DNA from: Candidatus Zixiibacteriota bacterium
GTDB lineage: Bacteria; Zixibacteria; MSB-5A5; CAIYYT01
Assembly (NCBI GenBank): GCA_020853795.1
Contig: JADYYF010000165.1
Coordinates: 1-36,435 of the forward strand
Direction of reading: 5' to 3'
Length of the DNA stretch: 36,435 bases
Made by a program: the position numbers and the translations under genes
Shown here: piece after piece, positions 1 to 36,435 of the stretch
Layout: every line of letters starts with the position of its first letter
Position numbering within the stretch: the stretch's first letter is position 1
Notes under the pieces: generated by a model
Database searches by the model: none
What the model saw: the letters and a program-made list of their open reading frames with translations, nothing else
Told to the model about the DNA's origin: nothing

Positions 1-255
1 CGACAGGTTCTTGTCGCCGGTATCCACGTAGTACCGCGGTGCGTCGTTGTCCTTCAACACGAACCCGTTGCCGGCAAATTCGTCGCCATAGTCCTTCAGC
101 ACCGGAAACGGCTGGTGGCAGGTCGTGCAGGACATGTTGTATTTGCGGGCAAATGCCGGAATTGCCAGCACGTCGTCACTCTGCACGACTACGAGAATCG
201 AAGCGGCAACGATTGCCGTCGCCAAAATCCCAATGATCGAGATGATCGTGCGCAT
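1..255 (-). CDS. c-type cytochrome, N-terminal part (runs off the left edge)
   Basis: The first 85 residues of a minus-strand gene are visible; the 3' end lies beyond base 1. The N-terminus has a hydrophobic export segment (about residues 4-25). It is followed by IPAFARKYNMSCTTCHQPF, which holds one CxxCH haem-c site (CTTCH), and then by DYGDEFAGNGF. This IPAFARKY...CxxCH...FP...G..F..NG layout is familiar from exported cytochrome-like proteins of Bacteroidota and related phyla, some with a long C-terminal region that cannot be seen here. The ATG at 255 has a strong GAGGAGG ribosome site seven bases upstream, preferred over the ATG at 260. It starts 12 bp after the stop of the multihaem cytochrome gene, so the two are probably one operon. 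The product should be periplasmic or envelope-attached and carry electrons; its partner is unknown. Confidence 0.75.
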   Translation of the reverse strand, partial: MRTIISIIGILATAIVAASILVVVQSDDVLAIPAFARKYNMSCTTCHQPFPVLKDYGDEFAGNGFVLKDNDAPRYYVDTGDKNLS

Positions 256-267
256 CGCATCCTCCTC

Positions 268-1662
268 TTAGGGCAGTACCTGAATCGTGGTGGCGTGGTT
301 GTTGATCACGAAAATCTGCGATTCCTCCGCCGGCACGCCGAGAAAATCCGCCACCGGCTTCACCAACAACTGATAGTTCAGCGTCGCGGTCACTTTCAAC
401 TCGCCCGATGCGACCTTGTCCGGCAGAACGAAAGTGAAGGTCTCCAGCTTGGTTTCGCGCGGCCCGATCCGGTAGTCCGGCCCTTGTGACTTGGTGTTCC
501 ACTGCTGAATCGTCATCCGCCCCTGTGGGTCGAAGTACGGCATCCGGAAGATTCGGTCGCCGACCGGCACGCCGTCCCGCTGCACACCCTTGAAATTCGG
601 GTCATTCAGAGCGATACCCATGTCCTGGTAAGCCAGCACGTCGGCGGCAATTGTGTATTCCTCGCCGCTGAATCCCTTGGGGTCGACTTTCAGGTGATAG
701 GTACTGCCGTCGGCGTCGACAGCTTCAACATGCAACCAGACGATGCGGTCTTCGACCGAACCGGTCGGAAACTTATGCCCCGTCTTCTGGTTGAAGAGCG
801 CTACGGTAAACTTGACTGACTCACCCGGTTCGGCTTCCCGGATATCCGGCTGAATGCGCAACTCGATCGTTCCGCGCAGCTTACCCGGATCATGTGCGCC
901 GTGGAACAGGTGCAGCCGAACGTCCTGATACTCCGTACCCATCTGCGCACTCACTCCCGGTGCGCTCGTCATATGGCACTTCTGGCACGGCACCCCTTCC
1001 TTGGCATAGGGTCCGTCCTTCCACTCGAGATGCGTCGACTTGACCCAAACGCCATATGGTGATTTCTCGTTGTGACAGGTACCGCAGAATTCGGCCGTTC
1101 CCAGGAAATCGTTCTTGACCATCTTGTGCGCCGGCGATTCGCCCACCGCCCGCGGCCCTTGCTTGTTCTCGCCGGGCTGACTGTGCCAATTGAAATTGTG
1201 CGGTGTGTCACCCTCGAAACCAGTGATGGTATGGCAGACCTCGCAAGAAACTCCCTCATTGGCACGCGTCCCCTTCTCCGGCGGCGCCGGCGGCACATCA
1301 CCCGCCAGAAACGCCAACGGTGCGTGACAGCCGTTGCAGCCGGCTTTCACTCCCGCCACGACCGGATCCTTTTCCGCGTGCGGAACGGCCAGCTTGAAAT
1401 ACTCGATCTCGTCCCAGTGATGAGTGTACGACTGCGACATCATTGCCTGTTTCCATTGCTGATAGAAGTCGGTGTGGCACGAACTGCCGCAGAAGTCCGG
1501 GGTTTCGTAGCTCTCGTATTTCTGCGTACCCAGCGCCGCATCGCCCGCTTTGGATTGTGCCGCCAGCGGCATCGCTGTTATCGCCAGCACGACGATTGCC
1601 AGCGCTGCCGCGCGCATCAGGCCTCGATTGACTCTGTTCGCTGATTGTGACTCCGTGTACAT
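268..1662 (-). CDS. exported multihaem cytochrome c (cytochrome c554-like)
   Basis: A 464-aa secreted cytochrome. The signal peptide is at about residues 16-36 (cleavage near PLAAQS). Haem sites are CNGCH (109-113), CEVCH (140-144), CGTCH (193-197) and CQKCH (226-230), with a non-standard CGSSCH (58-63) that has three residues between the cysteines. Scattered histidines (for example HH at 81-82) could be distal ligands. The arrangement resembles the cytochrome c554/multihaem family. From about residue 270 a beta-rich domain with the motif GHKFPTG follows, as seen in related multihaem proteins. I chose ATG 1662 because AAGGAGCG precedes it; an in-frame ATG 48 bases upstream would add a charged stretch crossing a palindromic site. 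Role: periplasmic electron transfer or reduction of an unidentified substrate. The downstream gene is another cytochrome, 12 bp away. Confidence 0.85.
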   Translation of the reverse strand: MYTESQSANRVNRGLMRAAALAIVVLAITAMPLAAQSKAGDAALGTQKYESYETPDFCGSSCHTDFYQQWKQAMMSQSYTHHWDEIEYFKLAVPHAEKDPVVAGVKAGCNGCHAPLAFLAGDVPPAPPEKGTRANEGVSCEVCHTITGFEGDTPHNFNWHSQPGENKQGPRAVGESPAHKMVKNDFLGTAEFCGTCHNEKSPYGVWVKSTHLEWKDGPYAKEGVPCQKCHMTSAPGVSAQMGTEYQDVRLHLFHGAHDPGKLRGTIELRIQPDIREAEPGESVKFTVALFNQKTGHKFPTGSVEDRIVWLHVEAVDADGSTYHLKVDPKGFSGEEYTIAADVLAYQDMGIALNDPNFKGVQRDGVPVGDRIFRMPYFDPQGRMTIQQWNTKSQGPDYRIGPRETKLETFTFVLPDKVASGELKVTATLNYQLLVKPVADFLGVPAEESQIFVINNHATTIQVLP

Positions 1663-1679
1663 CTCTCGCTCCTTCCGCT

Positions 1680-1695
1680 TGTGATCTTTTTCACA
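1680..1695. promoter_or_regulatory. CRP/FNR-family-like palindrome upstream of the cytochrome operon
   Basis: The sequence is TGTGA (1680-1684), six bases, then TCACA (1691-1695). This is a perfect match to the classical CRP half-site arrangement. It lies 18-33 bases before the ATG of the multihaem cytochrome, close enough that a bound regulator would more likely block or tune transcription than recruit polymerase at a far-upstream position. No regulator gene of this family is in the window, and the palindrome could be chance. Confidence 0.4.
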
Positions 1696-1799
1696 TATGC
1701 GTGCCTGCAATCGCTGTTATTACAGAGTAGACTATCCTCGTTACGCGTACACTACGTAACGGCTCGAATGCAGAGAGTCAAGGCAAATTGGCGTAACGG

Positions 1800-2678
1800 C
1801 TAAAGTGAGGGCTCTTCACTTTGCCGCGGCTGCAGGGTCGCAAGCAACACGCCGGCAAGAATCAGAATTCCCCCGATCAGAAAGTGCGACGTCAAGCGTT
1901 CGTTCAGCAGCAGGTAGCCCAGGGTGATGGCCACCAACGGCTCCAGGAAAGTCATCAGCGACAGCGCCACGACGGAGATTCGCTTCAGCAAGTAGTACCA
2001 CAGAATAAAGGCAACGCCGGTGCCCATCAGCGCCAGGTAAAGCAACGAGAGCCAGCCCGCGCGCTCGATTTCGAGCTTCAGCGGCCATTCCAGCAGAAGC
2101 ATGCTCGGTACCAGAAGCGCCAGTCCCGGCAGGATCATCAAGATCGAAAGCTGGATTGGATCAACCGCACCCAGGTCGCGCTTGATCAGCACCGACGCCC
2201 ACGAGCAGAACGCCGACGCCAATAGCATTGAGGCCATCCCGTACACCGGCCCGCCGAGCGCGAGATCCTGCGAAAACAATGCAATCGTGCCGCCGAAGCC
2301 CACCACCATCCCGACGATCACCCGCCAAGTCAGCTTCTCATCCGGTAAGAGGTAGTGCGCGAACAGCGCGGTGAAGAACGGCATCGTCGCAAACAAGATG
2401 GCAGCCAGCGACGCGCTGATCCACTGCTGCCCCAGATAGATGAAAAAGAAATTGAGGCCGTACATTAGGAAACCGGAAATGAGGAGGCTCCTCCGCAGTT
2501 TCGGCAGGCTGGGCAGGCGATAGCGCCAGGTTCGAAACACCGCCCCGAGTACCGCGAAGGCGATAACAAAGCGCAGCACCGCCGCCGTGAACGGTTCCGT
2601 CGATTGCAGCCCGAACTTGACGGCTACCCAGGTGGAGCCGAACAGCAGCAGCGCCAGCACGTAGATTGCAATCATCAT
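1800..2678 (-). CDS. EamA/DMT-superfamily transporter
   Basis: A 292-aa polytopic membrane protein with about ten hydrophobic segments in two homologous halves, the standard size and shape of drug/metabolite transporters with two EamA domains. The first half starts MMIAIYVLALLLFGSTW and includes PFTAAVLRF; the second half ends FLEPLVAITLGYLLLNE, a typical EamA signature, followed by a short hydrophilic tail. It would export or import a small metabolite across the inner membrane; the substrate cannot be read from sequence. The open frame continues upstream into the neighbouring gene, but the hydrophobic family-like sequence begins at ATG 2678, where no good ribosome site is visible. It lies 38 bp downstream of the DUF2723 gene on the same strand and may be cotranscribed. 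Confidence 0.85.
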   Translation of the reverse strand: MMIAIYVLALLLFGSTWVAVKFGLQSTEPFTAAVLRFVIAFAVLGAVFRTWRYRLPSLPKLRRSLLISGFLMYGLNFFFIYLGQQWISASLAAILFATMPFFTALFAHYLLPDEKLTWRVIVGMVVGFGGTIALFSQDLALGGPVYGMASMLLASAFCSWASVLIKRDLGAVDPIQLSILMILPGLALLVPSMLLLEWPLKLEIERAGWLSLLYLALMGTGVAFILWYYLLKRISVVALSLMTFLEPLVAITLGYLLLNERLTSHFLIGGILILAGVLLATLQPRQSEEPSL

Positions 2679-2716
2679 TGGCAGGGTGTTCTCACGGATT
2701 GGAGAAGTCGTGTGAC

Positions 2717-5224
2717 TTAGAACTGCCCGGCAGCAACCGCCCGCGCCGTTTGATCGAACGGGTTGCTCACCAGATATTCGCGGGATATCCGCATCGCATC
2801 CTCCCGCCGCCCGTTCTGCGCGTAGAGCGACAGCAAGGAGCGATACGTGATTTGCGACGCCGGATTGATGCGGTAGGCAACTTCCGCCGCACCCACAGCC
2901 TCGGATGAGCGTTTCAGCGTTTGCAGCGTCAGGGCTTTGTACTGGTAGTAGAAGATGTTGTCGGGATTTGATGCGATCAATTGATCGCAATACTTCAGAT
3001 ACTCGGTCAGCGCCGAGTCGGTCTGTTCCGGCGTGAACTTGAGTTGATCCGCCAGCACGGCTCGGAATTGCCAAAACTCCGGATACTGCTTGACGAACAG
3101 CTCCGCTAACTCGCGCGCCTTTTCCGGCTGTTGATTCCGGGTCAGGTAGTCGATGAATTCCACCCCGACCTGCATCGAGCCGATCGCCAGCGTCGTCGCC
3201 ACTTCGTCGCGATAGACTCTGAGGTCATCCAATCCGCGCACGCGATAATTGCGGAACAGATCCAGCGACCGGTCAACATCCCAGGCGCCGCCCATCTGAT
3301 CCTTGCCGACCTGGATCAAGTAACCCAGACGCAGGCTGTGCTCCGCCAGCGGATATCGCACCTGCCGGGGAAGGTCGCCGGAGAAGACAATCGGATACTT
3401 CCATTGGTTGGCGCCGACGATATTTTCAACCATTTGATCGGCCACCGTCACCAACTGGTTGCTGGCTTGGTCGCGAAACGCCATCAGCAGATGCTCCCAG
3501 CCACCGCGCAGATGATCGACATAAGGACGCAACGGCCGCGTCGTCGAGATGCTCTCCCAGCGCATCTGCTCGTCGGTAAACGAAATCGGCACCCCCATCT
3601 CGTGCTTGAGCTGAAGCTGGTACCAGTCGGTCTGAATCAGCGACAAGTTCGCGATTTTGACGTCGCGCCGATAGTGGTAGACTTCCTGCAGACACCACAG
3701 CGGGAAAGTATCGTTATCGCCGTTGGTGAACAAAATGGCGTCCGGCGGGCACGAATCCAGATAATTGGCGGCGTAATCGTACGGCATGTAATTGTCGGAT
3801 CGGTCGTTGCCGTGATAATTGGCCGAGATTGCCACAACCGGAAAGACCAATGTCGCCAAACCGGCGAGCAGAGTTATCACCTGGCTGTTCGCCGCCCGCA
3901 GCCGCTCCAGCAGCCAATTGAGTGCAACATACAGCCCCAGGCCGATACACAGTGCAAACGTGATGAACCCCGGTGTGAAGAAATAATCGCGATCGCGCAC
4001 TTCCAACCGGTCCAGCCCCGTGAGCTGATCCATTTGTGACCCGTCGGAGAAGTTCATATACAGCACCAGCCCGATCGTTCCCGCCAGCAACACCAGCAGG
4101 AAAAAGAAGCCCGGTTTCCACTTCCACTTGATCAGCGCCACCATCCCGATGATCGCCAAAGCGAGCGGAATCACGAACAGCATCCCGCCAAAACCGAACT
4201 GATCGACCAGAAATCCGCCAAAACCGATTCGCGGATAGTCACCGAATTGATGCGACCACGATGCCCGCCGATTGAACATCTTCGTGAGCATCGACTCCTG
4301 TCCGTACTGCTTGCGCTGCAGGTAGCCGTAGAAGCGCTCCCAGTCCGAGGGTGCGTTCTGGTTGATCCGCGGCTTCTCGGCCGCCCGAATCGGGATGTAG
4401 GCGTGTGCCGAGAACCCCACCATCGCCGCCACCGTCAACCCGAGGCACAGCCCCCAGCCGAGACTGCGCTCTTTGAGGAACGCCACCAATGAAACCACCG
4501 CCCACAGCGGTACCGCAATCAGGAACCACCCCACATCAATTGCCACCAGGAAGAGCACAACCCCGCTGACCCAAAATCGCCAGTCAGTGCGCAGTCTTTC
4601 GTCGACCAGAATCACGAACAGGAAGACTGCCGGCATTGCCAGGAATGTCGTCATATGTACGGCAACCGATAAAACGCTCAGGTAGGCAATCGCAACCAGA
4701 TACAACAGCCCGCGGCTGCTGTTACGCTGATCATACCACTGCAGCGCCAGCCAGATCAACGCGAAGTAAATCAGCATCGCGAGCGCGTAGACTTCAGCCT
4801 CCACGGAATTCGACCAGTTGGTCCGCGAGAAGGCGAACAACAGAGCCCCCGTCGCCGAGCAAAGATAGGCCAGCAATTGCTTGGGCCGGCTCTCATCGAC
4901 TCCCGGCAGGAAACGCAGCAGCCGCACCGCCACAAGATAGCCGAAGGTCGCCGCCGCCGCGCTGCTGAAGACTGAAACCAGGTTCACACGGTATGCGATG
5001 TCGAAAACCAGCGGAAACAAGGAGAAGACACGACCGATCAGGAGGAACAGCGGATTTCCTGGCGGATGCGCAATTCCCAGAATGTAGGAACAGGCTACGT
5101 ACTCGCCGCAATCCCAGAACGACAGCGTTCGCTGCACCGTCATCCAGAAGACCACTAAGGATGTAACGAAGACAAAGGTGGCCGTCAGCAGGTGGGCCCA
5201 ATTACGTGGTTTATTTTGAAACAG
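2717..5224 (-). CDS. DUF2723 (GT-C-like) membrane protein with C-terminal TPRs
   Basis: A roughly 835-aa integral membrane protein. Near the N-terminus is SFWDCGEYVACSYILGI followed by HPPGNPLF, the DUF2723 hallmark resembling the acidic first-loop motif of GT-C enzymes such as protein O-mannosyltransferases. Many membrane segments follow. A soluble part contains NGDNDTFPLWCLQEV, also a family signature, and the last 150 or so residues form TPR-like helices. Likely role: lipid-linked sugar transfer to proteins or glycans at the inner membrane; the substrate is unknown. Start: the first ATG/GTG/TTG is GTG 5155, but homology-like sequence (NWAHLLTATFVFVTSL) extends 5'. The only well-placed start is CTG 5224, seven bases after AAGGAG, with an in-frame stop a little further upstream. 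I annotate CTG 5224; GTG 5155 is the alternative. Confidence 0.85.
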   Translation of the reverse strand: MFQNKPRNWAHLLTATFVFVTSLVVFWMTVQRTLSFWDCGEYVACSYILGIAHPPGNPLFLLIGRVFSLFPLVFDIAYRVNLVSVFSSAAAATFGYLVAVRLLRFLPGVDESRPKQLLAYLCSATGALLFAFSRTNWSNSVEAEVYALAMLIYFALIWLALQWYDQRNSSRGLLYLVAIAYLSVLSVAVHMTTFLAMPAVFLFVILVDERLRTDWRFWVSGVVLFLVAIDVGWFLIAVPLWAVVSLVAFLKERSLGWGLCLGLTVAAMVGFSAHAYIPIRAAEKPRINQNAPSDWERFYGYLQRKQYGQESMLTKMFNRRASWSHQFGDYPRIGFGGFLVDQFGFGGMLFVIPLALAIIGMVALIKWKWKPGFFFLLVLLAGTIGLVLYMNFSDGSQMDQLTGLDRLEVRDRDYFFTPGFITFALCIGLGLYVALNWLLERLRAANSQVITLLAGLATLVFPVVAISANYHGNDRSDNYMPYDYAANYLDSCPPDAILFTNGDNDTFPLWCLQEVYHYRRDVKIANLSLIQTDWYQLQLKHEMGVPISFTDEQMRWESISTTRPLRPYVDHLRGGWEHLLMAFRDQASNQLVTVADQMVENIVGANQWKYPIVFSGDLPRQVRYPLAEHSLRLGYLIQVGKDQMGGAWDVDRSLDLFRNYRVRGLDDLRVYRDEVATTLAIGSMQVGVEFIDYLTRNQQPEKARELAELFVKQYPEFWQFRAVLADQLKFTPEQTDSALTEYLKYCDQLIASNPDNIFYYQYKALTLQTLKRSSEAVGAAEVAYRINPASQITYRSLLSLYAQNGRREDAMRISREYLVSNPFDQTARAVAAGQF

Positions 5225-5312
5225 CCGACTACTCCTTCGTACAGTCTCCAGTCATTTAGCCGATGAATATAAGGCAATTTCCCTTTTGGACAACCCTTTT
5301 GAGGAGGAATCC

Positions 5313-5555
5313 ATGTTGACCTGGTGTGCTCTATTGTTTGTGCTCGGGATCGCGGCGTTTCTCGACTCGATCTACAATTACGGAAACATCTTCCGGCAGA
5401 TCAATTCAGTATTATTTATGCTGACGTCTCTCGGTCTGCTGGTGCGAACCACGACCAAGATGAAGCTGAAAACGATCGAGACGCAGTTGAAGCAGATCGA
5501 ACTATTGCAGGCCGAGCTGCGCGAGTTGAAGAACCAGAAGAAGGTTGCCGTTTAG
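5313..5555 (+). CDS. small membrane protein with C-terminal coiled coil
   Basis: An 80-aa protein of unknown function. Two hydrophobic segments (about residues 4-17 and 35-49) enclose a short loop, YNYGNIFRQ. A positively charged heptad-like helix of about 30 residues follows (KLKTIETQLKQIELLQAEL), probably a cytoplasmic coiled coil for oligomerisation. ATG 5313 is preferred because GAGGAGG at 5301-5307 sits five bases before it; a TTG at 5286 lies upstream of that site. The gene is divergent from the DUF2723 gene (88 bp between starts) and convergent with the TPR gene, whose stop is 9 bp away. I do not recognise a family. Confidence 0.65.
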   Translation: MLTWCALLFVLGIAAFLDSIYNYGNIFRQINSVLFMLTSLGLLVRTTTKMKLKTIETQLKQIELLQAELRELKNQKKVAV

Positions 5556-5564
5556 GCGCAGGCG

Positions 5565-7421
5565 CTACGACTTCGGCTTCTCCGTCCGCGCACAGAGAAT
5601 TCGCTCCGTTTGCCACAGCTTCTTGCGGACGTCCTCGACATTGAGACTTTTGGGGTAGTTCAGAATCACCTGTTGATAGGTGGTGCGGGCCATCTCGCAG
5701 TTCTTCTGCGTGTGGGCGTAGATGTCCCCCTTGCGTTCGATCGCCAGGGGCGCATAGAAGCTCTCCGGACGCAGTTGCACCAACGTGTCGTACGCCGCCA
5801 GTGCCAGAGTGTCTCGGCCCAGAGTCGCCAGGATCTCGCCGCTGGTCAGCCACGCCAGCTCCGGCAGGATCTTCGACTCCCGATACTTCAGCTTGTTCAA
5901 CAGCTCCAGCGCCGTCTGGTACTCGAAGCGAAATTGCGCGTACGCCGCGTTTGAGTAAATCTGCAGTATCGCTTCATCCATGCCGGCATACTCGGTAATC
6001 AACATCATGCGCCGTAGACAATCGTTGACGAAGACGCTTTTGGGGTAGGTGTTCATCATCCGCGAGTAGGCATCTCGCGCCAGTGAGAAATTGCCAGTGA
6101 AGAACTGCAACTCGGCTTGCTTGTAAAGCAGTTCTTCCTGGTTGCGCTGCGGTAGTGACTTCAGTTCGATTTGGGCGTACAGCGAATCCGCAGCACCGGC
6201 CTGCCCGAGCGCCAGATAGGCGTCGGCAACCACGACTGTGCCTGCCGCCGCCAGCGGCGAACGGGGATATCGCTCGATTAGTCCGCCAAGCGTGGCAATC
6301 GCCGCGCGGGGGTCATGCAAACCGTAAAGCTGTACATGTCCCAGCGAGAAAAACGCTTCCGTCCGGTCGCGATCATTCGGCGTACCGGCAATAATCTTTT
6401 CGTATAGCTCGGCCGCCTGAGCAAATTCGCCGGCAGCCGCGTGCGTCTCCGCCAGCAGGAACTGCGCCTGAACCAGGTAGGGTGAATTGGGTATGGTCTC
6501 GATCAATGCGCACGCCCGATGTACCATCTCGTGTACCCCGTTGTCGCGGGCCGCGCGGGCGAAATACAGCAGGTACCTGCCTTTGCCTTGCGCCAGCGAA
6601 TCCACCATCCGAAACCGATCGAACGCCGCGGCAAAATCACCCTGCGCGACGAGATAGTCCCCGTAGTACCGCTGCGCCTCCGCATTGCGCGGATTGCCTG
6701 CCAAGATCTCCGCAAGCGCTTCGCCCAGCCCGGTGTCGAATTCCTCCTGGGCATCCAGCTTGATCAGCGCCGCCACCTTGCCGGAGACCATCACTTCCTG
6801 CGCGGTGTCCTGCTGGACGACCGCAAAGTACTCGCGCGCCGCATCACCGTAATTGCGCAAGATCTCGTAGACCTGCGCCAGCTTCCGCGCGAACGCCCGC
6901 GGTTGGCCCAGCTTGCGCCGCGACTCCTGCAGGAATTTCACGCCGTCGGCATAATAGCCGCTGCCGATGAACACGTCGGCGGCCTGTTCGTAATATTGCA
7001 GATTCCCTTCGCCGAGCGTGACCGCTTCATCGACCGTTTGCCGACCGTGCACCTCGTCCCCCGCGCGGAAATAGACGGCGCTCAGTTCCAGCCGGTAGCT
7101 AATCTCCTGCGTCAGAAACGGAGCCCGCGCGATTAGCCGTTCGAGGATCACCCGCGCCGAATCATAGTCCTTCAGGCAGACATAAGCGTTCTTGAGACTG
7201 AGCGCTACCCGCTCATTCTGCGGCTCGGCATCATACAGCGGCCGCAACTGCACGACGGCATCGCCGCAGCGCCCGGAATAGATCAACGTTTCGGCATTCT
7301 TGATTCGCTGTGTCTCGCCGGGCGACTGCGCTGCGGCCTTGCTCGCAGCGGCGCCTACCGCCAATACCAGTAGAAACGACGCCAGTACCTTGGCTTTTTG
7401 AAGTGTCTGCGCTAGTGCCAA
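5565..7421 (-). CDS. exported TPR-repeat protein
   Basis: A 618-aa protein with a signal peptide (about residues 10-31, ending AAAQS) followed by helix-turn-helix TPR units along almost its whole length, for example DAAREYFAVVQQD and AAELYEKIIAGTPNDRDR. The C-terminal part has TolA-associated/BamD-like wording (ARTTYQQVILNYPKS). It is probably a periplasmic scaffold for envelope protein interactions. The start appears to be TTG 7421, with AAGGGA just upstream; no in-frame ATG occurs near the N-terminus, and the signal peptide fits this start. It begins 16 bp after the stop of the DUF4175 gene, so it is the last gene of a three-gene minus-strand set (DUF4159, DUF4175, TPR). Confidence 0.8.
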   Translation of the reverse strand: MALAQTLQKAKVLASFLLVLAVGAAASKAAAQSPGETQRIKNAETLIYSGRCGDAVVQLRPLYDAEPQNERVALSLKNAYVCLKDYDSARVILERLIARAPFLTQEISYRLELSAVYFRAGDEVHGRQTVDEAVTLGEGNLQYYEQAADVFIGSGYYADGVKFLQESRRKLGQPRAFARKLAQVYEILRNYGDAAREYFAVVQQDTAQEVMVSGKVAALIKLDAQEEFDTGLGEALAEILAGNPRNAEAQRYYGDYLVAQGDFAAAFDRFRMVDSLAQGKGRYLLYFARAARDNGVHEMVHRACALIETIPNSPYLVQAQFLLAETHAAAGEFAQAAELYEKIIAGTPNDRDRTEAFFSLGHVQLYGLHDPRAAIATLGGLIERYPRSPLAAAGTVVVADAYLALGQAGAADSLYAQIELKSLPQRNQEELLYKQAELQFFTGNFSLARDAYSRMMNTYPKSVFVNDCLRRMMLITEYAGMDEAILQIYSNAAYAQFRFEYQTALELLNKLKYRESKILPELAWLTSGEILATLGRDTLALAAYDTLVQLRPESFYAPLAIERKGDIYAHTQKNCEMARTTYQQVILNYPKSLNVEDVRKKLWQTERILCARTEKPKS

Positions 7422-7437
7422 TGGTCCCTTGTCGCCC

Positions 7438-10400
7438 CTATTTCTCTGGCTGGGTTCCCGAATTGACCGCGCGGAAGTAGTTCTTGATCAGTTCTTCGTA
7501 TTCCGGCGGATAACCCTCGTTCATGAACTTCTGCAAGCGGTCCTGAAAACTTTGCTTGGAGGCCGTCTCAAACTGCAGTTGCTCCGGCGAAGCGCGCCGG
7601 ATATCGCGACCGGCCTCGGCCTTGCGCTCCTCGGAAAAGTCCTGCCGCTCCAGCGAACGCTGGAAATCGAGCATCCGCTGGTAAATCTTGTGCTGCCGCT
7701 CCAGTGTCTGTTCGCCGACGCTGCCGCCCTCAAAGTCCTCAACCACCTTCTGCGTCTCCTTCGCCAGTTCATCGAGCCGGCCGAGAATCTCGCGGCGATT
7801 TCCCTGCTCCTGCTGCAACTCTTCGAGGCTCTTGCGGACGGCACTCTGTTGCGCCGCCATCCGTCCCAGATCGCCCGCTTTCGGTTTGGCGTTGCCCGGC
7901 TTGTCGCACATCGACGACGTCTGGTTGTTGATCTGCTTCTGTTGCTGCGTCAGCTTGTTCATCTTCTGAAACATGTTTTCATTGTTGCAGCGCCCGCTAT
8001 TGCACATCGACTGGCTCTGCGCCGACTGCATCAACTGGTTGGCGGCCTGATTGAGCGAGAACATGGCCTCCTTCTGGTTGCGCAGGGCGCCGGCCGCATC
8101 GCGCCGCATCAACCCCTCAGTCGACTGCGTCATCGATTCCTGCGCCGAATTCATCAGTTGATTGACCTGCTGGTTGTAGAAAGCTGATTCCTTCGAGATC
8201 TCCCGCAGCCGCTCGTCTAACGCCTGCATCGTCCGCTGTAGCGCCTGTTGCTCGGCCGCCAGTTTCTGCAGTTCCGGCGAGGACGGGTCGGTGCTCTCGG
8301 CCAGATTGTAGACGTCTTCCTGCTTCTCGGAAACATAAAGCACGTCGTTGGCCGCTTCCTTCATGTTCTCCGCCGCCTGCTGACCTTGGCTGTTATTAAA
8401 GGCGTCCTTCTGCTCCTGCATCTGCTTTTGCATCTGCTTGAGGCTCTCCAGCGCCATGTCGCCCGACTGCTTGGCCTGCTTCTTGTTCTTCTGCTGCAGC
8501 TCCTGACTCATCTGCTGCATCTCTTCGCCGGCCTTCGATTCCTGCGCCTGCTCGATGAATTCCTTGGCGTTTTCCTGCTGGTCGAGCTTGAGCTCTTTCA
8601 ACATCTCTTCCAGCTCCTGGGCCTGTTTCTGCAGATCGTCGAACTGCTCCTTGTTCGCCTTTTCCTTCGGAGCCAGGTCGGCCAGCTTTTCCTGCGGCGA
8701 ACTCTCGGTCTGCTGATTCATCTTCTCCTGCTGCTCGATCAGCTCCGCCAGTTGTCGCATCATGTTTTCCATCTTCTGCTGCGCTTGCATGAACTTCAGC
8801 AGCGCCAGTGTCCGTTCGATGCGTTCTTTCAGCTCTTCCTGCGACATTTCCATCTGTTCGGCGGCTTTCTGCAGCTCCTCCGGCGACATCTTGTCCAGCG
8901 CCTCCTGCATCTTCTTCATCGCCTCTTTCATCTCCGGCGTCGCCACTTCGTCGAACAGCTTCTTCAGTTCCTGCAGCTTCTGCATGATTTCCAACGAGGT
9001 CAGATCGTTCTTGCGCATCTGCTCTTCCATCTGCTCCATCCGGTTGGCAATCTGCTCCATCTGGTCAAACAGGTTTTGCTGGTTCTGCAACGCTTTCTGG
9101 ATTTCCTGTTTCTTCTCCCAATCCATCTCCTGATTGCTCAGCAGTTGTTCCTGCAACTTCTGCGTATTCTCCAGCAGCTCATCCTGCGCCTTGCGCACTT
9201 CTTCGAGCTCATTAATCTGCGACTCGCTCTCTTCCTCCAGATAGGAAAACTGCTCTTGCAGCGACGGCAGCCGCGCCACCAAGACCTGCGACTGGGCCCG
9301 CTTCGGCCCGGTAACCGCGTCGTTGTCGGCGACCTCAAACTGGTATTCGACCCAGCCGCCTGGTTCCAGACCGATGTCCGACAGGTCCCACGGATAGCGC
9401 ACCTCGATGCTCTTCCCAAGCGCGCGGTCGAACGGCACCGCCAGCTTGCGTTCAAACGTCTCCCCCTGGATTGTAAAGACGCGATAGCGCAGGGTCAGTT
9501 CCGAAAAACCGAAATCATCGAACAGCTTGACGCCCAGATCCAGCGCCATGTCGTCGCCGAGATTCACCGGCACTCCCGGTGCGAACAGATCCGCCTCCGG
9601 AAACGCGTCGGCGATCGCGCCAATGCGATATTCAATCGGATCGGGATTGAGATTGCCCAGCTCGTCGGTTACGGCAATATGATAACTCCCCTCCTCCATC
9701 ACCTTGATCGTGCCGGTCAGCTGATGGTCGCGAATCGTCAATCCTTCCCGTCGGCCGTCCTTGAAGACCATCTCCGCAGTCACCGCCGGCTTGTTGACCG
9801 TCGCTTCGACCTTGACCGTGGTGCCCTTAATCGCGGAGATATTGCCGTCGTTCTCGTCCACAACCAGCGGCTGCAGCCCGGTATATTTGGGATAAGCATA
9901 GGTCAGCTTGATATCGATCACGCGCGGCTTGTCGACCGCATCGACCTCGTACTTCGGCGACTCGATTTCGCCGGCTGTCACCCAGTACTCGAACGAGCGC
10001 CGCACCTCGCGGAACTCAAACGCCAGAATTGTCGAGTCGTCCGCCGCCAACTTCCCCGCAATCCCCGAGGCCGCCGCCTTCGCGGAGCGTTCCGGTGAGA
10101 ACTCCTCGATTTTGACCGGTCCGTCTTCATATCGCCAGTGCAGCTTGGCGTCGTTCGGCAGATTCCTGCCGCTCAGGATCGCCCGCACCGTCAACGGCGC
10201 GAACTTGGCGACCTCCGTACCTTCCGGCTCAACCTTCAGCCGATAACTCAACTCCCGTTCAACTTCGACCGTCGGGTTGGCGAACAAGTACACTGTCTCG
10301 TTGAAGACGCTCGGAAATGCAAATCCCAGCAGAATCACGGACGCCGCCGACAGCGCCAGAAAGCGCAACGACCGCTTCAGGTAGGCATGGTCGACCGTCT

Positions 10401-10833
10401 TGTTGAAATCGATTCCGCGGCACATCTCCTCCGACTCGCGCATCACCGCCTGGATCATGTCGGTGGAGAAGCCTTCGCGGTTGTTCTGAAGATTCCGCTC
10501 CAACTGTAGGGAGGAAATCAGCCGATCCTGCAACTGCGGGTACTTCGCCTCAACCTGCAACGCCACGCTCTCGGTCGAAGGCTTGCGAATCCACGGCCAC
10601 ACCACGGTGATAAAGAAGAGCGTCAATAGCGCGATCCCCGCGATCGCGATAAAGATGGTGCGGAATGTCGCCGTTAAGAAGAAGGCGGCATTGAAAACGA
10701 ACCCCAGCAAGAACAGAAGTGCCACCGCGGTAAGAATCAGCGCCGTGCCATTGGCCAGATGGCCGAGCAGCATGAAATTGCGCAGCTTAACCAGTCGATC
10801 GGTGAGATACTGAAGTGTTGTGCGGGGATCCAT
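7438..10833 (-). CDS. DUF4175-like membrane protein with very long Gln/Glu-rich coiled coil
   Basis: A 1131-aa protein. Hydrophobic helices occur near residues 20-45 and 57-78 and again at about 155-175. A large beta-rich, probably extracytoplasmic region (about 180-520) follows. From about residue 528 to the end the protein is an extended helical region extremely rich in Q, E, K and M (for example EQMEEQMRK). A small cysteine pair (MCNSGRCNN) lies near residue 945. The C-terminus GYPPEYEELIKNYFR matches the end of DUF4175-type proteins. Such genes commonly cluster with DUF4159, MoxR and DUF58 genes, and a DUF4159 gene lies 38 bp upstream here. The ATG at 10833 follows GAGAGG. Function is not established; an envelope-associated structural role is likely. 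Confidence 0.8.
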   Translation of the reverse strand: MDPRTTLQYLTDRLVKLRNFMLLGHLANGTALILTAVALLFLLGFVFNAAFFLTATFRTIFIAIAGIALLTLFFITVVWPWIRKPSTESVALQVEAKYPQLQDRLISSLQLERNLQNNREGFSTDMIQAVMRESEEMCRGIDFNKTVDHAYLKRSLRFLALSAASVILLGFAFPSVFNETVYLFANPTVEVERELSYRLKVEPEGTEVAKFAPLTVRAILSGRNLPNDAKLHWRYEDGPVKIEEFSPERSAKAAASGIAGKLAADDSTILAFEFREVRRSFEYWVTAGEIESPKYEVDAVDKPRVIDIKLTYAYPKYTGLQPLVVDENDGNISAIKGTTVKVEATVNKPAVTAEMVFKDGRREGLTIRDHQLTGTIKVMEEGSYHIAVTDELGNLNPDPIEYRIGAIADAFPEADLFAPGVPVNLGDDMALDLGVKLFDDFGFSELTLRYRVFTIQGETFERKLAVPFDRALGKSIEVRYPWDLSDIGLEPGGWVEYQFEVADNDAVTGPKRAQSQVLVARLPSLQEQFSYLEEESESQINELEEVRKAQDELLENTQKLQEQLLSNQEMDWEKKQEIQKALQNQQNLFDQMEQIANRMEQMEEQMRKNDLTSLEIMQKLQELKKLFDEVATPEMKEAMKKMQEALDKMSPEELQKAAEQMEMSQEELKERIERTLALLKFMQAQQKMENMMRQLAELIEQQEKMNQQTESSPQEKLADLAPKEKANKEQFDDLQKQAQELEEMLKELKLDQQENAKEFIEQAQESKAGEEMQQMSQELQQKNKKQAKQSGDMALESLKQMQKQMQEQKDAFNNSQGQQAAENMKEAANDVLYVSEKQEDVYNLAESTDPSSPELQKLAAEQQALQRTMQALDERLREISKESAFYNQQVNQLMNSAQESMTQSTEGLMRRDAAGALRNQKEAMFSLNQAANQLMQSAQSQSMCNSGRCNNENMFQKMNKLTQQQKQINNQTSSMCDKPGNAKPKAGDLGRMAAQQSAVRKSLEELQQEQGNRREILGRLDELAKETQKVVEDFEGGSVGEQTLERQHKIYQRMLDFQRSLERQDFSEERKAEAGRDIRRASPEQLQFETASKQSFQDRLQKFMNEGYPPEYEELIKNYFRAVNSGTQPEK

Positions 10834-10871
10834 GACGGTACCTCTCGATTATCGAAGTTGATGCGTGACTA

Positions 10872-11540
10872 CTAATTAGTTAATGCCCAGATCAGGATGT
10901 TTGTTCCCATCTGCAGTGCCGCCGTTCGCTTTTCCGGCGGGTCGTTGTGGACACGCGGATCTTCCCAGCCGTCGCCGATATCCGATTCAAAGACGAAGAG
11001 CACGACCAGGCGTTCACCGATAAACCACCCAAACGCCTGCGGCGGCTTATCATCGTGCCTATGAATCTTCGGCAGTCCGTTCGGGAATTTGTAGTAGCAA
11101 CTGAAAACTCCGTGATTAAACGGCAATTCGCGCGGCTCCTGATCCGGAAACAGCTTCTTCATCTCGCGGAAGAATGCCTTCCGCATTCCGTACGAATCGT
11201 TCGCCAGCAGAAATCCGCCGGCCGCCAAATATCTGCGCAGCGTTTCCAATTCGTCGGCACGGAAGTTGACGTTTCCGTGTCCGGTCATGAACAGGAACGG
11301 GTAATTGAATAAGCTGTTGTCGCTTAACTCGATTCGTACCTCGTCCTTGTTGACGGGAATCCCCGTGTTCCCGCGAATGTATTCGATCAAATTCGGGAGC
11401 GCCGATGAGCCCCAATACCAGTCGCCACCGCCCGGATATTTCAGTCGGGCGATTGTTACATTATTAGTGATCTCGGCGGCCACCGACGCAGCCGATACCG
11501 CCAGGAGTGCCAGAACGACGAGCAAGCTGTATCTCTTCAT
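10872..11540 (-). CDS. exported DUF4159-domain protein
   Basis: A 222-aa protein with a signal peptide (MKRYSLLVVLALLAVSAASVAA). The rest matches the DUF4159 pattern: an N-terminal IARLKYPGGGDWYWG, then FLFMTGHGNVNF, an LRRYLAAGGFLLANDS segment typical of a glutamine-amidotransferase-like fold, and a late stretch with GERLVVLFVFESDIGDGW. The usual catalytic triad of amidotransferases is not evident, so it may be a binding rather than an enzymatic module. It is the first gene of a minus-strand set with the DUF4175 and TPR genes, and is divergent from the metal-sensor gene (169 bp between starts). No strong ribosome site precedes the ATG. Confidence 0.85.
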   Translation of the reverse strand: MKRYSLLVVLALLAVSAASVAAEITNNVTIARLKYPGGGDWYWGSSALPNLIEYIRGNTGIPVNKDEVRIELSDNSLFNYPFLFMTGHGNVNFRADELETLRRYLAAGGFLLANDSYGMRKAFFREMKKLFPDQEPRELPFNHGVFSCYYKFPNGLPKIHRHDDKPPQAFGWFIGERLVVLFVFESDIGDGWEDPRVHNDPPEKRTAALQMGTNILIWALTN

Positions 11541-11687
11541 CTAACTATGATTTATACGAAATCTGAGCGTTTTGGTTCGGAGCTGCCGACCAGAAACAAG
11601 AATTACGATACACCGGCGTTTCTTCCGTGAACCTTTCAACCAGGCTACTAATTCTCAACTGACAATCGGTCGAAAACGTATAACGTA

Positions 11688-11701
11688 TGAATATCTGCTC
11701 A
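11688..11701. promoter_or_regulatory. candidate ArsR/SmtB-type operator
   Basis: The imperfect palindrome TGAATATCTGCTCA has the TGAnnA/TnnTCA pattern of SmtB/ArsR-family operators and ends eight bases before the start codon of the metal-sensor gene. A TATAAC hexamer at 11679-11684 overlaps its left flank and could be the -10 element, although no convincing -35 lies at ideal spacing. Autoregulation would be expected for this family; the site itself is inference. Confidence 0.35.
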
Positions 11702-11709
11702 GGTGTTGT

Positions 11710-12075
11710 ATGATAAAGACCGACGAAGATGTTTGCCAGGTAAAATTCATCAACCTCGAAACCGTCGATGAACTCCGTAAGTCATTGCCTGACAATGCGA
11801 TAATCGAACGGCTCGCAGAAATTTTCTCTGTCCTTTCCGATCCAACGCGCCTCAAGATCTGTATCTTCTTGTCTCAAGCCGAATTATGCGTATGTGACCT
11901 CGCTGCACTTCTCGGAATCTCAGAATCAGGAGTTTCCCATCAGCTTCGGCTACTGCGTTCTCTGCGACTCGTCAAATACCGCCGGGAAGGGAAAATGGCA
12001 TTCTACGCACTTGACGATGCGCATGTGACCACGCTGATCAATCAAGGGATGGTGCATGCTGAGGAGAAGAAATAG
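11710..12075 (+). CDS. ArsR/SmtB-family metal-sensing repressor (CadC-like)
   Basis: A 121-aa winged-helix repressor. The core reads LSDPTRLKICIFL, then the alpha-3 metal motif ELCVCDLA, then the recognition helix SESGVSHQLRLLRSL. The two cysteines of CVC plus an N-terminal cysteine (C9) match the thiol-rich alpha-3N site of CadC-type Cd/Pb sensors. The C-terminal helix also has D-x-H and, eleven residues on, H-x-x-E, which reproduces the alpha-5 Zn site of SmtB. So both known metal sites seem to be present. The next gene is a Zn/Cd/Pb-type ATPase two bases downstream, so this protein should repress the pair until metal binds. The start at ATG 11710 fits family length; an upstream in-frame extension from 11572 has no family similarity. 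Confidence 0.9.
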   Translation: MIKTDEDVCQVKFINLETVDELRKSLPDNAIIERLAEIFSVLSDPTRLKICIFLSQAELCVCDLAALLGISESGVSHQLRLLRSLRLVKYRREGKMAFYALDDAHVTTLINQGMVHAEEKK

Positions 12076-12077
12076 CC

Positions 12078-14129
12078 ATGGCTCTCGCTCGGGTTGAAGC
12101 TCGAACCACTCCAATTGACTGCCCGAACTGCGCCAAGACAGCAGAAACGGAGATCAAGAAGATTCCGGGGATCACCAACGCCCGGGTCGACCTTCTCAGT
12201 GCGAAGGTTTTCTACACTTTTGATCCCGACCAAACGGACGCCTCAGCTCTGCGCCGTCGCATTGAAGGTCTCGGTCATTTCAAATTTGTCGACGATGCCG
12301 AGCCGTCCAGCTCGCGTCTGCCGTTCTCGCGATCTCTGGGCTGGTCGCTCTTCGCCGCAGTAATGGTCTATGGTATCGGTGCGCTGCTCCGTTTCGGTTT
12401 CGGCCTGGAGGGAGCTGGAAACGTCACATTTATTGCGGCCACGCTCATTGGCGGTTGGGATATTCTCCGTCGCGCCCTGATCGCAGTCAGGCATCGCCGC
12501 CTCGACATCAATTCGTTGATGGCGCTGGCAATCCTGGGTGCCATCATCATCGGCGATCTGCACGAGGCTGTCGTCGTTGTCCTGCTCTTCAGCCTGGCCA
12601 ACTTGTTGGAGTCCTACTCGCTCTGGCGACTGTCGCGGACTCTCTCCGGTCTTTCAGAATTCACCAGCCACCGGGCCCTACTCAAACGCGGTGCGGAACT
12701 CGTCGAAGTTGACCCGGAGAAGCTGATCCCGGGCGATACGATTGTCCTTAAGGAAGGCATGCGCGTTCCGGTAGATGGAGTCGTGATTTCCGGGCGCTCT
12801 TTCGTCGACTTCTCATCGTTGACCGGTGAGACCCACCCTGACAGCATCGGTCCCGGCGATGAAGTTTACGCCGGCGCCATCAACCAGGACGGCTACCTCG
12901 AGGTCTCAGTGTCGGCAACGGTGGAAAATTCGCGCATCGGGCGAATTCTTCAGTTAGTCGGCGAAGCCGCCAGTCGCAAGGCCCGCGTGGAACGAGTTGT
13001 CGATCGTTTCGCTCGCATTTACACTCCCCTGGTCGTTGCGCTGGCCCTGCTGGTGGCAACCGTGCCGCCGCTGTTTCTCGATGCGTCGTTTTCCGCATGG
13101 TTCTACAAGGCACTCGTTTTTCTCGTCATCTCTTGCCCGTGCGCGCTGGTGATTTCGACTCCGGTCGCAATAACGACTGCGCTTTCAGCGGCGTCACGAC
13201 TCAAGGCCGTTTTCAAGGGCGGCGACACGCTGGAGCAGATGGCATCAATTTCAACGGTGGCCTTCGACAAGACCGGCACGCTAACAACCGGGGCTTTGAG
13301 CCTGGTCGCAACTGAGACGGTAGACTCTCTGACCTCATCCCAGGCACTTCAAATAGCCGCGTCGCTGGAACAGGTTTCACAGCATCCGATCGCTCGCGCC
13401 CTCACGGTGGCCGCGGCGATAGCGCAGCTGCCTCTGTTGCCGGTTGACGCTGCCCGTGCTCAGCCCGGTATCGGCGTCAGCGGTGTCATTGGCGGACGTC
13501 ACTTCGAGTTGGTCGCTGGTGAAGATCGTCTCGAAGCAGCGTCCGGGGGTCGTGCCGTCCGGCTCAGAGGTAACGGCATCGATATTGCTTTGTTCCGTTT
13601 GTCGGACGAGCTTCGCCCGGAAGCTTCGGAGATCGTCGAGCACCTGCGAGAAGAAGGAATCACAACGATCGGCATACTTTCCGGCGACGGCAATCAGGCA
13701 ACCGCGGCTGCAGCCGCACGCCTGAAGCTCGATTTCGCCCACGGCAGCCTGCTGCCGGAACACAAGTACGAGCAGATCGAGAAACTGGGTGGTGGCGTCG
13801 CCATGGTCGGTGACGGCATCAACGACGTTGTGGCTCTGTCCGGCGCTGATGTCTCAATTTCACTGGCCGGCTTTGGCAGCGACATCCCGGCACAACATGC
13901 CGACATCATCCTCTTCGGCAACAATCTGACCGCATTGCCCAAGCTCTTTCGCCTTGGTAAGCGCACCTTGGCGACCATCAAGTTCAACATCGGCCTCGCG
14001 TTTGCCGTTAAGCTTGTATTCCTGACCCTGGCAGCACTCGGTTTCGCCGGGCTCTGGATGGCCGTGCTGGCCGACATGGGTGCCTCGCTGGTCGTCATCT
14101 TTAATAGCCTGCGCTTACTCCGGCAATAA
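12078..14129 (+). CDS. cadA: P1B-type Zn2+/Cd2+/Pb2+-exporting ATPase
   Basis: A 683-aa heavy-metal P-type ATPase. An N-terminal HMA domain carries DCPNC (C15, C18). About eight membrane helices hold the CPC metal site (C353-P-C355). Other hallmarks are the actuator loop SLTGE, the phosphorylation motif DKTGT (D397), the nucleotide-binding SQHPIA, and the hinge GDGIND (G578 on). In the last two helices AVKLVFL and VLADMGASL supply the Lys and Asp that define the P1B-2 (ZntA/CadA) class, separating it from copper pumps. It exports divalent soft metals from the cytoplasm using ATP. It starts two bases after the repressor stop; the GAGGAG ribosome site lies inside the end of that gene, so the two are translationally coupled. 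The symbol denotes the family; metal preference is inferred. Confidence 0.93.
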   Translation: MALARVEARTTPIDCPNCAKTAETEIKKIPGITNARVDLLSAKVFYTFDPDQTDASALRRRIEGLGHFKFVDDAEPSSSRLPFSRSLGWSLFAAVMVYGIGALLRFGFGLEGAGNVTFIAATLIGGWDILRRALIAVRHRRLDINSLMALAILGAIIIGDLHEAVVVVLLFSLANLLESYSLWRLSRTLSGLSEFTSHRALLKRGAELVEVDPEKLIPGDTIVLKEGMRVPVDGVVISGRSFVDFSSLTGETHPDSIGPGDEVYAGAINQDGYLEVSVSATVENSRIGRILQLVGEAASRKARVERVVDRFARIYTPLVVALALLVATVPPLFLDASFSAWFYKALVFLVISCPCALVISTPVAITTALSAASRLKAVFKGGDTLEQMASISTVAFDKTGTLTTGALSLVATETVDSLTSSQALQIAASLEQVSQHPIARALTVAAAIAQLPLLPVDAARAQPGIGVSGVIGGRHFELVAGEDRLEAASGGRAVRLRGNGIDIALFRLSDELRPEASEIVEHLREEGITTIGILSGDGNQATAAAAARLKLDFAHGSLLPEHKYEQIEKLGGGVAMVGDGINDVVALSGADVSISLAGFGSDIPAQHADIILFGNNLTALPKLFRLGKRTLATIKFNIGLAFAVKLVFLTLAALGFAGLWMAVLADMGASLVVIFNSLRLLRQ

Positions 14130-14178
14130 CCGCAACATCCGTTTGCTTCTTCGGCTTCAATCCCGTATTTGTAGTGCA

Positions 14179-16485
14179 ATGAAGTACAAGCCCCTGGTTT
14201 GGCTCGCCCTGATCGTCGTGGCCTTGATTATTCTCGGTTTTGGGGCGATCCGCATCTTCGTCTCGCCGCAGCGAATTGCGGCGGCCATTATCCCGCGCAT
14301 GGAAGAGCTGTTGGATCGCCGAGTCAGCGTCGGCTCCTCGGAATTCTCTTACTTCCCGCCTGGAATTCGCATCTCCAATCTGGCGATTGCCAACAATGAC
14401 CGCTTCGCCGGTAAGCCGCTGGCACGCATCGATCACATCAACGCCTACGTCCAATTGCTCCCGCTTCTGATGGGGAGAATCAAAATTAAGGAACTGGCGA
14501 TTGACGGCTGGGAAATGTTACTGCAGAAGGACTCGGTGGGCGCGATCAACTACGACTTCTTCCGCGCCCGCACCATCTTCCCCGAATCGAATGAACAAGC
14601 GCAAGAACCGCTTTGCCGCCGGTTCCGCCTCAACGACGGCCGTCTGCTCTTCCGCGACGACTCCACCGGCATCCGCTTCGTCCTCGGCAATATCCGTCTG
14701 AGCTACGACCTGCGCGGCGAGCGGCTGTCCGACATCGCCGGCAAACTCGAAATCGATTCGCTCTTTCTTTGGGCCGACGCCGGCAACCTGCTGATCCACC
14801 CGACCGCCGTCGAAGCGGACTGGCGCGGCTTCTACTCAGCGCTCCATGACTCGGTCGCCTTCCGTCGCTGTAGCTGGCGCATCGATAAATTCTCCGGGCG
14901 GCTCGACGGCTCCATTGCCCGGATCGGGACCCGTCCGGCCTTCAATCTGCGCCTACTCTCCGAGCGCACCGATCTGGCCGACTGTGCGGATTCGCGCGTC
15001 ATCAAGGCACTGCCTCTGCTGCGTGATATGAAACTCGCCGGACAAGCACGTCTGGAAATTGCCTGGTCAGGTGTCGCCGGCAATCCCGCGTCGCGGAACC
15101 TCAACGGGAAAGTCAGTCTCGCCGACTTTACCGGCATGCTGGAATCGAGCGGACTCGAAATGCGCAGCAAATTGATCGAAAGCAACTTCAACGAGAAGAC
15201 CCTCTCCGTTTACACGGAATCGGCGACCGTCAACGGCGCGCCGGCGACCCTGCGGCTGACAATTGACGATTACGAAGAGCCGACCATCTCGGGCGAGGCT
15301 AACGTGAGCTGTCGTGCCGACGTCATCGCGCGTGCGCTGAATTATCAGGCGCCGCAGTCGGTTTCCGGCGAGGTCGCGGCGAATATTTCCGGGTTCATCA
15401 AGTCCGCCCAGCCGGAGCAAAGCCGGATTTTCGGCTCGCTGCTGGTCGAACGGCTGGCAATCGTCGATACCGCGCGTCCCGTGAATCTCAACGAACTGAA
15501 CCTTGACATGCAGTTCACCGGTGACTATGCGCAGATTGCCCGCTGCGACCTCGCTTCCGGCGATAACAATCTACAGCTCACCGGCAGCATCGTCGGTTTC
15601 CCTGCCGTGCTTGCTGGTCGTGAGCACGCCCACCGTCCGCCGCAACTGGATGCCGTCATCTCGTCCAGCCACTTCGACTTCGACGCCCTGCGCCAACTCG
15701 GCGATTCCACCGCAGCCGATACCGGCGCCGTGGCCGATTTGATCAATCAACTCGTCGGCATCAACTCCTCCACCAAATGGCTCGTCGCCGAGGGACGCAT
15801 CGCCGGCATCGACTTCACGAACCTCGAGTCGCGCATTTCTGTGGTTAATCGGATTGTCTATTCCGACTCCACTACGTGCCGCATCTTCGCCGGTAAGGCC
15901 TCTGGCGAAATCGTTGTCGATCTTAATAATCCCGCAAAACCGGATTTTGAACTCGAAGCGCGTAGCGAGGAAGTTCTGGCTGACCTTGTCCTCGATCGCT
16001 TCACTGGATTCGGACCGCGCCTGACCGGAGATGCGGATTTGCAGGTCAACGCCAAATGGAAGGGTACCACAACTGACGAGGTTCTTTCTACACTCACATT
16101 GAAGGGCGAAGCTGTTCTCGAAGACGGTCGCATCACTCCCTTTGACCTGAGTCGGCAATTCGAATCGGCGTTGAGTCTCCCGGCTTTCGATCGCAGCAAG
16201 GTCGAGGACCTCGTCTGCAGCTTCCTCTATGCCGATCGCACGGTGCGCCTGAGCACGCTGGCGTTCGATTCCGGCGATATTGAATATGCAATAACCGGAT
16301 CACTCTCATCCGCTAACAATCCCGATTTACGGGTCACGCGCAAAATATCTAAAGACGAGGCAAAGTCTCTACGTTCACGACCCGATTTCACGCGGATTGC
16401 CGGTGAGAAGACCCCCAAAACGATCGTCATTGAAATCACTGGCAATACCGCCGCCCCGCAGTTCGCAATCACCGGTGCGCGTTAG
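14179..16485 (+). CDS. AsmA-family envelope protein
   Basis: A 768-aa protein with one N-terminal membrane anchor (residues 5-27) and a long periplasmic beta-rich body. The start of the body (LLDRRVSVGSSEFSYFPPGI, then LAIANNDRF) is the usual AsmA N-terminal domain. The C-terminal part (VLEDGRITPFDLSRQFESAL and later ISKDEAKSLR) matches the AsmA-like C-terminal domain. The family is related to bridge-like lipid-transfer proteins and is implicated in phospholipid or LPS delivery to the outer membrane. I chose ATG 14179 because the anchor begins there; frames further upstream overlap the ATPase gene. It follows the ATPase by 49 bp, with no obvious functional link to metal export. Confidence 0.8.
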   Translation: MKYKPLVWLALIVVALIILGFGAIRIFVSPQRIAAAIIPRMEELLDRRVSVGSSEFSYFPPGIRISNLAIANNDRFAGKPLARIDHINAYVQLLPLLMGRIKIKELAIDGWEMLLQKDSVGAINYDFFRARTIFPESNEQAQEPLCRRFRLNDGRLLFRDDSTGIRFVLGNIRLSYDLRGERLSDIAGKLEIDSLFLWADAGNLLIHPTAVEADWRGFYSALHDSVAFRRCSWRIDKFSGRLDGSIARIGTRPAFNLRLLSERTDLADCADSRVIKALPLLRDMKLAGQARLEIAWSGVAGNPASRNLNGKVSLADFTGMLESSGLEMRSKLIESNFNEKTLSVYTESATVNGAPATLRLTIDDYEEPTISGEANVSCRADVIARALNYQAPQSVSGEVAANISGFIKSAQPEQSRIFGSLLVERLAIVDTARPVNLNELNLDMQFTGDYAQIARCDLASGDNNLQLTGSIVGFPAVLAGREHAHRPPQLDAVISSSHFDFDALRQLGDSTAADTGAVADLINQLVGINSSTKWLVAEGRIAGIDFTNLESRISVVNRIVYSDSTTCRIFAGKASGEIVVDLNNPAKPDFELEARSEEVLADLVLDRFTGFGPRLTGDADLQVNAKWKGTTTDEVLSTLTLKGEAVLEDGRITPFDLSRQFESALSLPAFDRSKVEDLVCSFLYADRTVRLSTLAFDSGDIEYAITGSLSSANNPDLRVTRKISKDEAKSLRSRPDFTRIAGEKTPKTIVIEITGNTAAPQFAITGAR

Positions 16486-16529
16486 CGATCATCTTATCCG
16501 TCGGTACATAATTGCCGATAAATCAGTAT

Positions 16530-17081
16530 ATGGCCTGGGAAGACATCCGCGCAATTTACCGCAATGACCCTGCCGCCCGCGGGCTGGAGCCAATCCTCTA
16601 CGCCGGACTGCATGCGATCCTGATTCACCGCCTGTCACACCGGCTGTATCGAATGGGGCTGCGCTTTATCGCTCGCCTCATCTCGCAGATCGCCCGCTTC
16701 TTCACCGGCATTGAAATCCACCCCGGCGCGACTTTGGGCAAAGGCGTTTTCATTGATCACGGCATGGGACTGGTCGTTGGAGAGACTACCGAGATCGGCG
16801 ATAACTGCGTCCTCTTCCATAACGTTACCCTCGGTGGCACAGGCAAGCATTCCGGCAAGCGCCATCCGACGCTCGGCCACAACGTCTACGTCGGTACCGG
16901 CGCCATCATCCTCGGACCGGTCAAGATCGGCGACAACGTCCGCATCGGCGCGAATTCATTCATCTATATGGGCGACGTGCCCGATGATGCTACCGTCGTC
17001 GGCATCCCGGCTCGTATCGTCCGCCTCAAGGGCGCCAACGTTGACTTGCCGTTGCCAAAGACCCAACACCCCGAAGACTGA
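16530..17081 (+). CDS. cysE: serine O-acetyltransferase (short EpsC-type)
   Basis: A 183-aa enzyme that makes O-acetylserine from serine and acetyl-CoA, the first step of cysteine synthesis. A helical N-terminus ([18 protein letters not shown]) is followed by a left-handed beta-helix of hexapeptide repeats. Family motifs include [20 protein letters not shown] (active-site His/Asp region), [11 protein letters not shown], and the substrate loop [15 protein letters not shown]. The length is that of the short class, lacking the long N-terminal extension of the E. coli enzyme. The ATG at 16530 fits family N-termini better than a TTG at 16512; neither has a good ribosome site. No cysK is adjacent. 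Confidence 0.92.
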
Positions 17082-17130
17082 TCGCCATTTGCTGATTCCC
17101 TTATTCCCTGAAGTTCCTTATAATCGCTCC

Positions 17131-18066
17131 GTGAACTACCTTTTCGCGCTGCTCTGGCTGCTTTTCAGCCTCGCTCCGGCCGCCGCCTCGCAGATCCGGT
17201 TCATAACCGGGGATCCGCCCAAGGCGAAAGACATGCGGCTGATCATCGACGTTGCGTCACTGCGCGCGCAGAAGATTCTCGGCATAAAGCTTCCGGACAC
17301 GCTCAATCTGGCCATCGTCCAGACCCAGGCGCAGTTCGACTCTTTGGCCGGGGGCACCATCCCCGACTGGGGCGCCGGCGCCGCCATACCCACGCGCGAT
17401 CTCATCATCCTGCGTGAAACGATGATGGATCGCTATCCCGGCACCATGGCTGATCTGATCGAGCACGAACTGGCGCATATCGCGATGTATCAGCGCGTCC
17501 GCGGCGCCCGCTTGCCGCGTTTCATCGACGAGGGCTTCGCCTCGTGGTTCGCGGGCGAATGGACCTTCTCCCAGGTAACCACCGTCGCTGCGGCGCAGAT
17601 TACCAAGTCGCTGCTGCCGCTGCGCGATATCGACGAGGTCAACCAATTTCACCAGGCCGAAGCCAACCTTGCCTACGCGCAGAGCTATCTCGTCGTCCTC
17701 TACATTCTCCAGCGTTTCGGCGAACTGGGGCTGGTCGATCTCCTTGACGCCTTTGCCGAAGGCAAGAACATCAGCGAAGCCTTTCATTCCGGCCTGGGCA
17801 TCTCATTCTGGCGCTTCGAAGCCGACTACCGCAAATTCCTGTCGGACAATTACACGCTGTTGGCTATACTCTCCGACATGTCGGGTCTCTGGATTTTTCT
17901 GGCAGTGGTCGTGATCGTCGGCTGGTTGTTGCTGCGACGACGGCGGAAGACTGCCTTCGACCGCTGGAAGGAAGAAGAGAAGTACCAGAGCACCGATTTT
18001 GACTATTCCGGCTCCGACGATGATGAACCCTGGAAGCAGCCTGAAGACGATTCGTCACGCTATTGA
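17131..18066 (+). CDS. membrane-anchored gluzincin metallopeptidase (peptidase MA-like)
   Basis: A 311-aa protein with an N-terminal signal (NYLFALLWLLFSLAPAAAS). The zinc motif HELAH is at residues 112-116, and a downstream glutamate in FIDEGFASWF (E134) would be the third zinc ligand, as in gluzincin peptidases. A transmembrane helix near residues 255-275 (GLWIFLAVVVIVGWLLL) is followed by RRRRK and an acidic, disordered cytoplasmic tail. It probably faces the periplasm and cleaves an unknown protein. GTG 17131 is chosen because the signal peptide begins there; TTG 17089 is an alternative with a less typical N-terminus. The end overlaps the next gene by 47 bp. Confidence 0.78.
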   Translation: MNYLFALLWLLFSLAPAAASQIRFITGDPPKAKDMRLIIDVASLRAQKILGIKLPDTLNLAIVQTQAQFDSLAGGTIPDWGAGAAIPTRDLIILRETMMDRYPGTMADLIEHELAHIAMYQRVRGARLPRFIDEGFASWFAGEWTFSQVTTVAAAQITKSLLPLRDIDEVNQFHQAEANLAYAQSYLVVLYILQRFGELGLVDLLDAFAEGKNISEAFHSGLGISFWRFEADYRKFLSDNYTLLAILSDMSGLWIFLAVVVIVGWLLLRRRRKTAFDRWKEEEKYQSTDFDYSGSDDDEPWKQPEDDSSRY

Positions 18067-18928
18067 GTACGCCGGCGTCTTGCTGTTTTACGCCCTCGTC
18101 CGCCTCACACCGCCGAGCCAGCGTGATCAATTGGCTCGGCTGCTGGCGGCTCTGGCCCGCTTCTTCACCCGTTCCCGCGTCCGCGTTGCCCGTTACAATC
18201 TTCAGTTGGTTTTCTCCGAATCGACACCCGCCGAAGTGACACAAGTGGTGCGCGGCGTTTACCTCAATCTGGCGCAAAACGCCATCGATCTGGTCGATCC
18301 CTACGGCGCTTTGCGGCGCGTCGACGTGCCGCCCCATGCGCGCGCACAGGTCGACCGCATTCAGGCACTTCTGGCCGCAAAACGGCCGGTCATCATTGCC
18401 ACCGGGCACTTCGGCGGTTGGGAAACTCTGGGGCAGGTTGCCGGACGCGAGTTCCGCGGCTGCGTCTTTCTTGCCCTCGAGCAGTCAAACAAGCGCGTCA
18501 ATCGTTTCCTCAATCGCCTGCGCTTGACCGGCGCCGCCACCATCATCCAGAGCCACGAAGCGAGCCGCGCCCTGCCGAAAGCCTTCAAACAGGGGCTGCC
18601 GGTCTATATGGTCGCCGATCAGGATGGTGGCAATGAAGGCATCGTTGTCGACTTCATGGGGACCCCGGCCTCGTACCATCGCGGCGTAGCCACCTTCAGC
18701 CTGCACTACGGCGCGCCGATCGCGGTGGTATTCCTGCTGCGCCAGGGTCGCAAGCTGATTTTGCACGTCGCCGATCTCATCGAGCCCGATCCGGCCAGTG
18801 ATCGCAACGCCGAGGTCACGCGGTTGATGTCGCTCTATTCCGATCGCCTCGGGCGGATGGTCAGGAGCCATCCGGAGCAATGGCTGTGGACTCATCGTCG
18901 CTGGAAGTCCACGATCGGCAAGTACTGA
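18020..18928 (+). CDS. LpxL/HtrB-like lipid A acyltransferase
   Basis: A 302-aa membrane-associated acyltransferase. A hydrophobic N-terminal helix (about residues 14-28) precedes the body. The catalytic H-x4-E motif is in TGHFGGWETLG, and further family features are QSNKRVNRFLNRLR, MVADQD and the C-terminal HPEQWLWTHRRWK. The family adds a secondary acyl chain to lipid A precursors, or acts on related lipids, at the inner membrane. This supports a diderm cell with LPS-like lipid, though mycobacterial PatA-type homologues show the fold is not exclusive to LPS. The ATG at 18020 (or 18023) lies inside the end of the peptidase gene, suggesting coupling. Confidence 0.87.
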   Translation: MMNPGSSLKTIRHAIEYAGVLLFYALVRLTPPSQRDQLARLLAALARFFTRSRVRVARYNLQLVFSESTPAEVTQVVRGVYLNLAQNAIDLVDPYGALRRVDVPPHARAQVDRIQALLAAKRPVIIATGHFGGWETLGQVAGREFRGCVFLALEQSNKRVNRFLNRLRLTGAATIIQSHEASRALPKAFKQGLPVYMVADQDGGNEGIVVDFMGTPASYHRGVATFSLHYGAPIAVVFLLRQGRKLILHVADLIEPDPASDRNAEVTRLMSLYSDRLGRMVRSHPEQWLWTHRRWKSTIGKY

Positions 18929-19019
18929 GCGATTCGTCCGCGAATTCGCCTTGACTCTCCCGCTGCGGCGATGGATATTCTCCATAGTAGCGAAGACGAA
19001 AACTCATCAGGGAAGCACA

Positions 19020-19691
19020 ATGCCCAAAGCATATCTTATCTGTATTGGTACCGTCACTTGTCTGGTGTTGCTGGTTTCCGGGTGCGGCAAGAAAGTATCC
19101 TCGACATTACCGCCGGTCGATCCGGAAGTCAAACAGCAGTCGTCGGCGCCGACAACGGCTGAACCGACGCCGGAACCGGCCGATACCACGCCAACCGGCT
19201 GGGTGATCAAGGACAAGATCAACGTCCGCTCGCAACCGAGCACGTCGGCGGATGTTGTCGCGCAGTTGACGCGCGGCACGAAGGTCAAACTGGTCAACTA
19301 TGCCGACAAGTGGTGGAAGGTTCTACTGGATGACGGCCGCACGGCCTACATCTACGAACCGCTGCTGACACGCGAGCAGTATGTCGATCCCTGGACGCGC
19401 TTTAAGATGGAGGCGACTCGCGCCAACCCGATGCTGGAGATCATCGTCGGTGTCGGCGGACTCGATACCGAAGTTCCCTCGGCGACTCTGACAGTCGCTT
19501 CGCGCTGGAATGACTTGGCGCCCTCTGACCGCACCGCCGTAGGCGAAGCCGCGTTTGATTTCTGGAGTGAGTGCCTGACCAAGTGTGGATTCGATCCGCA
19601 AAGATCGCAGATCGTGTTGCGCAGTGATGCCGGTGTTGAGCTTGGCCGCGTCAGCCTCCAGGGCGGCAAGCCGCAGGTAAAGCTCAACTAA
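19020..19691 (+). CDS. lipoprotein with bacterial SH3 domain
   Basis: A 223-aa protein. A signal peptide with lipobox LVSGC (Cys22 the lipidated residue) is followed by a Pro/Thr/Glu-rich linker (about 30-58). A bacterial SH3b domain (INVRSQPSTSADVVAQLTRG, then KWWKVLLDDGRTAYIYE) comes next. The C-terminal 100 residues are unassigned and contain LTVASRWNDLAPSDRT. SH3b domains commonly bind peptidoglycan or mediate envelope interactions. AGGGA lies upstream of ATG 19020. The gene ends tail to tail with the glycosyltransferase, the two stop codons overlapping by four bases. Confidence 0.8.
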   Translation: MPKAYLICIGTVTCLVLLVSGCGKKVSSTLPPVDPEVKQQSSAPTTAEPTPEPADTTPTGWVIKDKINVRSQPSTSADVVAQLTRGTKVKLVNYADKWWKVLLDDGRTAYIYEPLLTREQYVDPWTRFKMEATRANPMLEIIVGVGGLDTEVPSATLTVASRWNDLAPSDRTAVGEAAFDFWSECLTKCGFDPQRSQIVLRSDAGVELGRVSLQGGKPQVKLN

Positions 19692-20818
19692 AGGCCGCGA
19701 TAGAGGGCCATCATCTCTGCCGCCACTTTGTCGCCGCGGAATTTTTGTGCGTGGCTGAGACCGCTCGCGATCATCTTGACGCGTAGCGTTGAGTCTTCGA
19801 TAATACGCCTGATCCCGTGCGCTAATTCTTCGGCGCTTTGAGAATCAACATAGAGACTCGCCGGCCCGCCGGCTTCGGCGAAACAGCCCCCCTTCGTGGT
19901 GATCACCGGTACCTTGCTCCACAGCGCTTCAAGTATCGGTATGCCGAATCCTTCAAACAGCGACGGGTAGGCCAGCGCGATGGCTGACTGATAAATCGCC
20001 GGGAAATCGGCGAACGCGGCATCGCTGATGATCCGCACACGCTCGGAGAGACCGTTCTTTTCGATGTAGGCCGTAACTTCCTGCAGGTACTCTTTGCCAT
20101 TGCCCAGAGCTACCAAATAAGGGTCATGCGACTTGCGCAACAGCTCCACGGCCTTCACGAGCGTCAGCAGATTCTTCCGTCTCTCGATCGAGCCCACATA
20201 AAGCAGATATTGCGCCGGCAGGCAGTACTTTTGCCGCGTCGCAGCCCTGACACCGTCTCCGACCGCAGCCACAAATGAGGAATCGCAGGCCTGATAGATC
20301 ACTCTGATTCGCTCCGGCTCGACCCGGAAGAATTCTACCAGATCAGCTTTGCTCTGCTGGCTGACCGCGACAATTGCCGTAGCCGCCCGGCAGGCGTGCC
20401 GCGTTTTGAGACGATAAACCAATCGGTCGTGGTTACGGTATAATTCGGGGAATCGCTCGAAGATGACATCGTGAATCGTCACCACCGACTTAGTTCCCGC
20501 CGAGTTCAGCCGCATCGGCAGTTCGTTGCTCAAGCCGTGAAAAACCGAAATCTGGTCCGCGTGCGCTTGACCGGCGATACCGGCAATCCGCCAGATTCCC
20601 GGTGCCAACTTGCCGAACCAACCGCGGGGGGTTGTTAGGCTCACCGCCGGCTGGCGACGTAGTGCCTCCAGACGCTGGTTCTCTCGAAGCGCCGGCGTGT
20701 AGAGGATGTACCGATTCTCCGGGAAGGCTGTTGCCAGCGAATTAATCAGCGTTCGAGAGTAGTTCCCCAAGCCCGTCTGGTTGAAAACGGCACGCTTGGC
20801 ATCGAATCCGATATTCAC
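19688..20818 (-). CDS. GT4-type glycosyltransferase
   Basis: A 376-aa GT-B fold retaining glycosyltransferase. The N-terminus VNIGFDAKRAVFNQTGLGNY is typical of GT4 enzymes that start at this point, so I use GTG 20818. An in-frame ATG at 20863 and GTG at 20902 are possible longer starts. The C-terminal Rossmann domain shows LYVGSIERRKNLLTLVKA for the nucleotide-sugar side and the E-x7-E motif in FEGFGIPILEALW. It would transfer a sugar from a nucleotide donor to a cell-surface glycan precursor; donor and acceptor cannot be told. It is divergent from the PfkB kinase. Confidence 0.87.
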   Translation of the reverse strand: MNIGFDAKRAVFNQTGLGNYSRTLINSLATAFPENRYILYTPALRENQRLEALRRQPAVSLTTPRGWFGKLAPGIWRIAGIAGQAHADQISVFHGLSNELPMRLNSAGTKSVVTIHDVIFERFPELYRNHDRLVYRLKTRHACRAATAIVAVSQQSKADLVEFFRVEPERIRVIYQACDSSFVAAVGDGVRAATRQKYCLPAQYLLYVGSIERRKNLLTLVKAVELLRKSHDPYLVALGNGKEYLQEVTAYIEKNGLSERVRIISDAAFADFPAIYQSAIALAYPSLFEGFGIPILEALWSKVPVITTKGGCFAEAGGPASLYVDSQSAEELAHGIRRIIEDSTLRVKMIASGLSHAQKFRGDKVAAEMMALYRGL

Positions 20819-20915
20819 ACCGCCACGATACCAGTCCGGCGCCTCCTTGTCAATCAACGCCATCCTTTGCAGGAAATTGGTGAATTGCGGCTCCGGGCGC
20901 ACTATCTTCCCGGCA

Positions 20916-21863
20916 ATGGTTCGACGCCCGCCTCAGATCGCCGTTATCGGCACCATCAACCACGATATCGTCATCCGCGCTGACGGCAGTCGCAGCGAAG
21001 GCTACGGCGGCATTCTCTACAATCTCCACGTACTGGCGCATACTCTGCCCGATGCCGGCATCTTTCCGCTCGTCAATATCGGCCGCGACCGTGCCCCGGA
21101 GATCTTTCGGTTGCTCGCGGCGTTGCCACAACTTGACCTCCGCGCTACGCGGGTCGTCCCGCGCAAAAACAACCAGTGCCGGTTGGTCTATCACGATGTC
21201 GCCGCCAAGTCGGAGCGCCTGCACGGCTGGGTCGGCGCGGTTAGTCGTGACCAACTCCGCCAAGTGCTAAATTGCGACCTCTACCTGGTCAACTACATCT
21301 CCGGCAGCGACATCACAACGGCCAATTTGCGCTGGCTGCGCGACAGCTCACCGGCGCTGATCTATCTCGACTTCCACTCCCGCACGCTGGGACGCCGCGC
21401 CAACGGCGATCGCTTCCTCCGCCGCCCGCGCGATTGGCGCGAGACGATTGCCTGCGCCGACCTGCTGCAGATGAATGAAATCGAGTTTGAACTGCTGGCC
21501 GGAGCACCTTGCCGGGAACCCGATCTGCGCGACTTTTTCGAACTGCACCTGCGGGGCTTGTGTCGCGCCCTTTTGGTCACGCTGGGCAGTCGCGGCGCGG
21601 TCTGCGTGCGGCCGGGACGCAGGCAAGTTCTCATCGATTCGATCCCGGCGCCGGCTCTGCGATCGGTGCGCGACACCACCGGCTGTGGTGATGTGTTCGC
21701 CGCCGCACTGGTCGCCCGGTATCTATCTTCCGGCAACTTCATTGCCGCCGCCCGGTTTGCCGTCGCTGCGGCCTCCCGGCGGGCCGCTGTTCAACAACTG
21801 AGCGACATCGACTGGGGTCAGTTCCGCAAGCTGACACTCCCGAGAACGGGCTTGCTCCGTTAA
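20916..21863 (+). CDS. PfkB-family carbohydrate/nucleoside kinase
   Basis: A 315-aa ribokinase-fold kinase. The N-terminal strand PQIAVIGTINHDIVI and the gly-rich EGYGGILYN form the substrate side. The C-terminal signature RDTTGCGDVFAAALVA provides the anion hole and the catalytic aspartate (GCGD). A middle LLQMNEIEFELL is also typical. It phosphorylates a sugar, nucleoside or similar alcohol with ATP; the substrate is not readable. It starts at ATG 20916 in a 97-bp gap from the divergent glycosyltransferase. No ribosome site of note is present. Confidence 0.85.
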   Translation: MVRRPPQIAVIGTINHDIVIRADGSRSEGYGGILYNLHVLAHTLPDAGIFPLVNIGRDRAPEIFRLLAALPQLDLRATRVVPRKNNQCRLVYHDVAAKSERLHGWVGAVSRDQLRQVLNCDLYLVNYISGSDITTANLRWLRDSSPALIYLDFHSRTLGRRANGDRFLRRPRDWRETIACADLLQMNEIEFELLAGAPCREPDLRDFFELHLRGLCRALLVTLGSRGAVCVRPGRRQVLIDSIPAPALRSVRDTTGCGDVFAAALVARYLSSGNFIAAARFAVAAASRRAAVQQLSDIDWGQFRKLTLPRTGLLR

Positions 21864-21978
21864 ATGCCGGCAATGGCAATTTGGAGGCTGAACGGCTGAA
21901 ACCTTGCGATTCTCCCATCCGTATTTTAGAGTGGTAATAATGGTCCTAACGAGCAGTGTAAGGAACTCAGCCGATTCT

Positions 21979-23793
21979 ATGAAAGTGCGCAATTTCTCCC
22001 TCATCACGGCCCTGACGGTGCTCGTTGCGGTCGCCTCGGCAACCGCCGAAACCGCCACCATCGTCAATGTCAAGAATTTCCGCCCCAACGAGGTCTACTG
22101 CAAAGCGATTGAAGTCACTCGCCCGACGACCATCCATATCGATGTCGTCGGCGCCGGCGAGGCAGACCAGGATTGCATGTGGGCCTACGCCTGGATCATC
22201 CCTTCCGGCAAGCTCGATCCAATCTGGGTCATGGAGTGGAACCGCACCGAGGAATTCGGCAGCGAAGAGTGGCTGCGCCGCTATGACAGTAACCTTGAAC
22301 TCGAAACCGGACGCTACGAGATCTACTACTACGCCGGACTGGTCAGAAGCTTCGGCGGAATCGTCATTGACTTCGATTGGGACAAACTCAAAGAGAGCAT
22401 CAAGAAGCTGAAAAAGAACGAGGCCCAGCTTGAGAAGGAACTGCAGGCGCTCGCGATGGAACTCGGTAAAGACGCGTCGTCCGGAGTCGTGGTGTCGATG
22501 GACAAGGCGTCCGAAAAGCTGCTCGATGACTACTATCTGGAAATTGAGGGTGATAATTCGGCGATCCGGATCAGCACCTGTGACTACTCCTCCAAACTCT
22601 CGGTTGCGGAAATCTTGCACCCCGATCACAACCAGTATACTTCTGTCGGTTTCTCTGTCGACAAACCGGTTGAAGTCGAAGTCCAGGCTATCGGCGAGGT
22701 CCTCGGCTGGGATGATGCGTTCGCCGATTACGGCTGGATCATCAACGCCGATTCTCGCCGCCGCATCTGGTCGATGGACAACACGCGCCGCGAATGGGCC
22801 GGCGGCGCTGAGAAGAACCAGATGTCGCGCCGCCTGCTGCAACTTGAGCTCGGTGACTACCTGCTCTACTATGTCACGGATGATTCGCATTCATACGATG
22901 ACTGGAACGCCGCCCCACCCTACAATCCCGAGGCCTACGGCGTGCGCGTCAGCGTCGTTAATGAGCGCGACAAGGCTTCAGTGCGACCCTATAAAGAATC
23001 GCAGTCGCAGATGCCGTTGCTCTCCATCGTCCGCGTCGGCGACGACTTTCAGGAAGTCAAACCCTTCCGCGTCACCCGCGACTGCCAAGTGCGTGTCTAC
23101 GCCATCGGCGAATGCAGCCCCGGCAGCCGTGAGTTTGCCGACTACGCCTGGATCGAGCGCGAAGGCGAAGACGAGCCGATCTGGCTGATGTTGGAGGACA
23201 ATACCGAGCCGGCCGGCGGTGCCAAGAAGAATCGTCTGGCCGATGAAGTGATTACGCTGCCGAAGGGTGACTACTTGCTCGGCTACGTCACCGATGATTC
23301 TCATTCATACGGAGACTGGAATGCCACTCCGCCCTATGATCAGAAGAACTACGGCGTCTCGCTGTTTGCGGCCGCCAACGGCGGCAGCCAACCGCCGATC
23401 GTCGAATTGACTGAAGAAACCGAGTCGGGCGACGTCCTCGCCCGCATTATCCGCGTCGGCGACGATGCCGATGAAACCGCCTCATTTGCCCTTCAGCAGC
23501 CGACCCGGGTCCACATCTACGCTCTCGGCGAAGGCTCCGGCAACGAGATGTACGACTATGGCTGGATCGAGAACTCCGACAACGACGACATCGTTTGGGA
23601 AATGACCTATCGCCGCACGAAACACGCCGGTGGCGCTGAGAAGAACCGCATGGTCGATACCGAGGTTTTGCTCGATAAGGGCCGCTATCGCGTTCACTAC
23701 GTCAGCGACGGATCGCACGCTTTCGGCAGCTGGAATGCCGACAAACCTCGCAATCCGCAACGGTGGGGAATCACCGTCTCGCGCGCTCAATAG
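21979..23793 (+). CDS. exported four-repeat beta-rich protein of unknown function
   Basis: A 604-aa protein with a signal peptide (residues 1-23, ending ASATAE). About four divergent copies of a roughly 110-aa unit follow, near residues 35-135, 213-326, 349-463 and 487-601. Copies 2-4 share AxGE, DYGWI or DYAWI, an I/V-W-x-M strand, AGGAEKN (or AGGAKKN), L-x-K/L-G-D/R-Y, and Y-V-T/S-D-D/G-S-H...WNA..P. Copy 1 is degenerate and is followed by a charged coiled coil (about 135-165). The units look like beta-sandwiches on the cell surface or in the periplasm. I know no named function. ATG 21979 is chosen because the signal peptide starts there. Confidence 0.75.
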   Translation: MKVRNFSLITALTVLVAVASATAETATIVNVKNFRPNEVYCKAIEVTRPTTIHIDVVGAGEADQDCMWAYAWIIPSGKLDPIWVMEWNRTEEFGSEEWLRRYDSNLELETGRYEIYYYAGLVRSFGGIVIDFDWDKLKESIKKLKKNEAQLEKELQALAMELGKDASSGVVVSMDKASEKLLDDYYLEIEGDNSAIRISTCDYSSKLSVAEILHPDHNQYTSVGFSVDKPVEVEVQAIGEVLGWDDAFADYGWIINADSRRRIWSMDNTRREWAGGAEKNQMSRRLLQLELGDYLLYYVTDDSHSYDDWNAAPPYNPEAYGVRVSVVNERDKASVRPYKESQSQMPLLSIVRVGDDFQEVKPFRVTRDCQVRVYAIGECSPGSREFADYAWIEREGEDEPIWLMLEDNTEPAGGAKKNRLADEVITLPKGDYLLGYVTDDSHSYGDWNATPPYDQKNYGVSLFAAANGGSQPPIVELTEETESGDVLARIIRVGDDADETASFALQQPTRVHIYALGEGSGNEMYDYGWIENSDNDDIVWEMTYRRTKHAGGAEKNRMVDTEVLLDKGRYRVHYVSDGSHAFGSWNADKPRNPQRWGITVSRAQ

Positions 23794-23975
23794 TCTTGTT
23801 GGTCTGTCCCCTTCGACCGACTTAACGTGGACTCGATTTCGTTCCGATCCGAAACGCAATCGGGCCCTTTCCCTCGCGTTGATTCACACTGCACTGAATA
23901 CAAAGAATACACAATTACTGCCGATACAAGAAGTGACCGGTTCTGCTCGGTCGGCAATCTGAAGTGTTGTGGACA

Positions 23976-24542
23976 ATGGACCCCAAAGTGCCTGAAGTTA
24001 CGCCATACGGTATCGTCAAGACTATCCGCTACATGGTCAATTCCACGGCGGAATTCCTCGAAGTCATCTATACTGTAAATCAGATTCTGGGCTCCGTCGC
24101 CGACAAACCGATGCTCGAGCAGCTCCACAAGACGGCCCGCTTCGAGGTAATCCCGCTTCCGCATTCACAGCACAAGTTCATTGCCTGCTTTGATGTGCCC
24201 GGCGAATTACTGGGATTGCCGATGCCGCGCAAACCACACCTGCTCGATCTCACCGATGCAAAGTCGGCGGCCAACCGCGTCCGCATTGTCAACAAGCCGC
24301 CGCAGGTCCTGATGCAGTACAAAGTTAGCAGCCTGTATGATATCAACTGCGCCATGTATGACTTTGAAGCCACCCTGGCGCCGGCGATCCCTTCCACCCA
24401 ATGGTTGCGTGTCAAGCGCTCGATCGCAGTCCTGATCATGCCGCGACAGACTCCGGAGGCAACTCATTGCATCCTGATTTCCGCCGAGGCCAATCCGGCG
24501 GCCCCCATTAATCAGGCCGCGCCGGCATCAACAGCTGATTGA
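23976..24542 (+). CDS. hypothetical protein
   Basis: A 188-aa protein I do not recognise. No signal peptide or membrane helix is obvious. The middle has FEVIPLPHSQHKFIACFDVPG and a proline-rich PMPRKPHLLDL. The last 20 residues are Ala/Pro-rich and probably disordered. ATG 23976 is used; GTG and TTG codons lie a few codons upstream (23964-23969). It sits between the repeat protein and folE, 99 bp before folE, with no evident operon partner. Confidence 0.5.
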   Translation: MDPKVPEVTPYGIVKTIRYMVNSTAEFLEVIYTVNQILGSVADKPMLEQLHKTARFEVIPLPHSQHKFIACFDVPGELLGLPMPRKPHLLDLTDAKSAANRVRIVNKPPQVLMQYKVSSLYDINCAMYDFEATLAPAIPSTQWLRVKRSIAVLIMPRQTPEATHCILISAEANPAAPINQAAPASTAD

Positions 24543-24641
24543 CTTTCCGAGAATCATTTCGTATCTCCCTCATCGACACGGCCCCGACTTAGACGCCGGC
24601 AGGCCAAACTCTGATAATCCGCCCGAGGAGCGCGTGATCCC

Positions 24642-25193
24642 ATGGACAAACTGGCAGAACTTTATCGTGAACTGATAACAAGTGTAGGCGAGAATCCCGA
24701 CCGGGAGGGCTTACTCAAAACACCGACCCGCGCCGCTCGGGCTTTCGAGTTCCTGATGAAGGGTTACAAAGAGGATATCGACAAGCTCGTGAACAACGCC
24801 CTCTTCAAGTCCGACACGCAGGAACTGGTTGTGGTGAAGAACATCGAGTTGTACTCGATGTGTGAGCATCACCTGTTGCCGTTCTTCGGCAAGTGCCATG
24901 TCGGCTATATCCCCAACGGCAAAGTCCTTGGGCTATCGAAGGTTGCCCGTGTCGTCGATGCTTTTGGCCGTCGCCTGCAAATCCAGGAGCACCTCACTCG
25001 TCAGATCGCCGAGACCATCGAAAAATATACCGGCGCCATCGGGGTCGGCGTCGTGATCGAAGCGCAACACCTCTGTATGATGATGCGCGGTGTCGAAAAG
25101 CAAAACTCGGTCATGGTGACATCCGCGATGCTGGGCGAGTTGCACGAAGACCCGGCTACCAGAGCCGAGTTTCTCAACCTCATCGGCCGCTGA
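24642..25193 (+). CDS. folE: GTP cyclohydrolase I
   Basis: A 183-aa enzyme that converts GTP to 7,8-dihydroneopterin triphosphate, the first step of folate (or queuosine/pterin) synthesis. Zinc ligands are C74 and H77 in MCEHHLLPF and C145 in QHLCMMMRG, matching C110, H113 and C181 of the E. coli enzyme. [17 protein letters not shown] and [16 protein letters not shown] are also standard. The length is that of a bacterial type IA enzyme. A GAGGAG lies upstream of ATG 24642, at a rather long spacing. A pabB start lies at the far right of the window, so two folate genes flank the hydrogenase operon. Confidence 0.96.
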
Positions 25194-25338
25194 TCGCCAT
25201 CAAACCCAACGACTCGCATCTCAATAGCGCCTTCAGGCTCCCCCATTCCCGTTGTCGAGCCAATCTCCGGCATAATTGCTGACAGGCTCCTCACGCGCCA
25301 ACTCCTTCAATTCTATACCACTTTGTGAAACTTTTCTC

Positions 25339-25366
25339 TTGACACTCGGGCCAATTCTGATACTTT
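25339..25366 (+). promoter_or_regulatory. candidate sigma-70-type promoter of the hdr-hydrogenase operon
   Basis: A perfect -35 hexamer TTGACA (25339-25344) is followed after 16 bases by TACTTT, preceded by TGA (an extended -10-like context). The -10 match is weak (3 of 6). This lies in the 297-bp stretch between folE and hdrC, about 125 bp before the hdrC start, and is the best promoter-like sequence there. The rest of that stretch contains one short hairpin (listed separately) and nothing else I recognise. Confidence 0.3.
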
Positions 25367-25427
25367 CTATCGTCGATCATTTCGTCTACTATGTGATGCG
25401 TATGATTGAGCAAACTGTGATCATTCT

Positions 25428-25442
25428 CGAGGAGATTCCTCG
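25428..25442. repeat. short perfect inverted repeat in the hdrC leader
   Basis: CGAGGA, a GAT spacer, then TCCTCG: two perfect six-base arms 49 bp upstream of the hdrC start and downstream of the candidate promoter. It could be an operator or an RNA hairpin in the leader. There is no following T-run, so it is not a terminator. Confidence 0.35.
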
Positions 25443-25490
25443 CCGCTAAATGCAATCTTCCGTGTCGGGCTTTCAAAGATAGAAGGAAAT

Positions 25491-26078
25491 ATGACTGACT
25501 CAATCCAACTTCTCGCTCCAACCGAGGCCGAATTGCAGGCCGCCTTCTGGAAGCAGGTCGAGTCGTTCCCCGATGGCCACAAAATCAAGAAGTGTCTCCA
25601 GTGCGGCACGTGCACCGGCGCCTGCCCGGTATCGGAGTTTATGGACCTGACGCCGCGCCAGATGGTGGCCATGTTCCGCGCCGGCCGCATCGAGGAACTG
25701 CTGCGTTCCAAGTCGATCTGGATATGCGCTTCCTGCTACTCCTGCACGGTGCGGTGCCCCGCCGGCATCAAGGTGACCGACACGATGTATGCGCTGAAGC
25801 GAATCGCCATGCAACGCAAGATCTACCCCGCCAATTTCCCGGTGCAAAGTCTGTCTTCGGCCTTCTTGCGCAATGTCTACAAGTACGGTCGCAACTACGA
25901 ACTGGGTTTGGCCGTGAAGTACTTTATGCGGTCTAATTTTGTGAAATTATTCACGAGTGCCGGTTATGGCATGTCACTGATGAAGAACGGCCGGATGGGG
26001 CTGCTGCCGAAGCGGATCAACCGCGTCAAGCAGATTCAGGCCATTATTAAGAAAGCTAACGAATTCGGAGAATACTGA
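25491..26078 (+). CDS. hdrC: heterodisulfide reductase subunit C
   Basis: A 195-aa iron-sulfur protein with two [4Fe-4S] sites: C35/C38/C41/C45 in CLQCGTCTGACP and C79/C82/C85/C89 in CASCYSCTVRCP. It has the N-terminal ferredoxin-like and C-terminal helical layout of HdrC. In HdrABC complexes it passes electrons from HdrA to the HdrB active site in the cytoplasm. It is the first gene of an eleven-gene operon; AAGGA precedes ATG 25491. Its stop overlaps the hdrB start (TGATG), indicating coupled translation. The length is close to typical HdrC proteins. Confidence 0.93.
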   Translation: MTDSIQLLAPTEAELQAAFWKQVESFPDGHKIKKCLQCGTCTGACPVSEFMDLTPRQMVAMFRAGRIEELLRSKSIWICASCYSCTVRCPAGIKVTDTMYALKRIAMQRKIYPANFPVQSLSSAFLRNVYKYGRNYELGLAVKYFMRSNFVKLFTSAGYGMSLMKNGRMGLLPKRINRVKQIQAIIKKANEFGEY

Positions 26079-26956
26079 TGCCCGAGTACGCTTACTACCC
26101 CGGTTGCAGTCTCGAACACACCGCCAGTCCGTACGATCTGTCGATGCGCGCTGTCTTTAAGGCCCTCGATATCGGCTTGCGGGAAATCGAAGACTGGAAT
26201 TGCTGCGGCGCCACGATGTACATGTCGTCGAAAAAAATCGTCGGCTACTCGATCAGTGCCCGCAATCTCGCGCTCGCACAGGAAATGAAGCTCGATGTCT
26301 GTGCTCCCTGTTCAAGCTGCTATACGATTCTGGACAAGACCAACCGCCAGATCAACTGGAATCCGCAACAGCGCCAGCAAATCAACACGGCCCTGGCCGA
26401 AGCCGGACTTTCCTATGACGGCAGCGTCAAAGTTCGCCATCCCCTCGACATTCTCATCAATGATCTGGGATTGGAGAAACTCAAGGAGAAGGTGACCAAT
26501 CCGTTGAACGGCCTGAAGGTTGCCCCCTACTACGGCTGCCAGATCGTCCGACCGCACGGTTACTTCGACGACACCGACGATCCGCAGACGATGGATCAGT
26601 TGATTCGCGCCCTCGGCGGCGAAGCCGTGCATTACCCGCTCAAAGTGCGCTGCTGCGGCGGCATGCTGATGACCACCGACGATACCATTGCCTTGAAGCT
26701 GTGTCACGAGATTCTGCAGGCGGCGGCCGACAACAAGGCCGACGTCGTCGCCACCGCGTGCCCGCTCTGCCATATCAATCTCGAGGGCTATCAAAAGCAA
26801 ATCAACGCCCGCTTCGGTTCACACCTCGATCTGCCGATCGTGTACTTCACTCATCTGGTCGGCGTCGCGCTCGGCCTGTCGGCCCAGGAATTGGGGCTGG
26901 ACAAGCTGCTGATTGCGCCTCGCCGGCTGATGACAAGGGAGGTGGCCCACACATGA
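26078..26956 (+). CDS. hdrB: heterodisulfide reductase subunit B
   Basis: A 292-aa protein with two complete CCG domains: C10, C42-C43, C78, C81 and C154, C192-C193, C228, C231. These bind the two non-cubane [4Fe-4S] clusters that reduce the CoM-CoB disulfide in methanogens. Because both sets are intact, the protein should be catalytically competent. The host is unlikely to use CoM-CoB disulfide, so the real acceptor is unknown; other HdrB-type proteins act on disulfides or hand electrons to other partners. Start overlaps hdrC and the stop overlaps the next ATG (ATGA). Confidence 0.93.
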   Translation: MPEYAYYPGCSLEHTASPYDLSMRAVFKALDIGLREIEDWNCCGATMYMSSKKIVGYSISARNLALAQEMKLDVCAPCSSCYTILDKTNRQINWNPQQRQQINTALAEAGLSYDGSVKVRHPLDILINDLGLEKLKEKVTNPLNGLKVAPYYGCQIVRPHGYFDDTDDPQTMDQLIRALGGEAVHYPLKVRCCGGMLMTTDDTIALKLCHEILQAAADNKADVVATACPLCHINLEGYQKQINARFGSHLDLPIVYFTHLVGVALGLSAQELGLDKLLIAPRRLMTREVAHT

Positions 26957-27936
26957 GCAACTCAGACAACGGCGCGGAAATCCGCGTTGGGGTATATGTC
27001 TGCCATTGCGGCACCAACATCGCTAAGACCGTTGACGTCGCCAAGGTCGCCGAAATGGCAGCCACGCTCCCGAACGTCGTGGTCGCTCGCCATTACAAAT
27101 TCATGTGCTCCGATCCTGGTCAGGATCTGATTCAGCGCGATATCAAGGAGCTGAAACTCAATCGCGTCGTCGTGGCCGCCTGCAGTCCCTTGATGCACGA
27201 ACCGACCTTCCGGAATGCCTGCGCCGCGGCCGGTCTCAATCGGTACCTGTTCGAAATGGCGAACATCCGCGAACAGGTCAGCTGGGTCACGCTCGACTCC
27301 AAAGGCGCGACCACCAAGGCGATGGCGCTCGTTCGCGCTGCCGTCGCCCGCGTGCGCTTGCACGAACCACTGGAGATGCGGCGCGTACCGATCAAGAAGC
27401 GCGTGCTCGTAGTCGGCGCCGGAATTGCCGGTATCGAGTCCGCCCTGCAGATCGCCGACGCCGGATTTGAAGTGGTTCTGGTTGAGAAGGAACCGTCGAT
27501 CGGCGGACACATGGCGCAGTTCGACAAGACGTTTCCGACGCTCGACTGCGCCGCCTGCATTCTGACGCCGAAGATGGTCTCGGTCGGCAAACATCCGAAT
27601 ATTCGGCTGATGACCTGGACCGAAGTCGAGGAAGTCTCCGGCTACCTCGGGAATTTCACCGTCAAGCTCAAACGCAAGCCGCGTTACGTCGACGTGAAGA
27701 AGTGCAATAGCTGCGGCGCTTGCTATGAGGCGTGCCCGAGCGTGCCGACTCCGGCCTATCGGCGCATGACTCTCGGCGGCCGTGTCTACCGCGAGGGCCG
27801 CCTGCTCGACGTGCAAGACAAGTGGCGCATGGGACCCAAGCACGACCTGACGGTCTTGACCGCCGCCCAGCCGATGCCGGAGAACCTGCCGACGCCGGAG
27901 TCGCAGCCGGTCCAAGTGGAGGTGCAACAGCAATGA
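26953..27936 (+). CDS. hdrA: HdrA, N-terminal half only (split HdrA)
   Basis: A 327-aa protein equal to roughly the first half of HdrA. The N-terminal cluster domain (about 10-140) has cysteines in YVCHCG, MCSDPG and AACSP. The FAD Rossmann motif GAGIAG (155-160) is followed by VEKEPSIGGHMAQFDKTFPT and CAACILTPKMV. One [4Fe-4S] motif (C251, C254, C257, C261) completes the first half of the inserted ferredoxin domain. Normal HdrA continues with a second cluster, the rest of the FAD domain and a C-terminal ferredoxin. Here the protein instead ends in an unrelated, Pro/Gln-rich tail of about 65 residues. The missing half is encoded three genes downstream (30478-32235). The ATGA overlaps on both sides show an intact operon gene, not a broken one. 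Confidence 0.9.
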   Translation: MSNSDNGAEIRVGVYVCHCGTNIAKTVDVAKVAEMAATLPNVVVARHYKFMCSDPGQDLIQRDIKELKLNRVVVAACSPLMHEPTFRNACAAAGLNRYLFEMANIREQVSWVTLDSKGATTKAMALVRAAVARVRLHEPLEMRRVPIKKRVLVVGAGIAGIESALQIADAGFEVVLVEKEPSIGGHMAQFDKTFPTLDCAACILTPKMVSVGKHPNIRLMTWTEVEEVSGYLGNFTVKLKRKPRYVDVKKCNSCGACYEACPSVPTPAYRRMTLGGRVYREGRLLDVQDKWRMGPKHDLTVLTAAQPMPENLPTPESQPVQVEVQQQ

Positions 27937-28457
27937 CAACGACTGCAGTCAAGCCTGAAGAATATGATGTTCAGGAAGCCATCGACAAGATCGTCGCCGA
28001 GTATGGTGCGAAACCATCCGCGCTGATCATGATCTTGCAGGATATCCAGAAACACTACCGCTACTTGCCGGAATCGGCCATGCACGCCGTTTCCAAGTCG
28101 ATGAAGCTGCCGATCGCGCAGATTTACGGCGTCGCAACGTTCTATCGGTCCTTCAGCTTGAAGCCGAAGGGCAAGAACCACGTCTGCGTCTGCACCGGTA
28201 CCGCCTGTCATGTGCGGCAGGCCACCGTCATTGTCGACAAGCTCCGGCGCGACCTCAAGATCGAGCCCGGTGAGACTACGCCCGACGGCGAGATCAGCCT
28301 GGAAACCGTGAACTGCCTCGGGGCCTGCGCCCTTGGACCGCTCGTCACGGCCAACGACATCTACTACGGCAACATGACGGTCTCCAAGACGGAGCAAATG
28401 CTGAATGACATCCGCGCCGGCAAATTGAGTGCCAAGAAAGACGAGGTGGCCGGATGA
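27933..28457 (+). CDS. NuoE/HydC-like [2Fe-2S] subunit
   Basis: A 174-aa thioredoxin-fold [2Fe-2S] protein of the 24-kDa complex I family, with ligands C87 and C92 (CTGTAC) and C128 and C132 (CLGAC). The N-terminal helices (ALIMILQDIQKHYRYLP) and GVATFYRSFS are family-typical. In NADH dehydrogenases and in trimeric HydABC hydrogenases it partners the FMN subunit, which is encoded next. It starts inside the end of the hdrA half gene (ATGA) and its own stop overlaps the next start, so NuoE, NuoF and the Hdr parts are made together. Best named HydC or NuoE-like. Confidence 0.93.
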   Translation: MTTTAVKPEEYDVQEAIDKIVAEYGAKPSALIMILQDIQKHYRYLPESAMHAVSKSMKLPIAQIYGVATFYRSFSLKPKGKNHVCVCTGTACHVRQATVIVDKLRRDLKIEPGETTPDGEISLETVNCLGACALGPLVTANDIYYGNMTVSKTEQMLNDIRAGKLSAKKDEVAG

Positions 28458-30469
28458 AAGACCCTGTCCTGAAGACAACGGCCGACTTACAGCAGCTGCG
28501 CGAAAAGCTGCAGCACAACCGCAACGTCAACAAGACTGTCATCACTGTCTGTGCCGGCACCGGCTGCCTGGCGTGCGGCTGCGAAAGCGTTGCCAAGACG
28601 TTTCGCGAGTTGCTCGCGTCTGACCACATGGAAAATGAAGTCGAGCTGAAGACAACCGGCTGCCACGGCTTCTGTGAACGCGGACCACTGGTCGTCATTC
28701 AACCACAAGGCGTCTTTTACCAGCGCGTTCGTCCCGCCGACGCCAAATTGATCTGGGAACAGACCATCAAGGGCGGGAAGCTAGTAAACAAGCTGCTGTA
28801 CAAAGACCCGCAGTCGCAACAGGTGATCAAGCTCGAGAAAGATATTCCCTTCTACCGCAAGCAGATGCGCCTGATTTTCGGCAGGAACGGCTACATGGAT
28901 CCGACCTCGATCTCCGACTACATCCTGCTCGGTGGCTACCAGGCCATGGTTAAGGCGCTGACGACAATGAAACCGGAACAGGTGATCGACATCGTCAAGA
29001 AATCCGGCCTGCGCGGACGCGGCGGCGGTGGCTTCCCGACCGGAAAGAAATGGGAGTCATGCCGCAGGGCGAAGGGCGAACCGAAGTACATCATCTGCAA
29101 CGCCGACGAGGGTGATCCCGGCGCCTTCATGAACCGCTCACTGCTGGAGGGCAACCCGCATTCGGTGATCGAAGGCATGGTTATCGGCGCCTTCGCTATC
29201 GGCAGCACCGACGGTTTCGTTTACGTCCGCAACGAGTACCCGCTGGCGGTCAAGAACCTGACGATCGCGATCAACCAGGCACGGGAATACGGCCTCCTCG
29301 GCCAGAACATTCTCGGCACCGGCTTCAACTTCGACATCGAGATTTCTCGCGGCGGCGGCGCATTCGTCTGCGGTGAGTCGACCGCGCTGATGGCCTCGCT
29401 CGAAGGCAAGGTCGGCGAGCCGCGCGCCAAATACATCCACACGGTCGAAGCCGGGTTCAATGATAAACCGTCCAATCTCAACAACGTTGAGACCTGGGCC
29501 AATATCCCGCTGATCGTCGAGCGCGGCCCCGAGTGGTTCGCTTCGATCGGCACCGAAGGCTCCAAAGGCACCAAGGTGTTCGCCTTGACCGGCAAAGTCA
29601 ACAACACCGGCTTGGTCGAAGTGCCAATGGGCATCACGCTGCGCGAGATTCTCTATGATATCGGCGGCGGCGTCCCGAACAACAAACGATTCAAAGCCGT
29701 CCAGACCGGCGGTCCTTCCGGCGGCACGCTGATCGTGGAGACGTCCGATGCGGCGATTCACGACAGCTTGGTCGCCCATGGTGACATCAACGAAGACGAC
29801 GAGCCGCACAGCCTGCTCGACCTGCCGGTCGATTTCGATGAATTGACGCGCGCCGGCTCGATGATGGGATCCGGCGGCATGATCGTCATGGACGAAGACT
29901 CCTGCATGGTGGATGTCGCCCGCTACTTCCTCAATTTCCTGCAGGAAGAATCGTGCGGCAAGTGTCTGCCCTGTCGCGAAGGCATCGTTGTGATGCTCAA
30001 CATCCTGAACAAGATCTGCCACGGCGAAGGCACGATGGAGGATATCACCTACCTCGAGCAATTATCACAGGTGATTATTGACACCAGTCTCTGCCAGCTG
30101 GGCGGATCGGCGCCGAACCCGGTGCTGTCGACGATCCGCTACTTCCGGCAGGAGTACATCGCCCACGTCCGCGACAAACGTTGTCCGGCGGGCGTCTGCA
30201 AGGATCTGGTGGCGCACGCGATCGACAACACCTGTACCGGCTGTCACGCCTGCGTCAAGCCGTGTCCGACGGCGGCAATCATCGGTGAACCGAAACGTCT
30301 GCACGTGATCATCCAGGATAAGTGCATCCAGTGCGGCGCGTGCTACCAGATCTGCCGCTATAACTCGATCAAACGGGTCAAGCGCGGTGAAGGCGACCGT
30401 ATCCAACAACGCGCGCGCGAAATGTGGCAGCCCCGGATAACCGACAAACAGCCGGCGCCGGTGGCGTAG
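28454..30469 (+). CDS. NuoF/HydB-like NAD(H)-FMN subunit with extra FeS domains
   Basis: A 671-aa NADH-binding subunit. The N-terminal thioredoxin-like [2Fe-2S] domain has C33, C38, C70, C74. The NuoF core has NADH/FMN glycine loops (LRGRGGGGFPTGKKW at 186-200 and CNADEGDPGAF at 215-225). The N3-type cluster is C501/C504/C507 (CGKCLPCREG) and C547. A C-terminal 2x[4Fe-4S] ferredoxin domain has C594/C597/C600/C604 and C624/C627/C630/C634. This layout is that of HydB of electron-bifurcating hydrogenases, longer than plain NuoF. It would oxidise or reduce NAD(P)(H) at FMN and connect to ferredoxin-type centres. ATG 28454 overlaps the NuoE stop; the stop is eight bases before the fusion gene. Confidence 0.93.
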   Translation: MKDPVLKTTADLQQLREKLQHNRNVNKTVITVCAGTGCLACGCESVAKTFRELLASDHMENEVELKTTGCHGFCERGPLVVIQPQGVFYQRVRPADAKLIWEQTIKGGKLVNKLLYKDPQSQQVIKLEKDIPFYRKQMRLIFGRNGYMDPTSISDYILLGGYQAMVKALTTMKPEQVIDIVKKSGLRGRGGGGFPTGKKWESCRRAKGEPKYIICNADEGDPGAFMNRSLLEGNPHSVIEGMVIGAFAIGSTDGFVYVRNEYPLAVKNLTIAINQAREYGLLGQNILGTGFNFDIEISRGGGAFVCGESTALMASLEGKVGEPRAKYIHTVEAGFNDKPSNLNNVETWANIPLIVERGPEWFASIGTEGSKGTKVFALTGKVNNTGLVEVPMGITLREILYDIGGGVPNNKRFKAVQTGGPSGGTLIVETSDAAIHDSLVAHGDINEDDEPHSLLDLPVDFDELTRAGSMMGSGGMIVMDEDSCMVDVARYFLNFLQEESCGKCLPCREGIVVMLNILNKICHGEGTMEDITYLEQLSQVIIDTSLCQLGGSAPNPVLSTIRYFRQEYIAHVRDKRCPAGVCKDLVAHAIDNTCTGCHACVKPCPTAAIIGEPKRLHVIIQDKCIQCGACYQICRYNSIKRVKRGEGDRIQQRAREMWQPRITDKQPAPVA

Positions 30470-30477
30470 GAGGAAGT

Positions 30478-32235
30478 ATGGCAACTGTCAATATCAAGAT
30501 CGACGGTCAACCGATCACGGTGGAAGAAGGCTCATACGTACTCGAGGCCGCCCGAGCGCTCGGCATCGATATCCCGACGCTCTGCTTCTACCCGCACATG
30601 AGTCCCTACGCCGCCTGCCGGATTTGCTGCGTTGAGGCCCGCAACGGCCGTGGCTGGAGCAAAATCGTGACGGCCTGCAATTACCCGACCTGGGAGGGTC
30701 TCGAGATCTACACCGACACCGCCCGCGTGGTGAACGCCCGCCGTACGAACCTCGAGATGCTGATGGCCAATTGCGCGCCGTCCCCGGTGCTCGAACGCCT
30801 GGCCGACAAGTTCGGCATCACCGAACCCCGCTTCGGCACCGGCGAGTACACCTGCATTCTCTGCGGTCTCTGTGTGCGGTTCTGCGACGAGGTCGTCGGC
30901 GCGCACGCGCTGACCTTTGTCAATCGCGGCAGCAATCGCGACCTCTCAACGCCGTTCGAACGCGAGTCGGAGGCCTGCATCCTCTGCGGTGCTTGCGCCA
31001 AGATCTGTCCGACCGGCTATATCCGCATGGAGGACATCGAAGAGCGCGCCATTAATCATCGCGAAATGAGCCTCGGCCCGAACGCGGCAATTACGCTGCC
31101 CTTCCGCCAGGCTGTGCCCAATGTCCCCGTCATCGTCCGCGAAAACTGTATTCATTATAAAACCGGTGGCTGTATGATCTGCTCCAAGGTGTGTCCGAAA
31201 GATTGTATCGATTACGGCGATCGTCCGGAAGTTGTGGAGCTGGAAGTGGGAGCGATTGTGCTCGCCACCGGTTTTGATGATTTCGACCCGACTCCGATGA
31301 AGCAGTATGGCTACGGCAAGTACCCGAATGTCATCACGTCGATCGAATTCGAGCGGATGAACAACGCTGCCGGCCCCACGGGCGGCAAGATTTATCTCGA
31401 GAACGGCGACGAGCCAAAACGGATCGCCATCCTCCACTGCGTCGGCAGCCGCGACGAGCATCAGCACAAGTATTGCAGCCGTGTCTGCTGTATGTATGCG
31501 CTGAAATTCGCCCACCTGATCAAGGAGAAAACCAAGGCCGACGTCTACCAGTTCTATATCGACATGCGCGCCTTCGGCAAGGGTTACGAGGAATTCTACC
31601 AGCGTATCCTCGACGAGGGTGGCAATGTCATTCGCGGCAAGGGCGCCGAGGTCGTCCCGTCTTCGCACAGGCAGGCCGCCGAAGGCCACCTGATCGTCCG
31701 CTGCGAGGACACCATGATCGGCAAGTTCCGCGAGATCCCGGTTGACATGGTGGTTTTGTGCACCGCGTTGGAAGCCCGCCATGACGCCAAAGACGTGGCG
31801 CGCAAGTTCAACATCTCGGTCGGCGCTGACGGCTGGTTCATCGAGTCGCATCCCAAGTTGGGACCGGTCTCGACCGCTACCGAGGGCGTATTCCTCGCCG
31901 GTGTCTGCCAGGGCGCCAAGGATATTCCCGACTCCGTGGCGCAGGGCTCGGCTGCCGCGGCTCAAGTAATGAAATTGTTGTGCCAGGGCGAGGTGCTGAT
32001 GGATGCCACCTATGCCGAGGTTAACGAGGAACTCTGCTCCGGCTGCCGCATCTGCAATGACCTTTGCCCATACCGGGCCATCGACTTTGATGCCGTCAAG
32101 AAGCTGAGCCATGTAAATTCGGCGCTCTGCAAGGCTTGCGGGACCTGCGTGGCCGCCTGTCCGTCCGGGGCGATCAAGGGGCGGCACTTCACCGATGAAC
32201 AGATCTATGCGCAGATCGAGGGGATGTTGTCATGA
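30478..32235 (+). CDS. fusion: NuoG/HydA-like FeS N-terminus + C-terminal half of HdrA
   Basis: A 585-aa fusion. Residues 1-75 are a [2Fe-2S] domain (C36, C47, C50, C67) as in NuoG/HydA. Residues 120-180 hold two [4Fe-4S] motifs (C126/129/132/136 and C167/170/173/177). The usual His-Cys cluster between them is absent; only C99 remains in MANCAPSPVLERL. From about residue 203 (AITLPFRQAVPNVPVI) the sequence is the second half of HdrA: a cluster (C224, C232, C235, C239), VGAIVLATGFDDFDP, KYCSRVCCMYALKFAHLIKE and MRAFGKGYEEFYQR, then GVFLAGVCQGAKDIPDSVAQG of the FAD domain, and a C-terminal 2x[4Fe-4S] ferredoxin (C520 to C561). It must pair with the N-terminal half encoded at 26953-27936. The start follows a strong AGGAGG. 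Confidence 0.92.
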   Translation: MATVNIKIDGQPITVEEGSYVLEAARALGIDIPTLCFYPHMSPYAACRICCVEARNGRGWSKIVTACNYPTWEGLEIYTDTARVVNARRTNLEMLMANCAPSPVLERLADKFGITEPRFGTGEYTCILCGLCVRFCDEVVGAHALTFVNRGSNRDLSTPFERESEACILCGACAKICPTGYIRMEDIEERAINHREMSLGPNAAITLPFRQAVPNVPVIVRENCIHYKTGGCMICSKVCPKDCIDYGDRPEVVELEVGAIVLATGFDDFDPTPMKQYGYGKYPNVITSIEFERMNNAAGPTGGKIYLENGDEPKRIAILHCVGSRDEHQHKYCSRVCCMYALKFAHLIKEKTKADVYQFYIDMRAFGKGYEEFYQRILDEGGNVIRGKGAEVVPSSHRQAAEGHLIVRCEDTMIGKFREIPVDMVVLCTALEARHDAKDVARKFNISVGADGWFIESHPKLGPVSTATEGVFLAGVCQGAKDIPDSVAQGSAAAAQVMKLLCQGEVLMDATYAEVNEELCSGCRICNDLCPYRAIDFDAVKKLSHVNSALCKACGTCVAACPSGAIKGRHFTDEQIYAQIEGMLS

Positions 32236-32681
32236 CATTTGAACCAAGAATCGTCGGATTCCTCTGCAATTGGTGCAGCTATACCGGTGCCGATTTGGCC
32301 GGAACGGCGCGCATGCACTACCCGCCGAACGTAATGGCCATCCGCGTCATGTGTTCCGGCCGCGTCGATCCGTCCTTCATTCTCGATGCGTTTCGGCGCG
32401 GCGCCGATGGTGTGCTGGTTTGCGGCTGCCATCCCGGCGACTGCCACTACATCGACGGCAACTACAAGTGCATGCGCCGACTGCCGATGACACAGCGGTT
32501 GATCGAAGCGATGGGCATCGACCGCCGGCGTCTGCGTCTGGAATGGGTCTCAGCCTCGGAAGGCGGCCGATTCCAGCAGGTCATTTCCGAATTCACCGAG
32601 CAAGTCCGCGCGCTGGGTCCGTTTGAGCTGCGCGACTACAAGTTCGATCCCAATGCCGAGGAGGTGCATCAGCATGCCTAA
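32232..32681 (+). CDS. mvhD: MvhD/FlpD-type [2Fe-2S] subunit
   Basis: A 149-aa protein that in MvhADG-HdrABC carries electrons from hydrogenase (or formate dehydrogenase) to the FAD of HdrA. Cysteines that fit the cluster site are in CNWC (12, 15), MCSGR (41) and CGCHPGDC (64, 66, 71). GVLVCGCHPGDCHYIDGN and RMHYPPNVMAIRVMCSGRVD are family signatures. It sits exactly between the HdrA half and the hydrogenase subunits, with an ATGA overlap upstream and an eight-base overlap with the small-subunit gene downstream. That position supports its role as the physical bridge. Confidence 0.93.
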   Translation: MTFEPRIVGFLCNWCSYTGADLAGTARMHYPPNVMAIRVMCSGRVDPSFILDAFRRGADGVLVCGCHPGDCHYIDGNYKCMRRLPMTQRLIEAMGIDRRRLRLEWVSASEGGRFQQVISEFTEQVRALGPFELRDYKFDPNAEEVHQHA

Positions 32682-33645
32682 ACCGAAACTCGCGATCTAC
32701 TGGGCGTCGTCCTGCGGCGGTTGCGATATCGCGATCCTCGACATCGAGGAGAAGATCCTCGCGGTCACGGAGTTCTTTGACCTCGTCTTCTGGCCCTGTG
32801 CGATGGACTTCAAGTACGACGACGTCCGCGCCATGGACGATAAGTCGATCACCGTCACGCTCTTCAACGGCGCCATTCGCACCAGCGAAAACTACGAGCT
32901 GGCGCAGCTCCTGCGGCAGAAGTCGGTGGTGCTGGTGGCGTTCGGCAGTTGCGCCGGTGAAGGCTGTATCCCGGCACTCGCCAACTTCTTTGACAAAGAA
33001 TCAATCCTCGATTACGTCTATCACAAGTCACCGTCGCTGGCCAATGGCGGCAGCGTTTTACCGCAGCCGGAGGTTGAAGTTCCCGAAGGGAAGATCACCA
33101 TCCCGAAGTTCTGGAATACGGTGCGTACGCTCGACCAAGTGGTCGAAGTCGACTACTACATCCCCGGCTGCCCACCGCAATCAGACCAGATCGCATCCGC
33201 GGTGCTGACCGTTATTGATATCCTGAAAACCGGCAAGCCGCTTCCGCCCAAAGGCACCGTCCTCGGCGCGACCGAGAAGTCGTGCTGCGATGAATGCCCG
33301 CGCGAACGCAACGTCAAGAAGATCAAGTCCTTCATCCGCCCGTTCCAGAAAGTTACTGATCCGAACCTGTGCCTGATGGAACAAGGGATTGTTTGCCTCG
33401 GTCCGGCGACCCGCTCCGGTTGTGGCGCCAAATGCGTCAAGGCCGGCGTTCCCTGTCGCGGCTGCTACGGCCTGCCGTCCAACGTCCGCGATCAAGGCGC
33501 CAAGATGGTGTCGGCACTGGCGAGCGTTATCGACTCCACCGACCCGGAGGAAATCGAGCAGATCATCAGCACGATTCCCGATCCGCTCGGGACCTTTTAT
33601 CGCTTCAGTCTCGCCGGCTCATTGCTGCGGAGGGCCCAGGTATGA
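32674..33645 (+). CDS. mvhG: [NiFe]-hydrogenase small subunit, MvhG-like
   Basis: A 323-aa cytoplasmic small subunit (no Tat signal). The proximal cluster begins with YWASSCGGCDIAILD (C14, C17) and uses GSCAGEGC and DYYIPGCPPQ. Further cysteines (CCDECPRE and, near the C-terminus, SGCGAKCVKAGVPCRGCYG) supply the additional [4Fe-4S] clusters of group 3 enzymes. It passes electrons from the NiFe site to MvhD. ATG 32674 is eight bases after GAGGAGG, which lies inside mvhD. The stop overlaps the large-subunit start (ATGA). The sequence resembles heterodisulfide-reductase-linked group 3c hydrogenases. Confidence 0.92.
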   Translation: MPKPKLAIYWASSCGGCDIAILDIEEKILAVTEFFDLVFWPCAMDFKYDDVRAMDDKSITVTLFNGAIRTSENYELAQLLRQKSVVLVAFGSCAGEGCIPALANFFDKESILDYVYHKSPSLANGGSVLPQPEVEVPEGKITIPKFWNTVRTLDQVVEVDYYIPGCPPQSDQIASAVLTVIDILKTGKPLPPKGTVLGATEKSCCDECPRERNVKKIKSFIRPFQKVTDPNLCLMEQGIVCLGPATRSGCGAKCVKAGVPCRGCYGLPSNVRDQGAKMVSALASVIDSTDPEEIEQIISTIPDPLGTFYRFSLAGSLLRRAQV

Positions 33646-35120
33646 AGAGCATAGTTATTGACCCGATCACCCGGCTGGAAGGCCACGGCAAGATTCACCT
33701 CTTCGTCAACGACGATGGCGGACTGGCCAACTGCTACTTCCAGATTCCGGAGCTGCGTGGCTTTGAGAAATTCTGCCAGGGACGCCCGGTGGAAGAATTA
33801 GCCCGCATTACGACCCGCATCTGCGGCGTCTGTCCCGATGCCCATCACATGGCCGCTGCCAAAGCCGCCGACGCGGTCTATGGCGTCACCATTCCGCCGG
33901 CGGCGCGTAAACTGCGCGAGCTGATGTACAATGCCTTTTATGCCGGCGACCACACCACCCACTTCTATGCGCTCGGCGGCCCCGATTTTGTCTGCGGTCC
34001 CGATGCCCCCAAGGCGGAACGCAATATCCTCGGCGTGATTGCCAAAGTCGGCATCGACGCCGGCAAGAAGGTGATCGCCCAACGCGCCCGCGGCCAGCGG
34101 GTCATCGAAATCATCGGTGGCAAGAAGGTGCATCCGGTAACGTCATTGCCCGGCGGTCTCAGCAAGGGCATCACTAAAGAAGAACAGCAGGAGATCATCA
34201 AGATTGGGCAGGAGATGGTGGAGTTCGCCAAATTTACGGTTCAGGTGCTCAATGATGTCGTGCTGGCGAACAAGGCCTATGTTGACCTGATCCTGTCCGA
34301 TACTTACACGCACCAGACCTACAACATGGGGCTGGTCGATTCGAACGGCCACGTGACCTTTTACGACGGCGAGGTCCGTGTTACTGCGCCTGATGGCAGT
34401 AAGCACGCGCAGTACGAGCCGAAGAACTACCTTGACTATGTAGCCGAACACGTCGAGCCCTATTCGTACCTGAAGTACCCGTTCCTGAAGAAGGTCGGTT
34501 GGAAGGGCTTTGTCGACGGCATGGATTCCGGCGTCTACAAGGCATCGCCGCTGTCGCGCCTCAATGTCTCCGACGGAATGGCCACGCCACTGGCGCAAGC
34601 CGAATACGAACGCTATTACGAGACCCTCACCGGCGACCGCTCCGGCAAGAAGCCGGTACATTCAACGCTTGCGACTCACTGGGCGCGCGTTGTCGAGCTG
34701 GTCTTTGCCTGTGAGGCCACGCTGCAGCAGGCACAGGACGAGGAAATCCTCTCGCCCAACGTTCTGAACGTTCCGACCGGGATTGTCGGCGAAGGCGTCG
34801 GCATCGTCGAGGCGCCGCGCGGCACGCTGACGCATCACTACAAGACTGATCAGAACGGCATCGTCACCGAAGCCAATCTGATCGTCGGCACGACCAACAA
34901 CAACGCGCCGATCACGATGTCGATCAAGCGTGCTGCCGAGGGTCTGATCAAGAAGGGCTCCAAGATTACGGACGGCGTTCTCAATCGTATCGAGATGGCC
35001 TTCCGCGCCTACGACCCCTGCTTTGGCTGCGCGACGCATTCGCTGCCGGGCGAAATGCCGCTCGAAGTCATCGTGCATGACGCGACCACCGGCGAAATCG
35101 TCGAGGTCGCGAGGAGATAA
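33642..35120 (+). CDS. mvhA: [NiFe]-hydrogenase large subunit, MvhA-like (group 3c-type)
   Basis: A 492-aa catalytic subunit that splits or makes H2. The NiFe ligands are C61 and C64 in RICGVCPDAHHMAA (L1) and C460 and C463 in DPCFGCATH (L2). The 26 residues after His466 (beginning SLPGEMPLEV) are the C-terminal extension normally cut off after nickel insertion; a matching protease gene is next. DPITRLEGHGKIHL at the N-terminus and HFYALGGPDF are typical of MvhA-type group 3 hydrogenases, and subunit context (MvhD, Hdr) supports class 3c. The ATG overlaps the small-subunit stop. No hyp genes are in the window. Confidence 0.95.
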   Translation: MKSIVIDPITRLEGHGKIHLFVNDDGGLANCYFQIPELRGFEKFCQGRPVEELARITTRICGVCPDAHHMAAAKAADAVYGVTIPPAARKLRELMYNAFYAGDHTTHFYALGGPDFVCGPDAPKAERNILGVIAKVGIDAGKKVIAQRARGQRVIEIIGGKKVHPVTSLPGGLSKGITKEEQQEIIKIGQEMVEFAKFTVQVLNDVVLANKAYVDLILSDTYTHQTYNMGLVDSNGHVTFYDGEVRVTAPDGSKHAQYEPKNYLDYVAEHVEPYSYLKYPFLKKVGWKGFVDGMDSGVYKASPLSRLNVSDGMATPLAQAEYERYYETLTGDRSGKKPVHSTLATHWARVVELVFACEATLQQAQDEEILSPNVLNVPTGIVGEGVGIVEAPRGTLTHHYKTDQNGIVTEANLIVGTTNNNAPITMSIKRAAEGLIKKGSKITDGVLNRIEMAFRAYDPCFGCATHSLPGEMPLEVIVHDATTGEIVEVARR

Positions 35121-35121
35121 T

Positions 35122-35604
35122 TTGAAACCGATCCTGGTGCTGTGCCTCGGGAACGAAGTGCTCAGCGATGATGCCTTCGGACCGGTCATCGCGCGACTAT
35201 TGGACCACTCGGCGTATCAACACGATCGCGTCGAAGTGATGTTTGCCCCGGTCGCGGGATTTCACCTGCTCGACTTGCTGGAACAACGCGAGAAGGTACT
35301 CGTCGTCGACAGTATCCAGACCGGCAAGGTTCGGCCCGGAACCCTGCACTTCTTCCCGATGGGTCAATTGGCACCGTCCAAGGGACTCACCACCAGCCAC
35401 CAGATCAATCTTCCGACGGCCCTGGAACTGGGCCGAAAGATGGGTTACCAGATGCCCGATCACATCGACGTCCTTGCTGTCGAAGTCGCCGACAATACCA
35501 CGCTGAGCGAGGAGTTGACCGGAACCGTGGCGGCAGCCATCGATCCGGCTCTCAAGAGCATCGAGCGCTGGATGGCAGCTCATTCAACGGAGACCGCAAT
35601 ATGA
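35122..35604 (+). CDS. hydrogenase maturation endopeptidase (HycI/HupD/FrcD-type)
   Basis: A 160-aa protease that removes the C-terminal extension of the large subunit once nickel is bound. Motifs include LCLGNEVLSDDAFGP near the N-terminus, with acidic residues at the usual nickel-binding position, VVDSIQTG (D63) and SHQINLP (H93). It starts at TTG 35122, five bases after GAGGAG and one base after the mvhA stop, with no in-frame ATG nearby. Its end overlaps the small zinc-finger gene (ATGA). Adjacency to mvhA indicates it is the dedicated processing enzyme. Confidence 0.92.
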   Translation: MKPILVLCLGNEVLSDDAFGPVIARLLDHSAYQHDRVEVMFAPVAGFHLLDLLEQREKVLVVDSIQTGKVRPGTLHFFPMGQLAPSKGLTTSHQINLPTALELGRKMGYQMPDHIDVLAVEVADNTTLSEELTGTVAAAIDPALKSIERWMAAHSTETAI

Positions 35605-35909
35605 CCACTGAACGACGGCCAAGTCCCTCGCCGGAGGGTCCGCCGAAAACCTGCCCCGAATGCCAGGGCCGCGGTTGGGTCGATAATCGTTGCTTGACTC
35701 CCGACCACGCGCACATGTGCGCCTATTGCCAGGGCAAGGGGACGAGTTTTTCCGGTCAAACCTGCTATGCCTGCAACGGTACCGGCATGATTGAAGTCCG
35801 CCAGGTTGACAAGAATCCCTGTCCGCTCTGTTCCGGCGCCGGCGTCTATCCGGTTCCGGAATCGATGAGCCTCAAGGACTTCGCTTTCAAGCCTCACAAA
35901 ACCGGTTAG
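35601..35909 (+). CDS. small protein with four DnaJ-type CxxCxGxG motifs
   Basis: A 102-aa cysteine-rich protein with CPECQGRG (from C18), CAYCQGKG (C40), CYACNGTG (C55) and CPLCSGAG (C74). This is the zinc-binding pattern of the DnaJ cysteine-rich domain but without a J-domain or substrate-binding domains. It would bind two zinc ions. As the last gene of the operon, overlapping the protease gene, it may be a chaperone or assembly factor for the hydrogenase-Hdr complex, or a redox-sensitive regulator; neither is shown. The tail (SMSLKDFAFKPHKTG) has no recognised feature. Confidence 0.8.
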   Translation: MTTERRPSPSPEGPPKTCPECQGRGWVDNRCLTPDHAHMCAYCQGKGTSFSGQTCYACNGTGMIEVRQVDKNPCPLCSGAGVYPVPESMSLKDFAFKPHKTG

Positions 35910-35948
35910 TTCCGAAAGTAACGCTTGCGCGGTTTTGCGAGCCTCCGC

Positions 35949-35981
35949 AGGGCGGGCTATCCAACCCGCCCTTGAGTTTTT
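35949..35981 (+). terminator. rho-independent terminator of the hdr-hydrogenase operon
   Basis: AGGGCGGG (35949-35956) and CCCGCCCT (35965-35972) form a perfect eight-base GC-rich stem with an eight-base loop, and five Ts follow at 35977-35981. It lies 40 bp after the last operon gene. A second inverted repeat just upstream (CAAAACCG at 35897-35904 and CGGTTTTG at 35930-35937) overlaps the end of that gene and may add to the structure. Confidence 0.8.
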
Positions 35982-36058
35982 CCTCCACTCATTATCTTCC
36001 CAATTCATTTGAATCAAATCGATTGCGTATTTACGATATTCGCTGTCCGAGGATGCTG

Positions 36059-36435
36059 ATGACGCAAGTACTGCTCTTCAATTGCCCGAACCGCCACTGG
36101 CTGCACTTTGCCCGCCCCCTGCACGTTGTCGCCACGCGCAGTATCGATGGTGTCGTGAAGTCTCTGCGCCTCATCGAGGAACTCGTCAACCGCGAACGGC
36201 TCTTTGCCGCCGGATTCATCAGTTACGAGGCCGCCTCCGCGTTCGACCGCGCTCTTACGACCCATCCTCTAACTGATTTCCCGCTGCTCTGGTTCGGCCT
36301 CTTTCGCAAGCCGCAAATCGTGCCTGAACCGACCGCGGTCGCCGAGCCTACCTATCGCCTCGGCGAATGGCAGCCGACAGTCAATCGCAACGAGTACCGG
36401 GAGAGATTTGACGCAATCAAACGGGCCATCGCCCG
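36059..36435 (+). CDS. pabB: aminodeoxychorismate synthase component I, N-terminal part (runs off the right edge)
   Basis: The first 125 or so residues of a PabB-like protein. The N-terminal region has LFAAGFISYEAASAFDRAL and FPLLWFGLFRKP, characteristic of PabB (and some TrpE-related proteins), then NRNEYRERFDAIKRAIA, where the chorismate-binding domain begins. With glutamine or ammonia it converts chorismate to 4-amino-4-deoxychorismate for folate. The catalytic residues lie beyond the window. ATG 36059 is preferred, six bases after GAGG; the in-frame ATG at 36053 directly abuts that site. It follows the terminator and so is its own transcription unit. Confidence 0.8.
   Translation, partial: MTQVLLFNCPNRHWLHFARPLHVVATRSIDGVVKSLRLIEELVNRERLFAAGFISYEAASAFDRALTTHPLTDFPLLWFGLFRKPQIVPEPTAVAEPTYRLGEWQPTVNRNEYRERFDAIKRAIA

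Follow-up and report, generated by a model that had tools for sequence, protein, structure and literature searches.

A widespread, unnamed bacterial domain family with a likely CUB-like fold and a conserved polar site

The four-domain protein and its distribution

We analysed a window of 36,435 nucleotides, contig JADYYF010000165.1 of a Candidatus Zixiibacteriota bacterium (assembly GCA_020853795.1). On its forward strand, an open reading frame (21979..23793) encodes an exported protein of 604 amino acids with four tandem domains, here D1 to D4. The N-terminus resembles a Sec signal peptide without a lipobox (aa 1-23, 21979..22047); this putative assignment was made by eye rather than with a predictor, and the structural model places a low-confidence helix at residues 6-19. 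Upstream of the gene lie AsmA-like, Peptidase_MA, lipid A acyltransferase, SH3, glycosyltransferase and PfkB genes, while downstream an unmatched open reading frame is followed by a folE-like gene (recognised by eye) and then by iron-sulphur redox genes. Neither Rfam families nor tRNAs were found within the window.

Three of the domains carry a set of polar residues that we refer to as the site. These are D2 (aa 208-327, 22600..22959; E240, D250, N280, D301 and H304), D3 (aa 347-466, 23017..23376; E378, D388, N418, D439 and H442) and D4 (aa 486-604, 23434..23790; E518, D526, N556, D577 and H580), all delimited by self-comparison, profile matches and conservation, with a single-domain model in addition for D4. 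D1 comprises a fold core without the site residues (aa 25-125, 22051..22353), recognised by its profile match and its similarity to D2-D4. It is followed by a mostly helical insert (aa 126-184, 22354..22530; helices 134-144, 148-164 and 176-184 in the model) and by what is probably its last strand (aa 185-199, 22531..22575; strand 186-192 in the model).

The original prediction, which saw four copies of about 110 residues, was right about the repetition, but the copies are not equal and the unit is about 120 residues long. Smith-Waterman comparisons against 200 shuffles gave Z scores of 44 (D2/D3), 37 (D2/D4) and 54 (D3/D4), and D1 scored 12, 14 and 22 against D2, D3 and D4, respectively. The signatures that had been ascribed to all four copies are confined to D2-D4, namely DY(G/A)WI, W-x-M (WSM, WLM and WEM), AGGA(E/K)KN, D(D/G)SH and WNA...P; among them, D1 retains Y-A-W-I and W-V-M alone. 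D1 residues 31-125 aligned with positions 2-96 of the 114-position domain profile, and a mostly helical, low-confidence stretch takes the place of the DDSH...WN...P loop, with much of the insert at pLDDT below 50. Using an iterated profile, we found four units in 22 of the 23 proteins searched, the window protein included, and thus in all 22 untruncated ones; the 23rd (L027) has three units and lacks D1 because its contig is cut. Wherever D1 is present, its match stops at profile position 89-98 of 114. Therefore, the repeat is real, but the signatures belong to copies 2-4.

A whole-protein search of the window's own genome matched this protein and no other. At E <= 0.001, whole-protein searches found a match in 45 of 58 related genomes, and the domain profile matched in 71 of the 118 genomes of the window's phylum (own genome included in both). 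A named collection contributed seven loci (three Zixibacteria, two Bacteroidota, one KSB1 and one 'uncultured bacterium') with 33-60% identity over the full length. Matches were also obtained in 39 of 82 genomes from the phylum of the KSB1 MAG and in 34 of 198 from the phylum of a Bacteroidota MAG; a further set of 99 genomes (21 matching) lay, all but one, within the sets above. Among viral contigs, one pattern gave nine stretches, none of which was confirmed, and no plasmid match was found with one sensor-type copy as query. In the genome of locus L007 (G125), nine domain matches correspond to two four-copy genes and a 352-aa open reading frame with one copy.

Despite this distribution, the family lacks a name in the libraries searched. 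The window protein was matched by no Pfam-A or NCBIfam model at cut-off (the highest scores were 15.2 bits where 35 was required and 12.6 bits where 278 was), and no PDB sequence matched better than E 0.05; the best E values were 0.28, 0.053 and 0.22, the third for a beta-xylosidase aligned with domain positions 67-117. Among eight homologues, the best weak Pfam matches were AMPK1_CBM (2 of 8, best E 0.00078; absent from the window protein) and DUF6786 (2 of 8, E 0.006). Narrow word searches of the literature found no published description of such a domain. The earlier statement that no named domain has this pattern is thus borne out at the sequence level, where neither model libraries nor PDB sequences yielded a match to a characterised domain. 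That is, the family is real, widespread in three bacterial groups and yet unnamed in the Pfam-A and NCBIfam copies searched.

Conservation of the site and its loss from D1

For a conservation count, we took open reading frames of at least 300 aa, removed near-duplicates and kept those that have three or more full copies, a selection that by construction excludes proteins with fewer. The 51 proteins retained have exactly three each (153 D2-D4 copies) and were combined with 18 sensor copies from 16 long proteins, giving 171 site-bearing copies from several phyla. Six open reading frames fell outside the count: L064 and L011 each have four matches, of which fewer than three are full copies, and L053-L056 have one match each. 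D41, N71, H95 and P105 (domain numbering) were kept in 171 of 171 copies, followed by G67 (170), E33 and D92 (169 each), W55 (168), K70 (154) and S94 (151). The site is thus also preserved where the domain forms part of a sensor protein. One histidine per domain is conserved in the alignment and no cysteine, any cysteine at all being present in 44 of the 171 copies.

D1 is a natural control, in which the fold residues are kept and the site is gone. Among 50 D1 copies, W44, W55 and G83 were retained in all 50 and Y85 in 49, as opposed to E33 in six, D41 in two, and N71 and the GGxxKN motif in one each. The D92 and H95 columns are mostly gaps in D1 because the profile match ends there; the motif [ST]D.[STC]H occurred in none of the 50 segments running from D1 to D2. 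Nothing else argues as strongly as this contrast that the polar residues form one functional site, which would correspond to a single pocket. As to the suggestion that the polar residues bind a ligand or ion, the conservation on which it was based is firm (169-171 of 171 copies, and almost absent from D1) and fits such a site, and binding itself is probable.

In a quick tree of the 171 copies (70 of 168 inner branches open), most copies fell into groups that match their label (D2, D3, D4 or sensor): the labels changed seven times, compared with a possible minimum of 3 and a shuffled mean of 89.8. D2 and D3 were partly mixed, and 17 copies from six divergent genomes of the Bacteroidota search (L088-L093) formed a separate group, within which D2, D3 and D4 copies are again present. 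Since the number of units is constant and the copies cluster by position despite this mixing, one old triplication before the phyla diverged is suggested. A recent repeat expansion was considered and appears unlikely, given that all 22 untruncated proteins have four units and that the copies cluster by position.

Predicted fold and likeness to known domains

Structure prediction gave a full-length model with pLDDT 79.2 and pTM 0.60 (8 sequences) and a D4 single-domain model with eight strands, pLDDT 96.5 and pTM 0.88 (24 rows). A Foldseek search with the full model returned seven matches at E <= 0.001, all with low whole-chain TM-scores: cubilin CUBs (5e-8), the collagen-binding domain of ColG (5iku, 8e-6), a ciliary complex, enteropeptidase, PBCV-1 capsid protein, APRIL-BAFF and Cry1Aa. 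The single domain gave nothing at E <= 0.001; its top rows were ColG, p24 GOLD and viral haemagglutinin jelly rolls. VIA-align, by whose scale a Z of 8.4 is middling and values below about 8 may reflect merely a common arrangement, tied a PPC domain (5sv5) with the CUB domain of Kremen (5fwt) at 8.4, followed by ColG (1nqj, 7.9), C1s CUB1 (1nzi_B, 7.6 over 93 residues at 2.7 A), p24 GOLD (5azy_B, 7.4), InhA2 (7.4) and supernatant protein factor (1o6u_C, 6.6). CUB, collagen-binding and GOLD domains constitute one SCOP fold, 'CUB-like' (b.23). The fold class is thus likely a CUB-like, eight-stranded sandwich, and the model points to no one family, with CUB, PPC and GOLD all matching. The domain had been called undescribed, which holds for its sequence but not for its predicted fold.

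Beyond the predicted fold, the resemblance to calcium-binding CUB domains (PF00431; C1s CUB1, MASP, cubilin) extends to the order of three acids and a serine. A report on C1s (PMC4222235) names Glu45, Asp98 and Ser100 of CUB1 as the residues in contact with a lysine of the ligand, and Asp53 as indispensable for the Ca site. Set against the residues named there, E33, D41, D92 and S94 have the same order and similar spacing; the distance from E33 to D41 is 8 in D4, as in C1s, and 10 in D2 and D3, and D92 lies within [ST]-D-x-S. In global profile alignments, E33, D41 and D92 paired with Glu45, Asp53 and Asp98 at six of six gap settings, and S94 paired with Ser100 at five of six. Column shuffles reproduced the acid pairing in 0 of 150 cases; 15 of 55 rotations also paired the acids, including small rotations absorbed by gaps. 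The alignment score itself was weak and not significant (Z 2.2 and 1.2, 60 shuffles each), and the reversed profile scored slightly above the true one. With free ends, the sites were left unpaired at four of four settings.

By sequence, we rejected membership of the CUB family. Pfam did not list CUB on the protein or on its four domains at E <= 10, and hhalign of the domain profile with CUB (four CUB rows only) gave a probability of 0.5% and E 0.12, that is, no detectable homology; the free-end alignments were likewise negative. A genome search with PF00431 matched 0 of 58 genomes and decides nothing on CUB membership, because its controls matched nowhere either. In contrast to CUB domains, the window domain lacks the CG/Cys pattern of the CUB rows and adds the invariant N71 and H95, the AGGxxKN motif and a W-N...P loop, which comes after Asp92 and has no equivalent in C1s CUB1. 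By analogy, the domain may work like a calcium-binding CUB, which is not to say that it is a CUB.

PPC and clostridial collagen-binding domains (5sv5, 1nqj and 5iku) are similar in predicted fold, are exported and occur in tandem in ColG (5iku). However, up to E 10 Pfam found nothing of this family (for PPC presumably PF04151) in the window protein, and the Ca site of PPC and collagen-binding domains lies elsewhere than the site described here. GOLD domains (p24, supernatant protein factor) are alike in predicted fold and had no sequence match; GOLD is a eukaryotic trafficking domain.

Possible function and genomic context

The domain profile also matched long open reading frames, 16 among the loci fetched. 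We scanned 11 of these with Pfam (L049-L052, L078, L079, L080, L082, L084, L085 and L086) and found Reg_prop (PF07494) in all 11 and Y_Y_Y (PF07495) in 10. Six have HisKA/HATPase-type outputs (L050, L051, L052, L080, L082 and L086) and four a SpoIIE output (L078, L079, L084 and L085); L049 has no output module. These sensors (L049-L052 and L078-L087, with two adjacent genes each in L083 and L085) carry the domain as an extra insert, whereas the window protein has neither propeller nor output module. A ligand-sensing module would be expected to look like this, as one extra domain common to sensors of two output types, and its presence there offers a route to the signal being read. A further single copy lies at the end of a beta-lactamase-family (PF00144) serine hydrolase (L055, 5219-7018, minus strand), which by eye is apparently a lipoprotein.

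Since the predicted shape is CUB- and collagen-binding-like and relatives occur in sensors, ligand binding outside the cell interior is probable. We favour, at about even confidence, a module that binds a ligand outside the cytoplasm through a pocket of CUB type in which Ca2+ probably assists. The 604-aa product would then be an exported (periplasmic or surface) binding protein, in which the site-less D1 is followed by the site-bearing D2-D4. In each of the latter, Glu33, Asp41 and Asp92 would be placed as in calcium-binding CUB domains, in a pocket that also takes in Asn71, His95, Ser94 and the W-N...P loop. The acidic triad would most likely hold a metal, probably Ca2+, and the metal would give the pocket the shape to take up either a small ligand or a basic or polar group offered by a partner. 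Having three successive sites may add avidity. In the Reg_prop sensors, the domain may perform the same binding step and pass it on to a kinase or SpoIIE phosphatase. More tentatively, we propose that the whole unnamed family uses such a calcium-assisted CUB-type pocket, reached by descent or convergence, as a plug-in extracytoplasmic sensor, present as a tandem of three in the four-domain proteins of Zixibacteria, KSB1 and Bacteroidota and singly or in pairs in each propeller sensor. Should the calcium pocket be real, bacteria would have a counterpart of the way in which the CUB domains of complement and cubilin bind. The near-invariant site and the natural site-less D1 make a clean mutational test possible.

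The gene neighbourhood bears on the choice between this reading and its main rival, sugar binding. Among 27 loci compared, lipid A acyltransferase, GT9 heptosyltransferase, TldD-like and TldE-like clusters occurred in 10 each, an HldE-kinase-like PfkB in nine and a cytidylyltransferase-like gene in seven. The Bacteroidota loci compared have different surroundings without the lipid A/heptose/TldD-TldE set. The set is thus weakened as a direct clue, being present in 10 of the 27 loci but in none of these Bacteroidota, and weakly hints at an envelope role in Zixibacteria. Nearby lipid A and heptose genes would suit a carbohydrate-binding module, in which Trp, Asn, His, Lys and the acids bind a sugar or oligosaccharide and a metal is at most structural; the four-domain protein would bind glycans and the sensor version report them. 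Reg_prop/Y_Y_Y architectures resemble the carbohydrate sensors of Bacteroides, and CBM6 (2cdp) and CBM35 (2wz8 and 2w3j) were among the single-domain Foldseek matches (E ~0.005). The hybrid two-component family is described as carbohydrate-sensing in PMC3404733, which does not mention propellers. However, CBM6 and CBM35 are absent among the best 50 VIA-align matches listed, none of the recurrent neighbours scanned is a carbohydrate-degrading gene, and most of the invariant residues are charged or polar, in an order like that of a Ca site, so that we regard sugar binding as rather unlikely.

A structural or adhesive PPC-like module, whose conserved residues would serve mainly to stabilise loops in a protein acting as a scaffold or as an export-related domain array, would agree with the PPC and collagen-binding domains among the best structural matches and with a domain number as constant as a fixed scaffold requires. 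Since D1 keeps the fold without the site residues, these are dispensable for folding; they also persist across unrelated architectures, and we consider this explanation improbable. E33, D41, D92, N71 and H95 might also bind Zn, Mn or Fe for capture or catalysis, as the co-occurrence of the invariant His95 and Asn71 with three acids would allow. But a single conserved histidine per domain without a conserved cysteine argues against a transition-metal or catalytic site, no metal-transport gene is among the recurrent neighbours scanned, and where the nearest folds have a metal site, its ion is Ca2+. PMC4222235 agrees with the latter for C1s. A transition-metal or catalytic site appears improbable.

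Several further observations concern genes around the four-domain gene. In the window, a 192-aa open reading frame without Pfam match (23964-24542, plus strand) has a 49% identical relative that adjoins the same gene in L002, and a Fer4, CCG and NuoF-like (Complex1_51K) cluster (25491-30469) is like a heterodisulfide-reductase/hydrogenase-type electron-transfer unit. In L004, L008 and L095, a protein of about 470-490 aa is encoded directly downstream of the four-domain gene; in L004 and L008 it has an Omp85 match and a weak DUF5686 match, so that the four-domain protein may there have a barrel of the outer membrane as its partner. Several loci of one family have a gene for an ECF sigma factor close to the four-domain gene and on the opposite strand, as in L063 (8696-9283, plus strand) and, with related open reading frames, in L065, L068, L070 and L073.

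Follow-up and report, generated by a model that had tools for sequence, protein, structure and literature searches.

Results

The stretch of DNA analyzed here (the window, 36,435 nucleotides from an uncultured Zixibacteria-type bacterium) carries a run of 11 mostly overlapping genes on its + strand at 25491-35909 (Table 1). Neighboring genes overlap by 1-8 nt, the exceptions being an 8-nt gap between NuoF and the fusion gene and a spacing of about 1 nt between MvhA and the protease. The gene identities proposed in the first-pass annotation are borne out by matches to Pfam, NCBIfam, and solved structures.

Table 1. Genes of the operon and the insert in HdrA; the starts of HdrA-N, NuoE, the fusion, MvhD, MvhG, MvhA, and the protease are corrected starts
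Feature	Position	Strand	Evidence
HdrC	25491..26078	+	Pfam Fer4_8/Fer4_17; 8 Cys, two [4Fe-4S] motifs
HdrB, two CCG domains	26078..26956	+	Pfam CCG twice
HdrA N-half (HdrA-N)	26953..27936	+	8rvu_a residues 10-271, E 9e-106; NCBIfam HdrA2 positions 1-256
Insert in HdrA	27733..31072	+	junction mapped on HdrA structures and HdrA2 model
NuoE / BfuC, thioredoxin-like, [2Fe-2S]	27933..28457	+	Pfam PF01257, E 1e-50
NuoF / BfuB (HydB)	28454..30469	+	best solved match 7t2r_B, NiFe-HydB of Acetomicrobium, E 7e-232
Fusion of NuoG/BfuA N-part (residues 1-~190) and HdrA C-half (~193-585)	30478..32235	+	9mqx_A (N-part); 8rvu_a/5odc_A (C-half)
MvhD, [2Fe-2S] adapter between hydrogenase and HdrA	32232..32681	+	Pfam FlpD, E 1e-55; HdrA2 positions 647-775
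MvhG, [NiFe] hydrogenase small subunit	32674..33645	+	Pfam PF01058
MvhA, [NiFe] hydrogenase large subunit	33642..35120	+	5odc_F (MvhA) the closest solved large subunit, E 3e-117
Hydrogenase maturation protease	35122..35604	+	TIGR00072 over cut-off; Pfam HycI
DnaJ-type zinc-finger protein, last gene	35601..35909	+	Pfam PF00684

The operon has the traits of a group 3c hydrogenase: MvhD-MvhG-MvhA beside HdrABC, an HdrB with two CCG domains, and a complete HdrA, here spread over two chains. HdrB aligns with the solved HdrB 8rvu_b (E 4.6e-51) and retains the Cys pattern of both non-cubane [4Fe-4S] sites. MvhA has the motifs RICGVCPDAH and DPCFGCATH, so the NiFe ligands are intact, and it also has a C-terminal extension. 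For the HdrC and MvhG products the best NCBIfam matches are HdrC and VhuG, each with a score under the cut-off. The DnaJ-type zinc-finger gene occupies the same position at ten related loci (L042, L043, L045, L047, L048, L085, L094, L129, L130, and L059).

The traits of a Bfu enzyme are present as well, with a BfuBC core and, as a putative electron feed for a third substrate, the NuoG N-part fused to HdrA-C. The [2Fe-2S] Cys pattern is found in the window's NuoE, and NuoF contains the FMN/NADH domain, the N-terminal [2Fe-2S] cluster, B1, the B2 site, and two C-terminal [4Fe-4S] clusters, with no ligand missing. What the first-pass annotation called a NuoG/HydA-like domain is indeed there as the N-part of the fusion, with one [2Fe-2S] and two [4Fe-4S] motifs, but it is without the His-Cys3 cluster; its cluster set is similar to that of type 2 BfuA. 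The Fe-S ligands of the fusion are invariant across 19 sequences.

The HdrA2 gene is otherwise ordinary and is split once, at model positions 256/259, with a complete BfuABC/HydABC-type NADH module filling the gap. The match to the NCBIfam HdrA2 model is collinear: HdrA-N covers positions 1-256, residues 193-583 of the fusion cover 259-640, and MvhD covers 647-775 of 777, so essentially no part of HdrA2 is absent. NuoE, NuoF, and NuoG-N sit between the first two of these segments. HdrA-N contains the N-terminal Fe-S domain, the first half of the FAD domain (GxGxxG), and the first [4Fe-4S] motif of the inserted ferredoxin domain. The insert begins at the last Cys (C261) of this motif and ends at LGPNAAI, where HdrA homology restarts. 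Within the inserted ferredoxin domain, the split site is the loop that joins one [4Fe-4S] motif to the other. This domain has been reported to be an electron exit, of low potential in methanogens (PMC12350162, PMC9012536). Because HdrA is split exactly in the exit loop, the NADH module would be wired to one particular port. This is a sharper point than was made in the first-pass annotation, which did not state it.

In the window and its relatives HdrA is not a single polypeptide and consists of HdrA-N and the NuoG-HdrA-C fusion. We rejected a second, intact HdrA as a substitute for the split one, since neither such a protein nor a second HdrA-N was found in the bacterium's own genome, which is 99.9% complete. 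The FAD fold can therefore be completed only by the fusion protein, which is the carrier of the NuoG domain. When the fusion is modeled alone with AlphaFold, the pTM is 0.38 and the HdrA half is poorly folded, which fits a need for HdrA-N without proving it.

The split-HdrA architecture is present in 12 of the 133 genomes of the phylum, one of the 12 being a single contig. Ordinary 3c operons of the phylum have the order HdrC-HdrB-HdrA-MvhD-G-A, which the window shares apart from the insert. The architecture extends beyond the phylum to KSB1, Calditrichota, Electryoneota, and Chloroflexota. The genome search for the same gene order and fusion protein that had been suggested as a check finds about 20 further loci that have the NuoG-HdrA-C fusion, and mvhD follows immediately downstream wherever the contig extends. 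The draft genome that holds the window is in 215 contigs, and a sequencing or assembly artefact could in principle have merged two operons, but the same architecture recurs across many independent assemblies and at a locus (L129) in a 3.5-Mb single-contig genome (G135). We therefore rejected misassembly, as well as chance, and regard an artefact as having a negligible probability.

Some relatives carry further fusions: HdrA-N is joined to NuoE in L094, and the NuoG-HdrA protein is joined to MvhD in L091. Three loci (L047, L049, and L085) retain the NuoG-HdrA fusion while NuoEF is absent at the locus, and no dedicated NuoEF copy was recognized elsewhere for them. These genomes also have independent Bfu modules, in which NuoEF is accompanied by a short BfuA and 2-oxoacid oxidoreductase genes, or NuoF by a formate-dehydrogenase-like protein; G060 has another BfuB, which comes with its own short BfuA.

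At one locus, L092, the module and its surroundings differ in affinity. NuoE, NuoF, and NuoG-N are 66, 72, and 82% identical to those of the main clade, whereas HdrCB, the HdrA halves, and MvhDGA are closer to an ordinary one-piece 3c operon (66-76% identity) than to the main clade (46-65%). The HdrA-C and NuoF trees conflict in keeping with this. From these sequences, we conclude that the cassette has been transferred between operons, in this lineage into an otherwise ordinary HdrA-Mvh operon.

The window has no GltD domain in HdrA, its insert being NuoE-NuoF-NuoG(N). In L059, which lies within the main HdrA clade, a GltD-type NAD(P)H domain replaces NuoEF at the window's insertion point. A second relative, L095, also has the GltD form, but there and in Desulfobacterales proteins HdrA homology restarts about 25 residues later than in the window. 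An identical GltD insertion point in all of them was thus rejected, and for L095 and the Desulfobacterales only the same inter-motif segment can be claimed.

The architecture, the split of HdrA, the conserved ligands, and the movement of the cassette can be read directly in the sequences, and on this basis the operon products probably form one complex. A single complex had been judged probable in the first-pass annotation, with the gene fusion as the physical tie; the tie holds at every locus, with the NuoG part and HdrA-C always in one chain, and the case is strengthened by the cassette transfer, the extra fusions of relatives, and the GltD domain that L059 has at this site. Two enzymes might instead share one operon, with the HdrABC-MvhADG hydrogenase and a NuoEF enzyme that touches the fusion only transiently, as might be suspected from the Bfu modules that stand alone in these genomes and from the loci where NuoEF is missing. 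We consider this improbable, given that the module interrupts hdrA itself, that the NuoG part is covalently bound to HdrA-C, that L094 has HdrA-N and NuoE in one protein, and that the cassette moves as a unit to the same site.

Discussion

We think it likely that the operon encodes one soluble hydrogenase of the HdrABC-MvhADG (group 3c) type, with a BfuABC/HydABC-type NADH-ferredoxin module placed in the inserted-ferredoxin loop of HdrA. In such a complex, mid-potential electrons would pass between the hydrogenase and the HdrA FAD via MvhD. From the inserted-ferredoxin exit of HdrA, electrons would move through the NuoG-like [4Fe-4S] and [2Fe-2S] clusters to the NuoF FMN, which would exchange them with NAD(H) and, via the NuoF C-terminal clusters, with ferredoxin. 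Four couples would be linked reversibly in this way: H2, NAD(H), ferredoxin, and dithiol/disulfide. The net direction that we infer as likely in fermenting cells is from NADH, reduced ferredoxin, and thiols to H2. Points against this reading are the three loci that have the fusion but no NuoEF and the view that certain HdrABC complexes from outside the methanogens do not bifurcate (PMC5861303).

The specific disulfide partner may be DsrC, which in the bacterium's own genome has both C-terminal Cys residues and a DsrK-like neighbor. However, no NIR_SIR sulfite reductase was found in that genome, and DsrC occurs in 10/12 genomes with the fusion vs 70/121 others (one-sided Fisher p 0.075, not significant), so DsrC was not accepted as the partner and remains a lead only.

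The window has kept the bifurcation residues of HdrA and of NuoF in full. The equivalents of HdrA E356/K409 (methanogen enzyme numbering) are kept as E292 and K343 of the fusion, and NuoF has all the BfuB ligands for clusters B1-B5, including the His and Cys residues of B2. Every NuoF sequence having that region retains the B2 His and C-terminal ferredoxin clusters, features that have been reported missing in non-bifurcating homologues (PMC9304861). Judged by these residues, the NADH module inside HdrA can probably split electrons itself. We tentatively propose, at somewhat less than an even chance, that two bifurcation sites (HdrA FAD and NuoF FMN-FeS) work in series, with the low-potential output of one feeding the other, and that the four couples of H2, disulfide, NAD, and ferredoxin are hard-wired via the split HdrA, whose inserted-ferredoxin loop would be a general port at which NAD(P)H modules of different origin have replaced one another.

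One complex with a single bifurcating flavin is a real possibility, which we hold short of probable; here either HdrA does the bifurcating for the hydrogenase and NuoEF is a plain NAD(H) port, or the hydrogenase is of the Bfu type and HdrA a plain conduit. The GltD alternative in L059 is a simple NAD(P)H domain, and the insert of type III HdrA has been proposed to block ferredoxin and deliver NADH electrons instead (PMC12054007). In addition, the HdrA lysine is absent in L048, and two B5 ligands are lost in L093/L094. Against a single flavin stand the intact residue sets of the window and the constant retention of the B2 His and NuoF C-terminal clusters.

If both flavins bifurcate, as the in-series proposal holds, the complex would be a natural test case for the HdrA FAD and Bfu FMN-FeS mechanisms acting in series, a question raised yet unsettled for the Bam complex. 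Coupling of two bifurcation sites has already been proposed for Bam-Bfu, the class II benzoyl-CoA reductase, which likewise has an HdrA-type bifurcating module and BfuABC (PMC9304861). There, however, the parts are separate subunits with a tungsten benzoyl-CoA reductase, and neither a hydrogenase nor insertion of the module into HdrA is described; here the benzoyl-CoA reductase subunit is absent from the operon and a [NiFe] hydrogenase takes its place. Type III HdrA resembles the window in having an NAD(P)H module between both inserted-ferredoxin motifs and, in Bathyarchaeota, mvhADG in the cluster (PMC12054007). It differs in that a single GltD domain lies within a one-chain HdrA, while the FMN module of the window spans three genes and brings ferredoxin-reducing clusters of its own. 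In view of Bam-Bfu and type III HdrA, the first-pass statement that the joined systems were known only separately was overstated.

The HdrABC-MvhADG of methanogens shares HdrA, HdrB, HdrC, MvhD, MvhG, and MvhA and the key residues with the window, in which HdrA is divided between two chains, with NuoE, NuoF, and the NuoG N-part intervening. CoM-S-S-CoB is an unlikely acceptor here, as methanogenesis would not be expected in this lineage. NiFe-HydABCSL (NiFe-Bfu) of Acetomicrobium mobile, whose HydB is the nearest solved structure to the window's NuoF, also ties a NuoE/NuoF/NuoG-type core to a group 3 [NiFe] hydrogenase. Its hydrogenase connects directly to HydA, whereas in the window HdrA and MvhD intervene and a disulfide branch is added by HdrB/HdrC. 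The window's NuoG part also differs in having no His-Cys3 cluster.

The component parts are known, and it is the way they are joined that is new relative to the openly readable literature searched, in which we found no earlier description of this arrangement; an earlier account elsewhere is possible. Our findings suggest that HdrA has a fixed port, the inserted-ferredoxin loop, that accepts and swaps whole redox modules, and such a port, if real, would explain how anaerobes make new electron-coupling enzymes by moving cassettes. Tariuqbacter has been reported with a plain HdrABC-MvhADG annotation (PMC10439189), and an annotation of this kind can overlook an NADH-linked complex.

An NAD(H) module opens HdrA at a single point

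The first-pass annotation had described an eleven-gene Hdr/Nuo/Mvh operon, and we find it as described, with some gene starts corrected. The 11 consecutive genes encode HdrC, HdrB, the N-terminal half of HdrA (HdrA-N), NuoE, NuoF, a NuoG(N)-HdrA(C) fusion, MvhD, MvhG, MvhA, a maturation protease and a DnaJ-type zinc-finger protein; neighbouring genes overlap by 1-8 nt or are separated by no more than 8 nt. Contig C165, which makes up the window, belongs to a draft genome (G000; 3.56 Mb, 99.9% complete) whose closest named relatives are Zixibacteria MAGs.

Coordinates of the operon and of other features observed
Feature	Location	Strand	Remark
Hdr/Nuo/Mvh operon	window 25491-35909	+	
Secreted-looking protein	window 268-1710	-	several CxxCH haem motifs (multihaem cytochrome)
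Repeat protein	window 21904-23793	+	about three internal repeats, unit type YGWI...GGAEKNR...DDSHSYGDWNA
DsrC and the two genes after it	G000 contig C129, locus L145: 9303-11619		DsrC with both C-terminal cysteines
Extra genes between hdrA halves	locus L045: ~2286-5199		upstream of NuoE; ATPase of histidine-kinase type
Extra genes between hdrA halves	locus L048: ~2244-5175		upstream of NuoE; ATPase of histidine-kinase type

Along the 777 positions of the NCBIfam HdrA2 model, HdrA-N matches 1-256, the fusion matches 259-640 starting at its residue 193, and MvhD matches 647-775. Together these three proteins span HdrA2, and thus an ordinary HdrA2 is interrupted at one point only, the gap being occupied by NuoE, NuoF and the N-terminal part of a NuoG/BfuA protein. 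Alignment with solved HdrA structures (8rvu_a, 5odc_A) maps the opening to the inserted ferredoxin domain, where it separates the two [4Fe-4S] motifs: the first (C251-C261) ends HdrA-N, and the second (C224-C239 of the fusion) lies downstream of the NuoG clusters. The FAD domain of HdrA is also shared out between the two chains. No second HdrA-N was found elsewhere in the window genome, so, judging from the fold, a working HdrA would need HdrA-N and the fusion to assemble, and the fusion would bring the NuoG domain with it.

Cofactor ligands are largely conserved

The best solved match of NuoF is HydB of the bifurcating NiFe-hydrogenase of Acetomicrobium mobile (7t2r_B, E 7e-232). All five positions of the B2 site (C438, C476, H525, C531 and C536; PMC8880783, PMC9304861) are present in the window NuoF; relatives keep the His and three Cys without exception and have Cys, Thr or Ser at the position of C476. 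Ligands of B1, B3 and B4 are complete in all sequences compared, while B5 is incomplete at loci L093 and L094, lacks one position at L084 and falls in a truncated region at L087. Nineteen fusion sequences all keep the [2Fe-2S] ligands (C36, C47, C50, C67) and the two [4Fe-4S] motifs (C126-C136, C167-C177). The NuoG His-Cys3 motif is missing from the aligned fusion sequences, and the resulting cluster set matches that given for type 2 BfuA (PMC9304861). E292 and K343 of the window fusion correspond to HdrA E356 and K409, which the bifurcating FAD is reported to require (PMC12054007). The sole exception among the compared loci is L048, which has Asn at the K343 equivalent and retains the B2 ligands of NuoF, possibly a carrier where only NuoF bifurcates. 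Both CCG motifs of HdrB and both NiFe motifs of MvhA are present.

Distribution and exchange of the cassette

A genome search for the gene order and the fusion protein, proposed in the first-pass annotation, recovered both. A scan of one genome per species turned up about 20 MAGs whose fusion is full-length or nearly so; their labels are Zixibacteria/GN15, KSB1, Calditrichota, Electryoneota (Tariuqbacter), Chloroflexota or unnamed bacteria, and the surrounding gene order is conserved. Among 133 genomes examined of the window's phylum, 12 have the fusion, one of them (G135) assembled as a single contig, and one more (G094) has a GltD form instead of the NuoEF form. The L045 record is titled Candidatus Puniceispirillum (Pseudomonadota) and its Hdr operon groups with those of KSB1/Calditrichota/Electryoneota; the label is probably wrong.

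At locus L092, NuoE, NuoF and NuoG-N are 66%, 72% and 82% identical to those of the main clade of fusion-bearing operons (representative L090), whereas its HdrC, HdrB, HdrA-N, HdrA-C part, MvhD, MvhG and MvhA are only 46-65% identical to that clade and 66-76% identical to L096, an ordinary one-piece group 3c operon of the same family. L092 accordingly falls among ordinary 3c operons in the HdrA-C tree and in the main clade in the NuoF tree (99/98 for each group). This is most simply read as a transfer of the cassette, in the L092 lineage, into a previously ordinary hdrA at the same position.

Locus L059, inside the main HdrA-C clade, has a GltD-type NAD(P)H/FAD domain at the split point instead of NuoEF, with the same two-cluster ferredoxin domain after it, and L093/L094 and L045/L046/L048 lie on NuoF branches other than the main clade. 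One segment of HdrA has therefore received NAD(P)H modules from several sources. Among the sequences compared, the nearest NuoF outside the main clade adjoins 2-oxoacid oxidoreductase genes (L104/L134). NuoE is fused to HdrA-N at L094, and MvhD is fused to the fusion protein at L091; with the cassette transfer and the NuoG-HdrA fusion itself, these joins argue from sequence for one complex. At L047, L049 and L085 the fusion directly follows HdrA-N, and NuoE and NuoF are missing from the locus. Between HdrA-N and NuoE, L045, L046 and L048 carry genes for DRTGG, CBS-ATPase, PHP and ATPase proteins, a set known from HydABC operons.

Several parts have precedents. HdrA and BfuABC modules already occur together in Bam-Bfu, for which two bifurcations in series have been proposed (PMC9304861); the same segment of type III HdrA holds a GltD domain, in one case with mvhADG (PMC12054007); and NiFe-Bfu links BfuABC with a group 3 hydrogenase. 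Beyond these precedents, the conserved split at a defined HdrA port and the cassette exchange remain of interest. We found no description in the open-access literature of HdrA split by NuoEF together with a [NiFe] hydrogenase; Tariuqbacter, a fusion carrier, is annotated merely as HdrABC-MvhAGD (PMC10439189).

Proposed electron path, energetics and disulfide partner

In methanogens, hydrogenase electrons pass through MvhD to the HdrA FAD, from which one electron reaches the heterodisulfide via HdrC and HdrB and the other exits via the inserted ferredoxin domain, where polyferredoxin binds (PMC9012536, PMC12350162). The insert is therefore located on the low-potential exit. By analogy with these homologues, electrons would likely run from the inserted ferredoxin clusters through the NuoG [4Fe-4S] and [2Fe-2S] clusters to NuoF B1, FMN and NAD(H), and the C-terminal clusters of NuoF would serve ferredoxin. 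With standard potentials of -414 (H2), -320 (NAD), -140 (disulfide) and -420 to -500 mV (ferredoxin), oxidation of 3 H2 with disulfide, NAD+ and ferredoxin as acceptors is calculated to release about 54-70 kJ. The reverse would require low H2 together with a thiol couple that is more reducing; direction thus depends on conditions.

DsrC is a candidate disulfide partner, because it keeps both cysteines and has a DsrK-like neighbor, and no NIR_SIR sulfite reductase was detectable in its genome. Across genomes, DsrC and the fusion were not significantly associated (p 0.075). The genes after DsrC encode a small hydrophobic, membrane-like protein and then a DsrK/HdrD-like protein of CCG/Fer4 type.

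Further Bfu-type modules lie elsewhere in G000: contigs C26 and C138 (L140, L138) carry NuoEF beside 2-oxoacid oxidoreductase genes on one and NuoF with a short BfuA on the other, and on C113 (L139) the gene after NuoF encodes a NuoG/formate-dehydrogenase-like protein of 1255 aa. A second, partial [NiFe] hydrogenase cluster at a contig end (C97, L146), with a large-subunit start, a small subunit and NAD-binding, cNMP-binding and Fer4_22 proteins, looks like a group 3b enzyme.
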